The translations under genes were made by a program, and so were the position numbers. DNA of 64,000 bases from Owenia fusiformis (lineage: Eukaryota > Annelida > Polychaeta > Sabellida > Oweniidae): positions 34,043,259 through 34,107,258 of the forward strand of contig CAIIXF020000009.1 of assembly GCA_903813345.2 (NCBI GenBank). The letters run 5' to 3'. Below are positions 1 through 64,000 of this stretch, in pieces. Every line of letters begins with the position of its first letter. The first letter of the stretch is position 1. Below the pieces are notes generated by a model, which did not search any database, was not told the DNA's origin, and worked only from the letters and a program-made list of their open reading frames with translations.

Positions 1-479
1 TATATAAATGACGTCATTTTAGTTTCAAAACAGGTTTTTCAAAACTTGAAAAAACAAGTTTTTTGTCAATTTTTTTTACATAAAGAGACCTTCAATATAT
101 CAATCATTTTGATCAATTATGGCCCTAAATTTTGGCCTTAACTGGTCAAAAACATCATTGATATTCTGTTCTGTTATATTCTTTAGAAATGTTGGGCCTT
201 GTAAGGCCTTTTTCGGGCAAAATTCTTTTCTTGGCCCACCCAAGGGAGTGGGGGCCCCCAGCCTCCCCCCACAGATCCGCCAGGGGTGAGTATACAGCAA
301 AACATAATTTCATAAAACAAAATGTCTGGCTCAACATTATCGAGAAAACTGTTGGAATGTTAGTATAGATTATTAAATATCAATCCGATGATTGGACTTC
401 ATAGCCTACTGAGAAACAAAAGCACAATGGTTGCTAGGTAAAATTGCATTGTCGTTATAACTGTAATAACAAGGCATGT

Positions 480-1258
480 TCCCCATTGTGTTTGTTAATT
501 TGACAATGGGTTGTGTTGTGTTGCGGTTGTATAATGCTGGTCGGGTGGCCGTTTGTGCCAAATCGAGTATCGGATTGAACCCGATCGTCGTGTGTGATCA
601 ATGTTATCCCTAGTTGGAGAAAGTTAGTTGGGTGTATTGGTATCACAGTTTGGTTATGTTTTATAAGATATGCCTGATTGTGTTTTGATGATTTGGTTTT
701 ATCGGCTGTGTATTAGGTTGTGCCTGATCATGTTACGATGGGTCAGTAACATTGTGCCTAATTGTGTTGTGTTAATTCAACAATGGATTGTGTTAAGTTT
801 GGTTTTGTCGGCTGTGTTGTGCTGGTTTATAATAGGCTGTGCCTAATTGTGTTGTGTTAATTCAACAATGGATTGTGTTTAGCTTGGTTTTGTCGGCTGT
901 GTTGTGTTGGTTTATATTGGCCTCTGGCCAATTGTGTTGTGTTATATTTTTACAATCGGTTTGTCTTGGTGGTTGTTTGTATGGTTTATTGTTATGACTG
1001 GTTGTGTTATGTTAGTTTGGTATTGGTTTGTGTCCCATCGCGTCACGTTAATTCAACAACGGGTTGTGTTATATTGTGATTGTGATATGATGGAGGGGCA
1101 GATTGTGCCCAATCAGAAGAGTTATCGGGTTGTGTCCGATTGTGTTGTCTAATTGACGTTGTGTCTTATCGGATAACGTTTTTTGTGTATATTGGTATTA
1201 CAGTTTGGTTGTGTTTCATTGGTTGTGCCTTATTGTGTTTGATTGTTTGGCGTTGGGT
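480..1258 (+). repeat. GTT/TTGTG-rich imperfect satellite
   Basis: A degenerate repeat of GGGTTGTGTT-like words with longer recurring phrases such as GTTAATTCAACAATGGATTG (about 770, 863, with variants at about 1047 and 1590). It resumes at 1570-1730 and 3160-3240, so one satellite block has been split by the LINE insertion. It lies inside intron 2 of the duplicated PKD2 copy. Confidence 0.7.
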
Positions 1259-1569
1259 CAAGGAGGATTGGCTCCCAGATTGCAACATTGATATTCTGTC
1301 CCATATATGAGCATGGTGTGATACAAAATTCAAACAGCCGCCATTTTGTTCACTTAAACATTTGAATCGTGAATTTTGGTCTTATTTTCTAACAAAAAAT
1401 CCAAAACTCACAAGAAATGATCGGGATATTCGTTCGAATCTTTTGAAGTTTTTATTTTGAATTTATTTGAATTTATAGTCAATTATAATTTCAGAAAATA
1501 ACGACATTTTGAAATTTTCATTGTTCGAAAATATCGAGTTTCGAGTTTCCTGGGACCCAATCCTCCTTG
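1259..1569. mobile_element. MITE with inverted ends CAAGGAGGATTGG-TCCCAG
   Basis: The left end CAAGGAGGATTGGCTCCCAG is matched by the right end CTGGGACCCAATCCTCCTTG as an inverted repeat. The 311-bp body is AT-rich with no ORF. It is inserted in the GTT satellite. A related copy lies at 31863-31989. Confidence 0.65.
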
Positions 1570-1699
1570 GTGATGGATTGTACACAAATGTGTTGTGTTT
1601 ATTCCACAATGGGTTGTGTCTGGTTTATTATCGGGTTGTGTCAAATTGTGTTGTGTTAATTTATTTGGTTGTGTTTTTGGCGGTTGAAAGTCAGGTTGT

Positions 1700-3135
1700 G
1701 TTATCTTCCCTCAGAACATGGTATCGAGTTTGAAGGTGTTTCTTTAAACCATCTACTTTGGGCTGATGACTTAGTATTAATGGCTAGCTCTAAATCTGGG
1801 GCGCAATCTATGCTAGACTCTCTCTTTGATTTTTGCAGAAACTATCATCTTGTTGTCAACACAGTTAAAACAAAGGCTATTATTTTTAACTCTAAATCAG
1901 ATGAAACTTTTAAATTCAATGATGAAGTGATTGCATGTGTAGAAGACTACAAATACCTAGGGTGTATCTTCAACAGTAAAAATAATTTTGATAAACAAAT
2001 ATGCTATCTTAAAGAACAATCTAGAAAAGCTTTATTCAAAATAAAGCAACAATATCACAAGTTTAATGACATTCCCATATCCGTTGCCTTACATTTATTT
2101 GATTCACTTGTCCAACCAATTTTGATGTATGGTTCAGAAATATGGTCAAGTAAAAAACATATCAAGTCACTTGAAACTATTCACCTGTCCTTTTTAAAAA
2201 GCATCCTTGGTGTGAAAACATCAACTGCAACCCTAGCAGTCTATGGAGAGCTGGGTCGTTTTCCACTTAGTTTGTGCTTTGTAATTCATCTTATTAAATA
2301 TTGGATACGGCTTATACAACTTTGTCCAGATAACCTCCTTTATAAAGCATATCTATATGATTATGAAATGTACAGTTTAGGATTTAAAAATACTTGGTCA
2401 AGTAAGGTTCATAATATTTTAAAAGATTGTAATCTCCAAAGCACTTGGAATGAACAAGTTGTTGAGGATGACTATGTATTTAAAAAGAACCTAACTAAAA
2501 TATTGTACCAAAATTATAAGGAGAAATGGAAGTGTGATTTACAATTATACCCAGTTTTAAGAACATACATTAAATTCAAAACAACTTTTGAAAGAGAACA
2601 ATATTTAAGCCTTCAAAACAAAAATCACAGGCAATCAATTTCACAACTGAGATTAAGTTCACATAAATTACAAATAGAACTGGGTAGACATGTAAAACCA
2701 CGGCCAAAACCTGAATATGAAAGATTATGTAACTTTTGTGGGGAAATAGAAAATGAGGTTCATTTCATGATTAAATGCCATTTACATAGAGAAAATAGAA
2801 AAATATTGTTTGACAACATCACTAGCAAAATTAATGTTGATCAACATGATCCTGAAAATACATTCATTATGTTAATATCTTCAAAAGATAAATATGTGCA
2901 AAAGCAAGTTGGAAGTTTTATTACAAAATCATTCAAAAACTTAAACTTGCCTGGAGATTAACATTTTGGATGCATCACACCTAAAGTATATTATAACATA
3001 TATGTAAATAACAAGTTTTTTGTATAAATTGTATATATTAGTGTAGTGTAGTGTAGTTTTGTGAAATTTCATTTTGTAATGACTAATATGTCAGGTCATG
3101 ACATCTAAAGAGTCAATAAAAGATATATATATATA
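1700..3135 (+). mobile_element. 5'-truncated non-LTR retrotransposon (CR1/L2-like), reverse transcriptase C-terminal part
   Basis: One open frame of about 420 codons ends at 2961. It starts inside the RT domain with NHLLWADDLVLMA (the xADD catalytic box, here WADD) and goes on with YKYLGCIFNSK and LVQPILMYGSEIWSS, both typical of non-LTR RT thumb regions. It ends with a CCHC-type knuckle CNFCGEIENEVHFMIKCHLH. A 3' UTR with AATAAA (about 3115) is followed by a (TA)n tail near 3122-3136. The apparent ATG at 1669 lies in the satellite and is not the element's start. The frame has no stops, so the insertion looks young. Confidence 0.88.
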
Positions 3136-3409
3136 TGCTAATTTGCTGTTGCTCTGTGTATTCTGACACTGGGTTGTGTTCTATTTTCCTCTGTGATAGG
3201 TGATCTTCTAGGTTGTGCTTGGTTGGTTGTAAATGTGATAGGTTAAATATTTCGAGTGGCAGTTTGTGTACATGGGAATAATTTTCAAAATGAGATGAAA
3301 CGTGTAACTAATAGGGACTCCATTTTTTCCTCCTTCAATTTTTCTGGGGGGAGGGGGCTCTGTCAATTTCCCATAATCTGCCCATAATCCCCGCATATAT
3401 GATACTTAC

Positions 3410-4563
3410 TAATACACAGTATGATCAAGAATACAAAGTAGACAACAAGCTCCCTAAGTGTCGTCTTAACATGCTTCTCAGGATCTCCATTCGTATCTTC
3501 CGTATCACGCGTGGCCCACAGTGCTAAAAACACAAAACAGTTTGACGATGAAAAGTTATAAGAACGCAAAATAAAATTACGTGAAATATTTGAAAACAAG
3601 AATTCGCACGGTAAAGTTATGATGAAATTAGAATGATGAGATCTAAACGTTACCAAACCAAGAATTAAAAAATGAATCACAGAATTCGAAACATTCGATT
3701 TAGTGATGTCAAGATATCATGATGATAAAAATATATACAGTGTCTACAAAACGGTTCATATCCTTCTCTTTAAGTATTAAATTATGTCTTAGGGTAAATG
3801 CCAAAATTATGAAAAATATTGACAATTTTGTACTTGTAACATTATCAAGATACTATGTATAATTGTATAATACATGTTCCCAAGGTTTTAGATGCTCCGA
3901 TAACCACTTGGAATTCAAAGATGCTGTATATATAAATGAAAATAACATGGGCCAAGATGTCGTTTTCAACTTTATTGCTTGCAGAAAAATTAATAAAATT
4001 ACGATTCCCCTTTCAGTGGTTACTGGCATACAGGCATAAAATGAGAAAAACGAGATCTTCTTTTTTCAAATGAGGAAAACATTTTTGAAAAACTGAGGAG
4101 GTGGGCTGCTAATAAAAGATCTATCGGTATAATCCAAATGACATTTTCATCATTTCTGTGATATTGTTCGCCATACACTATGTGGTCCTTTTTTAAAAGT
4201 GAACGTAAAAGGGTTTTGGAGATATCGATCAACCATCAAAATATATTAATCCTTATTAATTGAGATTTAATAAACAAAAAGCTAATAACCATACTCACAT
4301 CTAACCCCGTTTGAGAAACGGGATATGCACCCTGGCTCCTCGTTCTTGATGGGACGGGTTTCAATAGGTTCCTCAACTACATCCAATTCACTCCCCATGG
4401 CTGCATTCAGGTCAGCCTCTTGGCGGAATCCATCTCCTCCATAGCTCCCTCCGAAGTTGCTTTGACGAGATTCTGGTCGGCTGCTTGGGCCAGCGGGGTT
4501 GTCTATGCCACTGGTCCATGCAGTGCGTGAAGTTGCGCTGCTTGGTCGACTGCGAGCACTCAT
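3410..4563 (-). pseudogene. Duplicated PKD2 exons 1 and 2 (copy A), partial within the window
   Basis: Exon 1 copy at 4563-4299 (88 codons from MSAR, 11 differences from the PKD2 exon) and exon 2 copy at 3523-3410 (3 differences in 38 codons). Both reading frames are intact, splice sites are conserved (donors GTGAGT and GTAAGT, acceptor TTTTTAG) and phases still match (exon 1 phase 1 into exon 2). The first ATG of PKD2 is lost and a 1-base deletion breaks the frame just upstream, so only the internal ATG could start translation. The cassette exon is missing. No exon 3 copy is seen before the left edge. It is either a broken 5' fragment or the beginning of a tandem paralogue that continues to the left. 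Confidence 0.8.
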
Positions 4564-4775
4564 TGTATTTGAATGTTTTGATTATTCAATTGATTCGGTG
4601 CCGGTGGTTCTAACTGAATCCCAGAACTCTTTTCGTTTTATACAGGTGATGTTGTAGATCGATGAACCAATAAAAAAAGTTTATGGGTAGTTTAGACAAT
4701 GGTTTTAGTTTCAATTAAAGAGTTGACATAAACGCCATCTCTCAGCCGCATACATAAGCAATTAGTCGAATGCAA

Positions 4776-7700
4776 ACTGGGGAAAGGGAGGTTGGTAAAC
4801 AAGCAATGGAGAGTGCCCCAATATGGAAATATGAAAAAATGTTTTTAAGAATTGGAGCAAAAAACAAGAAATGTGTAGATTGAAATCAATATTTTATGAA
4901 CACTGTGATGAAGGATGAATGATTATTTGATTTAATTGTCTAGAGGCCTTTAAATATGGTGGGGGTCAAAAGGAAAAGGAACGATATTTTGCACCCTCTT
5001 GATGAATCCCAATTTACTGAGCTTTGAATGAATGTTTTGATTTATCTATCCAGGATTATGTAAACATACTTTTGTTTGATCCAACTATACCATTTATTTA
5101 AACCATATGTAAATGTAAGTAAAGCTTTGAAATGATATTTCATGCAGAGTCTGGGTTACACGTTTATTCGCTCGATATTCGCATGACAAGTCTCCACTCT
5201 CATTAATGATTCTTTACTTACATAAATGTTATATTATTACATACATACAGACAATACTCTTGATGATGACTAGTCACGCTCTCTATGTTAACTTTATAGA
5301 AAATTTTGCTTGCAACTTTTGTCGATTGGTGGAAATTCAAAATTGCCAAATGCAATTCATGCTGCATATTATAGATTTTTTAATATTTTGTACTTTAATT
5401 CGATCTCAAGGATGCGATAATTCTAGGGTTCATGTACAGGTTGTAGTAAATGGCTAGATAGCTGCATAGAGAGTGCTAGGGGAAATACTCCCTCCCCCTA
5501 AACTTATATTATTAGTTTTTGCCGATGAACATGTTATCTGAACAGGCAGTTTACCAGGCAAGAATGACTTTAAAAATGTATTATATGTCGAATTATAAAA
5601 TATCCAGTGTGGTAACCATGTTTTATTCAGAAGGGAGGGTTTGATTTAAATAGCGAGCCTACGACTTGGACCAAGGACGTCCTTGCTCGGACGAAGAAGC
5701 ATACGTCGTACTCTCTTGCTGAGTGGGAGAGGCCTCAGAAGGGATATGTTTCCCAGAAGATATTAACATTACTTTACAAGTGAAATGAGGAAATATTTTT
5801 GATACCTTAACCTTGGAAATATGACCTTGACCAAAATTTCCATACATCTTTTAAAGATAAATATCATACAGTCGTAAAGATTAATAGAATTAAAATAAAA
5901 TTCCCAAATCAGGTGGGTCTTAAAATGGCATTATTTGAATTCACAAGACACGTATTCTTCAGATGATATTTGTTGCACATACAGCAAATAATAACATTTA
6001 TCCTATGCCAAGTAGAGTTTTAGGGAGATAAGTTGGTAAGATATATCCCGTATCCTGATTTTGAGGTTTCCATATCCAGAACCTCCATATCTCCCGCCAT
6101 ATCTCCCGCTTCGGTGCATATCTTCCCGCTTCCGGTAATGCAATAAAATGACTTATGAATGATTTGTTTATTTTTACACCTTGTACTATTGAAACGACCA
6201 TATGCCCTTGAAAACTCAACTTGGTATAGGATAAAGCAGTTATGTACGGTCGGTTTGGATAGAAAGTTCATCCCTCATGAGATATGCACATCTACCTTCG
6301 GTAGATATGCATATCTCCCTCTGGATAAACCCCAAATCCAAAACCTCCCAGTACATAACCCTTATTTATTTGAAAATTCTACGTGAACAAAGTGTCGATA
6401 TTTTAAATTTGACTTCGTCAAAATCGCCAATTTCTCGGAAACAGGGCGAACTTGGAAAATGATAACAGGTCAAATAGGCACTATCCGACTGGTACTGCAC
6501 TCTTCAATAGACCGAAACGGATCCGTATCGGTAACTAAATATTGTAACCTCGAAGGTACGATTTTTCTTTTTTCATTATTTCACGAGTTGTAGCAGGTGG
6601 TAGAGCCCATGGTTGTAGGAAGAATTTCGACGACGGTTTTATCACAAACCTGTGTCAGTATCATATTTTTAAGAATATCTACACTTTTTACGAACAGAAG
6701 ACAACAGAATCGTGTATGGCGATACTGAGATCATGTTCTTCGTTGGCAACTTAAACATCTTTTCCATTTGATATTATTTCAGTTGGTACGCTATTGAAGT
6801 TTCTTGTCAGCTTGTTATGGATCTTATTATCACTTAGTTTCATTATTCTTATCCACATTTTAATTTCATTGTTTGGATGATGTGCAATCGGGTGATTAAT
6901 CAACTGAAAATTTATTTGTTGCCTTTCCCCAATGGTAATATTCCGATCCAACAACTAACCTATACATAAAAATACAAGTCATTTCATCCAGTATTTTGAA
7001 TTATTTTGAACGTGAACATATTTTCGTAGAGGTCACGCAAATCAGAAAATGTTTCATATTGACACGTTTGTTTCGACATTATTGACTGAAAGCCGATGAT
7101 TACAGCATCTAAAAATATGTTCTACATGAAATGAATTCCAGAGTAAGACTTAATAACTTCATTATTCCAAGTAGGACAATAGAAATTGAAACAAGGAATA
7201 TGGGAAACCAAGATTCCTGCCCGAGTGACCATAAAAAGACAGACGTCCTTGGACAAATGTTTTGAATACTTCTCCAGAATATTCAAATCAAAATATTGCT
7301 CCACATGATTGATGATCTAAAGACACTGACACCGTATGAAGAATATATGTAGCCTAATGGTGAGGTTTTCAGAATCATTGGATTTTTAAAGCTACTCGAG
7401 GATTAATATCGATAGCCTACATGTGTTGAACGGTTAAAGAGATCGGGTCTCCTAAAACACAATTAGAGTAACTCCCTGATTTTTTCGTGTTATTTGATGT
7501 AAAACAAGTTTGTTTATCAACTTATCAATTCTGAGGCTTGAATTAATTCGTTAACTGTATCAATTCGATGATTGTTCCTAGCCATGAATTTCCACTTACA
7601 TCGGTAGAAATTCAAATTAAATTTAAAAAGCCCGCTCAAATTTGTTCCAGTCTGATTGGCTTTTTCCTTCAGATTATTTTGGCTTAGAGAAGCCATATTT

Positions 7701-8644
7701 ATTACTTCTAAGGGGTTACAATAAAGATAAACCCCCCCCCCCCCAAAAAAAACAACAACATTGTATTCTGTTTTCGACTTATTGCGTTCAATTCTGACAG
7801 TTGGTTGTTCTTTTGGTTGTCCTGTAGATATCCTCAATATATTGTCGATATCGTGCTTATGATTTGGTCTCAAGATATATCTAAGGTATATATATGATGT
7901 TTTATGAGCAATTATATTGGGACATTACTGATTGTCCAGAATAGAAATCTGGACGTCTCGATCTCTTTAAAATCACAACAGTGTCATTACCAAAAATTAG
8001 TGACAAATCACTCGTAAATTACAACAATCAGTTTTTGGGGGAAATAAGGGATGTGGTATATCACTGGTATACATCAAAGGATGTTCTTAGAAATGATTTA
8101 TTTGGCTAACACCATAAACGAAGATTCTCCAAAAAGTATGTAATTATAATTGTGTAATTTTGCGTAATTTATCGCCTTTAACTTGTAATTTCAAAATAAA
8201 CGTTACCCTTTTGGGGGCTTCACTGAAGCTATAGGTGTTTATTGACATACCGTCAAAACCTTTTACATAGTGTTGTCATCAAAAAGGGTGGACATATGAA
8301 TTTGAAATATAAAGATACCATCCCTCATGTTCTTCCCCGACCTCCATTTTGTATGTACTATATCTCTAGTTGAAGACAGAAAGATGTGATGAGTAACAGA
8401 ATGGTATTGTCTATTCCAAGGAACAGTACAGACTGTGGATCCTAAATGGGAAAAGGATTTCTGATTATAAAAATTTCTATAATATAGCTTTTCAGTTCAA
8501 AATAGCCTTTCGTAAAAATATAATATATTCTTTGATTTCTGGAATAATGGTGGGCACTTAACAGAAACTCTTAATTTGCTTGGGACATGTAGGACATGAA
8601 AGAAAGAAGATTAAAATCAGTTAAAGACATATTATAAGCAAGTT
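4776..8644. other. Region with no recognised gene
   Basis: AT-rich, with many stop codons in all frames and no conserved coding motif that I recognise. Small points: repeated GATATG/CATATCTCCC words at 6060-6330, and a C13 then A-rich run near 7732-7750. Confidence 0.5.
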
Positions 8645-8647
8645 TAA

Positions 8648-9308
8648 TGGCCTAGTCACATAGCCCGGCCGATGTCCAGCATCGGTAGAGCTCGGTGGAT
8701 TTTTTGGTGCCACCGAGCTCTCCTCATCGGAAGCAGAGCTCGGTGACGTGAACGGACTCCGTCCGGACATCTTCAGGCGACCGACCGAACACCGGCCGGT
8801 GACCGTACGGAGTCTGTCTCAAAATGGTAGTTTTTTTCTGCCGATGTGGCAGCAACTACCGGCCGGAGGTCGGCCGGACATCGGAAGGAATACGGCCGGT
8901 ACCCGAGCAGGTAACAGGACACCGTGCGATCGCCGGCCGGGTTGTTAACGGGCTTTGAACAGTGACCGGCCGATGCTCTGTCCCACATCGGCCGGAGCTC
9001 GGCCGCTGTCCGTTAAAAAACCTCGTCCTCTGGTTGTCTCAGATGCACGGGACACCGGCCGATACTCGGCCGTGCACCGGCCGACGTGTTTTCCGATGTG
9101 GTTACGATGGGGCTGCGATGACATGATGAGGGAGCTCGGTGAGAGCCCGGTGAAATTTAACTCCGAAGTTAAAATTTCACCGAGCTACCACCGATGCGGT
9201 TTTAAGCAACAAACGCCACGGATGTCCGGCCGGTGTTCGGCCGAGTTCGGTGAAAATTGCATCGCTGGCTCATCGTCACCTCATCGGCCGGGCTATGTGA
9301 CTAGGCCA
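8648..9308. mobile_element. GC-rich Harbinger-like MITE with perfect long inverted ends
   Basis: The ends TGGCCTAGTCACATAGCCCG and the following GCCGATG are exact inverted repeats of the right end at 9282-9308. A 3-bp TAA flanks both sides (8645-8647 and 9309-9311), as expected of PIF/Harbinger target duplications. The 661-bp interior is much more GC-rich than its surroundings and full of GCCGGCCGATG and GAGCTCGGTG words that form nested hairpins (for example 8691-8722 and 9146-9186). The ORFs in it are composition artefacts. Confidence 0.82.
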
Positions 9309-12300
9309 TAAGAGTAATGTCATCACTTTTGGAAAGATGGGCGCATACTGAAAATACACATTGTACTGCATTGCACTGTACATGTGCTGCAAATTTGATC
9401 ATACCAAAACTTTTTATCATATTTTTGGAAAAATATACCTTCAATGTCACTCAGTCTGAATTTAATATACCGTTAAACCTGTCTTAGTGAACACCTCTTA
9501 GTGAACACCTCTATACAGTGAACTTGTGCGTCTAGTGAACACCCTTTCTCAACACATTCCCTACTGATTTCTGTATAAATTGTATAGTTTCTCAATAGAT
9601 GAATAACGCTGGCATAATAGATGTCACTCTTGTTTTTCTTTGATTTTCTTGGGCCAGACCTCCATTCACTTCAATGCTAGAAACTTGCAATAGTCACTTA
9701 ATTTCATGATTTATTGAAGTGTTGGTTGAATCTGTCTGAAACTCGAATGACATACTATTGGATGGCCCTGTCAATGTACGTATTGTGATAAACATGAAAA
9801 TGTTGGTTGTCATACAAATAAGCAAATTTTTGAATTTTAGCATTGCATCAATGGAGATTTGTCCCGTTTTTTAAAATGTTATGGAAAATTATTTATCACA
9901 TAACTGTGTAAATCAAAGCTATTATTGGAGAAAACCTGTCACTGAATTCAAATATGCTATCAAAAATAGCAACAGTAAGTCATAATAGAGCTAGGTAAAA
10001 AGTGCAAAAAAAACAAGAATTAGCCAGATTTCAAAGCTATTTGGAAACTCTTCTATTACCCTCTCTGTAGTAAATACCTACCTACAGTGAACAAACTTTT
10101 GTGACTCCATAAATGTTCACTGTTGATAGGATTACAGTTATGTCAACAACAACAAAAAGATTAAGTGCTTTAGTTAGCTTTATTTAATTGAAAGGTAAAT
10201 AAACCATACATCATAGAGAAACTATTCCCTAATAAACATCGTGCACTTGAGGTTTGGTCCACAAAATATAGTCTCTGAGGTTAATACTTGCAGAAGAATG
10301 CTCAATGCTCCCATACTTTGTGATACCATGATTACAAGTACGATTTACATAGAGAGATAACTTCTGCAAATATTCATCATTATCCCCAACTTATCGGATT
10401 ACATAAAATATTAATATTTTATATCTGAATCACACATGCAGGAAGATGAAATGCTATCTATTCATTCATACATATGCTGAACACTTGGTTTTGGAAATTT
10501 TGGACGGAAAAATTCCAGCAGTTTTTTTTCAGTATTTGAACTTTGAAAATATCTATTGGTAAGTACACTTATCTGTTCATATATCAATGTTGCCAAATTG
10601 TCTTTCTTATTGATAATTTTTACATTAAACATGTTAAAATTGCACTAAAATACGCACCTAAATATATCCAATATTTTATATTGAACTTAAGAAGTAAAAG
10701 ATCTGAATAATATGTTAGCTGAAGTACTTACAATAGGACGGATGTATATTTCAGCAGTTAGATTGTATTATACATATTGGGACTTTTCTACTCTCGGGAC
10801 TATATTTTTCATTAGTAATATTGCGTTTCACGATAATTGAGAAGCGCAAACAGCAAAAATGCTGTAAGTTTGTTAAAAGCGGTGACATGCAATATTGCCA
10901 TAAAAGGAGACCATTTACATTTACACGTTTTGTGAGTATGTTTTACGTGAGGTTCTATGGAGCAAATTTTCTGCTTTTTCACAATATTGAGGTTATTTCC
11001 AAGATACTATTCCTGTATCATGAAAATGAACTCATTGAGGGATATGTTTCATATCACATTTATTTCGCTCATGTTACAATTATATTTATCCCTTGTTATC
11101 CTATCTATTGTACACTCGAGAAAAGGAACTTGTTTTTCAACACCAACAAAAACATTGCACACTTCTTGACATTTTCATGACATTTCAAAGCACATAATTT
11201 TATCATTTTACACAAGCTTAAATCTAAATCACAAAAACTCAATTAACTCTTTCATCAAATACACACCTTTCTGACTTGCAAATAGAAAATGATATTCCAG
11301 AAAAAATTAGGTATTTTCCATTTGCAACAATATGACAATAGAATGCCTCTTTCAAAGCATATACCAATGTTCTGGCATTTAGTCATCCTGCTGTGCCCCA
11401 TAAACTGTTACAAAGGTGTGTATGCATCAAAAAGGACCTAAGAACGCACCTATTGAACCTAATACTTATCATGCTTTCATATGGTCTATCAAGGACACTA
11501 GCTCATTTACTTCAGACAGAGACACAGATCTGACTTTTCATATGAAATCCATGAAAAATATGAGATTATTTCCCATTATCTATAAGACACATCAAAAGAT
11601 CAGCAGTGTTCACTGTCGGGATTTGAGGGAAACCAACGCAAAATATTCACAACAGTCACGTTTCATGTGAAAATTAACAATTAGAAAATAATCGAATGAG
11701 ATGATGGTATCCTCAACAAATAGTAACTCAGGTTAAAATACAAGGTGAATATTGGCAGCATTGGATTAAACATTTTGAGGATTTTGTAGAAAAATTGAAG
11801 AAAAGTGACCACTGTGAAATATTTTGGGGAAAGAAAACTTCAACTTCTAAAGTCTCACACATTTATAAATACATTTATGGCAAGTTACTTCAAAAATTCA
11901 CAAAGAAATTTTACAGAATGTTTCATATACTTATTCCCCATGAAAGCTAAGATGGATAATAGCCAATGTAATTCAATTATTCAATACTGAAGTTTTTGAA
12001 AAAACTTTTAGAGAACTTGTATATGAAATACACTATATCAGCAGTAAGTAAAAAGTTCCATGTTTTATAGTCCAGGATAACAAGGGTTAACAATCAGATC
12101 TTTGGGATAACAAGGGTTAATAACAATCAGATCTTTAGTTGAGGAAGTAAATCAGATCTTTAATCCATAGATCACCAAGTATATAGGGACTAAAATAAAA
12201 TGCAACAAAATAAAATTCAGAGCGAAAAAGAGTAAAATCTCATAAAACTTAAAATGTCACAATGTGTCAAAAATTATGAGCTTCTCGAAGTTACCCCATG

Positions 12301-13084
12301 GAATATTTCTCATATCTTGACTAAATAGAAAGAAATTTCGTTCAATGATCAAGATTTCAAAATTCAAATATTACACATTAAATATATAACTAAAATAATA
12401 CAGTACTTGAAAATATTTTAAATAATTCATACATTTGTAAAATCTGAAACATATCAGCAAAAAATCCCATGGGGTTACATCCAACCAACACAAAGCACCA
12501 GTCTCATGTGTTCAATCATCAATCTTCAAAACATTCAAATCAAGTAAAGTTTTGAGACACTGGAAAGTTCATCCTTTTTGTTATTATGCAACTGGAAATC
12601 TAATATCTCAAGACTCTTAGCACCGGAAAGTCATCCTTTTATATTTTAAGCAAAATTATGCTGTTAGTATTTTTCTTATGGATTATTTGTTATGTTAGTA
12701 GTTACAGGAGGATAAATGCCAATACATAAAGTATGTACAAGACTACATAGTCTATTTCTCTTATTAAATTTCCAGATGAGACCGAAAATGGTAGGGTGTA
12801 TGACTATTTCTCAGAAATATAAAATGCATATATAATGTATAATATAAATGAGGCGATGAACGCAACAACCTAACAAGCTCATAATATAATGCAACTGTGC
12901 ATGTATACCCATGGATCCAAATACTTTTATACCTTGTTAAACGGGACTGGGTAAATCAAAAACCTATATCAATATATCATATCATTTATGAGCTCTTCAG
13001 TATATTGTTTACAATCATTGTCCTATTTTAATTGAACCACCAATTTAAAACAAGATATGATTTGATTTCAAGTAGTTTGTCAAG
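9309..13084. other. Region with no recognised gene
   Basis: AT-rich intergenic DNA. It contains repeated TTAGTGAACACC words near 9480-9545 and TACAGTGAACA near 10080, possibly remnants of a pogo-like element, and a short tandem phrase (GATAACAAGGGTTAA) at 12078-12160. No coding motif is recognised. Confidence 0.45.
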
Positions 13085-13301
13085 TTTATTTGTTTTGATA
13101 TCTAGATTTTGATTTACCCAGCCCCGAACTCATCACACGTCCGTTGATAGTAATAAAATAAACTTCTATACAAAAAATATACATTAATGTAAGGGGAAAT
13201 ATATAACAAAATGATAGATGAAAGGGGTTTGATATAATAATAATAACATATGATACAGCTACATATCACTGTATCAAATATCAATAACATGTAATTTTAA
13301 T
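13085..13301 (-). promoter_or_regulatory. Candidate PKD2 polyadenylation signals
   Basis: Downstream of the PKD2 stop the minus strand carries ATTAAA (complement of 13296-13301) and AATAAA (complement of 13085-13090). Either could end the transcript. Motif match only; the AT-rich background makes chance occurrences common. Confidence 0.3.
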
Positions 13302-13404
13302 AAATATTCTTCATGTTTTTATAGTTTTTTCTGCAGTCTTTGTAATATACGTGAGTAGACTGTTTTATAGTGTCTTTTCCTGCGATTGGCTATTATATCT
13401 GCAG

Positions 13405-13440
13405 TTATATGTTACTGATGTTCATTCTCTCCAGTATGTC
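13405..13440 (-). CDS. PKD2: PKD2 exon 15 (last 11 residues and stop)
   Basis: A TTTCTTTCAG acceptor is followed by [11 protein letters not shown] and TAA, in phase 0 with exon 14. It replaces the Gly/Ser-rich end of the human protein; the final hydrophobic residue is kept (..NI against ..HV). The intron upstream is about 2.1 kb. Confidence 0.85.
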   Translation of the reverse strand, partial: DILERMNISNI

Positions 13441-16400
13441 CTGAAAGAAAGTAAAACAAAAAATTATTTTTAAGTTGATATGAAGTTGATATGATTGATC
13501 GAGCTCTGATGAAGGCAAGTCAAAATTTTTGAAAAGGTGTTATCAAAATTATTATTCCAATCGATCATTTTCAAAGTTATCAATATTATTTATCTAACTC
13601 TTGAGTGGCCAGAACACATAACTTATATACTTTACATTAATAACTTTATTGTTTTCATATGGTTGTGTTCTTTAGATATTGCCTATTGTGCACTCTTTGA
13701 ATTCATGTTATACATGTGCACATTATGTAATCTGAGTTTCTGTTAAATTATAAAACTTGCAATCCATCTTCAATAGATGAAAATGCACAAAATTAGGGTG
13801 TACAAGATATAATGCATTAAAATGAGGTGCCTAGTATAGGTATTTCACCTAATGAATGACCAAATATGACATCACAATTTTACTATGTGTCATCACATAG
13901 AAATGAGTATAAGTATATAATATCATATTAGGTAACCATTATGATATCACAAAATGACTGAAATGACATCACAAAGCAACAATAGTACATAGAACGATTG
14001 AACAATGCTGATCATATTTTGAAAAAATGTGCCATTTCTTTTTTCTTGAGCAAGTGCATTTATCATATAAATCATTCAAGTCGTGCATCTAAACTCTAAT
14101 TGATATAAATACGTATCTAATTCACAGGCAACATCAAAAAGCAAAAGTATCAATTAATTCAAACAATGGCCTTGAGATGTCACTGGTAGTGTTTGTATGC
14201 ATTTAATTTTTGCATTTTCAAGAATTATAAACGTCAAAACTGTTCATCTTCTCAAAATGCAAAAAAGCAGGTGACAATTTGAAATATTCTGTAAAAATAT
14301 AAATGAGCCAGGCCACAGGAAAAGGGGTCTTATCACAGATTTTTTCACTATTCTGATTTTTTTGTTTATCTTAGAAAGCACAAAGAGACCTTTCAAATGA
14401 CCCATGGCTTATGTCTTAACAATTTTTCTTTGCATATAGAGACTTTGAATTTAGCACATTTTCCTCTAAATCTTGGGCACATTTTTGGCTCTGTAGCACA
14501 ATTCTAATTTTTGTGATAACACCGGTTTTCCTTTGGCCAGGCTCAAATGATGAAATCGAAAGACCAAGTTTGAAAAAAGAGTGCATTGTAATGCCAATTT
14601 TCTATAGCTACTAACAAAAAAACAATTAAGGCAATTGCAATAGATGCTTGTTCATCGTGGCAACTTGGAATGAAATTTCCCTAATATAAGAGAAGTTCCT
14701 CAGTTAAACTGCGCCAGGGTCTATTTCCCCAACATAGTAAAATAGATCTCCAATTCAATTGCCTATTTGCAAATACTCTGTAATGCCCTGGTCACATTTG
14801 CTCCAATACATCGGCCGGCACCCACCCGATTGAGTGTTTTGTTCAATATTGCATTCAATTTTGAACAACATATATATACTCAATCAGCCGGGCGCCGTAG
14901 TGAAAATCGGTGCAAATGTGACCAGGGCATTAATGAGGAAGGACAATTGATTTGCGAATATGTAACTTCATGGTGTTTGTGGAAACTGACCCTAGACAAC
15001 TATAAAATGCAAAACAGGACTCCATATGCAATGGCCTTAATTGTTATAACACAAAAACTTGTATTAACCTCTTAGTCTACAAGTCGGTCGACTAAAAGAA
15101 AACAACAAACAAATATTTGATGAACATTTTAAGAAATCAGTTGGTCTTCATTCCAATTCAAGCAGGACTCAGACAACATTTTAATGCATCAAAGATAAGA
15201 AATTTAAATCAAATATGTGAAAATTTACCAGTCTTAAACATTCTGCATAAGTGAGGGAATAAAATCATTTTTTTAAATTTTCATTTATTAAATTTGGGCT
15301 ATCTAATAATTGCAAATTTTATAATTTCAGTGAATGATATGAGAGATGAATGTGAGTCAAAACAATGACACATGTAATGTTAGTTATGACGACATTTATT
15401 AACAGAGTCATTTTAAATAACAGATATCAACATACCCTCTGGTTCATAATTAGACCCTTCCATTTTATGCAAATGGACTAAGTCATGTTCTACGAGATCG
15501 GAATCATTCAACTATAATTCTTACCTGATTGCCAGAACTTGGTCTGGAGCTTCTGGTCCTAGCGCCGCCACCCTGGCCATTACTGCCTGTGGGTGACGTC
15601 CCCCGGGGACTCCCACCTATAGATGGCTCACTATCCCATCTTTCAAGTTCTTCTCGAACTAATTTTTCCATTTGGTCTCTTTTTGCTTCATCCGTGTGTC
15701 CATCCGACTGAAGTACAAATTAATCAAAACAATCAATTTATTATCTTCTACTTAATCATCTAAAAAGTATTGATTTTAAGCAATACGTGAATAAGTTAAA
15801 TAGTTTCTAAATTACAAACCCATATTATTGCTTTGAAAAGGCTATTTTTGGCTCAGATGTATATCGTACCTCTGTTATACTATCTAATATTTTTCCCATT
15901 GTTTCTCTTCTTTTTAATTTTGCTTTTTCCATTGCTTCTAACTTGACTAAGACAGCGTCTATTTTTGAGACTATGCTGCCTATACTGTGTTCCATTCTGT
16001 CTACCCGCCTGGACAGGACTGTGAATTCTTCGTATGATACACCGTTGACTGCACGTCCACTACGGGATGATTTAGTGCCACTTTCTTCATCATCTGAATC
16101 TTCACCGCTGTCCTCGCCAAAGCTGACGCGACTGCCCCGTGTGACATCTTGGCGTTTGTTTTGTGCTTTTTCTTCCAGTTCTTCAAATTCCTTGTTCAGT
16201 TGCTCCTGTAAGAACCAAGTAAACATATTGACTTATACGCATAGATTTTCAAGATGCATGCTTTTTCTCATATACAACACTTGGTCAGAGAAATATCTGG
16301 AAGCAAAGATATTTTCTGCATGCTCACCTAGAACAGTGAAAGTGACATATTTGAACCATGATTCAGAACTAAGAGGCACATAATATCAACATGCACTTAT

Positions 16401-19400
16401 TCATACTTAATCAATTTACAATATAGTGAGAAACATACACCAAATCAACAAATTTTACATTAATGTTTAAATTTACGCCAATGGTTTAATATTAAATTTT
16501 CTTTCAAATGGGCTTTTAAAAGGATAATATAAAACAACTTATCTAGACTGATTCATGGAGCAGTGTTTGTGGAATGGGATTGTAATGATTTCTGAATATA
16601 CGAAGTTGAACAAAACAAAGGTCAAACTCCTTTGTAGGGGACGATGTTCATTAAAAGGAAAGGTATTAAGGGATTAAATTCGTAAACTTTGATTGGTGCA
16701 TAGTTGAAATTATGAAAAAAACATATGTTTTGGTGGCTAGGTTTAAAATGTGCATGCACACAGCCAAAAAATACATCAGTCCAGTCATGCTTTTTCAGGT
16801 GTTTCTCTATTTTTTCTAAATTCCCAAATTTCCATCATCTTCCACGTAGGGGGCAGCCCCAGGTGAAATAACCATATAGGTCAAAGGTCGTTGGAAGACT
16901 CTTACAAACTAGTGATTTTAGCATAATTTCATGTTCATACTCATATTCTGTGATTCACAATGAGAGGCATGACCAAAATGTTGTATTGTTTACAGGCACT
17001 CAAACCAATCGTGAATTGCTGAAAGTTGACAGACGGTCTTTTTTGATCACCCAGGATAGTATGTTTTCTACTGTTAAGAAAGTTCCGAAATTGGCAGAAT
17101 AATAGTAACCTCAGAAAATATCTTTCATGGGTCACTAAAATGACCTGGGTGATCGAAAATTGACGACAGTATTATCACACTCCACAGTGCACATTTATGC
17201 ATGGAGACCTTAAAATGATATATTAAAGGAATTTAAGGGGAACACACTGTAATAATAGGAAATGATGTAATAGGAAATGGTGTCAATGTCTACTGTCTAG
17301 GCAGTCACAAAATATTTGTGCAAGAACCATTGCCTTTTACACTGTGACATATTTGCACTATTGCTGCACAGGGACAAAACAGGAATGCATATCATCTAGG
17401 TTTCAATATACTCGACCTCTATATCTGTAAGCCAACCTTTTTAAGCACTGTAAAAAAGAATTTAAAGTCTACCATCTAAAATATAAAAATGGCCACTAAT
17501 ACTACAAGAAGTTGCCCAGTGATGATGTTAATACAAAGGAATTATCATATTTCAATCAATTACATTAATTATCATATTTCAATCAATTACATGTACATGT
17601 TTATGTAATTTGTTAGACTATACAACTGGGCAACTTTGCAAAAGTAACCATTGGAGCAAGACAATTAAAAAATATAAATTTCAATACAGTGTAAGATTTA
17701 ATAAAAACACCCTATTCATCAATTTAGGGAATTAAACTTACTAAAGCATGAAATTAATAACTAAGTAAAATTAAAGATATTCAACAAAAATGAGGGGTTT
17801 AAATCAACTAAAGAATAAAATGAATAATTGAATATAATTCAATAAATAAGAGATATACCCTATTCACCAATTTAGGGATTAAATAAACTAAAGAATAAAA
17901 TGATTTACTCGAAGAAAATAATCAAGTTAAAGTTTAGATATAGACAATTATTTTACATTTGTCTCAAAAATATGTAAAAATGGACATTTTGATCAGAAAC
18001 ATAACAAAGTCTGTATATAACGCACATATCTATAAGCTTTAATGATTTTAACCCTTTTCAGTCTAAGTAAAGGCATCTTAATTTTAGTTTTTTCTAAGTA
18101 CAGTTACATGTACCTACAAAACAATAACTCTTTTTTTTTTTACAAAACAATAACTCGACTCAACATTGTGAATTTGTTTCAAATGACACTCTGTAGACTG
18201 GAGAGGGTTAAATAGCGTGGACTGAAATAAACACAAAATTGGCAACCAATTATAGTAAACATCCTTACTCCAGTATGTGTGCCCATAGCCAGTTGGATCT
18301 GAGCCTAAAAGTGCAGAAAGGCCCTAATATTTAAGTGAAGTCATGCCCTAATATTCAAGTGCAGACATGCCCTAATATTGAAGTGCAGACATGCCCTAAT
18401 ATTTAAGTGCAGACATGCCTGAGGCTATACTACTATGCAAAACATTTATTTTTTCTTTCTTTAGTACATGCATACTGTAACATAATACTATATAAGTAAA
18501 CAGTAGTACAACATGCACAAACATAAAATTTCCCAAATACTGAACCTATATTAAATTGGAAATAATTACTACAGTGTATTGAAATGAATAATACTGTTAA
18601 CTTTGTAGCTACATTCTATTATTTCTTGTTTCACTAAATCTATTACACTACTCAATAAAGATCAACCTGGTCATGCAAATTCTATCTTGAAAAAAGTTGA
18701 GTTTTTCTAGCATCCTAAAACAAGCATGCTGGGTCCCATCATGTGCACTTTTTTCCATAGAAAAGTATGCCCGGCTGATCATCCTTTAGTGTTTCTATGG
18801 GGGCCAACATGCTAATAACAATATACAAAATCTATACACATGCATACATATACTGTTTTCCCAAATGCATTCAAGTTCTCTGCTTAATCTCCTTATAGTT
18901 CACCCCCTTTGCCACTAAAGATCGTCCAAGTATGTTTACCTTTTGTCCTTCCAGATCTGCCTGCATTTTCCTCTGCTCCCCTTCATCGAGAATTCTGTCT
19001 CCATCCAGATCATATTTGGCAAACACAGCCTCGATTTCAGCTTCGGCATAACCACGACTAAAATTAAATTCATACATTAAACCTTTATGCAATTGTATTT
19101 GGTAAGTGTGGCCTATCAATCCTTCTGATTTTAGGAGTTTTAAGCAAAAGGTGTCAGAAATTAGTTTATAAAATATAGCAAAGAATTCTCTATAAACATG
19201 CAATATTTTCATTAATTCCAAATTAAGTTCATCAAACATTTTCTTCATTCTTACGTCTTGAGATCCTGACGCCATTCATCAAAGTCCAATTGTTTGTCAT
19301 TGTTGATGTCAGCTGTGACGAGGGCTTTCTGGATGTCAATGATCTTGTCACGCTTGAAGTTGAGTTTGTCCATCATTTTGTCATAGCCCTGAAAGAAAAT

Positions 19401-22400
19401 CATATTTTTTGTTGATTTTTACCTTCAGGTGAGTTTTATACTAAGCAAAGATGAAGGATTTTCACACTTTTACAGCTAAAACAATTTGTTCACTCTGCTT
19501 TCCTAAATATACAAGCCAACATTACTTATATTATAAATATTCAAACCAAAATACTTACTCTCTTGAAATAGTCACCCATTTCAAACTCGTTCTTCTGGTT
19601 GGCGATGTCAGCTTTCACTTCAGAGTAGGTGTCATTAATGATGGCCAAGAACATGTTCAAGAGAACAAAGAACACGAAGAACACATACAAGATGAAGTAG
19701 GTGGGTCCAAGGACACGGTGGGCATTTTCCAGCTCATGGAAGTTGAAGTCACCAAGGATGATACGGAACAAAGTGAAGCTGGAATAATTAAAAAAATTAT
19801 CCATTTTAGACATGTGCAAGTCGACAAAACTGTAAGCAACATTTAGAAATGATCAACCAAAATGTGCTTTAATATATATAATATATTTGATATTTCTTGT
19901 TGAAGCTGATGTATTTGTATATCAAATATAACATCAAAAGCACCTAATATATGTGGGCATCCACATAAAAATAACATTTAAAATCATATGATTTTTTAAA
20001 AATAAATTACTGTATTTGTCTTTAATTTGGCGAAGCACCCTCGGTTATAACTGGGCTGTTGAAATTTATATTAACAACAAGAAATATTAAAGAAATTGTT
20101 CATCAACAATACTGACAGTGTCTTGAATTGGGTTGGATGGAAGAATATATTGGACACTTGAAAATCCGCCAAATTAAATAGACACCAATAGGCCCAAAAA
20201 ATACAAAATCGCCAAATTGAGTAGCGCCAAATTAAAGACAAATACAGTATTATGTTTGAGGAATGACAAGAAATGGTATCCATCCACAAGATTCTGCTTT
20301 ATCTGATTCTACATGTAACAAAGATAATTATGAATACTTACATGGCATTTCCGAAGGTGCTGAAATCACGGACCTGAGTACCGAAGATAAGGTAACCAAG
20401 CTGAGCGAAAGCCAAGAAGATGATGAAGAACATGATGGCGAATCCAGCCAAGTCCTTGCTGCATCGAGCCAAGGTGGAGGAGAGCTGGGTCATTGTCTTG
20501 TTGAAGCTGATGTATTTGAACACCTGGAGTAGAATAAATACATAGCTATGAGGGAGGGAGGTATTTGGGAAATAAATTATGACATGGTCACAAGGGGTTA
20601 GTTCAGCTTGTATTTTCTGTATTCAGATCCTGTAACGATAGAACAGCATGGCTCAATGTGGCATAATTAAAAACAGGGATACTGAATTGGTTGATAAGGA
20701 TTTGTGTAATTTTTCCAATATCTAGTATGATCATTTAGGCCATGCACATTGCTTTCAGTTGAGTATTCAGTTTCTCATTTTTATCAAGAACTTTATTTTT
20801 TGACTTTTCACTATGTACAATAGCCAAAATCCTGAGAAGCAGTCCAAACCTTGATCCAGGCCAAGAAAACAGCGATGGCAACAGCGCTGTTGAACTGCAC
20901 TTGCCAGTAACTCAAGAACTCGAAGTCAGGGAACTTATCAGGTGTGTCAAGAAGGGTTGAGAGCATATCTCCAACAGCAATGGTCCTGTAGACGTTGAAA
21001 GCGATGCACACAATGGAGATGAGGATGACAAGGATGTCGAGGATGTTCCAGACCTTCTTGAAGTAAGCCAGTCTGTGACGCTTGATCTAAAACAATGAAT
21101 ATGATGGATAATTAATTCAAGAGGTCAAGAATGTTTTTAATTCAAATTTTGTTGAAATAAGAGGTCCATAAATGCATGGAATCTTAATCCTGACTCTTAT
21201 TAGAAAATTAAGATTTCATTACTGGAATAACATTATAGAATACTTTTAACAAAGGCATATAATTTATTTCATAATACGGATACCAGGTAATCAGGTAATG
21301 CATCTTTTACATTTCTTTTTTCAGGAACAATGCAAATAGATAGTATCAGATACAAACCTCAATAATTTCCTCAACGCTGTAGTACAGAATGAACAGAGCA
21401 AAGATGCATTCACAGGCCAACACAAAGAAATCTGAGACAGAGACATATCGGATCAATTTGACTGTTCGGAAACTGGATTGTGGGATGGCACCTCCTGTGG
21501 GAGGGAATTCAACGACGAGGCTAGAATAGAAAAATTACAATGTTTTATTACTTCATTGCTGTATGGCATAAATATGCATCAACATTAAGAGATGAATTTT
21601 CACAAGAAAAACAATACATGCAATTTGATTTGTAATTAATATTGCAGAATCAAACAATTATCATACATTCAAATACATGAAAACACAAACAGAGATATTG
21701 GAAAATTAAAGATAATTTAAGAGAAAAATTACCGAACAACGCAGAACAGGTTAATGTTGGCATTATAGACAGTGAAGTCTATGAACACAGCTCTGGTACC
21801 ACGATCCAACCAAAGGTTCTCCCTCAGTTCCTTCAGAATTTCCAGAGATTCTGCTTTCTTTCGTGCCAAGTTCGCAATGTAACCACCACCTCCATAGGTC
21901 TCTATGAGACCAGCATGACTTGAACCATCTAGTTCCGCTTCAGTATTATAGGTCCAACTAGAATACAATGCATAAATGGTAGGAAAATTTGGAGGATTGC
22001 AGATATCATATTTCAAGATATCATATTTTAAGTGATTTGATTAACACCAATTTTAACACAGGGGGAACTGCCATTTAAAATGAGTCACATTGTCATACAG
22101 AAAGAAAAGAAGCTTATTTGTTAACTTACGCAGAGCCATTCATCTTGCCGAATGGGTTCTTATCTTCAATACTCTCAGCATAGTTGTCATAGCACTGAGT
22201 GATATCTTTCTTGAAGTCGTCATGTACAACGCAGGAATTGTTCAGAACCTAAAATAAGGGATTCCACTTAAGTAAAAAGGCTTATGAGTGTTTTAATACA
22301 CATTTGGTCCGACATGTTCATTTTAATCTCATTTTCTATGCAAAATATGTATACCAATAAAAACTGAGAAAATTTTGAGCAAATTGCATTACTAGTATTG

Positions 22401-25400
22401 GTATTAATCAGGAATACCAGTACAGTATGTGTAAATATAGGCTTAGGCTCAGTTTCAATTTAAACGTTTCTGTTGCCGTACCTTGAGTTGTCTGAGACGG
22501 GGAATTCCGAGGAGTTTATTCTCATAGAAAATATATCCAAGCTCAGAGTCTGTGACGTTGCGGTCATTATACCATGTCTCCCAATACAGTCCATCCATCA
22601 GAGGTGTCTCAACGAACTACAAATAAAATAAAACAGATTTAATTAAAGATCATAAATACACTCCATTACACATGTAATACAAAAGTTACACTTTTGGAAA
22701 TTTAAAATGCCCAGGTAGAACTTTCCCCACACTTATTAGTACACACACAAAGGCAAAATAAATGTTCTCCAATTTTTGTACATTGCATGGATTTCAGCTA
22801 TATTCACACAAATTTCATAGAAATCTTTGGGGAGTAGAATGAGGGTGAATTGCTCATGATCTTTTAAATGAACAAACTAATTTTGTTCAATTTCAATAAA
22901 ACAAAAGATATTCAAATAAAACTTACTCTCCAGAAGTCCATCATAGTTGTCATGCCACGGAAAGTGTTCTTGGTGTCCGGGAATTGGGCGTCCAGAAATA
23001 GTTCGCTCATTACCTTGGTGTAGTAATACATCGTCGTACTTGTCATTCCGAAGGTCACTGAAAATATACAAGCACACAATATGACCAATTACATGTACAA
23101 TATATGCAAGTGAATGAAATCTTTCATGTTCTTGAAGTATGAGTTCATCATTCTATGGATTAGTGTTTAATATTGACAGTCAGTAACTGATCATGCATAT
23201 AAACAGTAATGATGTTGTTCCATAAATTTGCCATCTGAAATATAAACAAGGTTCATGATGTAAATGAAATCACACTATCAAGTATCCACAATAAGGTTAA
23301 TCACAGGTAGATGATACCCTGAAATGTGTACAAAGAAAATCTGACAAGTGGCTTTCTTTAAATCAAGATGACAAAAAGGCGATGTCACCAAAATCACAAT
23401 TAGGATAATGGTTATGTTCAAGCTACCATGATGACTTTATCCCACTGGTTGTGTGAAAAAAGCATATAACTGCTGACATCCATGATAAAATTGACAAACT
23501 GATGTATCAGTTGATTATGTTCAAGAAATTATAAAATGAATGTTTAGGAATTTAATAGATGGCAGAGTCAAACCTGCATTCAATAGAAATCATTAATTTA
23601 TTCTTAATCTACATTAAAGAATGATAATATGCAAATACAGAATCAATGCACTGTTTTTATTGGTTATACAGAGCTTTACAAGATTCCAATCAATAAATAA
23701 TAAGATCAGACATAAAACCAATGTTTTACAGTTACTTAAAAATTACAAGAATAATTTAGATTAAAAGGTTTATGTATTCACCATCTCAGCACACTTTTTC
23801 AATTTCTAAGATTAATAACTAGAAAATCAGAAATCTAGACCCAGAAAAATAATTCTGTAAATCTAGAAGGATAGCCGGTAGTTTCTATTACACGACTTTA
23901 TTGATGTAAATCTATTGTTCCGTATATCTACTTGATGAATCTTTTATCGACTCTTTCATTGTATTATTACATTGACGTCAAACTAAACATAAATAATTCA
24001 CCAACTGGGAAAACACAATACCTGAGGTAATTTCAATGCCTGTGTATCAACTATACTAATTAGATTTTAATAATATATTGAAACTTATATTAGGAAGTGT
24101 ACATCAAGTATTCAACACATCAGATATGGTGGATAAAATAAACAAATAAAAATAAAACAAGGGACATTCAAACTTTTGATATCTTAATATCACTTCTTGG
24201 TGGTGTTTGTAATACTACAACACTTCTTTGATTCAAAAGTGTTGTTTTTTAAGATCAAAAAATTGTTTCGAAATACAGATACTTGTTTCAAAGTCGATTG
24301 CAAGTGATTTGGACAATAAAAGCTTTTTTGAAAGGAATAGATTAGAATCTGACTTTTGCTTGGCAATATTAAATATAAAAATGCAATCCACTGCTGTTGG
24401 TGGTTTGAAATACATGTACTTCACTTCTTTGTTTCAAAAGTGTTTCCTTTTAAAGATTTAGAAATTGCTTCAAAATACAATCATATACTTGCATTGATAA
24501 TGATATTGATGTATCTTAGATTAAATGTTTACTATTGCATTTTGGGCTTTGATAATGAATGCATAGAAGTTAGGTGAATCTAACTGTTTTTCTCTCTCCA
24601 TCCTTTTTACTTTTAGATTGAAATCATGCGTAAGGCAATGATGTAGTTCAAGACTAAAGGGCTTACTGTAGATTGGGTTAATTTAGCGCTACTTAATTTG
24701 GTGATTTTGCCATTTTTGGCATATTGGTGGCTATTTAATTAGGCAGACACTAGGCCTTGGATATTGCTCTGATGCCACAACTACCATATACACTGGAACA
24801 AAATACAAATTGTTACTCCCATTGCTTCAATTCAATACTATATATATAGTAATTTATTATTGAAGCGATTCCCCTGAACCAATTTAAAAGTGGCATGTTC
24901 TGATTATCACCCTTATCCTTTTCAGATTTTGTAAAAACTAAACTAGAAGTGACTAAAACACACTATACGAAATTCCTGAGGATCCTCTCGAAATTTTGGT
25001 GAAGATGTAAATTGGCAGTTTTTTCTATTTCGCCAAATTAAAGCGGGCACCAAATTAACCCAATCTACAGTATATCACACTTTCCTGTTGTAGAAATATT
25101 GAATCCAAGGGTTTATATCACACTTTCCTGTTGGGCTGCAGAGATATTGATCTAATGTATAATTGAAGGATGCAGTGTTGTTTTCAGAGATTGATTAACT
25201 TGAAACACGCAGGGTGAATTGATCTAAATATTCTAATCTCCAGGTCAATGTTCTATAATATTTTAACCAACTTAGTCTATAATCACATCTCCCTGTGATT
25301 TTTTCCAAGTAGCTGCAAAATGTTCATAGGATGGATTTTGTCAATTTTTGTTGATTTTTTCCATTTCAAAGATGCAAATGATCTTTTATGTGGGCGAAAG

Positions 25401-28400
25401 CTTGTTTTCAACTTCTCAAGTGGGGGTTGGGTCATAATGTATTTGTGGAGCTTATTTTATAAATTATAGGAAATTAAAATCTGAGAGAAATTAACATCAT
25501 CAAATGTCCTAAAAGATTGGCACTGTATTACACAAAATTTTGGGACATTGGGTAAAAAGTACACATGTAAATTATATTTCACTCTCTTCTGTGATTCATG
25601 GATGATACGTGCATGTAAAGGAATGAGAACATATCACGCAAACATTGTGTAAAGGTAATCAATGATTCTCAATGTAATGTAATATTTATGCCGATATTGG
25701 CATTTCCATTCAGCAATACCTCAGAGACCTGTTATTGATCTAAAAATAAAACAATAGTTTTTGTTTGTTTACTTGATTTCTTGTTTGTGAAATGCTTTGG
25801 AGATGTGATGCCTTAAAGTCTCCTAATCAATAAGGGATCTAAATTTTCAAAAAGTATTTTGTTGAACTGAAAGCTGTGATGAAGATGTATAAATACATCG
25901 AAAAATCGTAAATCTCAACATTTTGTTTTGTTTTTAAGATTGAATAGGATATTCCATGTACTTTGGCTTTATTTATAATAATCTTATTTAAATCACTGAA
26001 GTATCATTTAAACAACAGAGAGAAAATAGCAGCCTCTTTTTCATTTCAATTTCATTTCTATAGTAACTGTATTAAAACGCTTATCAATATGTACAGAGCA
26101 TATAGGAATATATTTTATAGATCTTTTTAACATTTTTCTTCATTTGCTTATTACGCTAACTACTTTCATATTGATTTTTATCATAAATACAATATGTATC
26201 ATTAAATGCAAAACCAACACTGATTTTTTCAAAAAATCCAATTATCAAATAGCAGGTTTTAACTAAGAATGCTATGAAGGAAGGATTGTGTACTCTTTTC
26301 TTATAATCACTGTGATCATACAGCTAGAGTGCGGATGTATGATATTATCTATTACTTGCTATATTCACTTTTCCAAACTAGTTTAAAGTTGTTTTAAACA
26401 TTATATTCTTGAAAACAATGAACTCATGAATTTGAATTTAATGCAGAAAATATTCCCTTTTTACAGTGAGTATAGCTCTGATATTGCGGCAAAATATAAT
26501 CTCATAAAACAAAATGTCTGCTCAACATTATCGAGAACACTGTCGGAATGTTAGTTTAGATCATTAAATATCGATCTGGTAATTGGACTTCATAGCCATC
26601 TGACAAACAATAAGAACAATGGTTGCTAGGTGAAACCGTATTGGCGTTATAATTCTAATAACAAGCCATCCGGTGTATGACAATTTATTTTACCTGAAGA
26701 CCCCAAGAATTGATCCCCGAGATCAATAATCATTATTCTTGTATGAAACACACCTTCGGATAGAAAACTTTAATGCTAAAAATGTTTTTTATTTCAGTTC
26801 CAAGTTTTTTTTGTTTATTCTTCGTGACAAGTAGTTCTACTCCAAATATTTACAATAACATCTTCAGGCTTGGGTAAACCACCCTTAGCTCTGATTTCTA
26901 GAGGTTCTAGGTCCTACATGTAGACCCTTAAGATCTAAAATGGCGCCTTATTCTGACCTCATTCTCAAAATGGGATAAAACTTGTAAAACGGGGTCAATT
27001 TGCCAGGTTTGCCTCATATAAAAATGATACTTACAAACACACAGAATGATCAGGAATACAAAGTAGACAACAAGCTCTCTAAGTGTCGTCTTGACATGCT
27101 TCTCGCGATCTCCTTTCGTATCTTCCGTATCACGCGTGGCCCACAGTGCTAAAAAACAACATAAAATGTTCTAATTTATACCAAATACTAATTTAATGTA
27201 ATATTCCCTCACCAGAAATCTCAGTTTCCATCAAAACTAAAACATTTTTTTCAAATAAAGATTGGTACTTTAAATGATCTCTACTTGCCTAAAATGACTT
27301 AAAGTTTTGACAAAACAGGTGATGAAAAGTTATAAGATAGCAAAATAAAGGGCATGTAAAGTATGTAAAGTATATCAAAAAAGAATCCACATAGTAAAAT
27401 AAGGATGAAATTAAAATGATGAGATCTAAAAATCAAGTTGCTCAGATGGAAAGCTACCCAAGAATAAATAAATCACAAACACATTAGATTTAACGGTAAA
27501 TTTTGATCTACATGTACAGATAATAATATCTACATTTGAACAAATTCTTTGAACTCAAATAGCTTCTTACCTGAAAACTTACTGGTTTAAAAATTCTCAT
27601 GTCATCTTAACTAAAATGATGATGCCAAAATAAAATGTTTTTGGTGTTTTTTGGTGTTTTTTTTAAAATGCCAGTATATCTTGTCAGTAAACCATATATT
27701 AGGATCATTTTTGGCTCTTGCAAGGGCCATTCATCCAAGATAGGTTTTACTGCATAGATACATAGACTCATGATATGAACTACATATACTAGATGAACTA
27801 ATAGAAAACATATAAAATAATACCAAATGTTACTAAAAATTACTCATATATATTATACATTGTACATTTAACAGCCATATATCCTAAATCTGACAACAAT
27901 AAAATAGTAAACTTTTTATATAAATACCTTAAACTTGGATTCCATGAAACCAATTTACAAATATATCTTACGGTACCTCACAACAAACATATTCAATGCC
28001 TTTGTAACTACATAAAGTCATTTGTATTTCTCCTGCTTCTTTCAGCCTTATTAAATACGAAACAGATCTTTGAATGTGTTACTCTATACTGGGAGAAATT
28101 GTGCAAGGTACTTTAAATGCAGACTTAACAATGCTGTGTAATTAGGACTGGGATATCCTGTTACATTTTCCATTCTGTGAGACCATCTCAAAGAATTGGC
28201 AGGATTAACATACCTACCAATAATACTTTTTTAGCCGAGATTTTCTATCAAATATGGAACATAACCTAAAATGTTACATATACATTCTCCTTGATTTAGT
28301 TATTTAGTCACAAATTAGGTGTAGAATTATAATGAAAGCAATTTGTGTATTACAATATACATTTTCCTTTCTTGCAATTTTCTAGAATTTGTTTTAAAAA

Positions 28401-30126
28401 GTGTCTCAAGTCATAACTCTCTGCTTTTCTCTTAATATCAATTCATTTTTCCAGCAGTTAATTAGGGTTTTATTAATATTATTCTTTGCATTACTAAATA
28501 ATTGGTCAATTTATTTTCACAGCATAAAACGTTTTTTGACACTTTGAAAACAAATTCAAGTAGAAAAATGAAAACCCCAAGTACAGTAGTAAATCCCAAC
28601 CAACAAAATAGAGTTCTGGGATATTTGAATGACTGAAGACAATAATTTTATTTATTTACTCTTACAAGTTTGCCAATAATTTGAATATGATAAAGGCATA
28701 TTTAGAGAGATCTCAACATTACAGCTTATTTCCATTTCTACATGTACTCTGAAAAAATATTTTGTGGAAATTAAATAATTTACTCATATTACTTTCAAAT
28801 TCATTATAACACTGACTTCATTCTTTGGTTTGAAGAAAAATATTTGATCTCATTTTTTAAACATAATTTAATATAAAAGTACCCAACTCATATTTGACGT
28901 TTTGCCTGGATCATAATGGACAAAGGGCATTACTATATATCTCTATCAAACCTTGTTCGTTGGGATAATCATACAATATCTGATCCTTCATACTCATAAA
29001 TCACATATAAACATTACATGAATTGATGAACAACAATGACTACTTTGATGTAAATAAACAATGTTGATCAAATACGATGTTTCCTATATGCTATTGGGTT
29101 TACCAAATGTGGTAGTGATTTCGCCTTTTTTAGCTTCTCCTTTCTTAGCTCCAATGACCCAGGCTAGAAATGGTTGAAAAATAAACACCAATGAAAGTTT
29201 ACACTCGGTACAAATTGTTAAGTTGTAATAGTAACCTTATTAACTATCAAACCTCACTCATCAAATTCCAAAACATACCAAAAATGATCTACTTTAATAT
29301 GAAAGAAACAAAAAGAAACCTAGGGTAACTTCGAAGATTTGATTGAATATCATTAATAATAGATGAAATATAATTTTGCTAAAAATATAATATGCATAAC
29401 ACAACAGAAAGAAATCAATAGACAAAAACAACTCGCAATATGTTTAGAAATGTCATAGCAACTAGATACAAGTTGAGCATTTAGAGATATGTCATACATG
29501 TATAGTCACTTCATCGAAATAAACTAAAAATAAGCATAAATTTTAATAAAAATAAACAAAAATTGTAATTCAAAATGTGATATATCTGCAATCATGTAGC
29601 TATAGAATAATTCTAGGAAAAACATGCATGTCAGATTTCGTTCCAAGGATGTGAGTTGTCATCTAAAAAATAAAGCCTCATTAAGACAATTTTCTTGATA
29701 GACATAATAGTAAAATAAAAATATATATAAACCAATTACAGAATCTAAAAATTATTAATCCTAGCAAAGAGCAATAAAAAGCTACTAATCATACTTACAC
29801 CTAACCCCGTTTGAGAAACGGGACATGCATCCTGTCTCCTCATTCTTGATGGGACGGGTTTCAATAGGTCCCTCAACAGCATACAACTCACTCTCCATGG
29901 CTGCATTCAGATCAGCCTCTTGACGGAATCCATCTCCTCCATAGCTCCCTCCAAGGTTACTTTGACGAGATTCTGGTCGACTGCTTGGGCCAGCGGGATT
30001 TTCTATGCCACTGCTCCATGCGGTGCGCGAATTTGCGCTGCTTGGTCGATTGCGAGCACTCATTGTATTTGAGTCGTCTTGATTATTCAATTGATTTGGT
30101 GGTTCTACCTGAATCCCAGAACTCAT
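13405..30126 (-). CDS. PKD2: Polycystin-2 (TRPP-type Ca2+-permeable cation channel), whole gene
   Basis: This gene encodes a polycystin-2 channel, which in known animals acts in cilia and the ER, often with a polycystin-1 partner. Coding exons, 5' to 3' on the minus strand: 30126-29799, cassette 29163-29104, 27148-27035, 23057-22927, 22616-22482, 22248-22130, 21957-21733, 21520-21358, 21086-20850, 20523-20342, 19778-19559, 19388-19255, 19057-18940, 16205-15870, 15707-15525, 13440-13405. All junctions are GT-AG and in phase. The sum is 2721 nt: 906 aa with the cassette, 886 without (human about 968). Residue numbers include the cassette. Visible parts: TM1 about 152-170; extracellular polycystin/TOP domain 171-400 with a conserved Cys pair C262/C275 and [22 protein letters not shown]2-TM5; pore helix and selectivity filter LGD 573-575; TM6 about 590-612; two EF-hands; acidic serine cluster; coiled coil; C-terminal tail. 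It is divergent from and adjacent to the SGSM3 gene. Recognition is by the family's characteristic motifs and is very secure. Confidence 0.97.
14784..14929. mobile_element. Short MITE related to the 8.6-kb Harbinger-like element
   Basis: Ends TGCCCTGGTCACATTTGC and GCAAATGTGACCAGGGCA are perfect inverted repeats; 146 bp. The flanks are TAA and TTA. The ends resemble TGGCCTAGTCACATAGC of the 8648-9308 element. It lies in the last-but-one PKD2 intron region. Confidence 0.75.
15525..15707 (-). CDS. PKD2: PKD2 exon 14 (C-terminal tail)
   Basis: 61 codons with [20 protein letters not shown], matching [14 protein letters not shown] of the human protein, then a Gly/Ser/Arg-rich tail ending SSRPSSGNQ. 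Donor GTAAGA. Confidence 0.95.
15870..16205 (-). CDS. PKD2: PKD2 exon 13 (acidic linker and coiled coil)
   Basis: 112 codons. A Glu/Lys helix is followed by the acidic serine cluster [12 protein letters not shown], resembling the phosphorylated acidic cluster of human polycystin-2. Next comes [20 protein letters not shown] and [20 protein letters not shown], the conserved oligomerisation coiled coil. Donor GTACGA. Confidence 0.96.
18309..18420. repeat. 24-bp minisatellite in PKD2 intron 12
   Basis: About 4.5 copies of a unit close to AGACATGCCCTAATATTCAAGTGC. Confidence 0.8.
18940..19057 (-). CDS. PKD2: PKD2 exon 12 (second EF-hand)
   Basis: Encodes [20 protein letters not shown] and a canonical loop [12 protein letters not shown] (699-710), matching the single functional EF-hand of the human protein. 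Donor GTAAAC. The following intron is about 2.7 kb. Confidence 0.95.
19255..19388 (-). CDS. PKD2: PKD2 exon 11 (first EF-hand)
   Basis: Encodes a complete EF-hand loop [12 protein letters not shown] (residues 665-676), with acidic or amide ligands at positions 1, 3, 5, 9 and 12. In human polycystin-2 the equivalent loop is degenerate. 134 bp, ends in phase 2; donor GTAAGA. Confidence 0.95.
19559..19778 (-). CDS. PKD2: PKD2 exon 10 (pore and TM6)
   Basis: Begins [20 protein letters not shown], the pore helix and LGD selectivity filter, followed by TM6 with [19 protein letters not shown]. The acidic Asp of the filter is present, as expected for a Ca2+-permeable TRPP channel. Donor GTAAGT. Confidence 0.97.
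20008..20249. mobile_element. MITE with TA-flanked ends TACTGTATTTGTC in PKD2 intron 9
   Basis: The left end TACTGTATTTGTCTTTAATT followed by TGGCG is inverted at the right end (CGCCAAATTAAAGACAAATA then CAGTA). 242 bp. The TA at each end suggests the Tc1/mariner group. Confidence 0.78.
20342..20523 (-). CDS. PKD2: PKD2 exon 9 (S4-S5 linker, TM5)
   Basis: Encodes [40 protein letters not shown] (TM5) and [14 protein letters not shown]. 182 bp, ends in phase 2 (AT|GTAAGT), joined to C in exon 10 to make Ile. Confidence 0.96.
20850..21086 (-). CDS. PKD2: PKD2 exon 8 (TM3-TM4)
   Basis: 79 codons: [20 protein letters not shown] (TM3), then [20 protein letters not shown] and FLAWIK (TM4). It matches the voltage-sensor-like segment of the family. 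Donor GTTTGG. Confidence 0.95.
21358..21520 (-). CDS. PKD2: PKD2 exon 7 (end of extracellular domain, TM2)
   Basis: Encodes [26 protein letters not shown] and the hydrophobic TM2 (about residues 401-420), ending in the acidic linker SVEEIIE. 163 bp, ends in phase 0 at a GTTTGT donor. Confidence 0.95.
21733..21957 (-). CDS. PKD2: PKD2 exon 6 (polycystin motif)
   Basis: Encodes [20 protein letters not shown] and then the signature [20 protein letters not shown] followed by NLFCVVR, the most conserved stretch of the extracellular domain. 225 bp; donor GTAATT is weaker than its neighbours but gives the correct frame into exon 7. Confidence 0.96.
22130..22248 (-). CDS. PKD2: PKD2 exon 5 (polycystin domain, disulfide pair)
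   Basis: Begins [20 protein letters not shown]. The two cysteines (C262 and C275) are 13 residues apart, as in the disulfide pair of human polycystin-2. NNS and NGS are potential glycosylation sites. 119 bp, ends in phase 2; donor GTAAGT. Confidence 0.95.
22482..22616 (-). CDS. PKD2: PKD2 exon 4 (polycystin/TOP domain)
   Basis: 45 codons starting [17 protein letters not shown] and ending [13 protein letters not shown], matching LLDGLYWKM and LLGVPRIRQLR of the family. NVT in this exon is a potential N-glycosylation site. Donor GTACGG. Confidence 0.95.
22927..23057 (-). CDS. PKD2: PKD2 exon 3 (start of extracellular domain)
   Basis: Encodes [20 protein letters not shown] followed by FLDAQFPDT and MTTMMDFWR, matching the family pattern YYYTRMMSQLFLD...MEDFWK. 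Acceptor TTTTCAG, donor GTAAGT; 131 bp, ends in phase 0. The preceding intron is about 4 kb and holds a 409-bp MITE. Confidence 0.95.
24664..25072. mobile_element. MITE with ends TACTGTAGATTGGGTTAATTT in PKD2 intron 2
   Basis: The left end TACTGTAGATTGGGTTAATT and right end AATTAACCCAATCTACAGTA are inverted repeats; 409 bp. The interior shares the ATTTGGCG / CGCCAAATTAAAG words with the 20008-20249 MITE, so the two belong to one family. Confidence 0.78.
27035..27148 (-). CDS. PKD2: PKD2 exon 2 (pre-TM1 helix and TM1)
   Basis: Encodes [10 protein letters not shown], then [20 protein letters not shown], which is the conserved pre-TM1 helix and first membrane segment. Acceptor TTTTTTAG, donor GTAAGT; 114 bp, phase 1 at both ends. 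A 114-bp homologue with intact splice sites lies at 3410-3523. Confidence 0.95.
29104..29163 (-). CDS. PKD2: PKD2 in-frame 60-bp cassette exon (alternative exon 1b)
   Basis: On the minus strand a TTTCTAG acceptor precedes 60 bases followed by a GTAAAC donor. The exon is phase 1 at both ends, so it can be included or skipped without changing the frame. It encodes about 20 residues ([19 protein letters not shown]), lysine-rich, just before the conserved ALWATR motif that precedes TM1. With the exon included the junction codon is Ala (ALW, as in the vertebrate G/ALWGTR); skipping gives Ser (SLW). It is absent from the duplicated copy at 3.4-4.6 kb. Seen directly: splice sites, frame and composition. 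Inferred: that it is really used. Confidence 0.7.
29799..30126 (-). CDS. PKD2: PKD2 coding exon 1 (cytosolic N-terminus)
   Basis: Encodes residues 1-109 plus one base of the next codon. The region is polar, Ser/Asn/Pro-rich and probably disordered, ending FSNGVR just before the donor GTAAGT (29798-29793). I chose the start at 30126 because it is the first ATG after an upstream block with promoter features. A second in-frame ATG (MSAR, 30063) is the one kept in the duplicated copy. Residues 6-9 read QVEP, aligned with the RVxP ciliary signal at the same position of human polycystin-2. Confidence 0.9.
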
Positions 30127-30646
30127 GTCGTTTTATAGGTGGTGTTAGATCGATGAACCAATCAGAAATGTGTATGAATAAATTAGATGATACTTCCAGT
30201 TTCAATTAATCAGTTGACATTAGCGCCATCTCCCAGACGCATATATAAGCAATCGGTCGTGTGTTTAGTGGTGTATATTGCTGTTTATTGATTTCCGAGA
30301 ATTTTTACAATTTCTGTCAATAAATCCAAAGCGAGGCTAACATTTTTCATGACACGCCAGATATAGAAGTAGTTCTAAAATAGTTCTTTGTTTTTTATTG
30401 TCAAATCTTATTGTCCTGTAACTTGGTAAGCATTCACACAAATATCTTATTGGACCATAATTATCCTTGTATGAAGCTCGTCATATTAGTGAAAGAAAAG
30501 GGAAAATGTTTCAAAAAAGTTTTGGCTTCGCGCATTGATCTTACCAACGTCAGCAGCAGCACTTTGGCCAGGTGTAAACATTTTTATCCATCAGAATATG
30601 GCCATATTTTGACAAATATCTCCCTGTTTATCCAACACTTCTGGAT
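30127..30646. promoter_or_regulatory. Head-to-head PKD2 / SGSM3 intergenic region (probable bidirectional promoter)
   Basis: Only about 520 bp separate the PKD2 ATG (30126, minus) from the probable SGSM3 ATG (30647, plus). Reading toward PKD2 there is a TATA-like TTATATATGC (complement of about 30238-30247), a GATGGCGC motif resembling a YY1 site (about 30221-30228) and an ATTGG CCAAT box (about 30157-30163). The duplicated copy at 4.6-4.78 kb keeps the GATGGCG motif and the CCAAT box, but its TATA-like block is altered. Transcription start sites are inferred, not seen. Confidence 0.6.
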
Positions 30647-30713
30647 ATGGAGTTAGCCAGGAGCGTATTTGGAGGCCGTTCCACTGATGGATACAGTGGT
30701 AGAGGTAACCAAG
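30647..30713 (+). CDS. SGSM3: SGSM3 exon 1 (probable start)
   Basis: An ATG at 30647 opens 22 codons ([22 protein letters not shown]) and ends in phase 1 at CAAG|GTGAGA. That phase matches exon 2, where G+TT restores [10 protein letters not shown] in frame. No in-frame ATG lies upstream before a stop. The sequence has no family signature. The call rests on phase, donor quality and position; an alternative is an unseen 5' exon or the internal ATG at 34073. Confidence 0.65.
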
Positions 30714-33700
30714 GTGAGATAAATGCTTCTTTATCGGATTTGAACATGTCAAACATTTCTCAGTTCTCTTCGACTCTTGATTTTTTCTCATTTTTCTAAA
30801 GGGGGACAAAAATAAATCTCAACCCTCAAAAGTTGTCACAATGAGCTAAATTCTAAGTTTCTTGTCTCAAACTTGCCCAAGCGGTAGAAAATTAATTCCC
30901 GTTCACTTTAGTAGCACAATAAATGAATCCAAAGCTTCATACCTGCTAGTTCAACGTCGTTAAACTCAATAACGGCGTTATTTATTATTAAGAATTTTCT
31001 TGGGGCCATTATTGAGTTTAACCTCCTTACTATTCTTTCCATTGATGCAAGTTTTGGATCCACCGAAACTATTTTTCCGCGATAACATGCAACTGATACT
31101 TGACAACAATATAAAAACACATAACATCAAGCGATTAAACACAATATTATTGTATTAAATGGTCATTTATACAAGTAAAATGAGGTTAAACTTACCAATC
31201 TCTAAAATGACATTTCCGCATGTCCGCCATTGTGTCTGTTCGTCCCGGGTTAAAATGTAAACTATTGAAACGAAATTGTTGTCAAATAGATTGATAATTA
31301 TCACGCGATTACTCGGGATAAAATAACTATTTTTGAGGATAGCAGGTATCTTTGATTGATTTATATAGCGCTTGTATACACACAACATAGTTATTAATTG
31401 CAAACCTACTGTTCGTTGATGCAGTGTCGCAATGACGGTTAATTCCTGATACGATTTGCAATTTCGATGTTACCGGAGTTGACCGATATTTTCGTAAAAT
31501 TCCAAACCTGTCTCCAATATTTTCGTAATTATGCATCAATATGGTCTAAGGGGGGTACGGGATGGTGTGTATGTATTTATAAGGTATGTATGCATGCTTG
31601 AATCACATTCTTTATGTAATATTACCATGTTTTCGGAGTTTAATTAGTTCCGCATGTCGGAACCTGCTGAACGACTAAATTAACACATCAAGGGCAAAAT
31701 GGTCATGGAGGTTAGACCTAGCAGGGGCCATAAGACATGTCAGATAAGAAACGAGGCCCAGGCTAGGTCTAATGTTGTTGGACTACATACCTGCAAATGA
31801 TGGATAAATCCCTAACTGTAACAAACCGAACAAATGTTTTCATGAATCGCCATGTTTGTGATCCAAGGAGGATTGACTCCCAGAATGCAACATCGGGTAA
31901 CGTTATTTACTTGTGACAGATTTCAAAATGGCGGAACAGCATTTTGAATGCTGACAGGTGTCATGTTAAATTCTGGAAGCCAATCCAAATTGCGGCGTAA
32001 TCGGGCTCCAAAACACCTCAACATTTGAAGAGTCGGCATTAACATGTGAAGTCCACTTCAAATTTTTAAGTTCTTATTTGTCATTATGGACACGAATTCC
32101 ACTATATCTGGACATACTAGGACGGAGAAAATAGAGCACTGAATACACTGAGGTAAGAATTCATTACATGTGCGACAGCATGTAATTTCCATAGCTTTTG
32201 TAATTCTTTATGTCCCCCACTGTATATAGTCCATCTCTGATTTCATTTTTGAAAAGGATTTTCAGCCATCCATGGATGGGTTGTAAATTAGAAAATCAAA
32301 GGAACTCCATGCTTAGTCTTAGATAATCTTGATGCTAATGTCACTAAATTTGCCAAAAAACTCGCAACAAAAAGTAATAAGTCGAGGCCAAAACCCCGGT
32401 CAATAGTCAGTCAATAGTCTAAGCTTAGCGCTTGCGCTAATGTTTATTGTACAAAAAATATCCAACTTGAAATAAATATTGGTATGATATGATAACCATT
32501 TACTGTCACTGATGTGTGATGGTATTCATGGGACGTTATCTCAATGTGGGGCTGTCTCCTTAGAATCCAGAAAAGTACAGATGATTATGATTGGTTATAA
32601 AATAAGTGATACTTAGATTTGTGATAGAACTGACGGGGCCCTAAGTGTTTGATTAGATAGTTGAGATGATTTTTTTAGGTTATTGTTATTTATTTATTTC
32701 CATATTATTCAACATAATTATTTACATGGATTGTGAGGGGGCGAGGCTATGTAGCATTATTGGCCCCCCTCTAGAAAGAGAAAAAACATAAATAAGAATA
32801 AATCACTGGAGTGTATATGATTGCAACGGACAGATGGCTGTCCACCAGGTCTTGCCCGTGATGATGTATATGAATGTTAGTGAGAGATGATGATGTGAGA
32901 TGAGAAGGATGGTCATTCTAAGATATTGTCAATATAATTTGAAGATAGTTGAAGGCATTTTGTATTCAGATCACTATTTAAATTTTCATCTCCATAAAGT
33001 ATAAATTCTATTTTTTGCTTTCTGGTTTTTCCAAAATAGCACATACCAGTAATATCCGGATTATCTAACTTCAGGATGTTCTGTATGTAATCGTTTTCAT
33101 GTATGGCGGTTAGAGGGCAGTCGAGTAAAAGATGAATCTTATCTTGATCTCGGTGGCCACAGGGGCAAGAAGGATATATGATGTTGTTAAAATTATGTCT
33201 AAAAAAGTCACTTTTAGGGCAAGATCGTTTCTAATTTTATTAAGTTTAGTTTCAGAAGACCTTTTTAAATTAAGATTTTTTGTTATAATATTCTTTTTAT
33301 GTGTATTTCTTATTATAGTTTTTCTTAGAGATCGATAGGATTGGCGATGTTTTTATTTCAGTTGAAAGATTACGCCAAATGGAGATAGGTTTTATGGCTG
33401 GTGAATTTAAGTATTTCATAGACACTGTAGCGGGTAAAAGTTGAGATGTTGGTTATTAAAGAACTGAGATGACATTATTTTGATACTCAAATCATGGCCA
33501 AGTCTTGCAAATCGTAAAAATTCAGTAAAGTGCACAATTTCTTGCTTTTTGGCAATATATCATGATGTTATATCTTATTAAATATCACCAAGAAATGTTG
33601 AAAACTGACTTTTTCAGACTAGTTACAAAAATATGAAAGTTTAAAAAACTTATCATATCACTGATCAAAGCTCCTGCCATAAGAAAATATATATCAAAAA

Positions 33701-36700
33701 ATATTCTTCTTTAGTTACCACACTAGTCATGTTATAGAGGATAGATGATGCCGACTGCTTTTAGAGTACAAACTGCACTGACTTACCACAGTCTGTGATT
33801 TTCATATATAAATAAATATTTATTTATTTAAATTATTAAATTATTTGAATAAATATTTAGCACATACCACACCTACTTCTCCTTTATAAAGTTGTATATA
33901 AGTCATCTAAAGCTGTATATCCAAGTTGATTAGATAAAAGGATCCCCAAACACACATATTGACAATTATTCTTTTTCAGAATAGGTGCGAGACTAATGAA
34001 GGAAAAAACTACCTTGTTCTTGTTTGATAATTTTCAGTTGAAACACTCTCTGAAGATGAAGATGATTTGACAATGCGAAATGAGGGATCGGGAGTGAGCA
34101 TTTCTGCAACACAAAACTATACAAATGGAGATTTTGTGCCAACACCAGGGGGTCCCTTTTCAGCACTTACCCCATCAATGTGGCCTCAAGATCTGTTATC
34201 AAAATTAAATAATCCTGTAAGTATTTTACTTTTATAGTAGGACTAAGACATTTATACATATTTGTTGAGTCATCATAGTCAATACCACCTTCCATCCATG
34301 TTGGAAGGCTTGCCATGATTTTTTTTCCAACTAATCATTTTTTACCCTTTTCAAGAATTTGTGTCAATATAATGACAAATAACCCTTTGATCTAACTTTC
34401 TGATTGGTCAAGGCGCTGACGACATAACCAATCAATCGAAGATAAAACTGCGCGAGCAATTTTTCTAAACTCATTTCAATCATTTTCAAACCATTTGTTT
34501 GTCAATTCTATAAGAAAACGGTACTCTCTGACCAGTCTACATCATCATAGGTATATTATAAATCGTTTATGTCACTATCGTGGCACATATGCCCTCGGTT
34601 CTCAGAGATCAATGTCCCTCCCAAGGTCGGGCCATATATCACTGAGACCTCGGGCATATATGCCACGATAGTGACATAACCTCTAATTATCCTTAAAGAT
34701 AGAGTAGTAGAGGTTACTCACTACTACTAATCTCCAGGCCTCAGAGTTATAATTTTTTCTGTATAGTTTTACTTACTATTTTTACTATTTTATTCATATA
34801 GCCAGAAGATTCGTCAGGGCAACTGGACTACAGATTTGATGAATTTGGATTCAAAGTTGAAGAAGAAGGTAATTAAATTCATGTATACAGTTATCTACTG
34901 AATATTACCATTTTTACCAAATATCAAGCATATTAGATTAACACAAATTGCCAAATGAAAATATAATCCTAGAACGTCACACTATAACCTCTAATCTACC
35001 TCTACTTTGCACCATCATCATTATAAAACTGCATTTTGACATTTATTTTTAGATGGACCTGAAGAAACTTCAAGCAAACTTCTCAGTACACCTTATGTAG
35101 AAGACCCCCAACATCGACTCAAGTGGACGGCTCATTTAGAATTCACACACAATCATGAAGTTGGTGATCTCACATGGGATAAGGTACAAGTTTAGTCCCT
35201 GGAGGGTTAGTTGTCTGTGCATATTATTTTTGAAAAAGGACCCTTTGAAGAACTGTTAATTTTAGTCTAAATTTGGAGAATATGTCAAAATGAAAGAAAG
35301 TAAAATCCTTAATAGAGTAAAGAAAAAAAGTTTGCGGGAGAAGTTTTCAGATGACTCAGTAGGCAATGCTAAACAAGCAATTAATTTACAAGGGCCTTAC
35401 TATAATAGTCTCATACACAGCTTCAAGAAATATTTTTGAATTATTTCATATAAATTAAGGGATGCCCAATTATCAAAAGTCGTGTAAAATTAAAGTTAAT
35501 TTCATTTTGGTTTGACCCCATCCCCTCATCTAAAAAATTTTAAAATGTTGATTTGTCTAACTTGATTATCAAAAAATTGACACTCTTCACTAATGAAACC
35601 ATCATGTCCCCCTTCCACCTTAATGAAACTAACTTTGTCATTCCACAACTGTTAAAAATTAGACATCCCTAATGAACAATTGGGAGAATTTTGAAAAAAC
35701 ATTGATATTTCAACAAAATTATTCTTTGGTTTTTGTATTTCCTTTTTTAAGGTGGACAATAGGCTTCCTAGATCCGATAAACTTCACACAATGATAAAAA
35801 ACGGCATTCCACATTCTCTGAGAGGTCAGATGTGGCTTCGTCTTTCCGGGGCTGCTGAAAAACGTTCAAAATCTGAGACTTCGTATCAAGACATTGTTAA
35901 GACTAGCTCTAACGACCATCTTATGACCTCAAAACAAATTGAAAAGGTAATTTGAGTGTGGTACTGCTTTCACGTGGAAGCACAATTGTGGTATGTTGCA
36001 TTTACTTCAAATTCATTCTGTGGTTAAAAGATAAAATAAAACATTACATATATACAGGCCAAGATACTTCTTCCATGTTTTCAGAATGGTTAATTCTTTG
36101 ACTCTTGTTTTCTCAGTATATAAGGCAAGAAAAAAGAAAGTGCTAGGGTTCAATCATTCCATTCCATAATGAATGTACAGGGTTTACATGTTGTATTCCA
36201 GGATCTATTAAGGACCATGCCAAGTAATGCGTGCTTCTGTAATATAAACTCAACAGGGATACCTCGTTTGAGGAGAATTCTACGAGGAATAGCATGGCTC
36301 TATCCAGATATAGGTTATTGCCAGGGAACTGGGGTGGTGAGTAGCAACTTAACACTTTACATGTCAAATATAGCTAGGTAATACTTTAAGTTCAACACTT
36401 AAGTTACTTTAAGGTAACAATTTAACTCAGTCCCAGTTGACAAGAAAATATTCAATTTGACAGGATTTGATTTTGTCTGGTATTATCGAGTAACATGTGT
36501 TTTGGACGAGGTATACTCATTAATTGACACCTTGGAAAGGTTTGTTGTGTCAGTATATTCAATAGAAGACTGACGAGCGTTAAATTGAAGGAGAGGACTC
36601 ACTTTTTTAATTTTGATGTTTTACAGATAGCTGCTTCACTTTTGTTGTTCATGGAAGAAGAGGACTGTTTCTGGATGATGTGTGCCATTATAGAAGACCT

Positions 36701-39700
36701 CCTCCCTGCTTCATACTATTCCAGTACACTATTGGGAATACAGGTGTGTATATTATTTAGAAGACCTCCTTCCTGCTTCATACTATTCCAGTACACTATT
36801 GGGAATACAGGTGTGTATATTATTTAGAAGACCTCCTCCCTGCTTCATACTATTCCAGCACACTATTGGGAATACAGGTGTGTATATTATTTAGAAGACC
36901 TCCTTCCTGCTTCATACTACTCCAGCACACTATTGGGAATACAGGTGTGTATATTTTTTAGAAGACCTCCTCCCTGCTTCATACTATTCCAGCACACTAT
37001 TGGGAATACAGGTGTGTATATTATTTAGAAGACCTCCTCCCTGCTTTATACTATTCCAGTACACTTTTGGAAATACAGGTGTGTATATTATTTAGAAGAC
37101 CTCCTTCCTACTTCATACTATTCCAGCACACTATTGGGAATACAGGTGTGTATATTATTTAGAAGACCTCCTTCCTGCTTCAAAGTATTCCAGCACACTT
37201 TTGGGAATACAGGTGTGTATATTATTTAAAAGACCTCCTTCCTGCTTCATACTATTCCAGCACACTATTGGGAATACAGGTGTGTATATTATTTAGAAGA
37301 CCTCCTTCCTGCTTCATACTATTCCAGCACACTATTGGGAATACAGGTGTGTATATTATTTAGAAGACCTCCTCCCTGCTTCAAAGTATTCCAGCACACT
37401 ATTGGGAATACAGGTGTGTATATTATTTAGAAGACCTCCTTCCTGCTTCATACTATTCCAGCACACTATTGGGAATACAGGTGTGTATATTATTTAGAAG
37501 ACCTCCTCCCTGCTTCATACTATTCCAGCACACTATTGGGAATACAGGTGTGTATATTATTTAGAAGACCTCCTTCCTGCTTCATACTATTCCAGCACAC
37601 TATTGGGAATACAGGTGTGTATATTTTTTAGAAGACCTCCTCCCTGCTTCATACTATTCCAGCACACTATTGGGAATACAGGTGTGTATATTATTTAGAA
37701 GACCTCCTTCCTGCTTCATACTACTCCAGCACACTATTGGGAATACAGGTGTGTATATTTTTTAGAAGACCTCCTCCCTGCTTTATACTATTCCAGCACA
37801 CTATTGGGAATACAGGTGTGTATATTATTTAGAAGACCTCCTCCCTGCTTCATACTATTCCAGCACACTATTGGGAATACAGGTGTGTATATTATTTAGA
37901 AGACCTCCTTCCTGCTTCATACTATTCCAGCACACTATTGGGAATACAGGTGTGTATATTATTTATAAGCCATGGGCATAGCGCTCTTTTTCTAAGAACT
38001 ATGCCACCACGGGAGCCCGCACAGGAGCAAGAGTAGAGAGAAACAAAAAACAAGTGTTCAGGGGGTCTGGGAGGAAGCTTTTGAAATTTAGTTGTATTTC
38101 GAGCGAATTTGCAACCATCTGGTACGCCTGTGCGTACCCAGTGTACCAGGCGCTACGCCCATGTAAGCCTCATATATTGTATGTTTATGTGTTCCAGAAA
38201 ATAAAATGGGAAGCCATTCAAATTTCTGAACATACATAGTTCCCTCAAAATAAGATATACATGTAAGAGCCTCCAAACATAAGGTATCAAAGCTACAGTT
38301 GTTGATTATGAGATTTTGTAATTTTTTTCAAGGTTTTGTATCAATATAAGGCATAAGTCATAGAACCCCTTATAGAACCCCCTTGAAATAGTGGAAATGA
38401 GAAGAGCCAGTAGTTGATATGCAGATAGTTTAAGTCATTAACACCATATTGAAGACACCTCTCTTGTTTGAAAATTTATTAGGTCCACACAAGTGGAATG
38501 GCAGCTGTTTTAATCTTTTCTCATTTCAAACAAACATTTATGTCATACTCATTATGAATTGTATTGTTTTATTTGGAAAAAAGAAAACCCTATACATATT
38601 TACCAATTTTTCAATTTTAGAGTGTGAAGGAGGTATGTTTTGACTCTATCTTTTACTACCTATTTTAGTGCCTCTGTGAAAAGGCTTAATATGAATCATA
38701 CAATATGAATAATAGAAAATTAAACAAAAAACATATTTCACAGATATGAAGTTGACATACGCTACTGTAAATTGCATAGAAAATGCCTGAAAATCATTAT
38801 TATTTAGATTATTAGTACATGCTGGCTTCAAATTCATACCTCGTTATTTTATGTTTGTAATTGGGGTAATCAATAGAAGGGAGGCAAACATAATGCAAGA
38901 AAATGTAGAAAATTATCATGATTTAATGTCATCCTTGGTAAATATTGACTCTAAATAAAGGAAGTAATGCTATGCTATAGTTAGAGGTTATGTCACTATC
39001 GTGGCATATATGCCCGAGGTCTCAGTGATATATGGCCCGACCTTGGGAGGGACATTGATCTCTGAGAACCGAGGGCATATGTGCCACGATAGTGACATAA
39101 ACGATTTATAACATACCTATGATGATGTAGACTTGTCAGAGAGTACCGTTTTCTTATAGAATTGACAAACAAATTGTTTGAAAATGATTGAAATGAGTTT
39201 AGAAAAATTGCTCGCGCAGTTTTATCTTCGATTGATTGGTTATGACGTCAGCGCCTTGACCAATCAGAAAGTTAGCGGGCGCGGGCTTTTCAAAACTTAT
39301 ATTGGCCCGCTGTCTTGTGTACACTTTGCACTATACATCATCATAGGTATGTTATAAGTGCTTTTACTGAATAAGAGGTTTAAGCTGTCTCTATACTGTT
39401 ATTGTTTCCATCTTTGTCAAATATAGTGTAGATACTTTGTATTAGGGCTCCGATGGTGCACCAAAATCACAGAGTTGCAGTGTTCTTAGGCCTTGGTTTG
39501 AAAACTATTATTTTTTGATGGATGATCGATGATGATGTCATGTTTGAAGAATTTACTGACCTTCCTTATCCTTATACATGTTTCTAGCCCATGTCTACAT
39601 CATAAATGAAGTGTCAGTTTTAGTTTTCTCTTAATTTTTTTGTCACAACTTCAAGTGGTGTTTGGTGGTTGGCATTCAGAGTCTGGTGTTCAGAGTTCTG

Positions 39701-42700
39701 CATCTATTACGAATGGCAGGTTGTGACATTTTGCATGTTAATGTCTTGTTTTCATCAAAATGCAATGAGAACCAACATAGAACAAAAGGTCAAGAACCGT
39801 GAACCGAATCAAACTGTAGAAGCCCCACTAGGATGTATTAAGTGCTTGAAATTTTTTTTTTTCTAAATTAAGTGCTTGAAACATTGATTTACATTCCTAT
39901 ATAAAAACTACTAAATGTGCTATATCCTTATATTCCTATTTAAAAACTACTAAATGTGCTATATGTGGCATGAAACGAATGCTATTAAATTATATGTAGA
40001 GTCAGATATAGACAAGAGTGTTCTATGGCCCCTGAAATAACTTTTTTTGCACTTTGTATAGTTCTGAAATGTATTTTGATCTCTTCTTCTAAATCAGTTT
40101 ACAAGCCCCATTCTGATTTAGTACACCACTTTTTAAATGCCGTTGGTACGGATATGTTTTGAAGTTGTCATCATTTCTTACTGGATAATACCAGATAACT
40201 ATTTTAATAAAAGCTTATTGACAATTGTATTTTCTAGGCTGACCAAAGAGTGCTTAGACAGCTTATATTGAGTACACTCCCAGAGACAGACCTGGTACTC
40301 AAGAATCATGATATTGGTGAGTAATGATTTGATGTTTCACTTATCAGGCCCGTAGCCAGGATTTGCCAAGGGGGGGGTCCAATTTTCAAAAATTTTAAGG
40401 GGGGTTCATATTTGACAATTTTGGCCCAAATTAGGCTAAAATCACTTGAGAAGTGCTCAAAATGGTCAAAAACTGCATGATTTTGAAAGAATTTTTGGCC
40501 AGGGGGGGGGGTTCGCCCGAACCCTGCGAACCCCCCCTGGCTACGGGCCTGCCTATGTTGTGTATTTTATGTTTCATATATGGTATTTGAATTGGAGTAT
40601 GGTAATGCTGAAAAAGTTGAAAGATATATGTAAAAGAATATATTAGGAAATGTAAACTGTTACATTTGAAGACTTGCAGCGATTTGTGATATAATTTCCA
40701 ATTTTATTGTAGAACTCTCCCTAATCTCGTTACACTGGTTCCTGACATGTTTTGCCAGTGTTGTACACATGAGAGTTCTCCTGCGACTATGGGATCTCTT
40801 CTTCTATGAGGGATCAGTTACTCTGTTCCAAGTCACCCTTGGGATGATGAAAATGAAGGTAAAACATAAATTTTTTATGGATCTGTCACATTACTCCGCA
40901 TAGGCTCACCATTCACCACTTTATGAATACTTAAGGCCAGATGGCAATGACAAATGTTGAGCAAACCAAAGATACCAAGATACCTCCCTCACACAAAATA
41001 CAAAAATTAATTAAGGCCCAAAATTAATCACACAGTTGCAAAAGGCGAGTCCACGCAGCCTAATGTGACAGCTACTTTATGTTATTAACACTCTATGTGC
41101 ATGTGTTAGTACATACATTTTTCAATATATGTCCACTGTTTAATGTTGAGATTTTGGCACAAAGGGTTTTCTCAGAAACTTTGAAATGTTCATATTTTAG
41201 GAGGCTGAATTACAACAACTTGACAACTCTGCCCAGATATTCAATGCCCTCTCAGACGTCCCTGGAGATGTTCAGGATGTTGATGAACTAATAGAGGTAA
41301 CATCCACTTTCCATAGGCTGATTTTATATATTTTGCCCATGTTGGCTAGTTTATTATGTTACTGCCAAAAGTTGGGACATATTGTGATGGTCTTTAACCT
41401 TTTTGTGATGGTGGTTGGTGGTCGGCATTAGGTGCCTGTTACAACATGCAATAACTTACTATGTGGTGACATTTCATCATTTAAATGCCATGAATTGTGT
41501 GAAATACTAACAGTTAGTATATCCAAAAAGATCTGTTCTTAAGGTTTATTTCGCAAATATTCTCATGTTTAAGTATTACATATACTTGGACTGTAACACT
41601 TGCAATAAATAATGCTTTTTTTATAGACTTCATACAGAGTGGCCGGATCTTTGACTGATGTCATAATAGAGACACACAGACGTAAGCACCTTGCATTCCT
41701 CATGGCAGACCAGGGAGCCCTCGTGAATCCTGAATCTGCACGAAACCTACCAAAGCAGGTATGGCATACAATGTTATAATCTCTATCCACAATTTTCAGA
41801 CTATGTTCTGACAATCAACATTTTCTGAGTGAAGACTTATTTTTCCTGAAACCATACTACATGTATTCTTAAATAAGTGTTCTTGTGTACAATAAGAATA
41901 AGAAGGGAACTAAGTCTTAAGAGATTTTCTTGATGATCTAGGTGAAAAAGTTAAAGGTTAAAATTGCAAATAAGGTAAGTTTTGCATCTAATAAACTAAG
42001 TCAGGTGATGGATATTGAATAATGCTTAATCAAGTTGGACAAAATTATGCATGAATACATTGGTATTTAAACATGTATGTTAATGTGTCAACTAGGGGTC
42101 AAACGGTTCAAAATTCCAACGGTTCGGTTCGGTCACGGTTTTTAGGTTCACGGTTCGGTTCTGTTCACGGTTCTCGCGGGTCTCGTAAATTGGTAATATT
42201 TCCTTAAAAAATTGTAAAGACAGCTCATAAAGAAACAGGTTTTAGCTTTCTATCTAGCCTTACCCAAGTCTATCCTGGTGCAACTATCCTTTTTTTATTA
42301 AATTGACTTGACAAAGCAAAGTTTATTGGCCTAGTGGCCCACTTTAAATTTTAAACTTTAGATTTTTCTGTCCTTGATAAGATTTCTGTCAGATAAGAGC
42401 TGAGATCTAAATGTAGCACAAGCAGTAACTAACAATGACTAATAGCCCCGGGAACATGCATAAAAAGATCGAGTCGAATACTGTACACCAAGTAAAGAGA
42501 TCTCTTTACTTGGTGTATTCAACTCATCTGAATCAGCACAGATGGCGCTGCGATTGTGCGGGAGATTTAAACACAAATATGTTTCAAGTTTTTAACAAAG
42601 ACATTAGTAATGTTATAATTTCTGTAATTGTAGTATTTTTTAAATAATATTGATTAATAACTAACTTATTATAACCAACAAAACACCTCCACGAAGCAAA

Positions 42701-45700
42701 ATTAATTGTACTATGAATAGCGTAATCTGGCGAGACCAACTTCCGGTCTATTTATAGTCACAAAAATGTAAACAATTACTTGTCTATCGATTTGTGAGCG
42801 ATCTGTTTCATATCTAAGGTAAGAATTGAATGTTCTCTATTGCTATAATCATGTTTTTAAGGAATATATACATGAAGAATAAGTTCATGTCGAACGAAAG
42901 AGAGAATATTAAAGTCTAAAAAATTTCAGTTTTCAATTTTTCCTCGAACCGTGGATGAACCGAATCTCATATTTATGAACCGAAAATACCGTCCTAGCAT
43001 CATGTACCGCGGTAACCGCGTACCGCGGTTAACCGTTTGACCCCTAGTGTCAACGTATGAGGAACAGGGTGAAAATAGGTGCATCTGGAACTCTCATCCT
43101 TCAATAATAGGCCTTCTGTGTTTCCCACATTGATATAATTGTTTATATGTACATTTACATTAAAACCTTTAAAGTGGAACACGTCGAGAAGTTGAACATC
43201 ACTGCTAGTGGAACACTTTTTTTAGAGTCCTGAGACCAACTGACTTAATGTTAAATGAACTTCTATGAGTGGAACACATTTTAGAGGTACGAAAGGTGTT
43301 CCACTTAGACTGGTTTTACTTGTAGATCCCTATTCTAGGGCTTCAGAGCATATTAAGCATGGGTAATTAATTAAGCTCTGGTTGATTTAAAAAAAGAACT
43401 ATGCTCATCTGTATTTTCCCCAGTGAATAATCAGGTGCTCTGTCTGGGTATTTTATTTTACAAGAGATACGATGCCTTGGGGCCAATATCAATTTCACTT
43501 AAAGATGATAATAAAAGTGATTTGATATTTGAATTGTGTCCTTGGGAGTATTTCATTTGCAAGAGTTTAGAAATGTGAATAATAAGTTCAATTTTGAATC
43601 AAAATAGATTTGACAATAAAGTTTCCATCGAGTACGAGGAGGTATTCCAGCTTCAGTTTGGTGTAATTTTGGGAAATGGTGCAACTTTAACATTCATGCT
43701 TCGAATACTCACCTTCACCCTTGTCTCTATGGAGTGGGGGCTGGTAATGATTTGGAAGAGAATGAAGTTCACTGTGGTCTGATGGAGAAACAATTTAAAA
43801 AGTATTTTGAATTTTTTTTACAATCGACTGTTTGCTGAAGAAATATACATGTAGTTATTCAGTTATACAGAACACTAGCTGTAACAACATAATCAAACTA
43901 TTAAAGTTGATACATTATTTTTCAGCAACTGAACAAAAGACACCTGAAGAGGTCAAAGTCGCTTATATCTACCTTACTCTGGGGGGATGGGGACTCCGAG
44001 GATTATGGGAAGGCAAAAAATATAGCTCAGACAGAACTACTGGTAGATTTAAGAGAAGCCATCTTACAAATAGGACGTCACTTCCAATCTATAGATCCAA
44101 AAGTTAAAAATATGGTATGGTTATTTTTATAATCTAAATTCTGTGAAATGTAACTTCTTGAGCCATTTTGATAAATCTTGTCATTGTAAAACTAGAAAAA
44201 CTGCTTGTTTATTTTATTTATACTGAATGGTATCTATAGTTCTAGATCTGGGGGTCATTTTACAGCAACCTTATTAATTTAAGAATTCCAAAATCAATTG
44301 TAACCATGGATATACTGGTGTCACAGTACCAGTAAGAGAACAAAGAAATTCTATATAAAGCTTCTATTAACAAACCCGTGAATTTTTTGATGGTTACAAC
44401 TATTGATTAGTGTCTCAAGAGGAAGCTGAAACGAGAAGTGTGTTCTGTAGAACTCAATGGGCATATATATCCCCTCATACAAATGTTCTTATATGAGCAC
44501 TTTACCATTTTACCTGCAGAACTTGACAGCTGACTACAGCATGGACAGCCACACTGAAGACTTACAAGAATATGTCAATGTTGCAAGAAACAGACGTCGT
44601 AGAGCAAAAGCGTTGCTTGATTTTGAACGTCATGATGATGATGAACTCGGATTTAGGAAGAATGATGTCATTACAGTATGTATAATGAACAATAGAATAG
44701 AGTTGATTTATGGATTTGTTTTTCATTGATTCTATCAAACAATTATCTCATGTGTGTTTGTAGATCATACTAAACTGAGTAAACTCCCTCATAATTTCCT
44801 TACAATATGTCCACACCTTAAAATCAAATTACATGTGTGTAACCAGGATGTATTGCCTCGTATGTCTGATGCCTGGCTATACCCATGTATTACATAGCTA
44901 TCTTGTGTTTGTAGATCATTTCCCAGAAGGATGAACATTGTTGGATTGGGGAGTTGAATGGCTTGAGGGGCTGGTTCCCTGCTAAGTTTGTTGAACTGTT
45001 AGATGAGAGAAGTAAAGATTACTCCATGGCAGGAGATGACAGTGTCACAGAAACAGTCACGGATCTAGTCAGGGGCGTGTAAGTAAACACTCTTGAGAGC
45101 TTTCTTATTATTGAGTAGAGAGGGATATTTTAGAGGGGAAATGTCAATACAAGATACAGTAGATGCTAAGAAATGTAACTTCAGTCCAAAAAATGTTGTC
45201 TACAACATTGAAAGCAAAGTTGGTATATTAGATCAATATTGTGACTACCAATTTTTGCTCTGTATTATTTTGAAATATCAATATTTTAGGTTGTGCCCAG
45301 CTTTGAAAGCAATATTTGAACATGGATTGAAGAAGTCAGTCATCATTGGTGGACATTGTCATCCATGGCTCTTCATTGAAGAGGTAAGAAAATGAGTTAC
45401 ATTTTTGTTATTTTTTTCAAATTCATAGTATTGAATTATCTTGGATTCTGAGAAGTACAGATGTAAGAACATTTTGCTGTTTTTAATAGTCTTTTTGATA
45501 ATCTACTGTTTTGTTTCATTTTTTTTCCTTAGTCTTAGTCACATTAACACTCATCGATCAGTTACTTAATCAAGAGAGCTTCTTAGTGTTCAAAGAAAAT
45601 TTCCCAAACTTCTGTTGTTTGAAAACATAATAAGTGTAGTCAATTTTTGAGGACTGTAGTTCAATACAGGTAAAATGTATGTTTCATTAAAAAGTTTCCT

Positions 45701-48700
45701 TTTCTTTCCAGGCAGCTACAAAGGAAGTAGAGAAAGATTTTGAATCTGTTTACTCAAGATTGGTGCTTTGTAAAACTTACAGGTAAGAGTAAAATATAAA
45801 AGCATGTTTCAAGAATTTTTATTTGTGTGTAATTCTCATCTGGATTCAGTGTCCAGTTGCTCCTTCGCGAATGCATCACTAATGCAGCTAGTGCGATTTG
45901 AGAATTGGACACCCCAAATACTATCTAGGATCCTCGAGGATGTGGCTCTTAAAGATTTAAATCCAGCTAGAATGCTTAAAAAAGTTATTGCACTGTTGTA
46001 CTTCTGTGATATTGCCAAGACCCTACAATGTAGCACATCGTAGTATACTCTTGTTCAAGCTCAATTGGATATTTAGGCCATGTTTTCTGCCAAAGGGACT
46101 TTATGCTTTTAAACCCCCATATTACCAATAGGTAGCTGTTACATCAAATTTATTTTGCTGCATGGTGTCATTGAATTAATTGCATCAAAATTAATGTGAC
46201 ACAGATATGATTTGATTGTGACTCGACACTGGTTCATAAACATTGGAATACTTTTTTTTTTATTTATTATTTTAATTACCCAAATATCTCATAAACCGTA
46301 TACCTAAATCTAGCACTTAAACAAGTAAACCATTGCACTCTATGAAATTTCAGACTAGATGAAGATGGGAAGGTATTGACCCCTGAAGAGGTGTTATACA
46401 GGGCAGTCCAGGCAGTCAATCTAACCCATGATGTGGCACATGCACAGATGGATGTTAAATTCAGATCTCTTATGTGTTGCGGTCTCAAGTAAGATTTTAC
46501 TTGATGTATAGTTTGTACTTGGCTAGAATATGTCCAAAACATGGCTTGAGTCACTTCACTTACATCTACATTACTTAAAAAAAATTAAAAAAATTAGAAT
46601 TATGAAATGAAATGTTGCTGCTATAGCTATACAGTTTCATTTAAAAGCAGTTGAACTTGGAGTTATGCAATTAATAAAATACCTTTTACTTGGAAATGCA
46701 CTTTTCTTGATAATATGAATATAATGATACATACGACTGTTAAGAATACATATCACTTTCAGTGAGCAAGTCCTGCATCTCTGGCTAGAGACTCTATGTT
46801 CGTGTTCAGATGCTGTGGAGAAATGGTACCACCCCTGGTCATTCATGCGCAGCCCTGGTTGGGTCCAAATCAAATGTGAACTCAGGTAAGTAACAACCTA
46901 ACACCCCTTTCCATATCATTTATCCAAATTGGATTAGTCCTTTTCCATTTGGATTGTTGAAATAGAGGGATATCACCATGTCCTTTTGGTGGAGCTGTTA
47001 TCAAGGTAGGGCATGGTATGTATTTGTGATAGTAGTTTGTTCTATTTAATTGACACTTGTTACTTAGTTTGTGACATCCATTAAGTTACCATGATCGATG
47101 CAACTAGTCCCAATATCATAGAAAATGCCCTTGGTACTCAGTGTGTCGATTATGGTCTTTATAGCACCAGATATTGTACCATTTAGTTGTTGATTCTTTT
47201 GTTTGTAGTTTTCAACCATGAATAGAATTTCTTTCATTTGTAGTTTTCAACCATGAATAGAATTTCATACAAGCCATGTTTTAGAACTAATGTTGTTTCA
47301 AAAAGTGCAGCAAAAACACAAACATCAATATTTACAATGAATAAATTAACTTTGAAAATTAAATAAAAATGGAAAAACACATTTTTCTAAATTTGCCGAG
47401 AAATAACAAAGCAGAAGCCTGACAAGTATGATTTTTTAAGCATGGTTGCATCATATTTAGTTTTCATGTTTTCCAATTAGTTCATTGTTTGTCTATGGAT
47501 TTTATGAGAAGCCAAATAATGAAACTTTGTTATCCAATACATGTGATTGGATATTATGTTTATGTCTCTAGTCCTGAAAAGTAGAAAAAGTTTATTTTGA
47601 TCAAAGTAGTTAGCCATTATTTCAAGCTCAGAAAACAGTCATGGCATATTCGTTTATAGAATTGGTTCCAAAAGGCGCAACAGTATAAATTGTAATAGAG
47701 CACGTCTCAAAATCTTTTGACAACAAAACAATGAAATAAGTGGGAAACTATGAACTCCATCATTTCCAATCATTTTTTAATCATAATTTTAATTTCAGAA
47801 TCCTTAAAAAGTTTTTCTTCAATTTGTCAATTGATTGGGAATTATCACGGAAAAGGAAAATTCAGGACGCTGTGAAGGAAAGTGTGAGAGACATGATTGT
47901 AAAGCACCATCTATTTAGTTGGGAAATTGATACTGCTAAATGATATATAACATCATAAAAATCACATGAAACCAAGGCTGAACAGTCATGCATTGTATCA
48001 TATCTAAAAAGGTATGACATTGTCTTCAGATTGGTGCTTGGGTGGGTGGGTGATTGGAACTTAGGGTGTCACTGTTTCTTGTTCACAGATTTCCAGGCAA
48101 ATCTTTTGAAAGATTTATTTGAAATTTTCAGGGATGTTTCTTGGTATATTAATCTAAAACTGATAAATAGTAGTTTTTGAAGGATGCTGTGTGAATGAAA
48201 TTTGAGACGGCCATATTTTATATTTTTAGATACGATACACTGTGTGCCTTGAAATAAAATTCCCATAAAATGAAAAATATGCCTTGAATAGGCATAATGA
48301 TGTAACATAATTCAAAATATGCATTCTCTCTTATGTTAGAAAGTTTTACATGAGCTATTGAAATATTAATTATAGGTCGATTTAGCATATAGAATGACAA
48401 TTATTCATAAAATTCATCAGTGCAATTTATAATATTTCTGATGCAGTATATTTGAACCACTAACTGCAAAAAAATAAAAACGAAATTAATTTGCTCAAAT
48501 CCTATAGTCATTGGTGTAACAGGTCAACTTTTTCATATTTGAGCACTAATTACAATTAAGGTGGTAGATTTGATAATAAACGGCTTTCCACTGTTTTGTC
48601 AAAACAGTTTTGCACAGATCCTATTCATATTATTAATACAATGTTCACAAATGTATATCAGAAAAACAAATGAACTTTTGCAATAATTATAAAAGAAATC

Positions 48701-51700
48701 ATTAATTTTATTCCTCTTTTGTACGTTTGATTATTGAGATAAAAATTATTTATATTCTATGTTATTTTATATGTTTTCATATTAATTAACAGTGTACATA
48801 TACTGTAGTTTAATTCTAAGTGACAAAAAAGTTTATATACTGTACAGTTATTTACTAATAGTACACATTTGCAATATTTATTTATACACTTATGACATAC
48901 TATATTATATTTTATACATCATATAATTCCTAAAAGTTGTGACCCATTAGGTATTATCCCATGCATGTAGTAAAGAAATCCATTTTAAGTTAACTTTTTG
49001 TTGTTTCAGTAGTAATAGTGGAAGTACAGTAAAATATAGTCTATTATGTCCTCATTGTACTTTTGTAAATGATGGCCATATTAAACTATCGAATAACCTG
49101 AGTACAACTCAGAAAGAAATTCCTTGGCTTCTCATAGAATTCCATTTTATATTTTTACACAATTATCAAGTGCCAGCCACCACCCCCCTCCCACTTGGGT
49201 GAGAGAATTGGGGGGGATGGCTTGATACAATATGTATACTGTTTGCCTGTACCTTTTATAGTTTAAACCTGAAAATGTAAATGTCAGTCTGGCTGGATTT
49301 TCTTGTTTTTGATGATGTTTCTATGGCAATATTGTAAACAATTCAATTTCATACAACAATAATTATCCCATCGAACGAAGTTCGGAGGGATATAGGGAAC
49401 GCCTCCGTCCGTCTGTCCGTACGTACGTCCGTCCGTCCGTCCGTACGTACGTCCGTCCGTACGTACGTCCGTCCGTCCGTCCGTCCGGGCAATAACTCAA
49501 ATACCGTTGGCCCGATTTTGTTCATATTTTGTACACATATACCCTATGGGGGTAGAAGTTCTGCTCGAAAGCCGATTTTCAAAATGGCCGCTCATTTCAA
49601 AATGGCGGCCATTTTAGTGCCGATTTTACAGTAATTTAGGTGTAATATGTAAAACTGTAATAGCAATATGTTTTAAATGTAAAAAAATTATAAAGGACAT
49701 TAATAATGCTACAAATGTAGATATTAAAGAAGCGCATGGCAGCCATCTTGAAAAATGGCGGCCTTTACTCGTCATTTTACGATTTTTGCTATAACTCAAA
49801 AAATAGTGGAGCGATTTTGTTCATATTTGGTATGTGAATACAATAAGCATTGCACACTGTCTAAAAACACTTTTGGTTGAAGGTGGCCATTTTGAAAAAT
49901 GGCCGCCATTTTAACGTATTTTAATATAACTCGAAAAGTAGTGGAGCGATTTTGTTCATATTTGGTATGTGAATACTATAAGCATGGCACACTGTCCTAT
50001 GACACTTTTGGTAGAAGGCGGCCATTTTGAAAAAAAAATTGAAAAATGGCCGCCATTTTAACGTATTTTACTATAACTCGAAAAGTAGTGGAGTGATTTT
50101 GTTCATATTTGGTATGTGAATACTATAAGCATGGCACAATGTCTATTTCTAATGACACTTTTGGTAGACGGTGGCCATTTTGAAAAATGGCCGCCATTTT
50201 AACGTATTTTACTATAACTCGAAAAGTAGTGGAGCGATTTTGTTCATATTTGATATGTGAATACTTTAAGCATGGCACATTGTTTAGTAAAACTTTGGGG
50301 AGTAGTCGGCCATTTTGAAAAATGGCCACCATTTTTATGTGTGTAATTTTACAAGTACGTGTGCAATTTTTCAAAAATTTTATAGGTGGCTACTTAAAAG
50401 CATATTATTTCTTCTGATGACAACTTGGCTAGTGAGCAACCATTTTGAAAATGGTGGCCTTTCTGGTGTGTTGTTTTATGATATTTGCTATTCGTTTGTA
50501 AAAATGCCAGCCATCTCTGTTCGATGGGATTCGCTACGCTTTGGCGTTGCCGTTGTTCTGGTTTTAGTCTGGGGGGAAGGGACTTGATGTCTGTCAATGA
50601 ATCAAAATTATTCTGAATATATGAAAATCATGACAAATATTGGACCCAATAAATATTATCATGTCAGCTAAGAAATTCTTAATGAGATATGCACCAAATA
50701 TTTATTCAATAATTTCTGTCTCAAGTCTTGTATATTTGATGACAATGACATTAAATTCTCAGGTTTTTCTCATGGCCCAATCAGACAATTTCAGAAATTA
50801 AAACAATTTTATAAAGGAAAAGTCTGATTGGTTCGTGTATTCTATTTCTAAGTTGTTATTTTGTAGTTACGAATAGTAGAATTATGTTTTTGTAGTATTA
50901 AATGTGATTTATTTCTATGTAGTAAAACATCCAAGTACAGTGAAACCTGTTTTAGTGAACTTCTTATTGAATATGGCATTTGTACACAAATATTTCCATT
51001 GACTTCCATGTTATCAGACCAAACAGTTTTGTGTGTACACTTAACTCCTGGTAAACACCAATGTTTATTGTGTGCTCACTTACTATTCCTTCCTGTAAAA
51101 ATGGTCAATGATGTATAGAAGTTCATTGTTACAAGTTGTCTAAAAATAATTGCATATTGAAATTATTTTTCATGCTTTATACAAGTTAGTGACCAAAATA
51201 TAATTGAATTCCAGGTCACAATCAAGCAATTTCAAATTGGTTGACTAAAAACTGAAAATTATAAATGTGCACTGTCAATTTGAAAATTTGTTAATGTACA
51301 TGCAGCATTGATATAGTCCCCTCTGCCAAAAGCTGCCAAGCATGCATGTCAAAGCTTTATAAAACTTTCATACAACATCAGTAAGAAGATGATGAATATC
51401 AAACTTGGTTTACAAACAGAAATTGACATTTTGAAGTTTTGTCTGTTATGATTCGTTTTTAGTAAAGGAGTATTCAAATAGAATTATTGAATTCATGTAT
51501 GTTTTCAACTACATGTTTTGTTTTCTGTTGATTAAGATTATTATTAGTTAATACTGTGTTATTTGCATCATTCTTTATATAAAGAAATTCTGTACTTTAT
51601 TTGTATTATTGACTGAATAGAAATCTTAAGCACATAATAAATGAAATACACCAATCGTTGATTTTATAATATGATTTTATGTTAATTTCTGTTAATTGAT

Positions 51701-54700
51701 GTTGAATTCAATGAAAATGAAATATTTGAGTAGGCTATAATGAGTGAATGAAATATCTCCCTGACCCCATTCATTAGTTTGAGGATAGTGGATACACATT
51801 GTCCTATTCTATTTGAACCTTATTGTTGTTGTTGTAATATTATGTTAGTGTTATAATATTATGTTTCATATTACTATCATTTCAGAGTTCTTTCAAGATT
51901 CAGTTTTCAACTATCTCGAGATACAGAACTTGCACCTCCCAATCACACTCGTGTCACAGACCCATTTCTTCAGCGTACAAGAAATCTTCTTGTGTCATAT
52001 TATCTTTTTAATTGGGAGTTAGATGCTCCTTGACATTATGCCATAATATCTTTCATGAAAGTGTTTGTTTATGTTTTATCCACAAATCAAAAACTGAAGA
52101 AATCTAAAACTTCTTATTCTTGCCAATTTACTCTGTCATTTTTTTTTGTTATACTGTTTTGTACATCCTTGTTGATTTTGTCTTTTTAGAGTTATTTTTT
52201 ATTTTGGCAGATTGAAAAGGAATCGTGTGTTTTAGTAAATTATTCTTTTATAGTGTATGAGCCTGTTTTATTTAAACATTTGCAATGCCAATGAAATGAA
52301 ACTCTCATTGGCAAGTATACCATTTGAATCAAACAGGCTTGATTATTTGTCGTAGTTTGTATGTAGTAAAATACTGTACATATATATCAGGGCCTGATTC
52401 TAGTCACAAATCCATGTCTAGTAATTCTACTACTATTCATTTGCTATGTGACAAGCATGGACATTGTGACTGTTATGTATGTGCGTACCAGAAAATTTGA
52501 AAAAAATGTAATATAACGTGTTCATATCTAGTCAGATACATCAGACAAATCATGAGTCTGAACAAGTTCAGATTTTATATCACAATATGATATATTGAGA
52601 TGTTCCCTCAAATCAAACATGACACTTTATGCATTATTCAATCTTTGAATGGTGCTCCTGTATTATTGAACTTCCTTATTTAAGCATAGAGATGTAAGCT
52701 TAACAGGTACACATAGTAGTCTTCATATTTACTATTCCCATTTTCTGTAAGAGTCCAGGTTGAGCTATATTCTAAGAACAATAATCCAAAAAGAGTTTTT
52801 CAATTTATTTAAACTTATAACTATAATCTATCACATATAAGTTATAGATATCTGTAATTTGATTGGTTTACAGACCACATGGTTATTTATTATGTTGCAC
52901 CAATCAGCAGTCAGCTTACAGAATGTATATGTTATAAGTTTATGTACAATATGAAAAGCTCAATAATATAAATACTAAACAGCAACTATTTTAATATAGC
53001 AAATAAACACTAGTTATGCTAATATATATTTTGAATTTTACATAATAGTATAAATATAGATAAATATATTTATTTTTAGTCTATTTACAGTAACAAAAAA
53101 CTAATTTTGCACAACCTAAACTTTAAAGTGTCTGAGATTCTGGCAATAAATCACCTCAAATGTTTTTATTTCATAATGATCTGTAACTTGTTTATCTTTT
53201 GAAATTTTCAAAGGTTGAAAAACAATTACTCATCTCGTAAGGATCTTATCACCATGCAAAGCAATGGCAAAATTTAAAATCTGCTTTCTACATGAGTGAA
53301 ATTTTAAAGGTTCGATAAGGAGATTTATATCAAAGTATATTAATTGTGCAGGTTACTTATCATAATGAAAAAATATTTAGGGTGCTAAATTTCAGATATG
53401 GCCCTTTAATATGCATGTTTTTGATTATGAACTGGTTATTACTAACAGACCATTTTGTGTGTGCATGTTTTTTGATAAAAGTAACTTCTACTAGCAGAGC
53501 ACTGTTTTTCACTTGTTCCTCAATCACATTGTTGTTTGGATTGAATTCATAAATATGAAATGTGCACCCAAATATTGTATTTTATTAATGCCAACATAGT
53601 AACATAAATTAACCACAATTAATCTTTTACAGAATTCTCGCCAACTTTGGTTTCACACTGTCTCCAGATTGGGAAATTCCACGACGCAAAAAATTCCGGT
53701 CCTCAGACTTGAAAGAAGGAGTCCGAGATATGTTGATTAAGCATCATCTTTTTAGTTGGGATCTTTAATAACATTTGAAGTGTCATAATTAAATTCAAGA
53801 GTTTGTTATGATGAGTAGAACCGATGATGTGTGAAACTTTCTAATCACACATATGAACTCCAAATATCTTTCTAGTCTTTTTATAGATGTCTCTTTATCG
53901 CTTTGGTATTTCTCAAATATTTCGTATATCCCCTACTCTTTGGTATTTCTCGATTAAAGCATGAGTCTTTAAGACTTTTTGACATAGATTTTAATATAGG
54001 TGATGGGTGCTGCCACCTTTGGAGTTGGGAGTCTCAGACATGCGTTAAAATCATTTGGCTTTATGCTCTGTTACAGTGAATGTAATAAGTTTTGATGAAA
54101 AGCCTGTAGCTTTGTTATTATACTACTGACTCATTTCTATACTTTGAATTACTGTGTTAAAACCAGAACCACCACCACAACCAAACCTTGGCCTCATGAA
54201 CCACAAACCTGTAACTTTTGGAACTTAAACAGCAAATCAGTACACTACTCAAATATTTACAGTCAAAAATGAGTCGGAAGTATAAAACAACAGCAAAAAA
54301 TCTCCGTTTTTTTCTCAAAACTTATTAAATGCCCAGTATTTTTCTGAAATGGTGTATGGCTCCTTAACATCTTTTTTTTTTAAATTTATCCATCTACAGT
54401 TTAAACCTATCCATCTACAGTTTAAACCTATCATTGATTTGTTTGTTTTTCAATCTAATGGCAGGTTCATTGTTACAAGATGCCACATATTGTTGCAATC
54501 TGTCTCATTTATTTCGTCCCAGATTTTGTCATCAATATACAAATCAAACCCACACGTTTTTCAAGTTTATCTTACACAAAAATTCCATTTTTCAGAAGTG
54601 TCACATGGAATTGTTTATTATAAGTGTTCCCATTGACATTAACCCCACACTTAGGTTGCTACAAAAACAACACAAATATTGTTTTATAAACTAGAAATGT

Positions 54701-57700
54701 TCAAAATTATTTCTAATATCCGTATTTATAATTTCTCAACCTTCATGATGTGTTTAAAAAAGAAATAAATTCCTAAAAAGCTCAAGCCGGATGTTTGAAA
54801 GGAAATGGATTTAAGAAATGTCAACATAAATCAAATTATGTTTCTACATAGTTAGCTTACTCTAGTCCAATAAATTGACATTTTATAGGTCTCGTGGAAT
54901 AGTCTAAAAAGTGTATTAATGGGAAAAACAAACATGTGTTATGATACTTTCTCCATGATCTAGTTCGTAGGGAACTATCCTTGTATATTAAGAGTGTACT
55001 TTAGCATGTTTTCAGTGTTTCTTAACACAGCTTTCTCAACAAAAACATCAAACAAATAATGTTAAAATATTACAGTGATAAACATGAATAATGTGCCAGT
55101 TTATATTTTTACCTATTTGCTTTTATCTTCAAGACTGTCATGCACTTCACATTTATGATCTCATCCAGGGTATATAGATCATACTCTTATTCTGACATGT
55201 TTTCATGCCCTCGATCATAACATTGCATTATTCTCCCATGAAGTCATTTAAAAAACGAAAATGAAACAATATTATTATTTATTGGTCATCAGTATATTTT
55301 TTACTAATCTTTACAATTTATTTGTACACATTTTGGTTTATATGAGTTACAACAACAAAAAGTACATGTGAGTCACCAAAATTGAATAAAACGAAAACAA
55401 TTAAGAAATTTATTTAAAGATCTTGATGCTTTTGGAGTGCACTCGTAGACTCTTTACCCATGATTGTGACTATTACTAATATTATTGTTAAATCAGAAAT
55501 GTCAAACATTCAACTTCGTCAAACAAACCCTAATTCAAATATTTCATGTAGTACAAAATATTCATGATGTTCTGCAGGAATACATTATCATTAAGTCGGG
55601 ACAAGAATTTGTTTTTTCATTACAGTATGCAAGTCATTATTTTTAAAAGCCCAATTTAATCACTCACTACTTAGTCTACCTTAAAATACAATATAACCTC
55701 ATGACTCCAAGTCATGTTTTCAAGATTAACAAATCCTTGTGGTTGATTCATGTGAAATGTCATGGATACAGAATCAGTGCAGTAACTGAACTTGTAGGAA
55801 ATGACATTGACAAGCAAACTTTCTAATTTAGTTTCTTATCATGATATATATGGCCTATCATAAACCAAAACAAAACCAATAAGATGGCTTATTGCCAGTT
55901 GCTTTGCCCTGACCTTGTGCTCCTAGGCATCAATGCTTTTTGTACTTATCAGCTTTAAAAAGCAAAATATATGAGTGAAGTATTTCTGATGGGCTTAACA
56001 TATTTACTTTTATAAAAAAATTGATTGCTAGGTGGGCTTTTTTCCATTTTCAAAGTCAGTAATGTACACAAGTTAATAACGATCATATTTCAGTGCATAA
56101 TATTCTACACCATTTGTAAAAAGAAATTTGAACCTGAGAATTTGCTAAAACTGCATAATGATTTCATGTAAATGCATCGCAAGTTTGAACATAATACACA
56201 TAATTCCCAGGGTCTTTACTCATTTGTTGTGAAAAAAATAAACGATTTTTGTTGCAAAATAATTGAAATTTTGCCAAGGGGTACATTTTCCCAGGATGAT
56301 CTTGATATCCTAAGAGCACTCATCGTGTGATCTCTTACAATCTTATGATGCTAAATATAAAGATATAAATACAAAGTACTGATGACAACCTATGTGATTC
56401 ATGATGAAAGCTGAAATATCATGACATTCACTTTATTCTAAACATGTTTTTACTCCCTCTATTTTTAGAAAGCTTTTATACTAATTCTGGGTCATTTTTT
56501 GTTTTCATTTTTTGCTCTGTTATTTTTATACAATTTTATACAAATTTATTTTGATTGATATTAAAATTCATTCATTGGGTAAAGCTGAACATACCAAATC
56601 TGTCAGTCCTAATTTTAGTGGTATGAATTAGTGTAATTTCACACTAACTTTAACATTTACAATTGAAATCCATACATCTATGTTTCTCGACTTTGGAATT
56701 CCTCCATATGTTTTAGAATTATGCATTCATCTTTTGAGCTTGAATATTGTTATGTTTATGTTTTTTTTGTCATAAGAAGACTGATAAGACCCCTATAAAC
56801 CATATTTAAATGTGTTTTCATTCATTCAGTGTCTATCTGCATGTGCAACCTTTGTGTCATTTAAAAATTAAAAAGCCCATTGAGATTTCACTCTTAGAGC
56901 TGGCCACAATAACAATACAAATCTCTCTTCATAGGCAACCATTGATATATAGGGTGTCTCAAAAAAATGTACCCAAAAGTATATCAACAGCATAGACAAA
57001 CCAATCAATATTTTCAGACACTTTTTGCATGGTCTTGTAGATAAAAGATGAAAGTTTTTTTCCCTATACAGTCTTTAATTCAGTTTTGCCTTTTTGATAC
57101 TTTAACCCTTTACCTTTTACACCACATATTCAATGTAACCTCATATTTCGATGACAGTCTGCATCCTTACTAGTACATTGTTCATCACATTTGATATTCC
57201 TTGTGGAATGTTTTGATTTCTGTTCGGATGCTGGTCTTAAGTTGTTCTAGGTCTCTTAGCTTGGGTTTAGCATAAAAATGGTCCTTCAAATAGCCTCAGA
57301 GAAAAAACTATGGGCGGTCAAATATGGTGAATAGGGAGGCCTTCACAATGTCTTATAGTCCCCTTATACAGAGAGGTCAGAGGTTAAAGAAACTGCATTG
57401 ATTGGGATTCTAATGTAGCCTTTGTTGTGTGTATCAATTTGAGACCACTGTGTTTTCATTTGGATATCATTTGGTCTCCAGGCTAGCCTGCCTAACTCTG
57501 GAAGGTAACTTCTGAATCATTTGCCGATAATTGACCTGATTATCTGTGTTTGTTCTGCCATCGTCATCCTCAGACATCTTTCTCTGTAGCTATTTGAAGG
57601 AGTGTTTTAATGCTCATTCCAAGTAAAAAGATCTAGAACAACTTAAGGGCAACATCCAAAGAGAAATCCAAAACATTCCACTGGAATTATTATCAAATGT

Positions 57701-60297
57701 GATGAACAATGTAGCAGTAAGGATACAGGCTATAATAGAAATATGAGGTTACATCGATTATGTGGTGTAAAAGGTAAAGGGTTAAAGCATCAAAAAGACA
57801 AGACTGTAAAAAAAATGGTGTATTGGGGAGAAAACTTTCATGTTTTGGCTACACGACCATGCAAAAAATGTCTGAAAATATTGATTGGTTAATCTGTGCT
57901 ATTGATATAGTTTTGGGTACATTTTTTTGAGACACCCTGTATATACAAACATTCAATAAAACACTTGGACTTATAATTCCATACTGGAGGCGGTTGCTCA
58001 ATGTTTTTGAAGAAGTCACAAAGTACTGCTCGAGATGAGTACAGGTGTACTTAGGTGTAGCTATTACAGGTGCACTTTTTAAAGAAAGTACAAGATGAAT
58101 GGTCTTTATTGGATACTGAGTTGTACCCCTCAGTAAAATGAAAATTTAGCCATGCTAAACTCACTCCATCCATTTCTCCATAAAAGACATTTCAATTGAA
58201 TAGTTGTGTTTTATTTCTTGGCCAACAGGATAAAAAACTGTTCCTCGCTAAATCTTCTCTTTTTCACCTTATTGAATGAAAAAGCATGAGTTTTGTATTT
58301 TTGTTTTATTTACAGACTAACTTGTGTTAGTGTCAAGGTAAACTTACCAAACTAAGTCAGTCCCTTTAAAAATTATTCATTTTTTTAATTTTCCAGTCCC
58401 TCACATTAATCACATGGGTTGAGGAATCATTAAATGATGCGACCAATCGTTCATTTTCATTAACATCTTGGACATTAACTGATTTGGATTATTTACAAGA
58501 TAGTGGAGATACTAAGTTAAAGAACATTCTCCTCTATGATAACTCAGATGATGAAGAACATCATGAAGGTTATGATGCCTTAATAAAGATAAGTCAAGGC
58601 CACAACACATGAATCAAATTATATTTATTTGACAACAACATATTGTTTGCACACCTGTGATGAGATTTTTTGAAACATGGTTTCACTTTGACTGAAATTT
58701 ATTGACTAATATCTCAATTAATCCATCTTGATCCTTCAATGTATGCCATATGACTGAAAGAATACACTGTGTTAAGATTTTTTGACACATAGTTTCACTT
58801 TGACTGAAATTTATTGACTGATGTCTCAATTAATCTTTCAATGTATGCCATATGACTGAAAGAATACACTGTGTTAAGATTCTTTGACACATAGTATCAC
58901 TTGACTGAAATTTATTGACTAATATCTCAATTAATCCATCTTGATCCTTCAATGTATGCCATATGACTGAAATAATACACTGTGTTGAGATTTTTTGACA
59001 CATAGTTTCACTTTGACTGAAATTTATTGACTAATATCTCAATTAATCCATCTTGATCCTTCAATGTATACCATATGACTGAAAGAATACACTGTGTTGA
59101 GATTTTTTGACACATAGTTTCACTTTGACTGAAATTCATTGACTGATATGTAAATACGAAATCCATTAATATATAGTTGTATAATGATGCATATATCTAT
59201 CCTATCATCCATATATAATGAACTTGCATAATATTCTTAATGTTTATTTTGTTTTAAACCCGTCCATACATAAAGTTCTCTATAGATCCTGTCTTGCCTT
59301 GTATATTTTGAAGAATTTATGATTTCATGTTGTCAGTTAAGAGTGTTCCTTCAACTTAATTTGGTACAGTTTCTGGATATACACAGGAAAATTCTTCATT
59401 GTAATTTACCCAAAACATTTACACGTGCATACATACAAACCATGATATACAATTTGCTCGACTTGAACGTTTTCTATATAGATCTACAAATCTATAATTT
59501 TGTAATTTACCCAAAACATTTACATGTGGATACATACAAACCATGATATACAATTTGCTTGACTTGAACTTTTTCTATAATATTATAGATCTACAAATCT
59601 ATAATTTCTAAGCATGGGGTTTTAGTAATTTGTACATGTATAAATATTCCATTTATTGTTAACAGTGGATGTTTGTGACCATGTATTTGCTAATAAAAGA
59701 TTTTGCATTGATGTTTTGAATTTTGCAGCTTCCAGCTTATGGTTGTGGAATCTTTTGAATGATAACTAATCAGTACAGTAAAATCTGTTTAAGTGGAACA
59801 CCATTTGTACCTCAAAATAATATTCTTTAGAGGCAGCTCCCACTAACAGAGGTTAATATTCACTCTATGGGACTTTGATATGTTCAACTTAGAGAGGTGT
59901 TCCACATTACAGGTCTTACTGTACAATTTACATGTAATTCATCCTTTTCTAAATCTATATATGCATTTTGCTTTTTTAACAAGCAGTGTAGTGTAACATA
60001 AACCCCTAACCAGATCAAATCTTTGAAGCTTGTGGTGGCGGACATTCTACACCTTCCCATGGATTAATAATTAATTAATGAACAAAGTGATTGATTCCTA
60101 TTAGATATTTATCCATGGAGTCCCAAACTAACCTGCATTTGCTTGTTTGCTGTACTTGCAGAATCCTTTCTCAATTTGCTTTCAACCTGTCCAAGGATTG
60201 GGAAATCCCTACTGGGAAGAAGGACTTCCATGTACCTTTAAAAGATGGCATTAGGGATATGCTTATAAAGCACCATTTATTTAGTTGGGATATTTAA
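30647..60297 (+). CDS. SGSM3: SGSM3-like TBC-SH3-RUN protein, whole gene with four alternative last exons
   Basis: Encodes a homologue of small G protein signalling modulator 3 (RUTBC3/CIP85), a Rab GTPase-activating protein of the endosomal system in vertebrates. Shared exons: 30647-30713, 34038-34216, 34802-34868, 35053-35183, 35752-35946, 36202-36336, 36627-36743, 40238-40316, 40713-40858, 41201-41296, 41627-41758, 43926-44114, 44520-44675, 44915-45078, 45290-45383, 45712-45782, 46354-46488, 46763-46885. The last exon is one of 47799-47943, 51886-52033, 53633-53768 or 60162-60297. All junctions are GT-AG and in phase. Predicted lengths are 806, 807, 803 and 803 aa (human about 749). Domains: TBC about 166-365 with Arg finger R217 (DLLRTMP) and Gln finger Q254 (YCQG), so GAP activity is likely; SH3 about 540-600; RUN about 600 to the end. 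Exon 1 is less certain than the rest. Confidence 0.95.
30946..31232 (-). other. Possible antisense two-exon transcript in SGSM3 intron 1
   Basis: On the minus strand, ACAATGGCGG (about 31231) is followed by an open stretch to ATTG|GTAAGT (about 31194). A second open stretch runs from CAAG| (about 31102) to GCAG|GTATGA (about 30949). In the frame without the ATG the two join as VILEI then [20 protein letters not shown]; in the ATG frame a stop follows. A GTTAAACTCAATAA inverted repeat overlaps the second part. I do not recognise a family; coding status is doubtful. Confidence 0.2.
31863..31989. mobile_element. Degenerate MITE related to 1259-1569
   Basis: Begins CCAAGGAGGATTGACTCCCAG and ends CTGGAAGCCAATCCAAATT, an imperfect inverted repeat of the start. 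About 127 bp, in SGSM3 intron 1. Confidence 0.55.
32683..33430 (-). mobile_element. 5'-truncated LINE fragment (C-terminal knuckle and 3' UTR)
   Basis: On the minus strand one frame reads [20 protein letters not shown] followed by PLTAIHEND, the C-terminal cysteine/histidine knuckle typical of non-LTR RT proteins. A 3' UTR follows that ends in AAATAAATAAATAA-like repeats (complement of about 32685-32700). Upstream the frame is broken. It lies in SGSM3 intron 1, antisense to the gene. Confidence 0.7.
34038..34216 (+). CDS. SGSM3: SGSM3 exon 2
   Basis: Begins with the acidic [10 protein letters not shown] and ends [20 protein letters not shown], matching [18 protein letters not shown] of human SGSM3. 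Acceptor TTTTCAG, donor GTAAGT. Confidence 0.92.
34392..34686 (+). mobile_element. 295-bp foldback element, copy 1 (SGSM3 intron 2)
   Basis: Matches 38981-39275 on the opposite strand over its whole length. Inside it, TATGTCACTATCGTGGCA (34569) and TGCCACGATAGTGACATA (about 34661) form a strong hairpin. Carries no ORF. Confidence 0.88.
34802..34868 (+). CDS. SGSM3: SGSM3 exon 3
   Basis: 67 bp encoding [20 protein letters not shown], matching YYDEFGFRVYKEE of the family. Acceptor ATATAG, donor GTAATT. Confidence 0.93.
35053..35183 (+). CDS. SGSM3: SGSM3 exon 4
   Basis: Encodes [20 protein letters not shown] plus DK, almost identical to [20 protein letters not shown] in human SGSM3. Ends in phase 0 at GTACAA. 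Confidence 0.95.
35752..35946 (+). CDS. SGSM3: SGSM3 exon 5 (start of TBC domain)
   Basis: 65 codons with [27 protein letters not shown] and [14 protein letters not shown], matching the first TBC motif region (GIPHGMRPQLWMRLSGA). Confidence 0.95.
36202..36336 (+). CDS. SGSM3: SGSM3 exon 6 (TBC catalytic motifs)
   Basis: Starts [12 protein letters not shown] and ends [11 protein letters not shown]. It carries both catalytic residues of TBC-domain Rab GAPs: the arginine finger (R217) and the glutamine finger (Q254). 135 bp, phase 0; donor GTGAGT. Confidence 0.96.
36627..36743 (+). CDS. SGSM3: SGSM3 exon 7 (TBC domain; seed of the 67-bp minisatellite)
   Basis: 39 codons: [39 protein letters not shown]. 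The last 52 bases of the exon plus the GTGTGTATATTATTT donor region are the first unit of the 19-copy tandem array that follows. Use of the first donor keeps the frame into exon 8; later donors do not. Confidence 0.95.
36692..37964 (+). repeat. 67-bp x 19 minisatellite grown from an SGSM3 exon end and its splice donor
   Basis: Each unit is AGAAGACCTCCTCCCTGCTT, CATACTATTCCAGCACACTA, TTGGGAATACAG and GTGTGTATATTATTT. The first unit is the last 52 bases of exon 7 plus its donor. Donor points recur every 67 bp from 36743 to 37949 with no length change. Variants alternate (CTCCC/TTCCC in the first part, CATAC/CAAAG, TATTATTT/TATTTTTT), and some variant strings recur within the array. 67 is not a multiple of 3, so the copies cannot extend the protein. 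Confidence 0.95.
37971..38165. mobile_element. MITE-like element with ends CATGGGCATAGCGC
   Basis: The left end CATGGGCATAGCGC is nearly inverted at the right end GCGCTACGCCCATG. About 195 bp, immediately after the minisatellite. A short ORF in it is chance. Confidence 0.55.
38981..39275 (-). mobile_element. 295-bp foldback element, copy 2, inverted (SGSM3 intron 7)
   Basis: Same 295-bp sequence as 34392-34686 but in reverse orientation, with only scattered differences by eye. The two copies bracket exons 3 to 7 and the minisatellite. Confidence 0.88.
39889..39965. repeat. 41-bp tandem duplication
   Basis: The phrase AAAAACTACTAAATGTGCTA with its flanks occurs twice in a row in SGSM3 intron 7. 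Confidence 0.7.
40238..40316 (+). CDS. SGSM3: SGSM3 exon 8 (TBC domain)
   Basis: Encodes [20 protein letters not shown] then LKNHDI, matching [26 protein letters not shown]. Acceptor TTTCTAG, donor GTGAGT; ends in phase 1. Confidence 0.94.
40345..40551. mobile_element. MITE with ends CAGGCCCGTAGCCAGG
   Basis: The left end CAGGCCCGTAGCCAGG is perfectly inverted at the right end CCTGGCTACGGGCCTG. The 207-bp interior has G-rich and C-rich runs. It lies in SGSM3 intron 8. Confidence 0.8.
40713..40858 (+). CDS. SGSM3: SGSM3 exon 9 (TBC domain)
   Basis: Encodes [20 protein letters not shown] and [15 protein letters not shown], the conserved LxxLRxWDxFFxEG TBC motif. Donor GTAAAA. Confidence 0.96.
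41201..41296 (+). CDS. SGSM3: SGSM3 exon 10
   Basis: 32 codons including [18 protein letters not shown], matching NSASIFNTLSDIP of human SGSM3. Donor GTAACA. Confidence 0.95.
41627..41758 (+). CDS. SGSM3: SGSM3 exon 11
   Basis: 44 codons with [20 protein letters not shown] and [10 protein letters not shown], matching LAGSLTDVAVETQRRKHLAYLIADQGQLL. Confidence 0.95.
42093..43046. mobile_element. Non-autonomous hAT element, complete with 8-bp target duplication
   Basis: Inverted ends TAGGGGTCAAACGGTT and AACCGTTTGACCCCTA, flanked by the perfect direct repeat GTGTCAAC (42085-42092 and 43047-43054). An 8-bp duplication with ends of this type is the mark of hAT transposons. 954 bp, no transposase ORF. 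A near-perfect palindrome CCAAGTAAAGAGATCTCTTT, then ACTTGG, lies at 42488-42513. It is in SGSM3 intron 11. Confidence 0.9.
43152..43326. mobile_element. Pogo-like MITE
   Basis: TACATTAAAACCTTTAAAGT then GGAACAC at the left is loosely inverted at the right (GTGTTCCACTTAGACTGGTT, TTACTTGTA). The ends resemble those of pogo-group elements. Degenerate. Confidence 0.5.
43926..44114 (+). CDS. SGSM3: SGSM3 exon 12
   Basis: 63 codons: basic [20 protein letters not shown], then [20 protein letters not shown] and RHFQSIDP, matching KNIKQTELVADLREAILRVARHFQ of human SGSM3. Confidence 0.94.
44520..44675 (+). CDS. SGSM3: SGSM3 exon 13 (start of SH3)
   Basis: Contains [10 protein letters not shown], then [20 protein letters not shown] and KNDVIT, the [15 protein letters not shown] start of the SH3 domain, essentially identical to the vertebrate protein. 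Confidence 0.97.
44915..45078 (+). CDS. SGSM3: SGSM3 exon 14 (end of SH3, start of RUN region)
   Basis: Encodes [20 protein letters not shown] and [20 protein letters not shown], the SH3 core with its conserved Trp and Pro, followed by [14 protein letters not shown] leading into the RUN domain. Ends in phase 2 at GTAAGT. Confidence 0.97.
45290..45383 (+). CDS. SGSM3: SGSM3 exon 15 (RUN domain)
   Basis: Encodes [20 protein letters not shown] and [11 protein letters not shown], matching [23 protein letters not shown]. Donor GTAAGA. Confidence 0.96.
45712..45782 (+). CDS. SGSM3: SGSM3 exon 16 (RUN domain)
   Basis: 71 bp encoding [20 protein letters not shown] plus KTY, matching [20 protein letters not shown]. 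Ends in phase 2. Confidence 0.95.
46354..46488 (+). CDS. SGSM3: SGSM3 exon 17 (RUN domain)
   Basis: Encodes [20 protein letters not shown] and [20 protein letters not shown], nearly identical to the vertebrate sequence. Ends in phase 2 at GTAAGA. Confidence 0.97.
46763..46885 (+). CDS. SGSM3: SGSM3 exon 18 (RUN domain; shared donor to alternative last exons)
   Basis: Encodes [20 protein letters not shown] and [20 protein letters not shown], ending CTC AG|GTAAGT. The two bases AG need one base from the next exon. All four downstream terminal exons supply A, making Arg. Confidence 0.97.
47799..47943 (+). CDS. SGSM3: SGSM3 alternative terminal exon A
   Basis: A TTTCAG acceptor is followed by (R)[20 protein letters not shown], a linker, then [20 protein letters not shown] and TGA. 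It matches the last RUN segment of human SGSM3 (FSLSQDWELPAKR...[18 protein letters not shown]). A possible AATAAA signal lies at 48253-48258. It gives a predicted protein of 806 aa. Confidence 0.9.
49367..50528. mobile_element. CCCATCGAAC-ended element with (CCGT)n and hairpin tandem repeats
   Basis: The left end CCCATCGAAC is inverted at the right end GTTCGATGGG. Inside are a (CCGT/ACGT)n microsatellite (49407-49487) and about five 120-150-bp tandem units. Each unit holds AGTGGAGCGATTTTGTTCAT followed by ATTTGGTATGTGAAT and a GGCCATTTTGAAAAATGGCC hairpin. No ORF. It lies between terminal exons A and B of SGSM3. Confidence 0.78.
51886..52033 (+). CDS. SGSM3: SGSM3 alternative terminal exon B (divergent)
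   Basis: A TTTCAG acceptor is followed by (R)[20 protein letters not shown], then [19 protein letters not shown] and TGA. The frame and pattern match the other terminal exons, but the DWE motif is DTE and KHHLFSW is replaced by SYYLFNW. It lies about 5 kb downstream of the shared donor. A possible AATAAA lies at 53003-53008. Predicted protein 807 aa. Confidence 0.82.
53633..53768 (+). CDS. SGSM3: SGSM3 alternative terminal exon C
   Basis: A CTTTTACAG acceptor is followed by (R)[20 protein letters not shown], then [19 protein letters not shown] and TAA. With exon D it is the closest to the vertebrate C-terminus ([18 protein letters not shown]). Predicted protein 803 aa. Confidence 0.9.
56950..57939. 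mobile_element. Tc1/mariner-like foldback element with duplicated transposase 3' ends
   Basis: Ends (C/T)AGGGTGTCTCAAAAAAATGT and ACATTTTTTTGAGACACCCT are inverted repeats, flanked by TA. The inverted arms are long, about 305 bp each (56950-57255 and 57632-57939). Each carries, pointing outward, the C-terminal coding part of a transposase (right arm: [20 protein letters not shown]). The minus-strand middle (57300-57600) keeps broken transposase sequence. It is therefore a rearranged, inactive copy. Confidence 0.82.
58397..58612 (+). other. Orphan open frame after a good splice acceptor
   Basis: TTTTCCAG is followed by 71 open codons ending TGA at 58612. The protein is acidic toward its end ([20 protein letters not shown]). 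It needs phase 0 upstream, but the SGSM3 shared donor is phase 2; spliced to that donor it would give only SPSH and a stop. I do not recognise it. It may be a chance frame, an exon of another transcript, or a truncating fifth SGSM3 terminal exon. Confidence 0.25.
58661..59150. repeat. 100-113-bp tandem repeat, about 4.5 copies
   Basis: The phrase TTTCACTTTGACTGAAATTT followed by ATTGACTAATATCTCAATTA recurs at about 58690, 58801, 58902, 59013 and 59126. Confidence 0.85.
59401..59609. repeat. About 105-bp tandem duplication
   Basis: GTAATTTACCCAAAACATTT through GATCTACAAATCTATAATTT is present twice in a row with a few changes. Confidence 0.85.
59774..59932. mobile_element. Pogo-like MITE
   Basis: TACAGTAAAATCTGTTTAAG then TGGAACACC at the left is inverted at the right (GGTGTTCCACATTACAGGTC, TTACTGTA). 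About 159 bp, just upstream of terminal exon D. The ends resemble those at 43152-43326. Confidence 0.65.
60162..60297 (+). CDS. SGSM3: SGSM3 alternative terminal exon D
   Basis: A CTTGCAG acceptor is followed by (R)[20 protein letters not shown], then [19 protein letters not shown] and TAA. It lies 13.3 kb from the shared donor. Possible AATAAA signals lie at about 60664 and 61472. Predicted protein 803 aa. Confidence 0.88.
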
Positions 60298-62089
60298 AGA
60301 TGGCGTAGTGGTGAAGTTATGGTTTAATGAACCATAAGAGAGATTTTCTCATTTAGCTGTAAGAAGCATTTACCTCTTCCAGTTCAAGCACTACTGGTGT
60401 TTGTTTGGGTTAATGTGTGTATCAATATGTTGACAAAATGTTCTGGAAAACAATTTTATGTTCGCTTTTCAAAATGATGTCGGGCAGAGCATCAGAAACT
60501 TTATTAGATTCAGAGGAAAATATAGCATATATTTAGTCAGCATGTTGGTATGACCATAAAGTACTCTTGCACCTAAACCCCTTGAGTAAAATAAGTAAGC
60601 TGGTTATCACCTTGCATGATACTTAGTTGCAATCGTGTTAAAAATTGAAAGATAAATGTTCATAATAAAATATTTTTATATTATCTTTATACATAAGGTC
60701 TGTGGATGGTACAGCTATGACAAACAACTCAAAAAAATAGAAACAGTGCCAATTGGTGCTTTTGATTGATTTATGAGTTGGGATTTAAGTTGTGGCTATA
60801 CCAATTACAGACCCTAAGTACAGTTTAGTGTATAGCCCCAAGATTCCATGACCATAATGAATTGACCCCATAATAATATAATGGATGGGTCACTTCAGGT
60901 TCTTGGGGGTTTTCATTAGACTGTGCATGAATTTCTCAATGAATTCTTAGTTACGTTTACATTTTATGTAAAAACAGAATATATAGTTTAGGGTAGGTCA
61001 GTATCTTTAAGGCTGTTGAGGTTAAAAGAGATCCATGTACAAGATGGAATGTTTCTTATGTTCATGTGTAAGGCCTAATGTTCACATGCATAAGCATATT
61101 AAAGGTATAATCTTAACTTATTTGTTCATGTTGAAGGCCTAATGTTCACTTGTGTATACATGCTAAAGGCCTAATGTTCAAACATGGGTGCAAGTTAAAG
61201 GTCTCATGACAAGTATATATCAAATAAGGAACATTCCTCATATAGTCATTGAATGAAACAAAGGTGCTTACAGATTGACTTACTGTAGTCTTGCATATAA
61301 TATGGGTCATTTTGTTCATAAGGTGATACTTCATGATTTCAAATTCAAGAGACCAAATGCAATATAAAATGCAAATTGTATGTATGTATAAATTCATGGA
61401 GACACAGTCCATTTTTTATTTTGAATGCCCAAAATTAAGTTCAAGGAGATTGTATATACTTATAATATTTGTGTCAATAAAGATGAGTATTTTTGTATCT
61501 TATACCTGAATAGGTTTGGGGGTGTGTAACACCTGTGAATAAATGTCATATCTTACAGATATGGGTTGGGTATGTTTGGGTTCTATATGTATAACTGGGG
61601 AATGTGCAGTTCTTAGTCTAGTTGTCTTTCAAAAGAGCTGAGACTTCCCCCAATCCTATATCAGGTGAAGATAAGGTCATTTTATTTTAGATATAGGGTT
61701 TATCCTCTAGGAAATATCTTTATCTCCCTGAAAATAAATTCTTTATCCAAAGCCTCCCAAATCATATGTGATTACATTATAGGGTATGCATGTAGTAAGG
61801 TATAATACAAGTTATATTTCATGAGAGAAAATCAATGTAAATTATTCAACCGTTATATGAAATTTTAATTAGTAGGTTGAGTAAAAGAAATGGAGTATAG
61901 AGTCTTTGGAAAGTAGTTTTGAGACTGTATATTGTAGAATATATAGCATTACATTAAAATAATGTTCTCAAAAGTGTTCCAATGTTTTACAGACTTATTA
62001 TCATGACATATTTAATTGACATTCATATTCTCCATGACATGTGCCATATGATTGACAGGATCTAAACTTTTACACAATAAAACATGTTT
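60298..62089. other. SGSM3 3' flank, no other gene recognised
   Basis: Includes the probable 3' UTR of terminal exon D with AATAAA near 60664 and 61472. The phrase AAGGCCTAATGTTCA recurs three times at 61070-61180. No coding motif is recognised. Confidence 0.5.
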
Positions 62090-62630
62090 AAAGTACAGTA
62101 CAGTACAGCTCGGTACAGTACAGTTCGGTACAGTACAGTAAAGTACAGTATATTGCAATTTAGTACAGCTGGTACAGTACAGTACAATATGGTGTATTGC
62201 AATACAGTACAGCTAGTACAGTACAGTACAATACAGTGTTTTGCAATACAGTACAGCTGGTACAGTACAGTACAATACTGTGTTTTGCAATACAGTACAA
62301 CTGGTACAGTACAGTACAATACGGTGTATTGCAATACAGTACAACTGGTACAGTACAGTACAATACGGTGTATTGCAATACAGTACAGCTGGTACAGTAC
62401 AGTACAATACGGTGTTTTGCAATACAGTACAACTGGTACAGTGCAGTACAATACGGTGTATTGCAATACAGTACAACTGGTACAGTACAGTACCATACGG
62501 TGTATTGCAATACAGTACAGCTTGTACAGTACAGTACAATACGGTGTATTGCAATACAGTACAGCTGGTACAGTACAGTACAATTCGGTGTTTTGCAATA
62601 CAGTACAGCTTGTACAGTCATACAGTGCAG
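62090..62630. repeat. 44-bp GTACAGTAC minisatellite
   Basis: About 12 copies of a unit made of GTACAGTACAGTACAATACG, GTGTATTGCAATACAGTACA and ACTG. Each contains the perfect palindrome GTATTGCAATAC (or a GTTTTGCAATAC variant) and overlapping GTAC sites. Several frames on both strands stay open for 113-206 codons only because the 44-bp period cycles through frames without stops. Confidence 0.93.
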
Positions 62631-64000
62631 TAGATGAAGGGTTTATGTCACCTCCTCTTATTTACCCCATCCTTGATCCAAGGCTATTTCAATGCTTTCT
62701 ATAGCAGTGATCCCCAATCTTGAAGAATGATTTACCAATCTATTTCTTTGTAAGAAAAAGGTAAATAAGAGAGGTTAATATAAAAGTACAGAACATGAAT
62801 TTGGCATCAAATCAAAATAATTATTATGTTTTTGGTCAAATTCCATATCAGTCACTTTATACATGTAAATGACATAGTCTTGCACCAGGCCCCCTCCCCA
62901 CATCTACCACATCTGAGTGGAATGAAGGGTTGAGACTTGTTGCTAGACTAAACTGTATGATTTATGGTATACACAGTGTATTATATATTATGTTATAATG
63001 AAAGATGAAATATATACAAATTATTAATATATTCAATTACATGATTTTTATGTTGATTTATATCAACCAGGTCAACTTGATTCAACTTTCACCTGATTGA
63101 GGTGATCAGCCTTTTTATGCCCTTTTAATTTGAGGGTTAATCCAGTTCATGTGGGAAATGATGATGTTCAATGTCACCATAACTTGCAACAAGGCATTTA
63201 CTTCCTTTGTTATGAACATTATCAAAGTCAAACTGAGTTCAATAGGGCCTTGCAGAGTTGTTTGTATGGGATAAGGGTTGGGGTGAAATGTACAACAATC
63301 AATTGAAAGTTGCACCGATCTACATACTGACAGACGGACAGCCATCCAATATCATTTACAAAATAAAGATGAGAATGTTGAATAGTAATCTGAGTGACAG
63401 AGTCCAATTCAACTACCAAATTATTGAAAAGGGTAAATGAAAAGTGCCTTAATAAAGGCTCAGTGCATAATTTCAACTTATGACTCCATCATAAATTTAC
63501 TTTTTTTTTATTTAAATTATAGTATTTGTAAGCATGTACCTGTTATTAGTCCTGTTGTGCTGATTTACACATGTGTTGTATGAGATCCGATTAATATACA
63601 TGTACTTACCCAGGGACCATAGACCAACACGTTACTTCAATAAGTTAAAAAATGTTATTTTACAATAACTGTCTTTGGAAAATAATTACCATGTCCCTGT
63701 TTAAAACAAATGGAAAAATTATTGCAAAGACAAACCTATATGGTATTTTCATTCAACAACTACCAGGATAGACACATAAACCACTTCATTGACATTTATT
63801 TATACTCATATTTAAATCTAGTATGAAGAAAATCGGAGTTATTTTGTACGGGTTGGGTTGCTTTTGTACGTAATCCATTAAGATGCTATTAATGGAAATG
63901 ACCTTAATCATTATGAAAATCAGCTGATTTCTGGTATGTTAACCTGTACATGTGATATAATTAAAGTCAAAGAGCAAACAAGTTCACTCATCATAAAACA
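62631..64000. other. Right edge, no gene recognised
   Basis: AT-rich DNA with short chance ORFs only; no splice-linked conserved motif seen. Confidence 0.45.

Follow-up and report, generated by a model that had tools for sequence, protein, structure and literature searches.

Four candidate alternative terminal exons for variant C-termini of SGSM3 in the annelid Owenia fusiformis

The SGSM3 locus

The window analysed here, a stretch of 64,000 nucleotides from Owenia fusiformis, carries on its forward strand a gene whose exons, joined by eye, match three Pfam domains: a Rab-GAP TBC domain (PF00566, 1.2e-52), an SH3 domain between TBC and RUN (PF00018, 4.3e-12) and a C-terminal RUN domain (PF02759, 3.3e-35). 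Upstream of this gene, at 20000-31200, the reverse strand bears open reading frames, some of which we take, by eye, to resemble exons of polycystin-2-like channels. It is the three domains together that identify the forward-strand gene as SGSM3, since an SH3 domain beside TBC and RUN is the mark of SGSM3 and is lacking in SGSM1 and SGSM2, as described in PMC11725557.

The earlier exons of the gene, including the first TBC exons, occupy 34031-40315 (+). They were read by eye from open reading frames and their limits are approximate; one exon match among them, at 40238-40315, was obtained with a provisional vertebrate query sequence. Several further exons, which cover the later part of TBC, SH3 and the beginning of RUN, lie at 40713-46488 (+) and are defined by exon matches, canonical splice sites and Pfam, with acceptors at 40713, 41201, 41627, 43926, 44520, 44915, 45290, 45712 and 46354. 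Splice sites and exon matches remain regular as far as the exon at 46763-46885 (+), which encodes the RUN core, is open in the SGSM3 frame and ends in ...VQIKCEL plus two bases, AG, at the donor CAG/GTAAGT (46885).

Two kinds of repeat were observed within the gene. A tandem repeat with a 67-base unit (19.1 copies, 95% match) spans 36691-37969. The unit, whose length is not a multiple of three, includes the final stretch (17 residues) of a TBC exon and, as read by eye, the likely donor of that exon, ACAG/GTGTGT, so that a 5' splice site would be repeated about 19 times. In addition, the same 42-residue stretch can be read at 34556-34717 on the reverse strand and at 38968-39111 on the forward strand, which suggests two inverted repeat copies within SGSM3 introns.

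The exon at 46763-46885, hereafter the shared exon, has one copy in the 498 Mb genome (525 contigs), both as DNA and as protein. A 246-residue query spanning this exon and the five before it, back to SH3, was searched against the genome. It found each of the six exons once, at 76-95% identity to its own place; the other 37 of its 43 matches fell around SH3 (query residues 13-115), at 22-51% identity. A tandem duplication of the whole 3' half of SGSM3 is ruled out by the single-copy state of these six exons, which are what this search covers.

Four homologous exons follow a single donor

Beyond the donor at 46885, the initial annotation had placed four alternative last exons, and its coordinates for these, for the shared exon and for the donor were all borne out. 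The first, E1 (47799-47943, +), encodes the junction Arg and 47 residues; the divergent E2 (51886-52033, +) encodes the Arg and 48 residues; E3 (53633-53768, +) and the most distal exon, E4 (60162-60297, +), each encode the Arg and 44 residues. In all four, the AG of the acceptor is followed by an A that makes the junction codon Arg, and the frames, in the same phase, stay open until their own stops at 47943, 52033, 53768 and 60297. The pattern F-x-L-S-x-D ... R-[DN]-x-[LI]-[VI]-x-x-x-L-F-x-W is likewise present in each exon, as had been claimed.

Profiles built from any three copies recovered the fourth in a six-frame translation of 84 kb, with values of 1.2e-17 for E1, 2.6e-7 for E2, 1.5e-20 for E3 and 1.2e-22 for E4, against 0.047-0.3 for the best unrelated peptide. 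With the six preceding exons single, these profiles place homologous exons in tandem within one gene. An E4 query against the 498 Mb genome returned exactly the four places of E1-E4 at E values up to 10, and an E2 query returned these four and one weak pair (E 4.33) on another contig. Leave-one-out profiles and genome-wide searches together rule out a chance resemblance. No convincing fifth tail was found in the 498 Mb genome at E up to 10, where a missing match is not proof of absence, and in the window and the 20 kb beyond it nothing rose above noise, the next best match of a four-exon profile having E 0.11. No relatives were found in viral contigs. NCBIfam gave no match for E4 or E2, as is expected of a library of bacteria and archaea.

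All four acceptors had been described as good. We scored the 603 AGs at 46920-60400 with a matrix trained on ten other acceptors of SGSM3, and the description suits E1, E4 and E2, whose acceptors are strong (ranks 1, 2 and 10), better than E3, whose acceptor is the weakest of the four (rank 55) and scores below all ten training acceptors, the training scores being favoured by construction.

Two further tandem repeats were seen in this region. One array, with a unit of about 135 or 288 bases, lies between E1 and E2 at 49773-50335, and a 44-base repeat (11.5 copies, 92% match) lies at 62114-62618, about 1.8 kb downstream of the four exons.

Age and coding constraint of the four copies

Twelve alignment columns, of which the first is the shared junction Arg, are invariant in all four exons. 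Protein identity to E4 is 67% for E3, 55% for E1 and 36% for E2, which matches the three other copies at 33-36%. That the copies differ mostly in a central linker is accurate for E1, E3 and E4; E2 differs throughout.

In a dN/dS comparison run pairwise between the four copies and computed without the junction codon, pN (0.24-0.46) was far below pS (0.69-0.91) in all six comparisons. Synonymous change has reached or nearly reached saturation: four pairs are past the Jukes-Cantor limit, and the remaining pairs give dS of 1.84 and 3.37. Outside the exons, nothing better than E 0.008 is shared within 1.5 kb on each side, DNA physically common to the E2 and E3 neighbourhoods being set aside. The saturated or nearly saturated synonymous sites, the low pN and the flanks that no longer align lead us to read E1-E4 as old and constrained copies. 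A recent duplication or an assembly artefact is ruled out by the presence of all four exons on one 38.9 Mb contig, by the unalignable flanks and by the state of the synonymous sites.

Only one or two of the copies, E4 and perhaps E1, might be in use, the others being non-functional leftovers of duplication. The weak acceptor of E3 and the divergence of E2 (33-36% identity) would agree with this. We nevertheless find it unlikely, given that pN is low in every pair with synonymous sites saturated or nearly so, that the flanks have diverged and the exons have not, and that E3, despite saturated synonymous sites between the two, is the closest protein copy to E4.

Neutral decay of E4 was also simulated, under a simple composition-based model. 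The frame stayed open in 32% and 16% of runs at distances of 0.2 and 0.4, and in 4-9% at distances of 0.6-1.84, over which range 29 of 45 identities were kept in 0 of 4000 runs per distance. Identity at the level of E2 (at least 15) was kept in 30% of runs at distance 0.6 and in less than 1% at 0.9 or more; identity alone is compatible with a neutral E2 that was released late, at a distance of 0.6 or less. Against such a leftover, the changes of E2 relative to E4 are more conservative than those of 2678 neutral open-frame runs with like identity (BLOSUM sum 87 versus 53.6 +/- 12.6, P = 0.004), and E2 has kept its frame, phase and stop position. Its hydrophobic positions alone, 14 of 16 of which are retained, did not differ significantly from the neutral runs (P = 0.13). 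Constraint on the coding sequence of E2 is the less certain part of this picture.

Splicing and 3' ends

Four alternative terminal exons of SGSM3, as first annotated, are still the best reading of the array, now backed by coding constraint; from the sequence we infer that all four are used in RNA, each with a poly(A) site of its own. Poly(A) hexamers (12 types) number at least 12 within 1,200 bases after each stop, a count that is uninformative because such hexamers are common in DNA of 33.5% GC.

Within 600 bases past the stop, one donor-like site (at least 7/9 of the consensus) follows E1 and two follow E4. The E1 site, a 7/9 match, sits 69 bases past the stop. These sites would agree with an arrangement in which the four are penultimate exons, chosen to the exclusion of one another and each joined to the same 3'-UTR exon in place of having its own poly(A) site. 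We consider this arrangement very improbable, as no site of that quality occurs within 600 bases past the stops of E2 or E3, a result in keeping with terminal exons that each carry a poly(A) site.

Early polyadenylation under regulation is widespread as a mechanism, and three of the proposed terminal exons lie upstream of E4, the most distal one. The proximal exons could on these grounds serve chiefly to tune SGSM3 dosage, as regulated sites of intronic polyadenylation, with the change of tail being secondary. Such a role is compatible with alternative terminal exons, but as their chief function we think it quite unlikely, because dosage control alone would not require the constraint seen in the coding sequence of the tails.

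Docking and selector pairing, as in a choice governed by competing RNA structures, was not supported in the stretches covered, which were about 600 bases of the first intron and, ahead of each acceptor, 290 bases. Of 100 shuffles, 89 equalled or surpassed the observed total pairing energy, and 94 did so for the third-best selector.

What the swapped part encodes

Taken with the two shared exons before it, each of the four tails gives a RUN score of 85.6-91.4 bits (Pfam, cut-off 22), and in these four joined proteins, as in the E4 protein used for the three-domain search, the RUN match covers about 12 residues of the alternative exon before it stops. The initial annotation had put the exons in the RUN domain, which holds for about their first 12 residues; the remaining 32-36 residues of each form a C-terminal tail after RUN. 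The residues with which the alternative exon opens probably complete the last RUN helix, since they fall where the Pfam model ends. The tail contains KHHLFSW in E1, E3 and E4 and SYYLFNW in E2, and E2 is the tail likeliest to be specialised.

Modelled on their own with AlphaFold, the E4 and E2 tails gave low confidence (mean pLDDT 60.0 and 63.0), and only a C-terminal helix is moderately supported, at residues 26-44 in E4 and 27-43 in E2, with pLDDT of about 80 over residues 31-40. A search of the PDB by sequence gave one weak match, the RUN domain of Iporin (6if2, E 1.3e-4), which ends before the swapped part.

A model for the choice of tail

We propose that SGSM3 very probably ends in four tandem-duplicated, mutually exclusive terminal coding exons, each with its own polyadenylation, giving four proteins. 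Four intact versions of the last exon in a row make four proteins with different tails probable. In each transcript, the single strong donor at 46885 would be joined to one of the four acceptors; cleavage and polyadenylation would take place downstream of the chosen exon, and this 3' processing would fix the choice. The four proteins would have in common TBC, SH3 and most of RUN, and would differ in about the last 12 RUN positions and in the tail of 32-36 residues. The choice may be controlled by competition between splicing and cleavage, with the involvement of RNA-binding factors.

The tails may also differ in function, most plausibly in the binding of partners by RUN and the tail (RAP, merlin) or in localisation. 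A choice of Rab partner, which had been suggested at first, is unsupported: PMC11725557 describes RAB binding of SGSM proteins through TBC, and the swapped part is mostly the tail after RUN. The same paper assigns to RUN both the binding of RAP by SGSM proteins and that of merlin by SGSM3 (PMC11725557). With RAP and merlin bound through RUN and RAB through TBC, an effect of the tails on RAP or merlin would be a more natural guess than one on Rab. More speculatively, a tissue-specific choice of terminal exon, which would exchange the end of the last RUN helix and the KHHLFSW-type tail, might retarget this Rab-GAP and give one catalytic TBC domain four alternative membrane partners or RAP/merlin partners, with E2 (SYYLFNW) as a distinct class and the array shared across related phyla; we regard this as possible but doubtful.

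Four constrained variants of one RUN C-terminus on a constant Rab-GAP would form a natural series, which could be used for asking what the poorly understood tail of SGSM3 binds.

Comparison with known systems

Vertebrate SGSM3 is not known to have more than one tail, whereas four are present here. The vertebrate tail, in a provisional sequence, is 60-62% identical to E1, E3 and E4 and 36% identical to E2. The order TBC-SH3-RUN is common to the vertebrate protein, also called MAP (PMC11725557), and the Owenia gene.

Duplicated terminal exons are established in other genes. Among human tandem duplicated exon substitutions, 77 of 236 events swap homologous C-terminal regions, as reported in PMC9741552; SGSM3, SGSM and the RUN domain are absent from the main text of that survey. 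The same paper describes TPM1, Drosophila Tm1 and C. elegans lev-11, each with three tandem duplicated 3' exons that can yield homologous C-termini (PMC9741552). The SGSM3 array resembles these tropomyosin genes in having tandem duplicated 3' exons for homologous C-termini, but it belongs to another protein and has four copies in place of three, known here from their sequence.

In Drosophila, the transcripts of pip and PGRP-LC each take one of several homologous terminal exons or 3' variable regions to the exclusion of the rest, pip being grouped among UTR duplications and the choice in PGRP-LC involving competing RNA structures (PMC9013439). A choice among homologous 3' ends is what we propose for SGSM3 as well; in contrast to PGRP-LC, our simple test found no competing structures in the parts of the SGSM3 introns that it covered. 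In cephalochordates, duplicated final exons of preGNAS (Gs-alpha) encode a C-terminal helix, and a change of partner specificity has been proposed (PMC5896119). This too is an alternative C-terminus of a signalling protein, although in preGNAS two final exons were duplicated as a pair and retain 80-81% protein identity, whereas in SGSM3 the copies are single exons at 33-67%.

Among the open-access papers that our literature searches brought up, we found no report of the SGSM3 array or of like isoforms, which is weak evidence of absence. With terminal-exon duplication established, the kind of system is known and SGSM3 appears to be a new case of it, one that would extend terminal-exon arrays to regulators of vesicle traffic.
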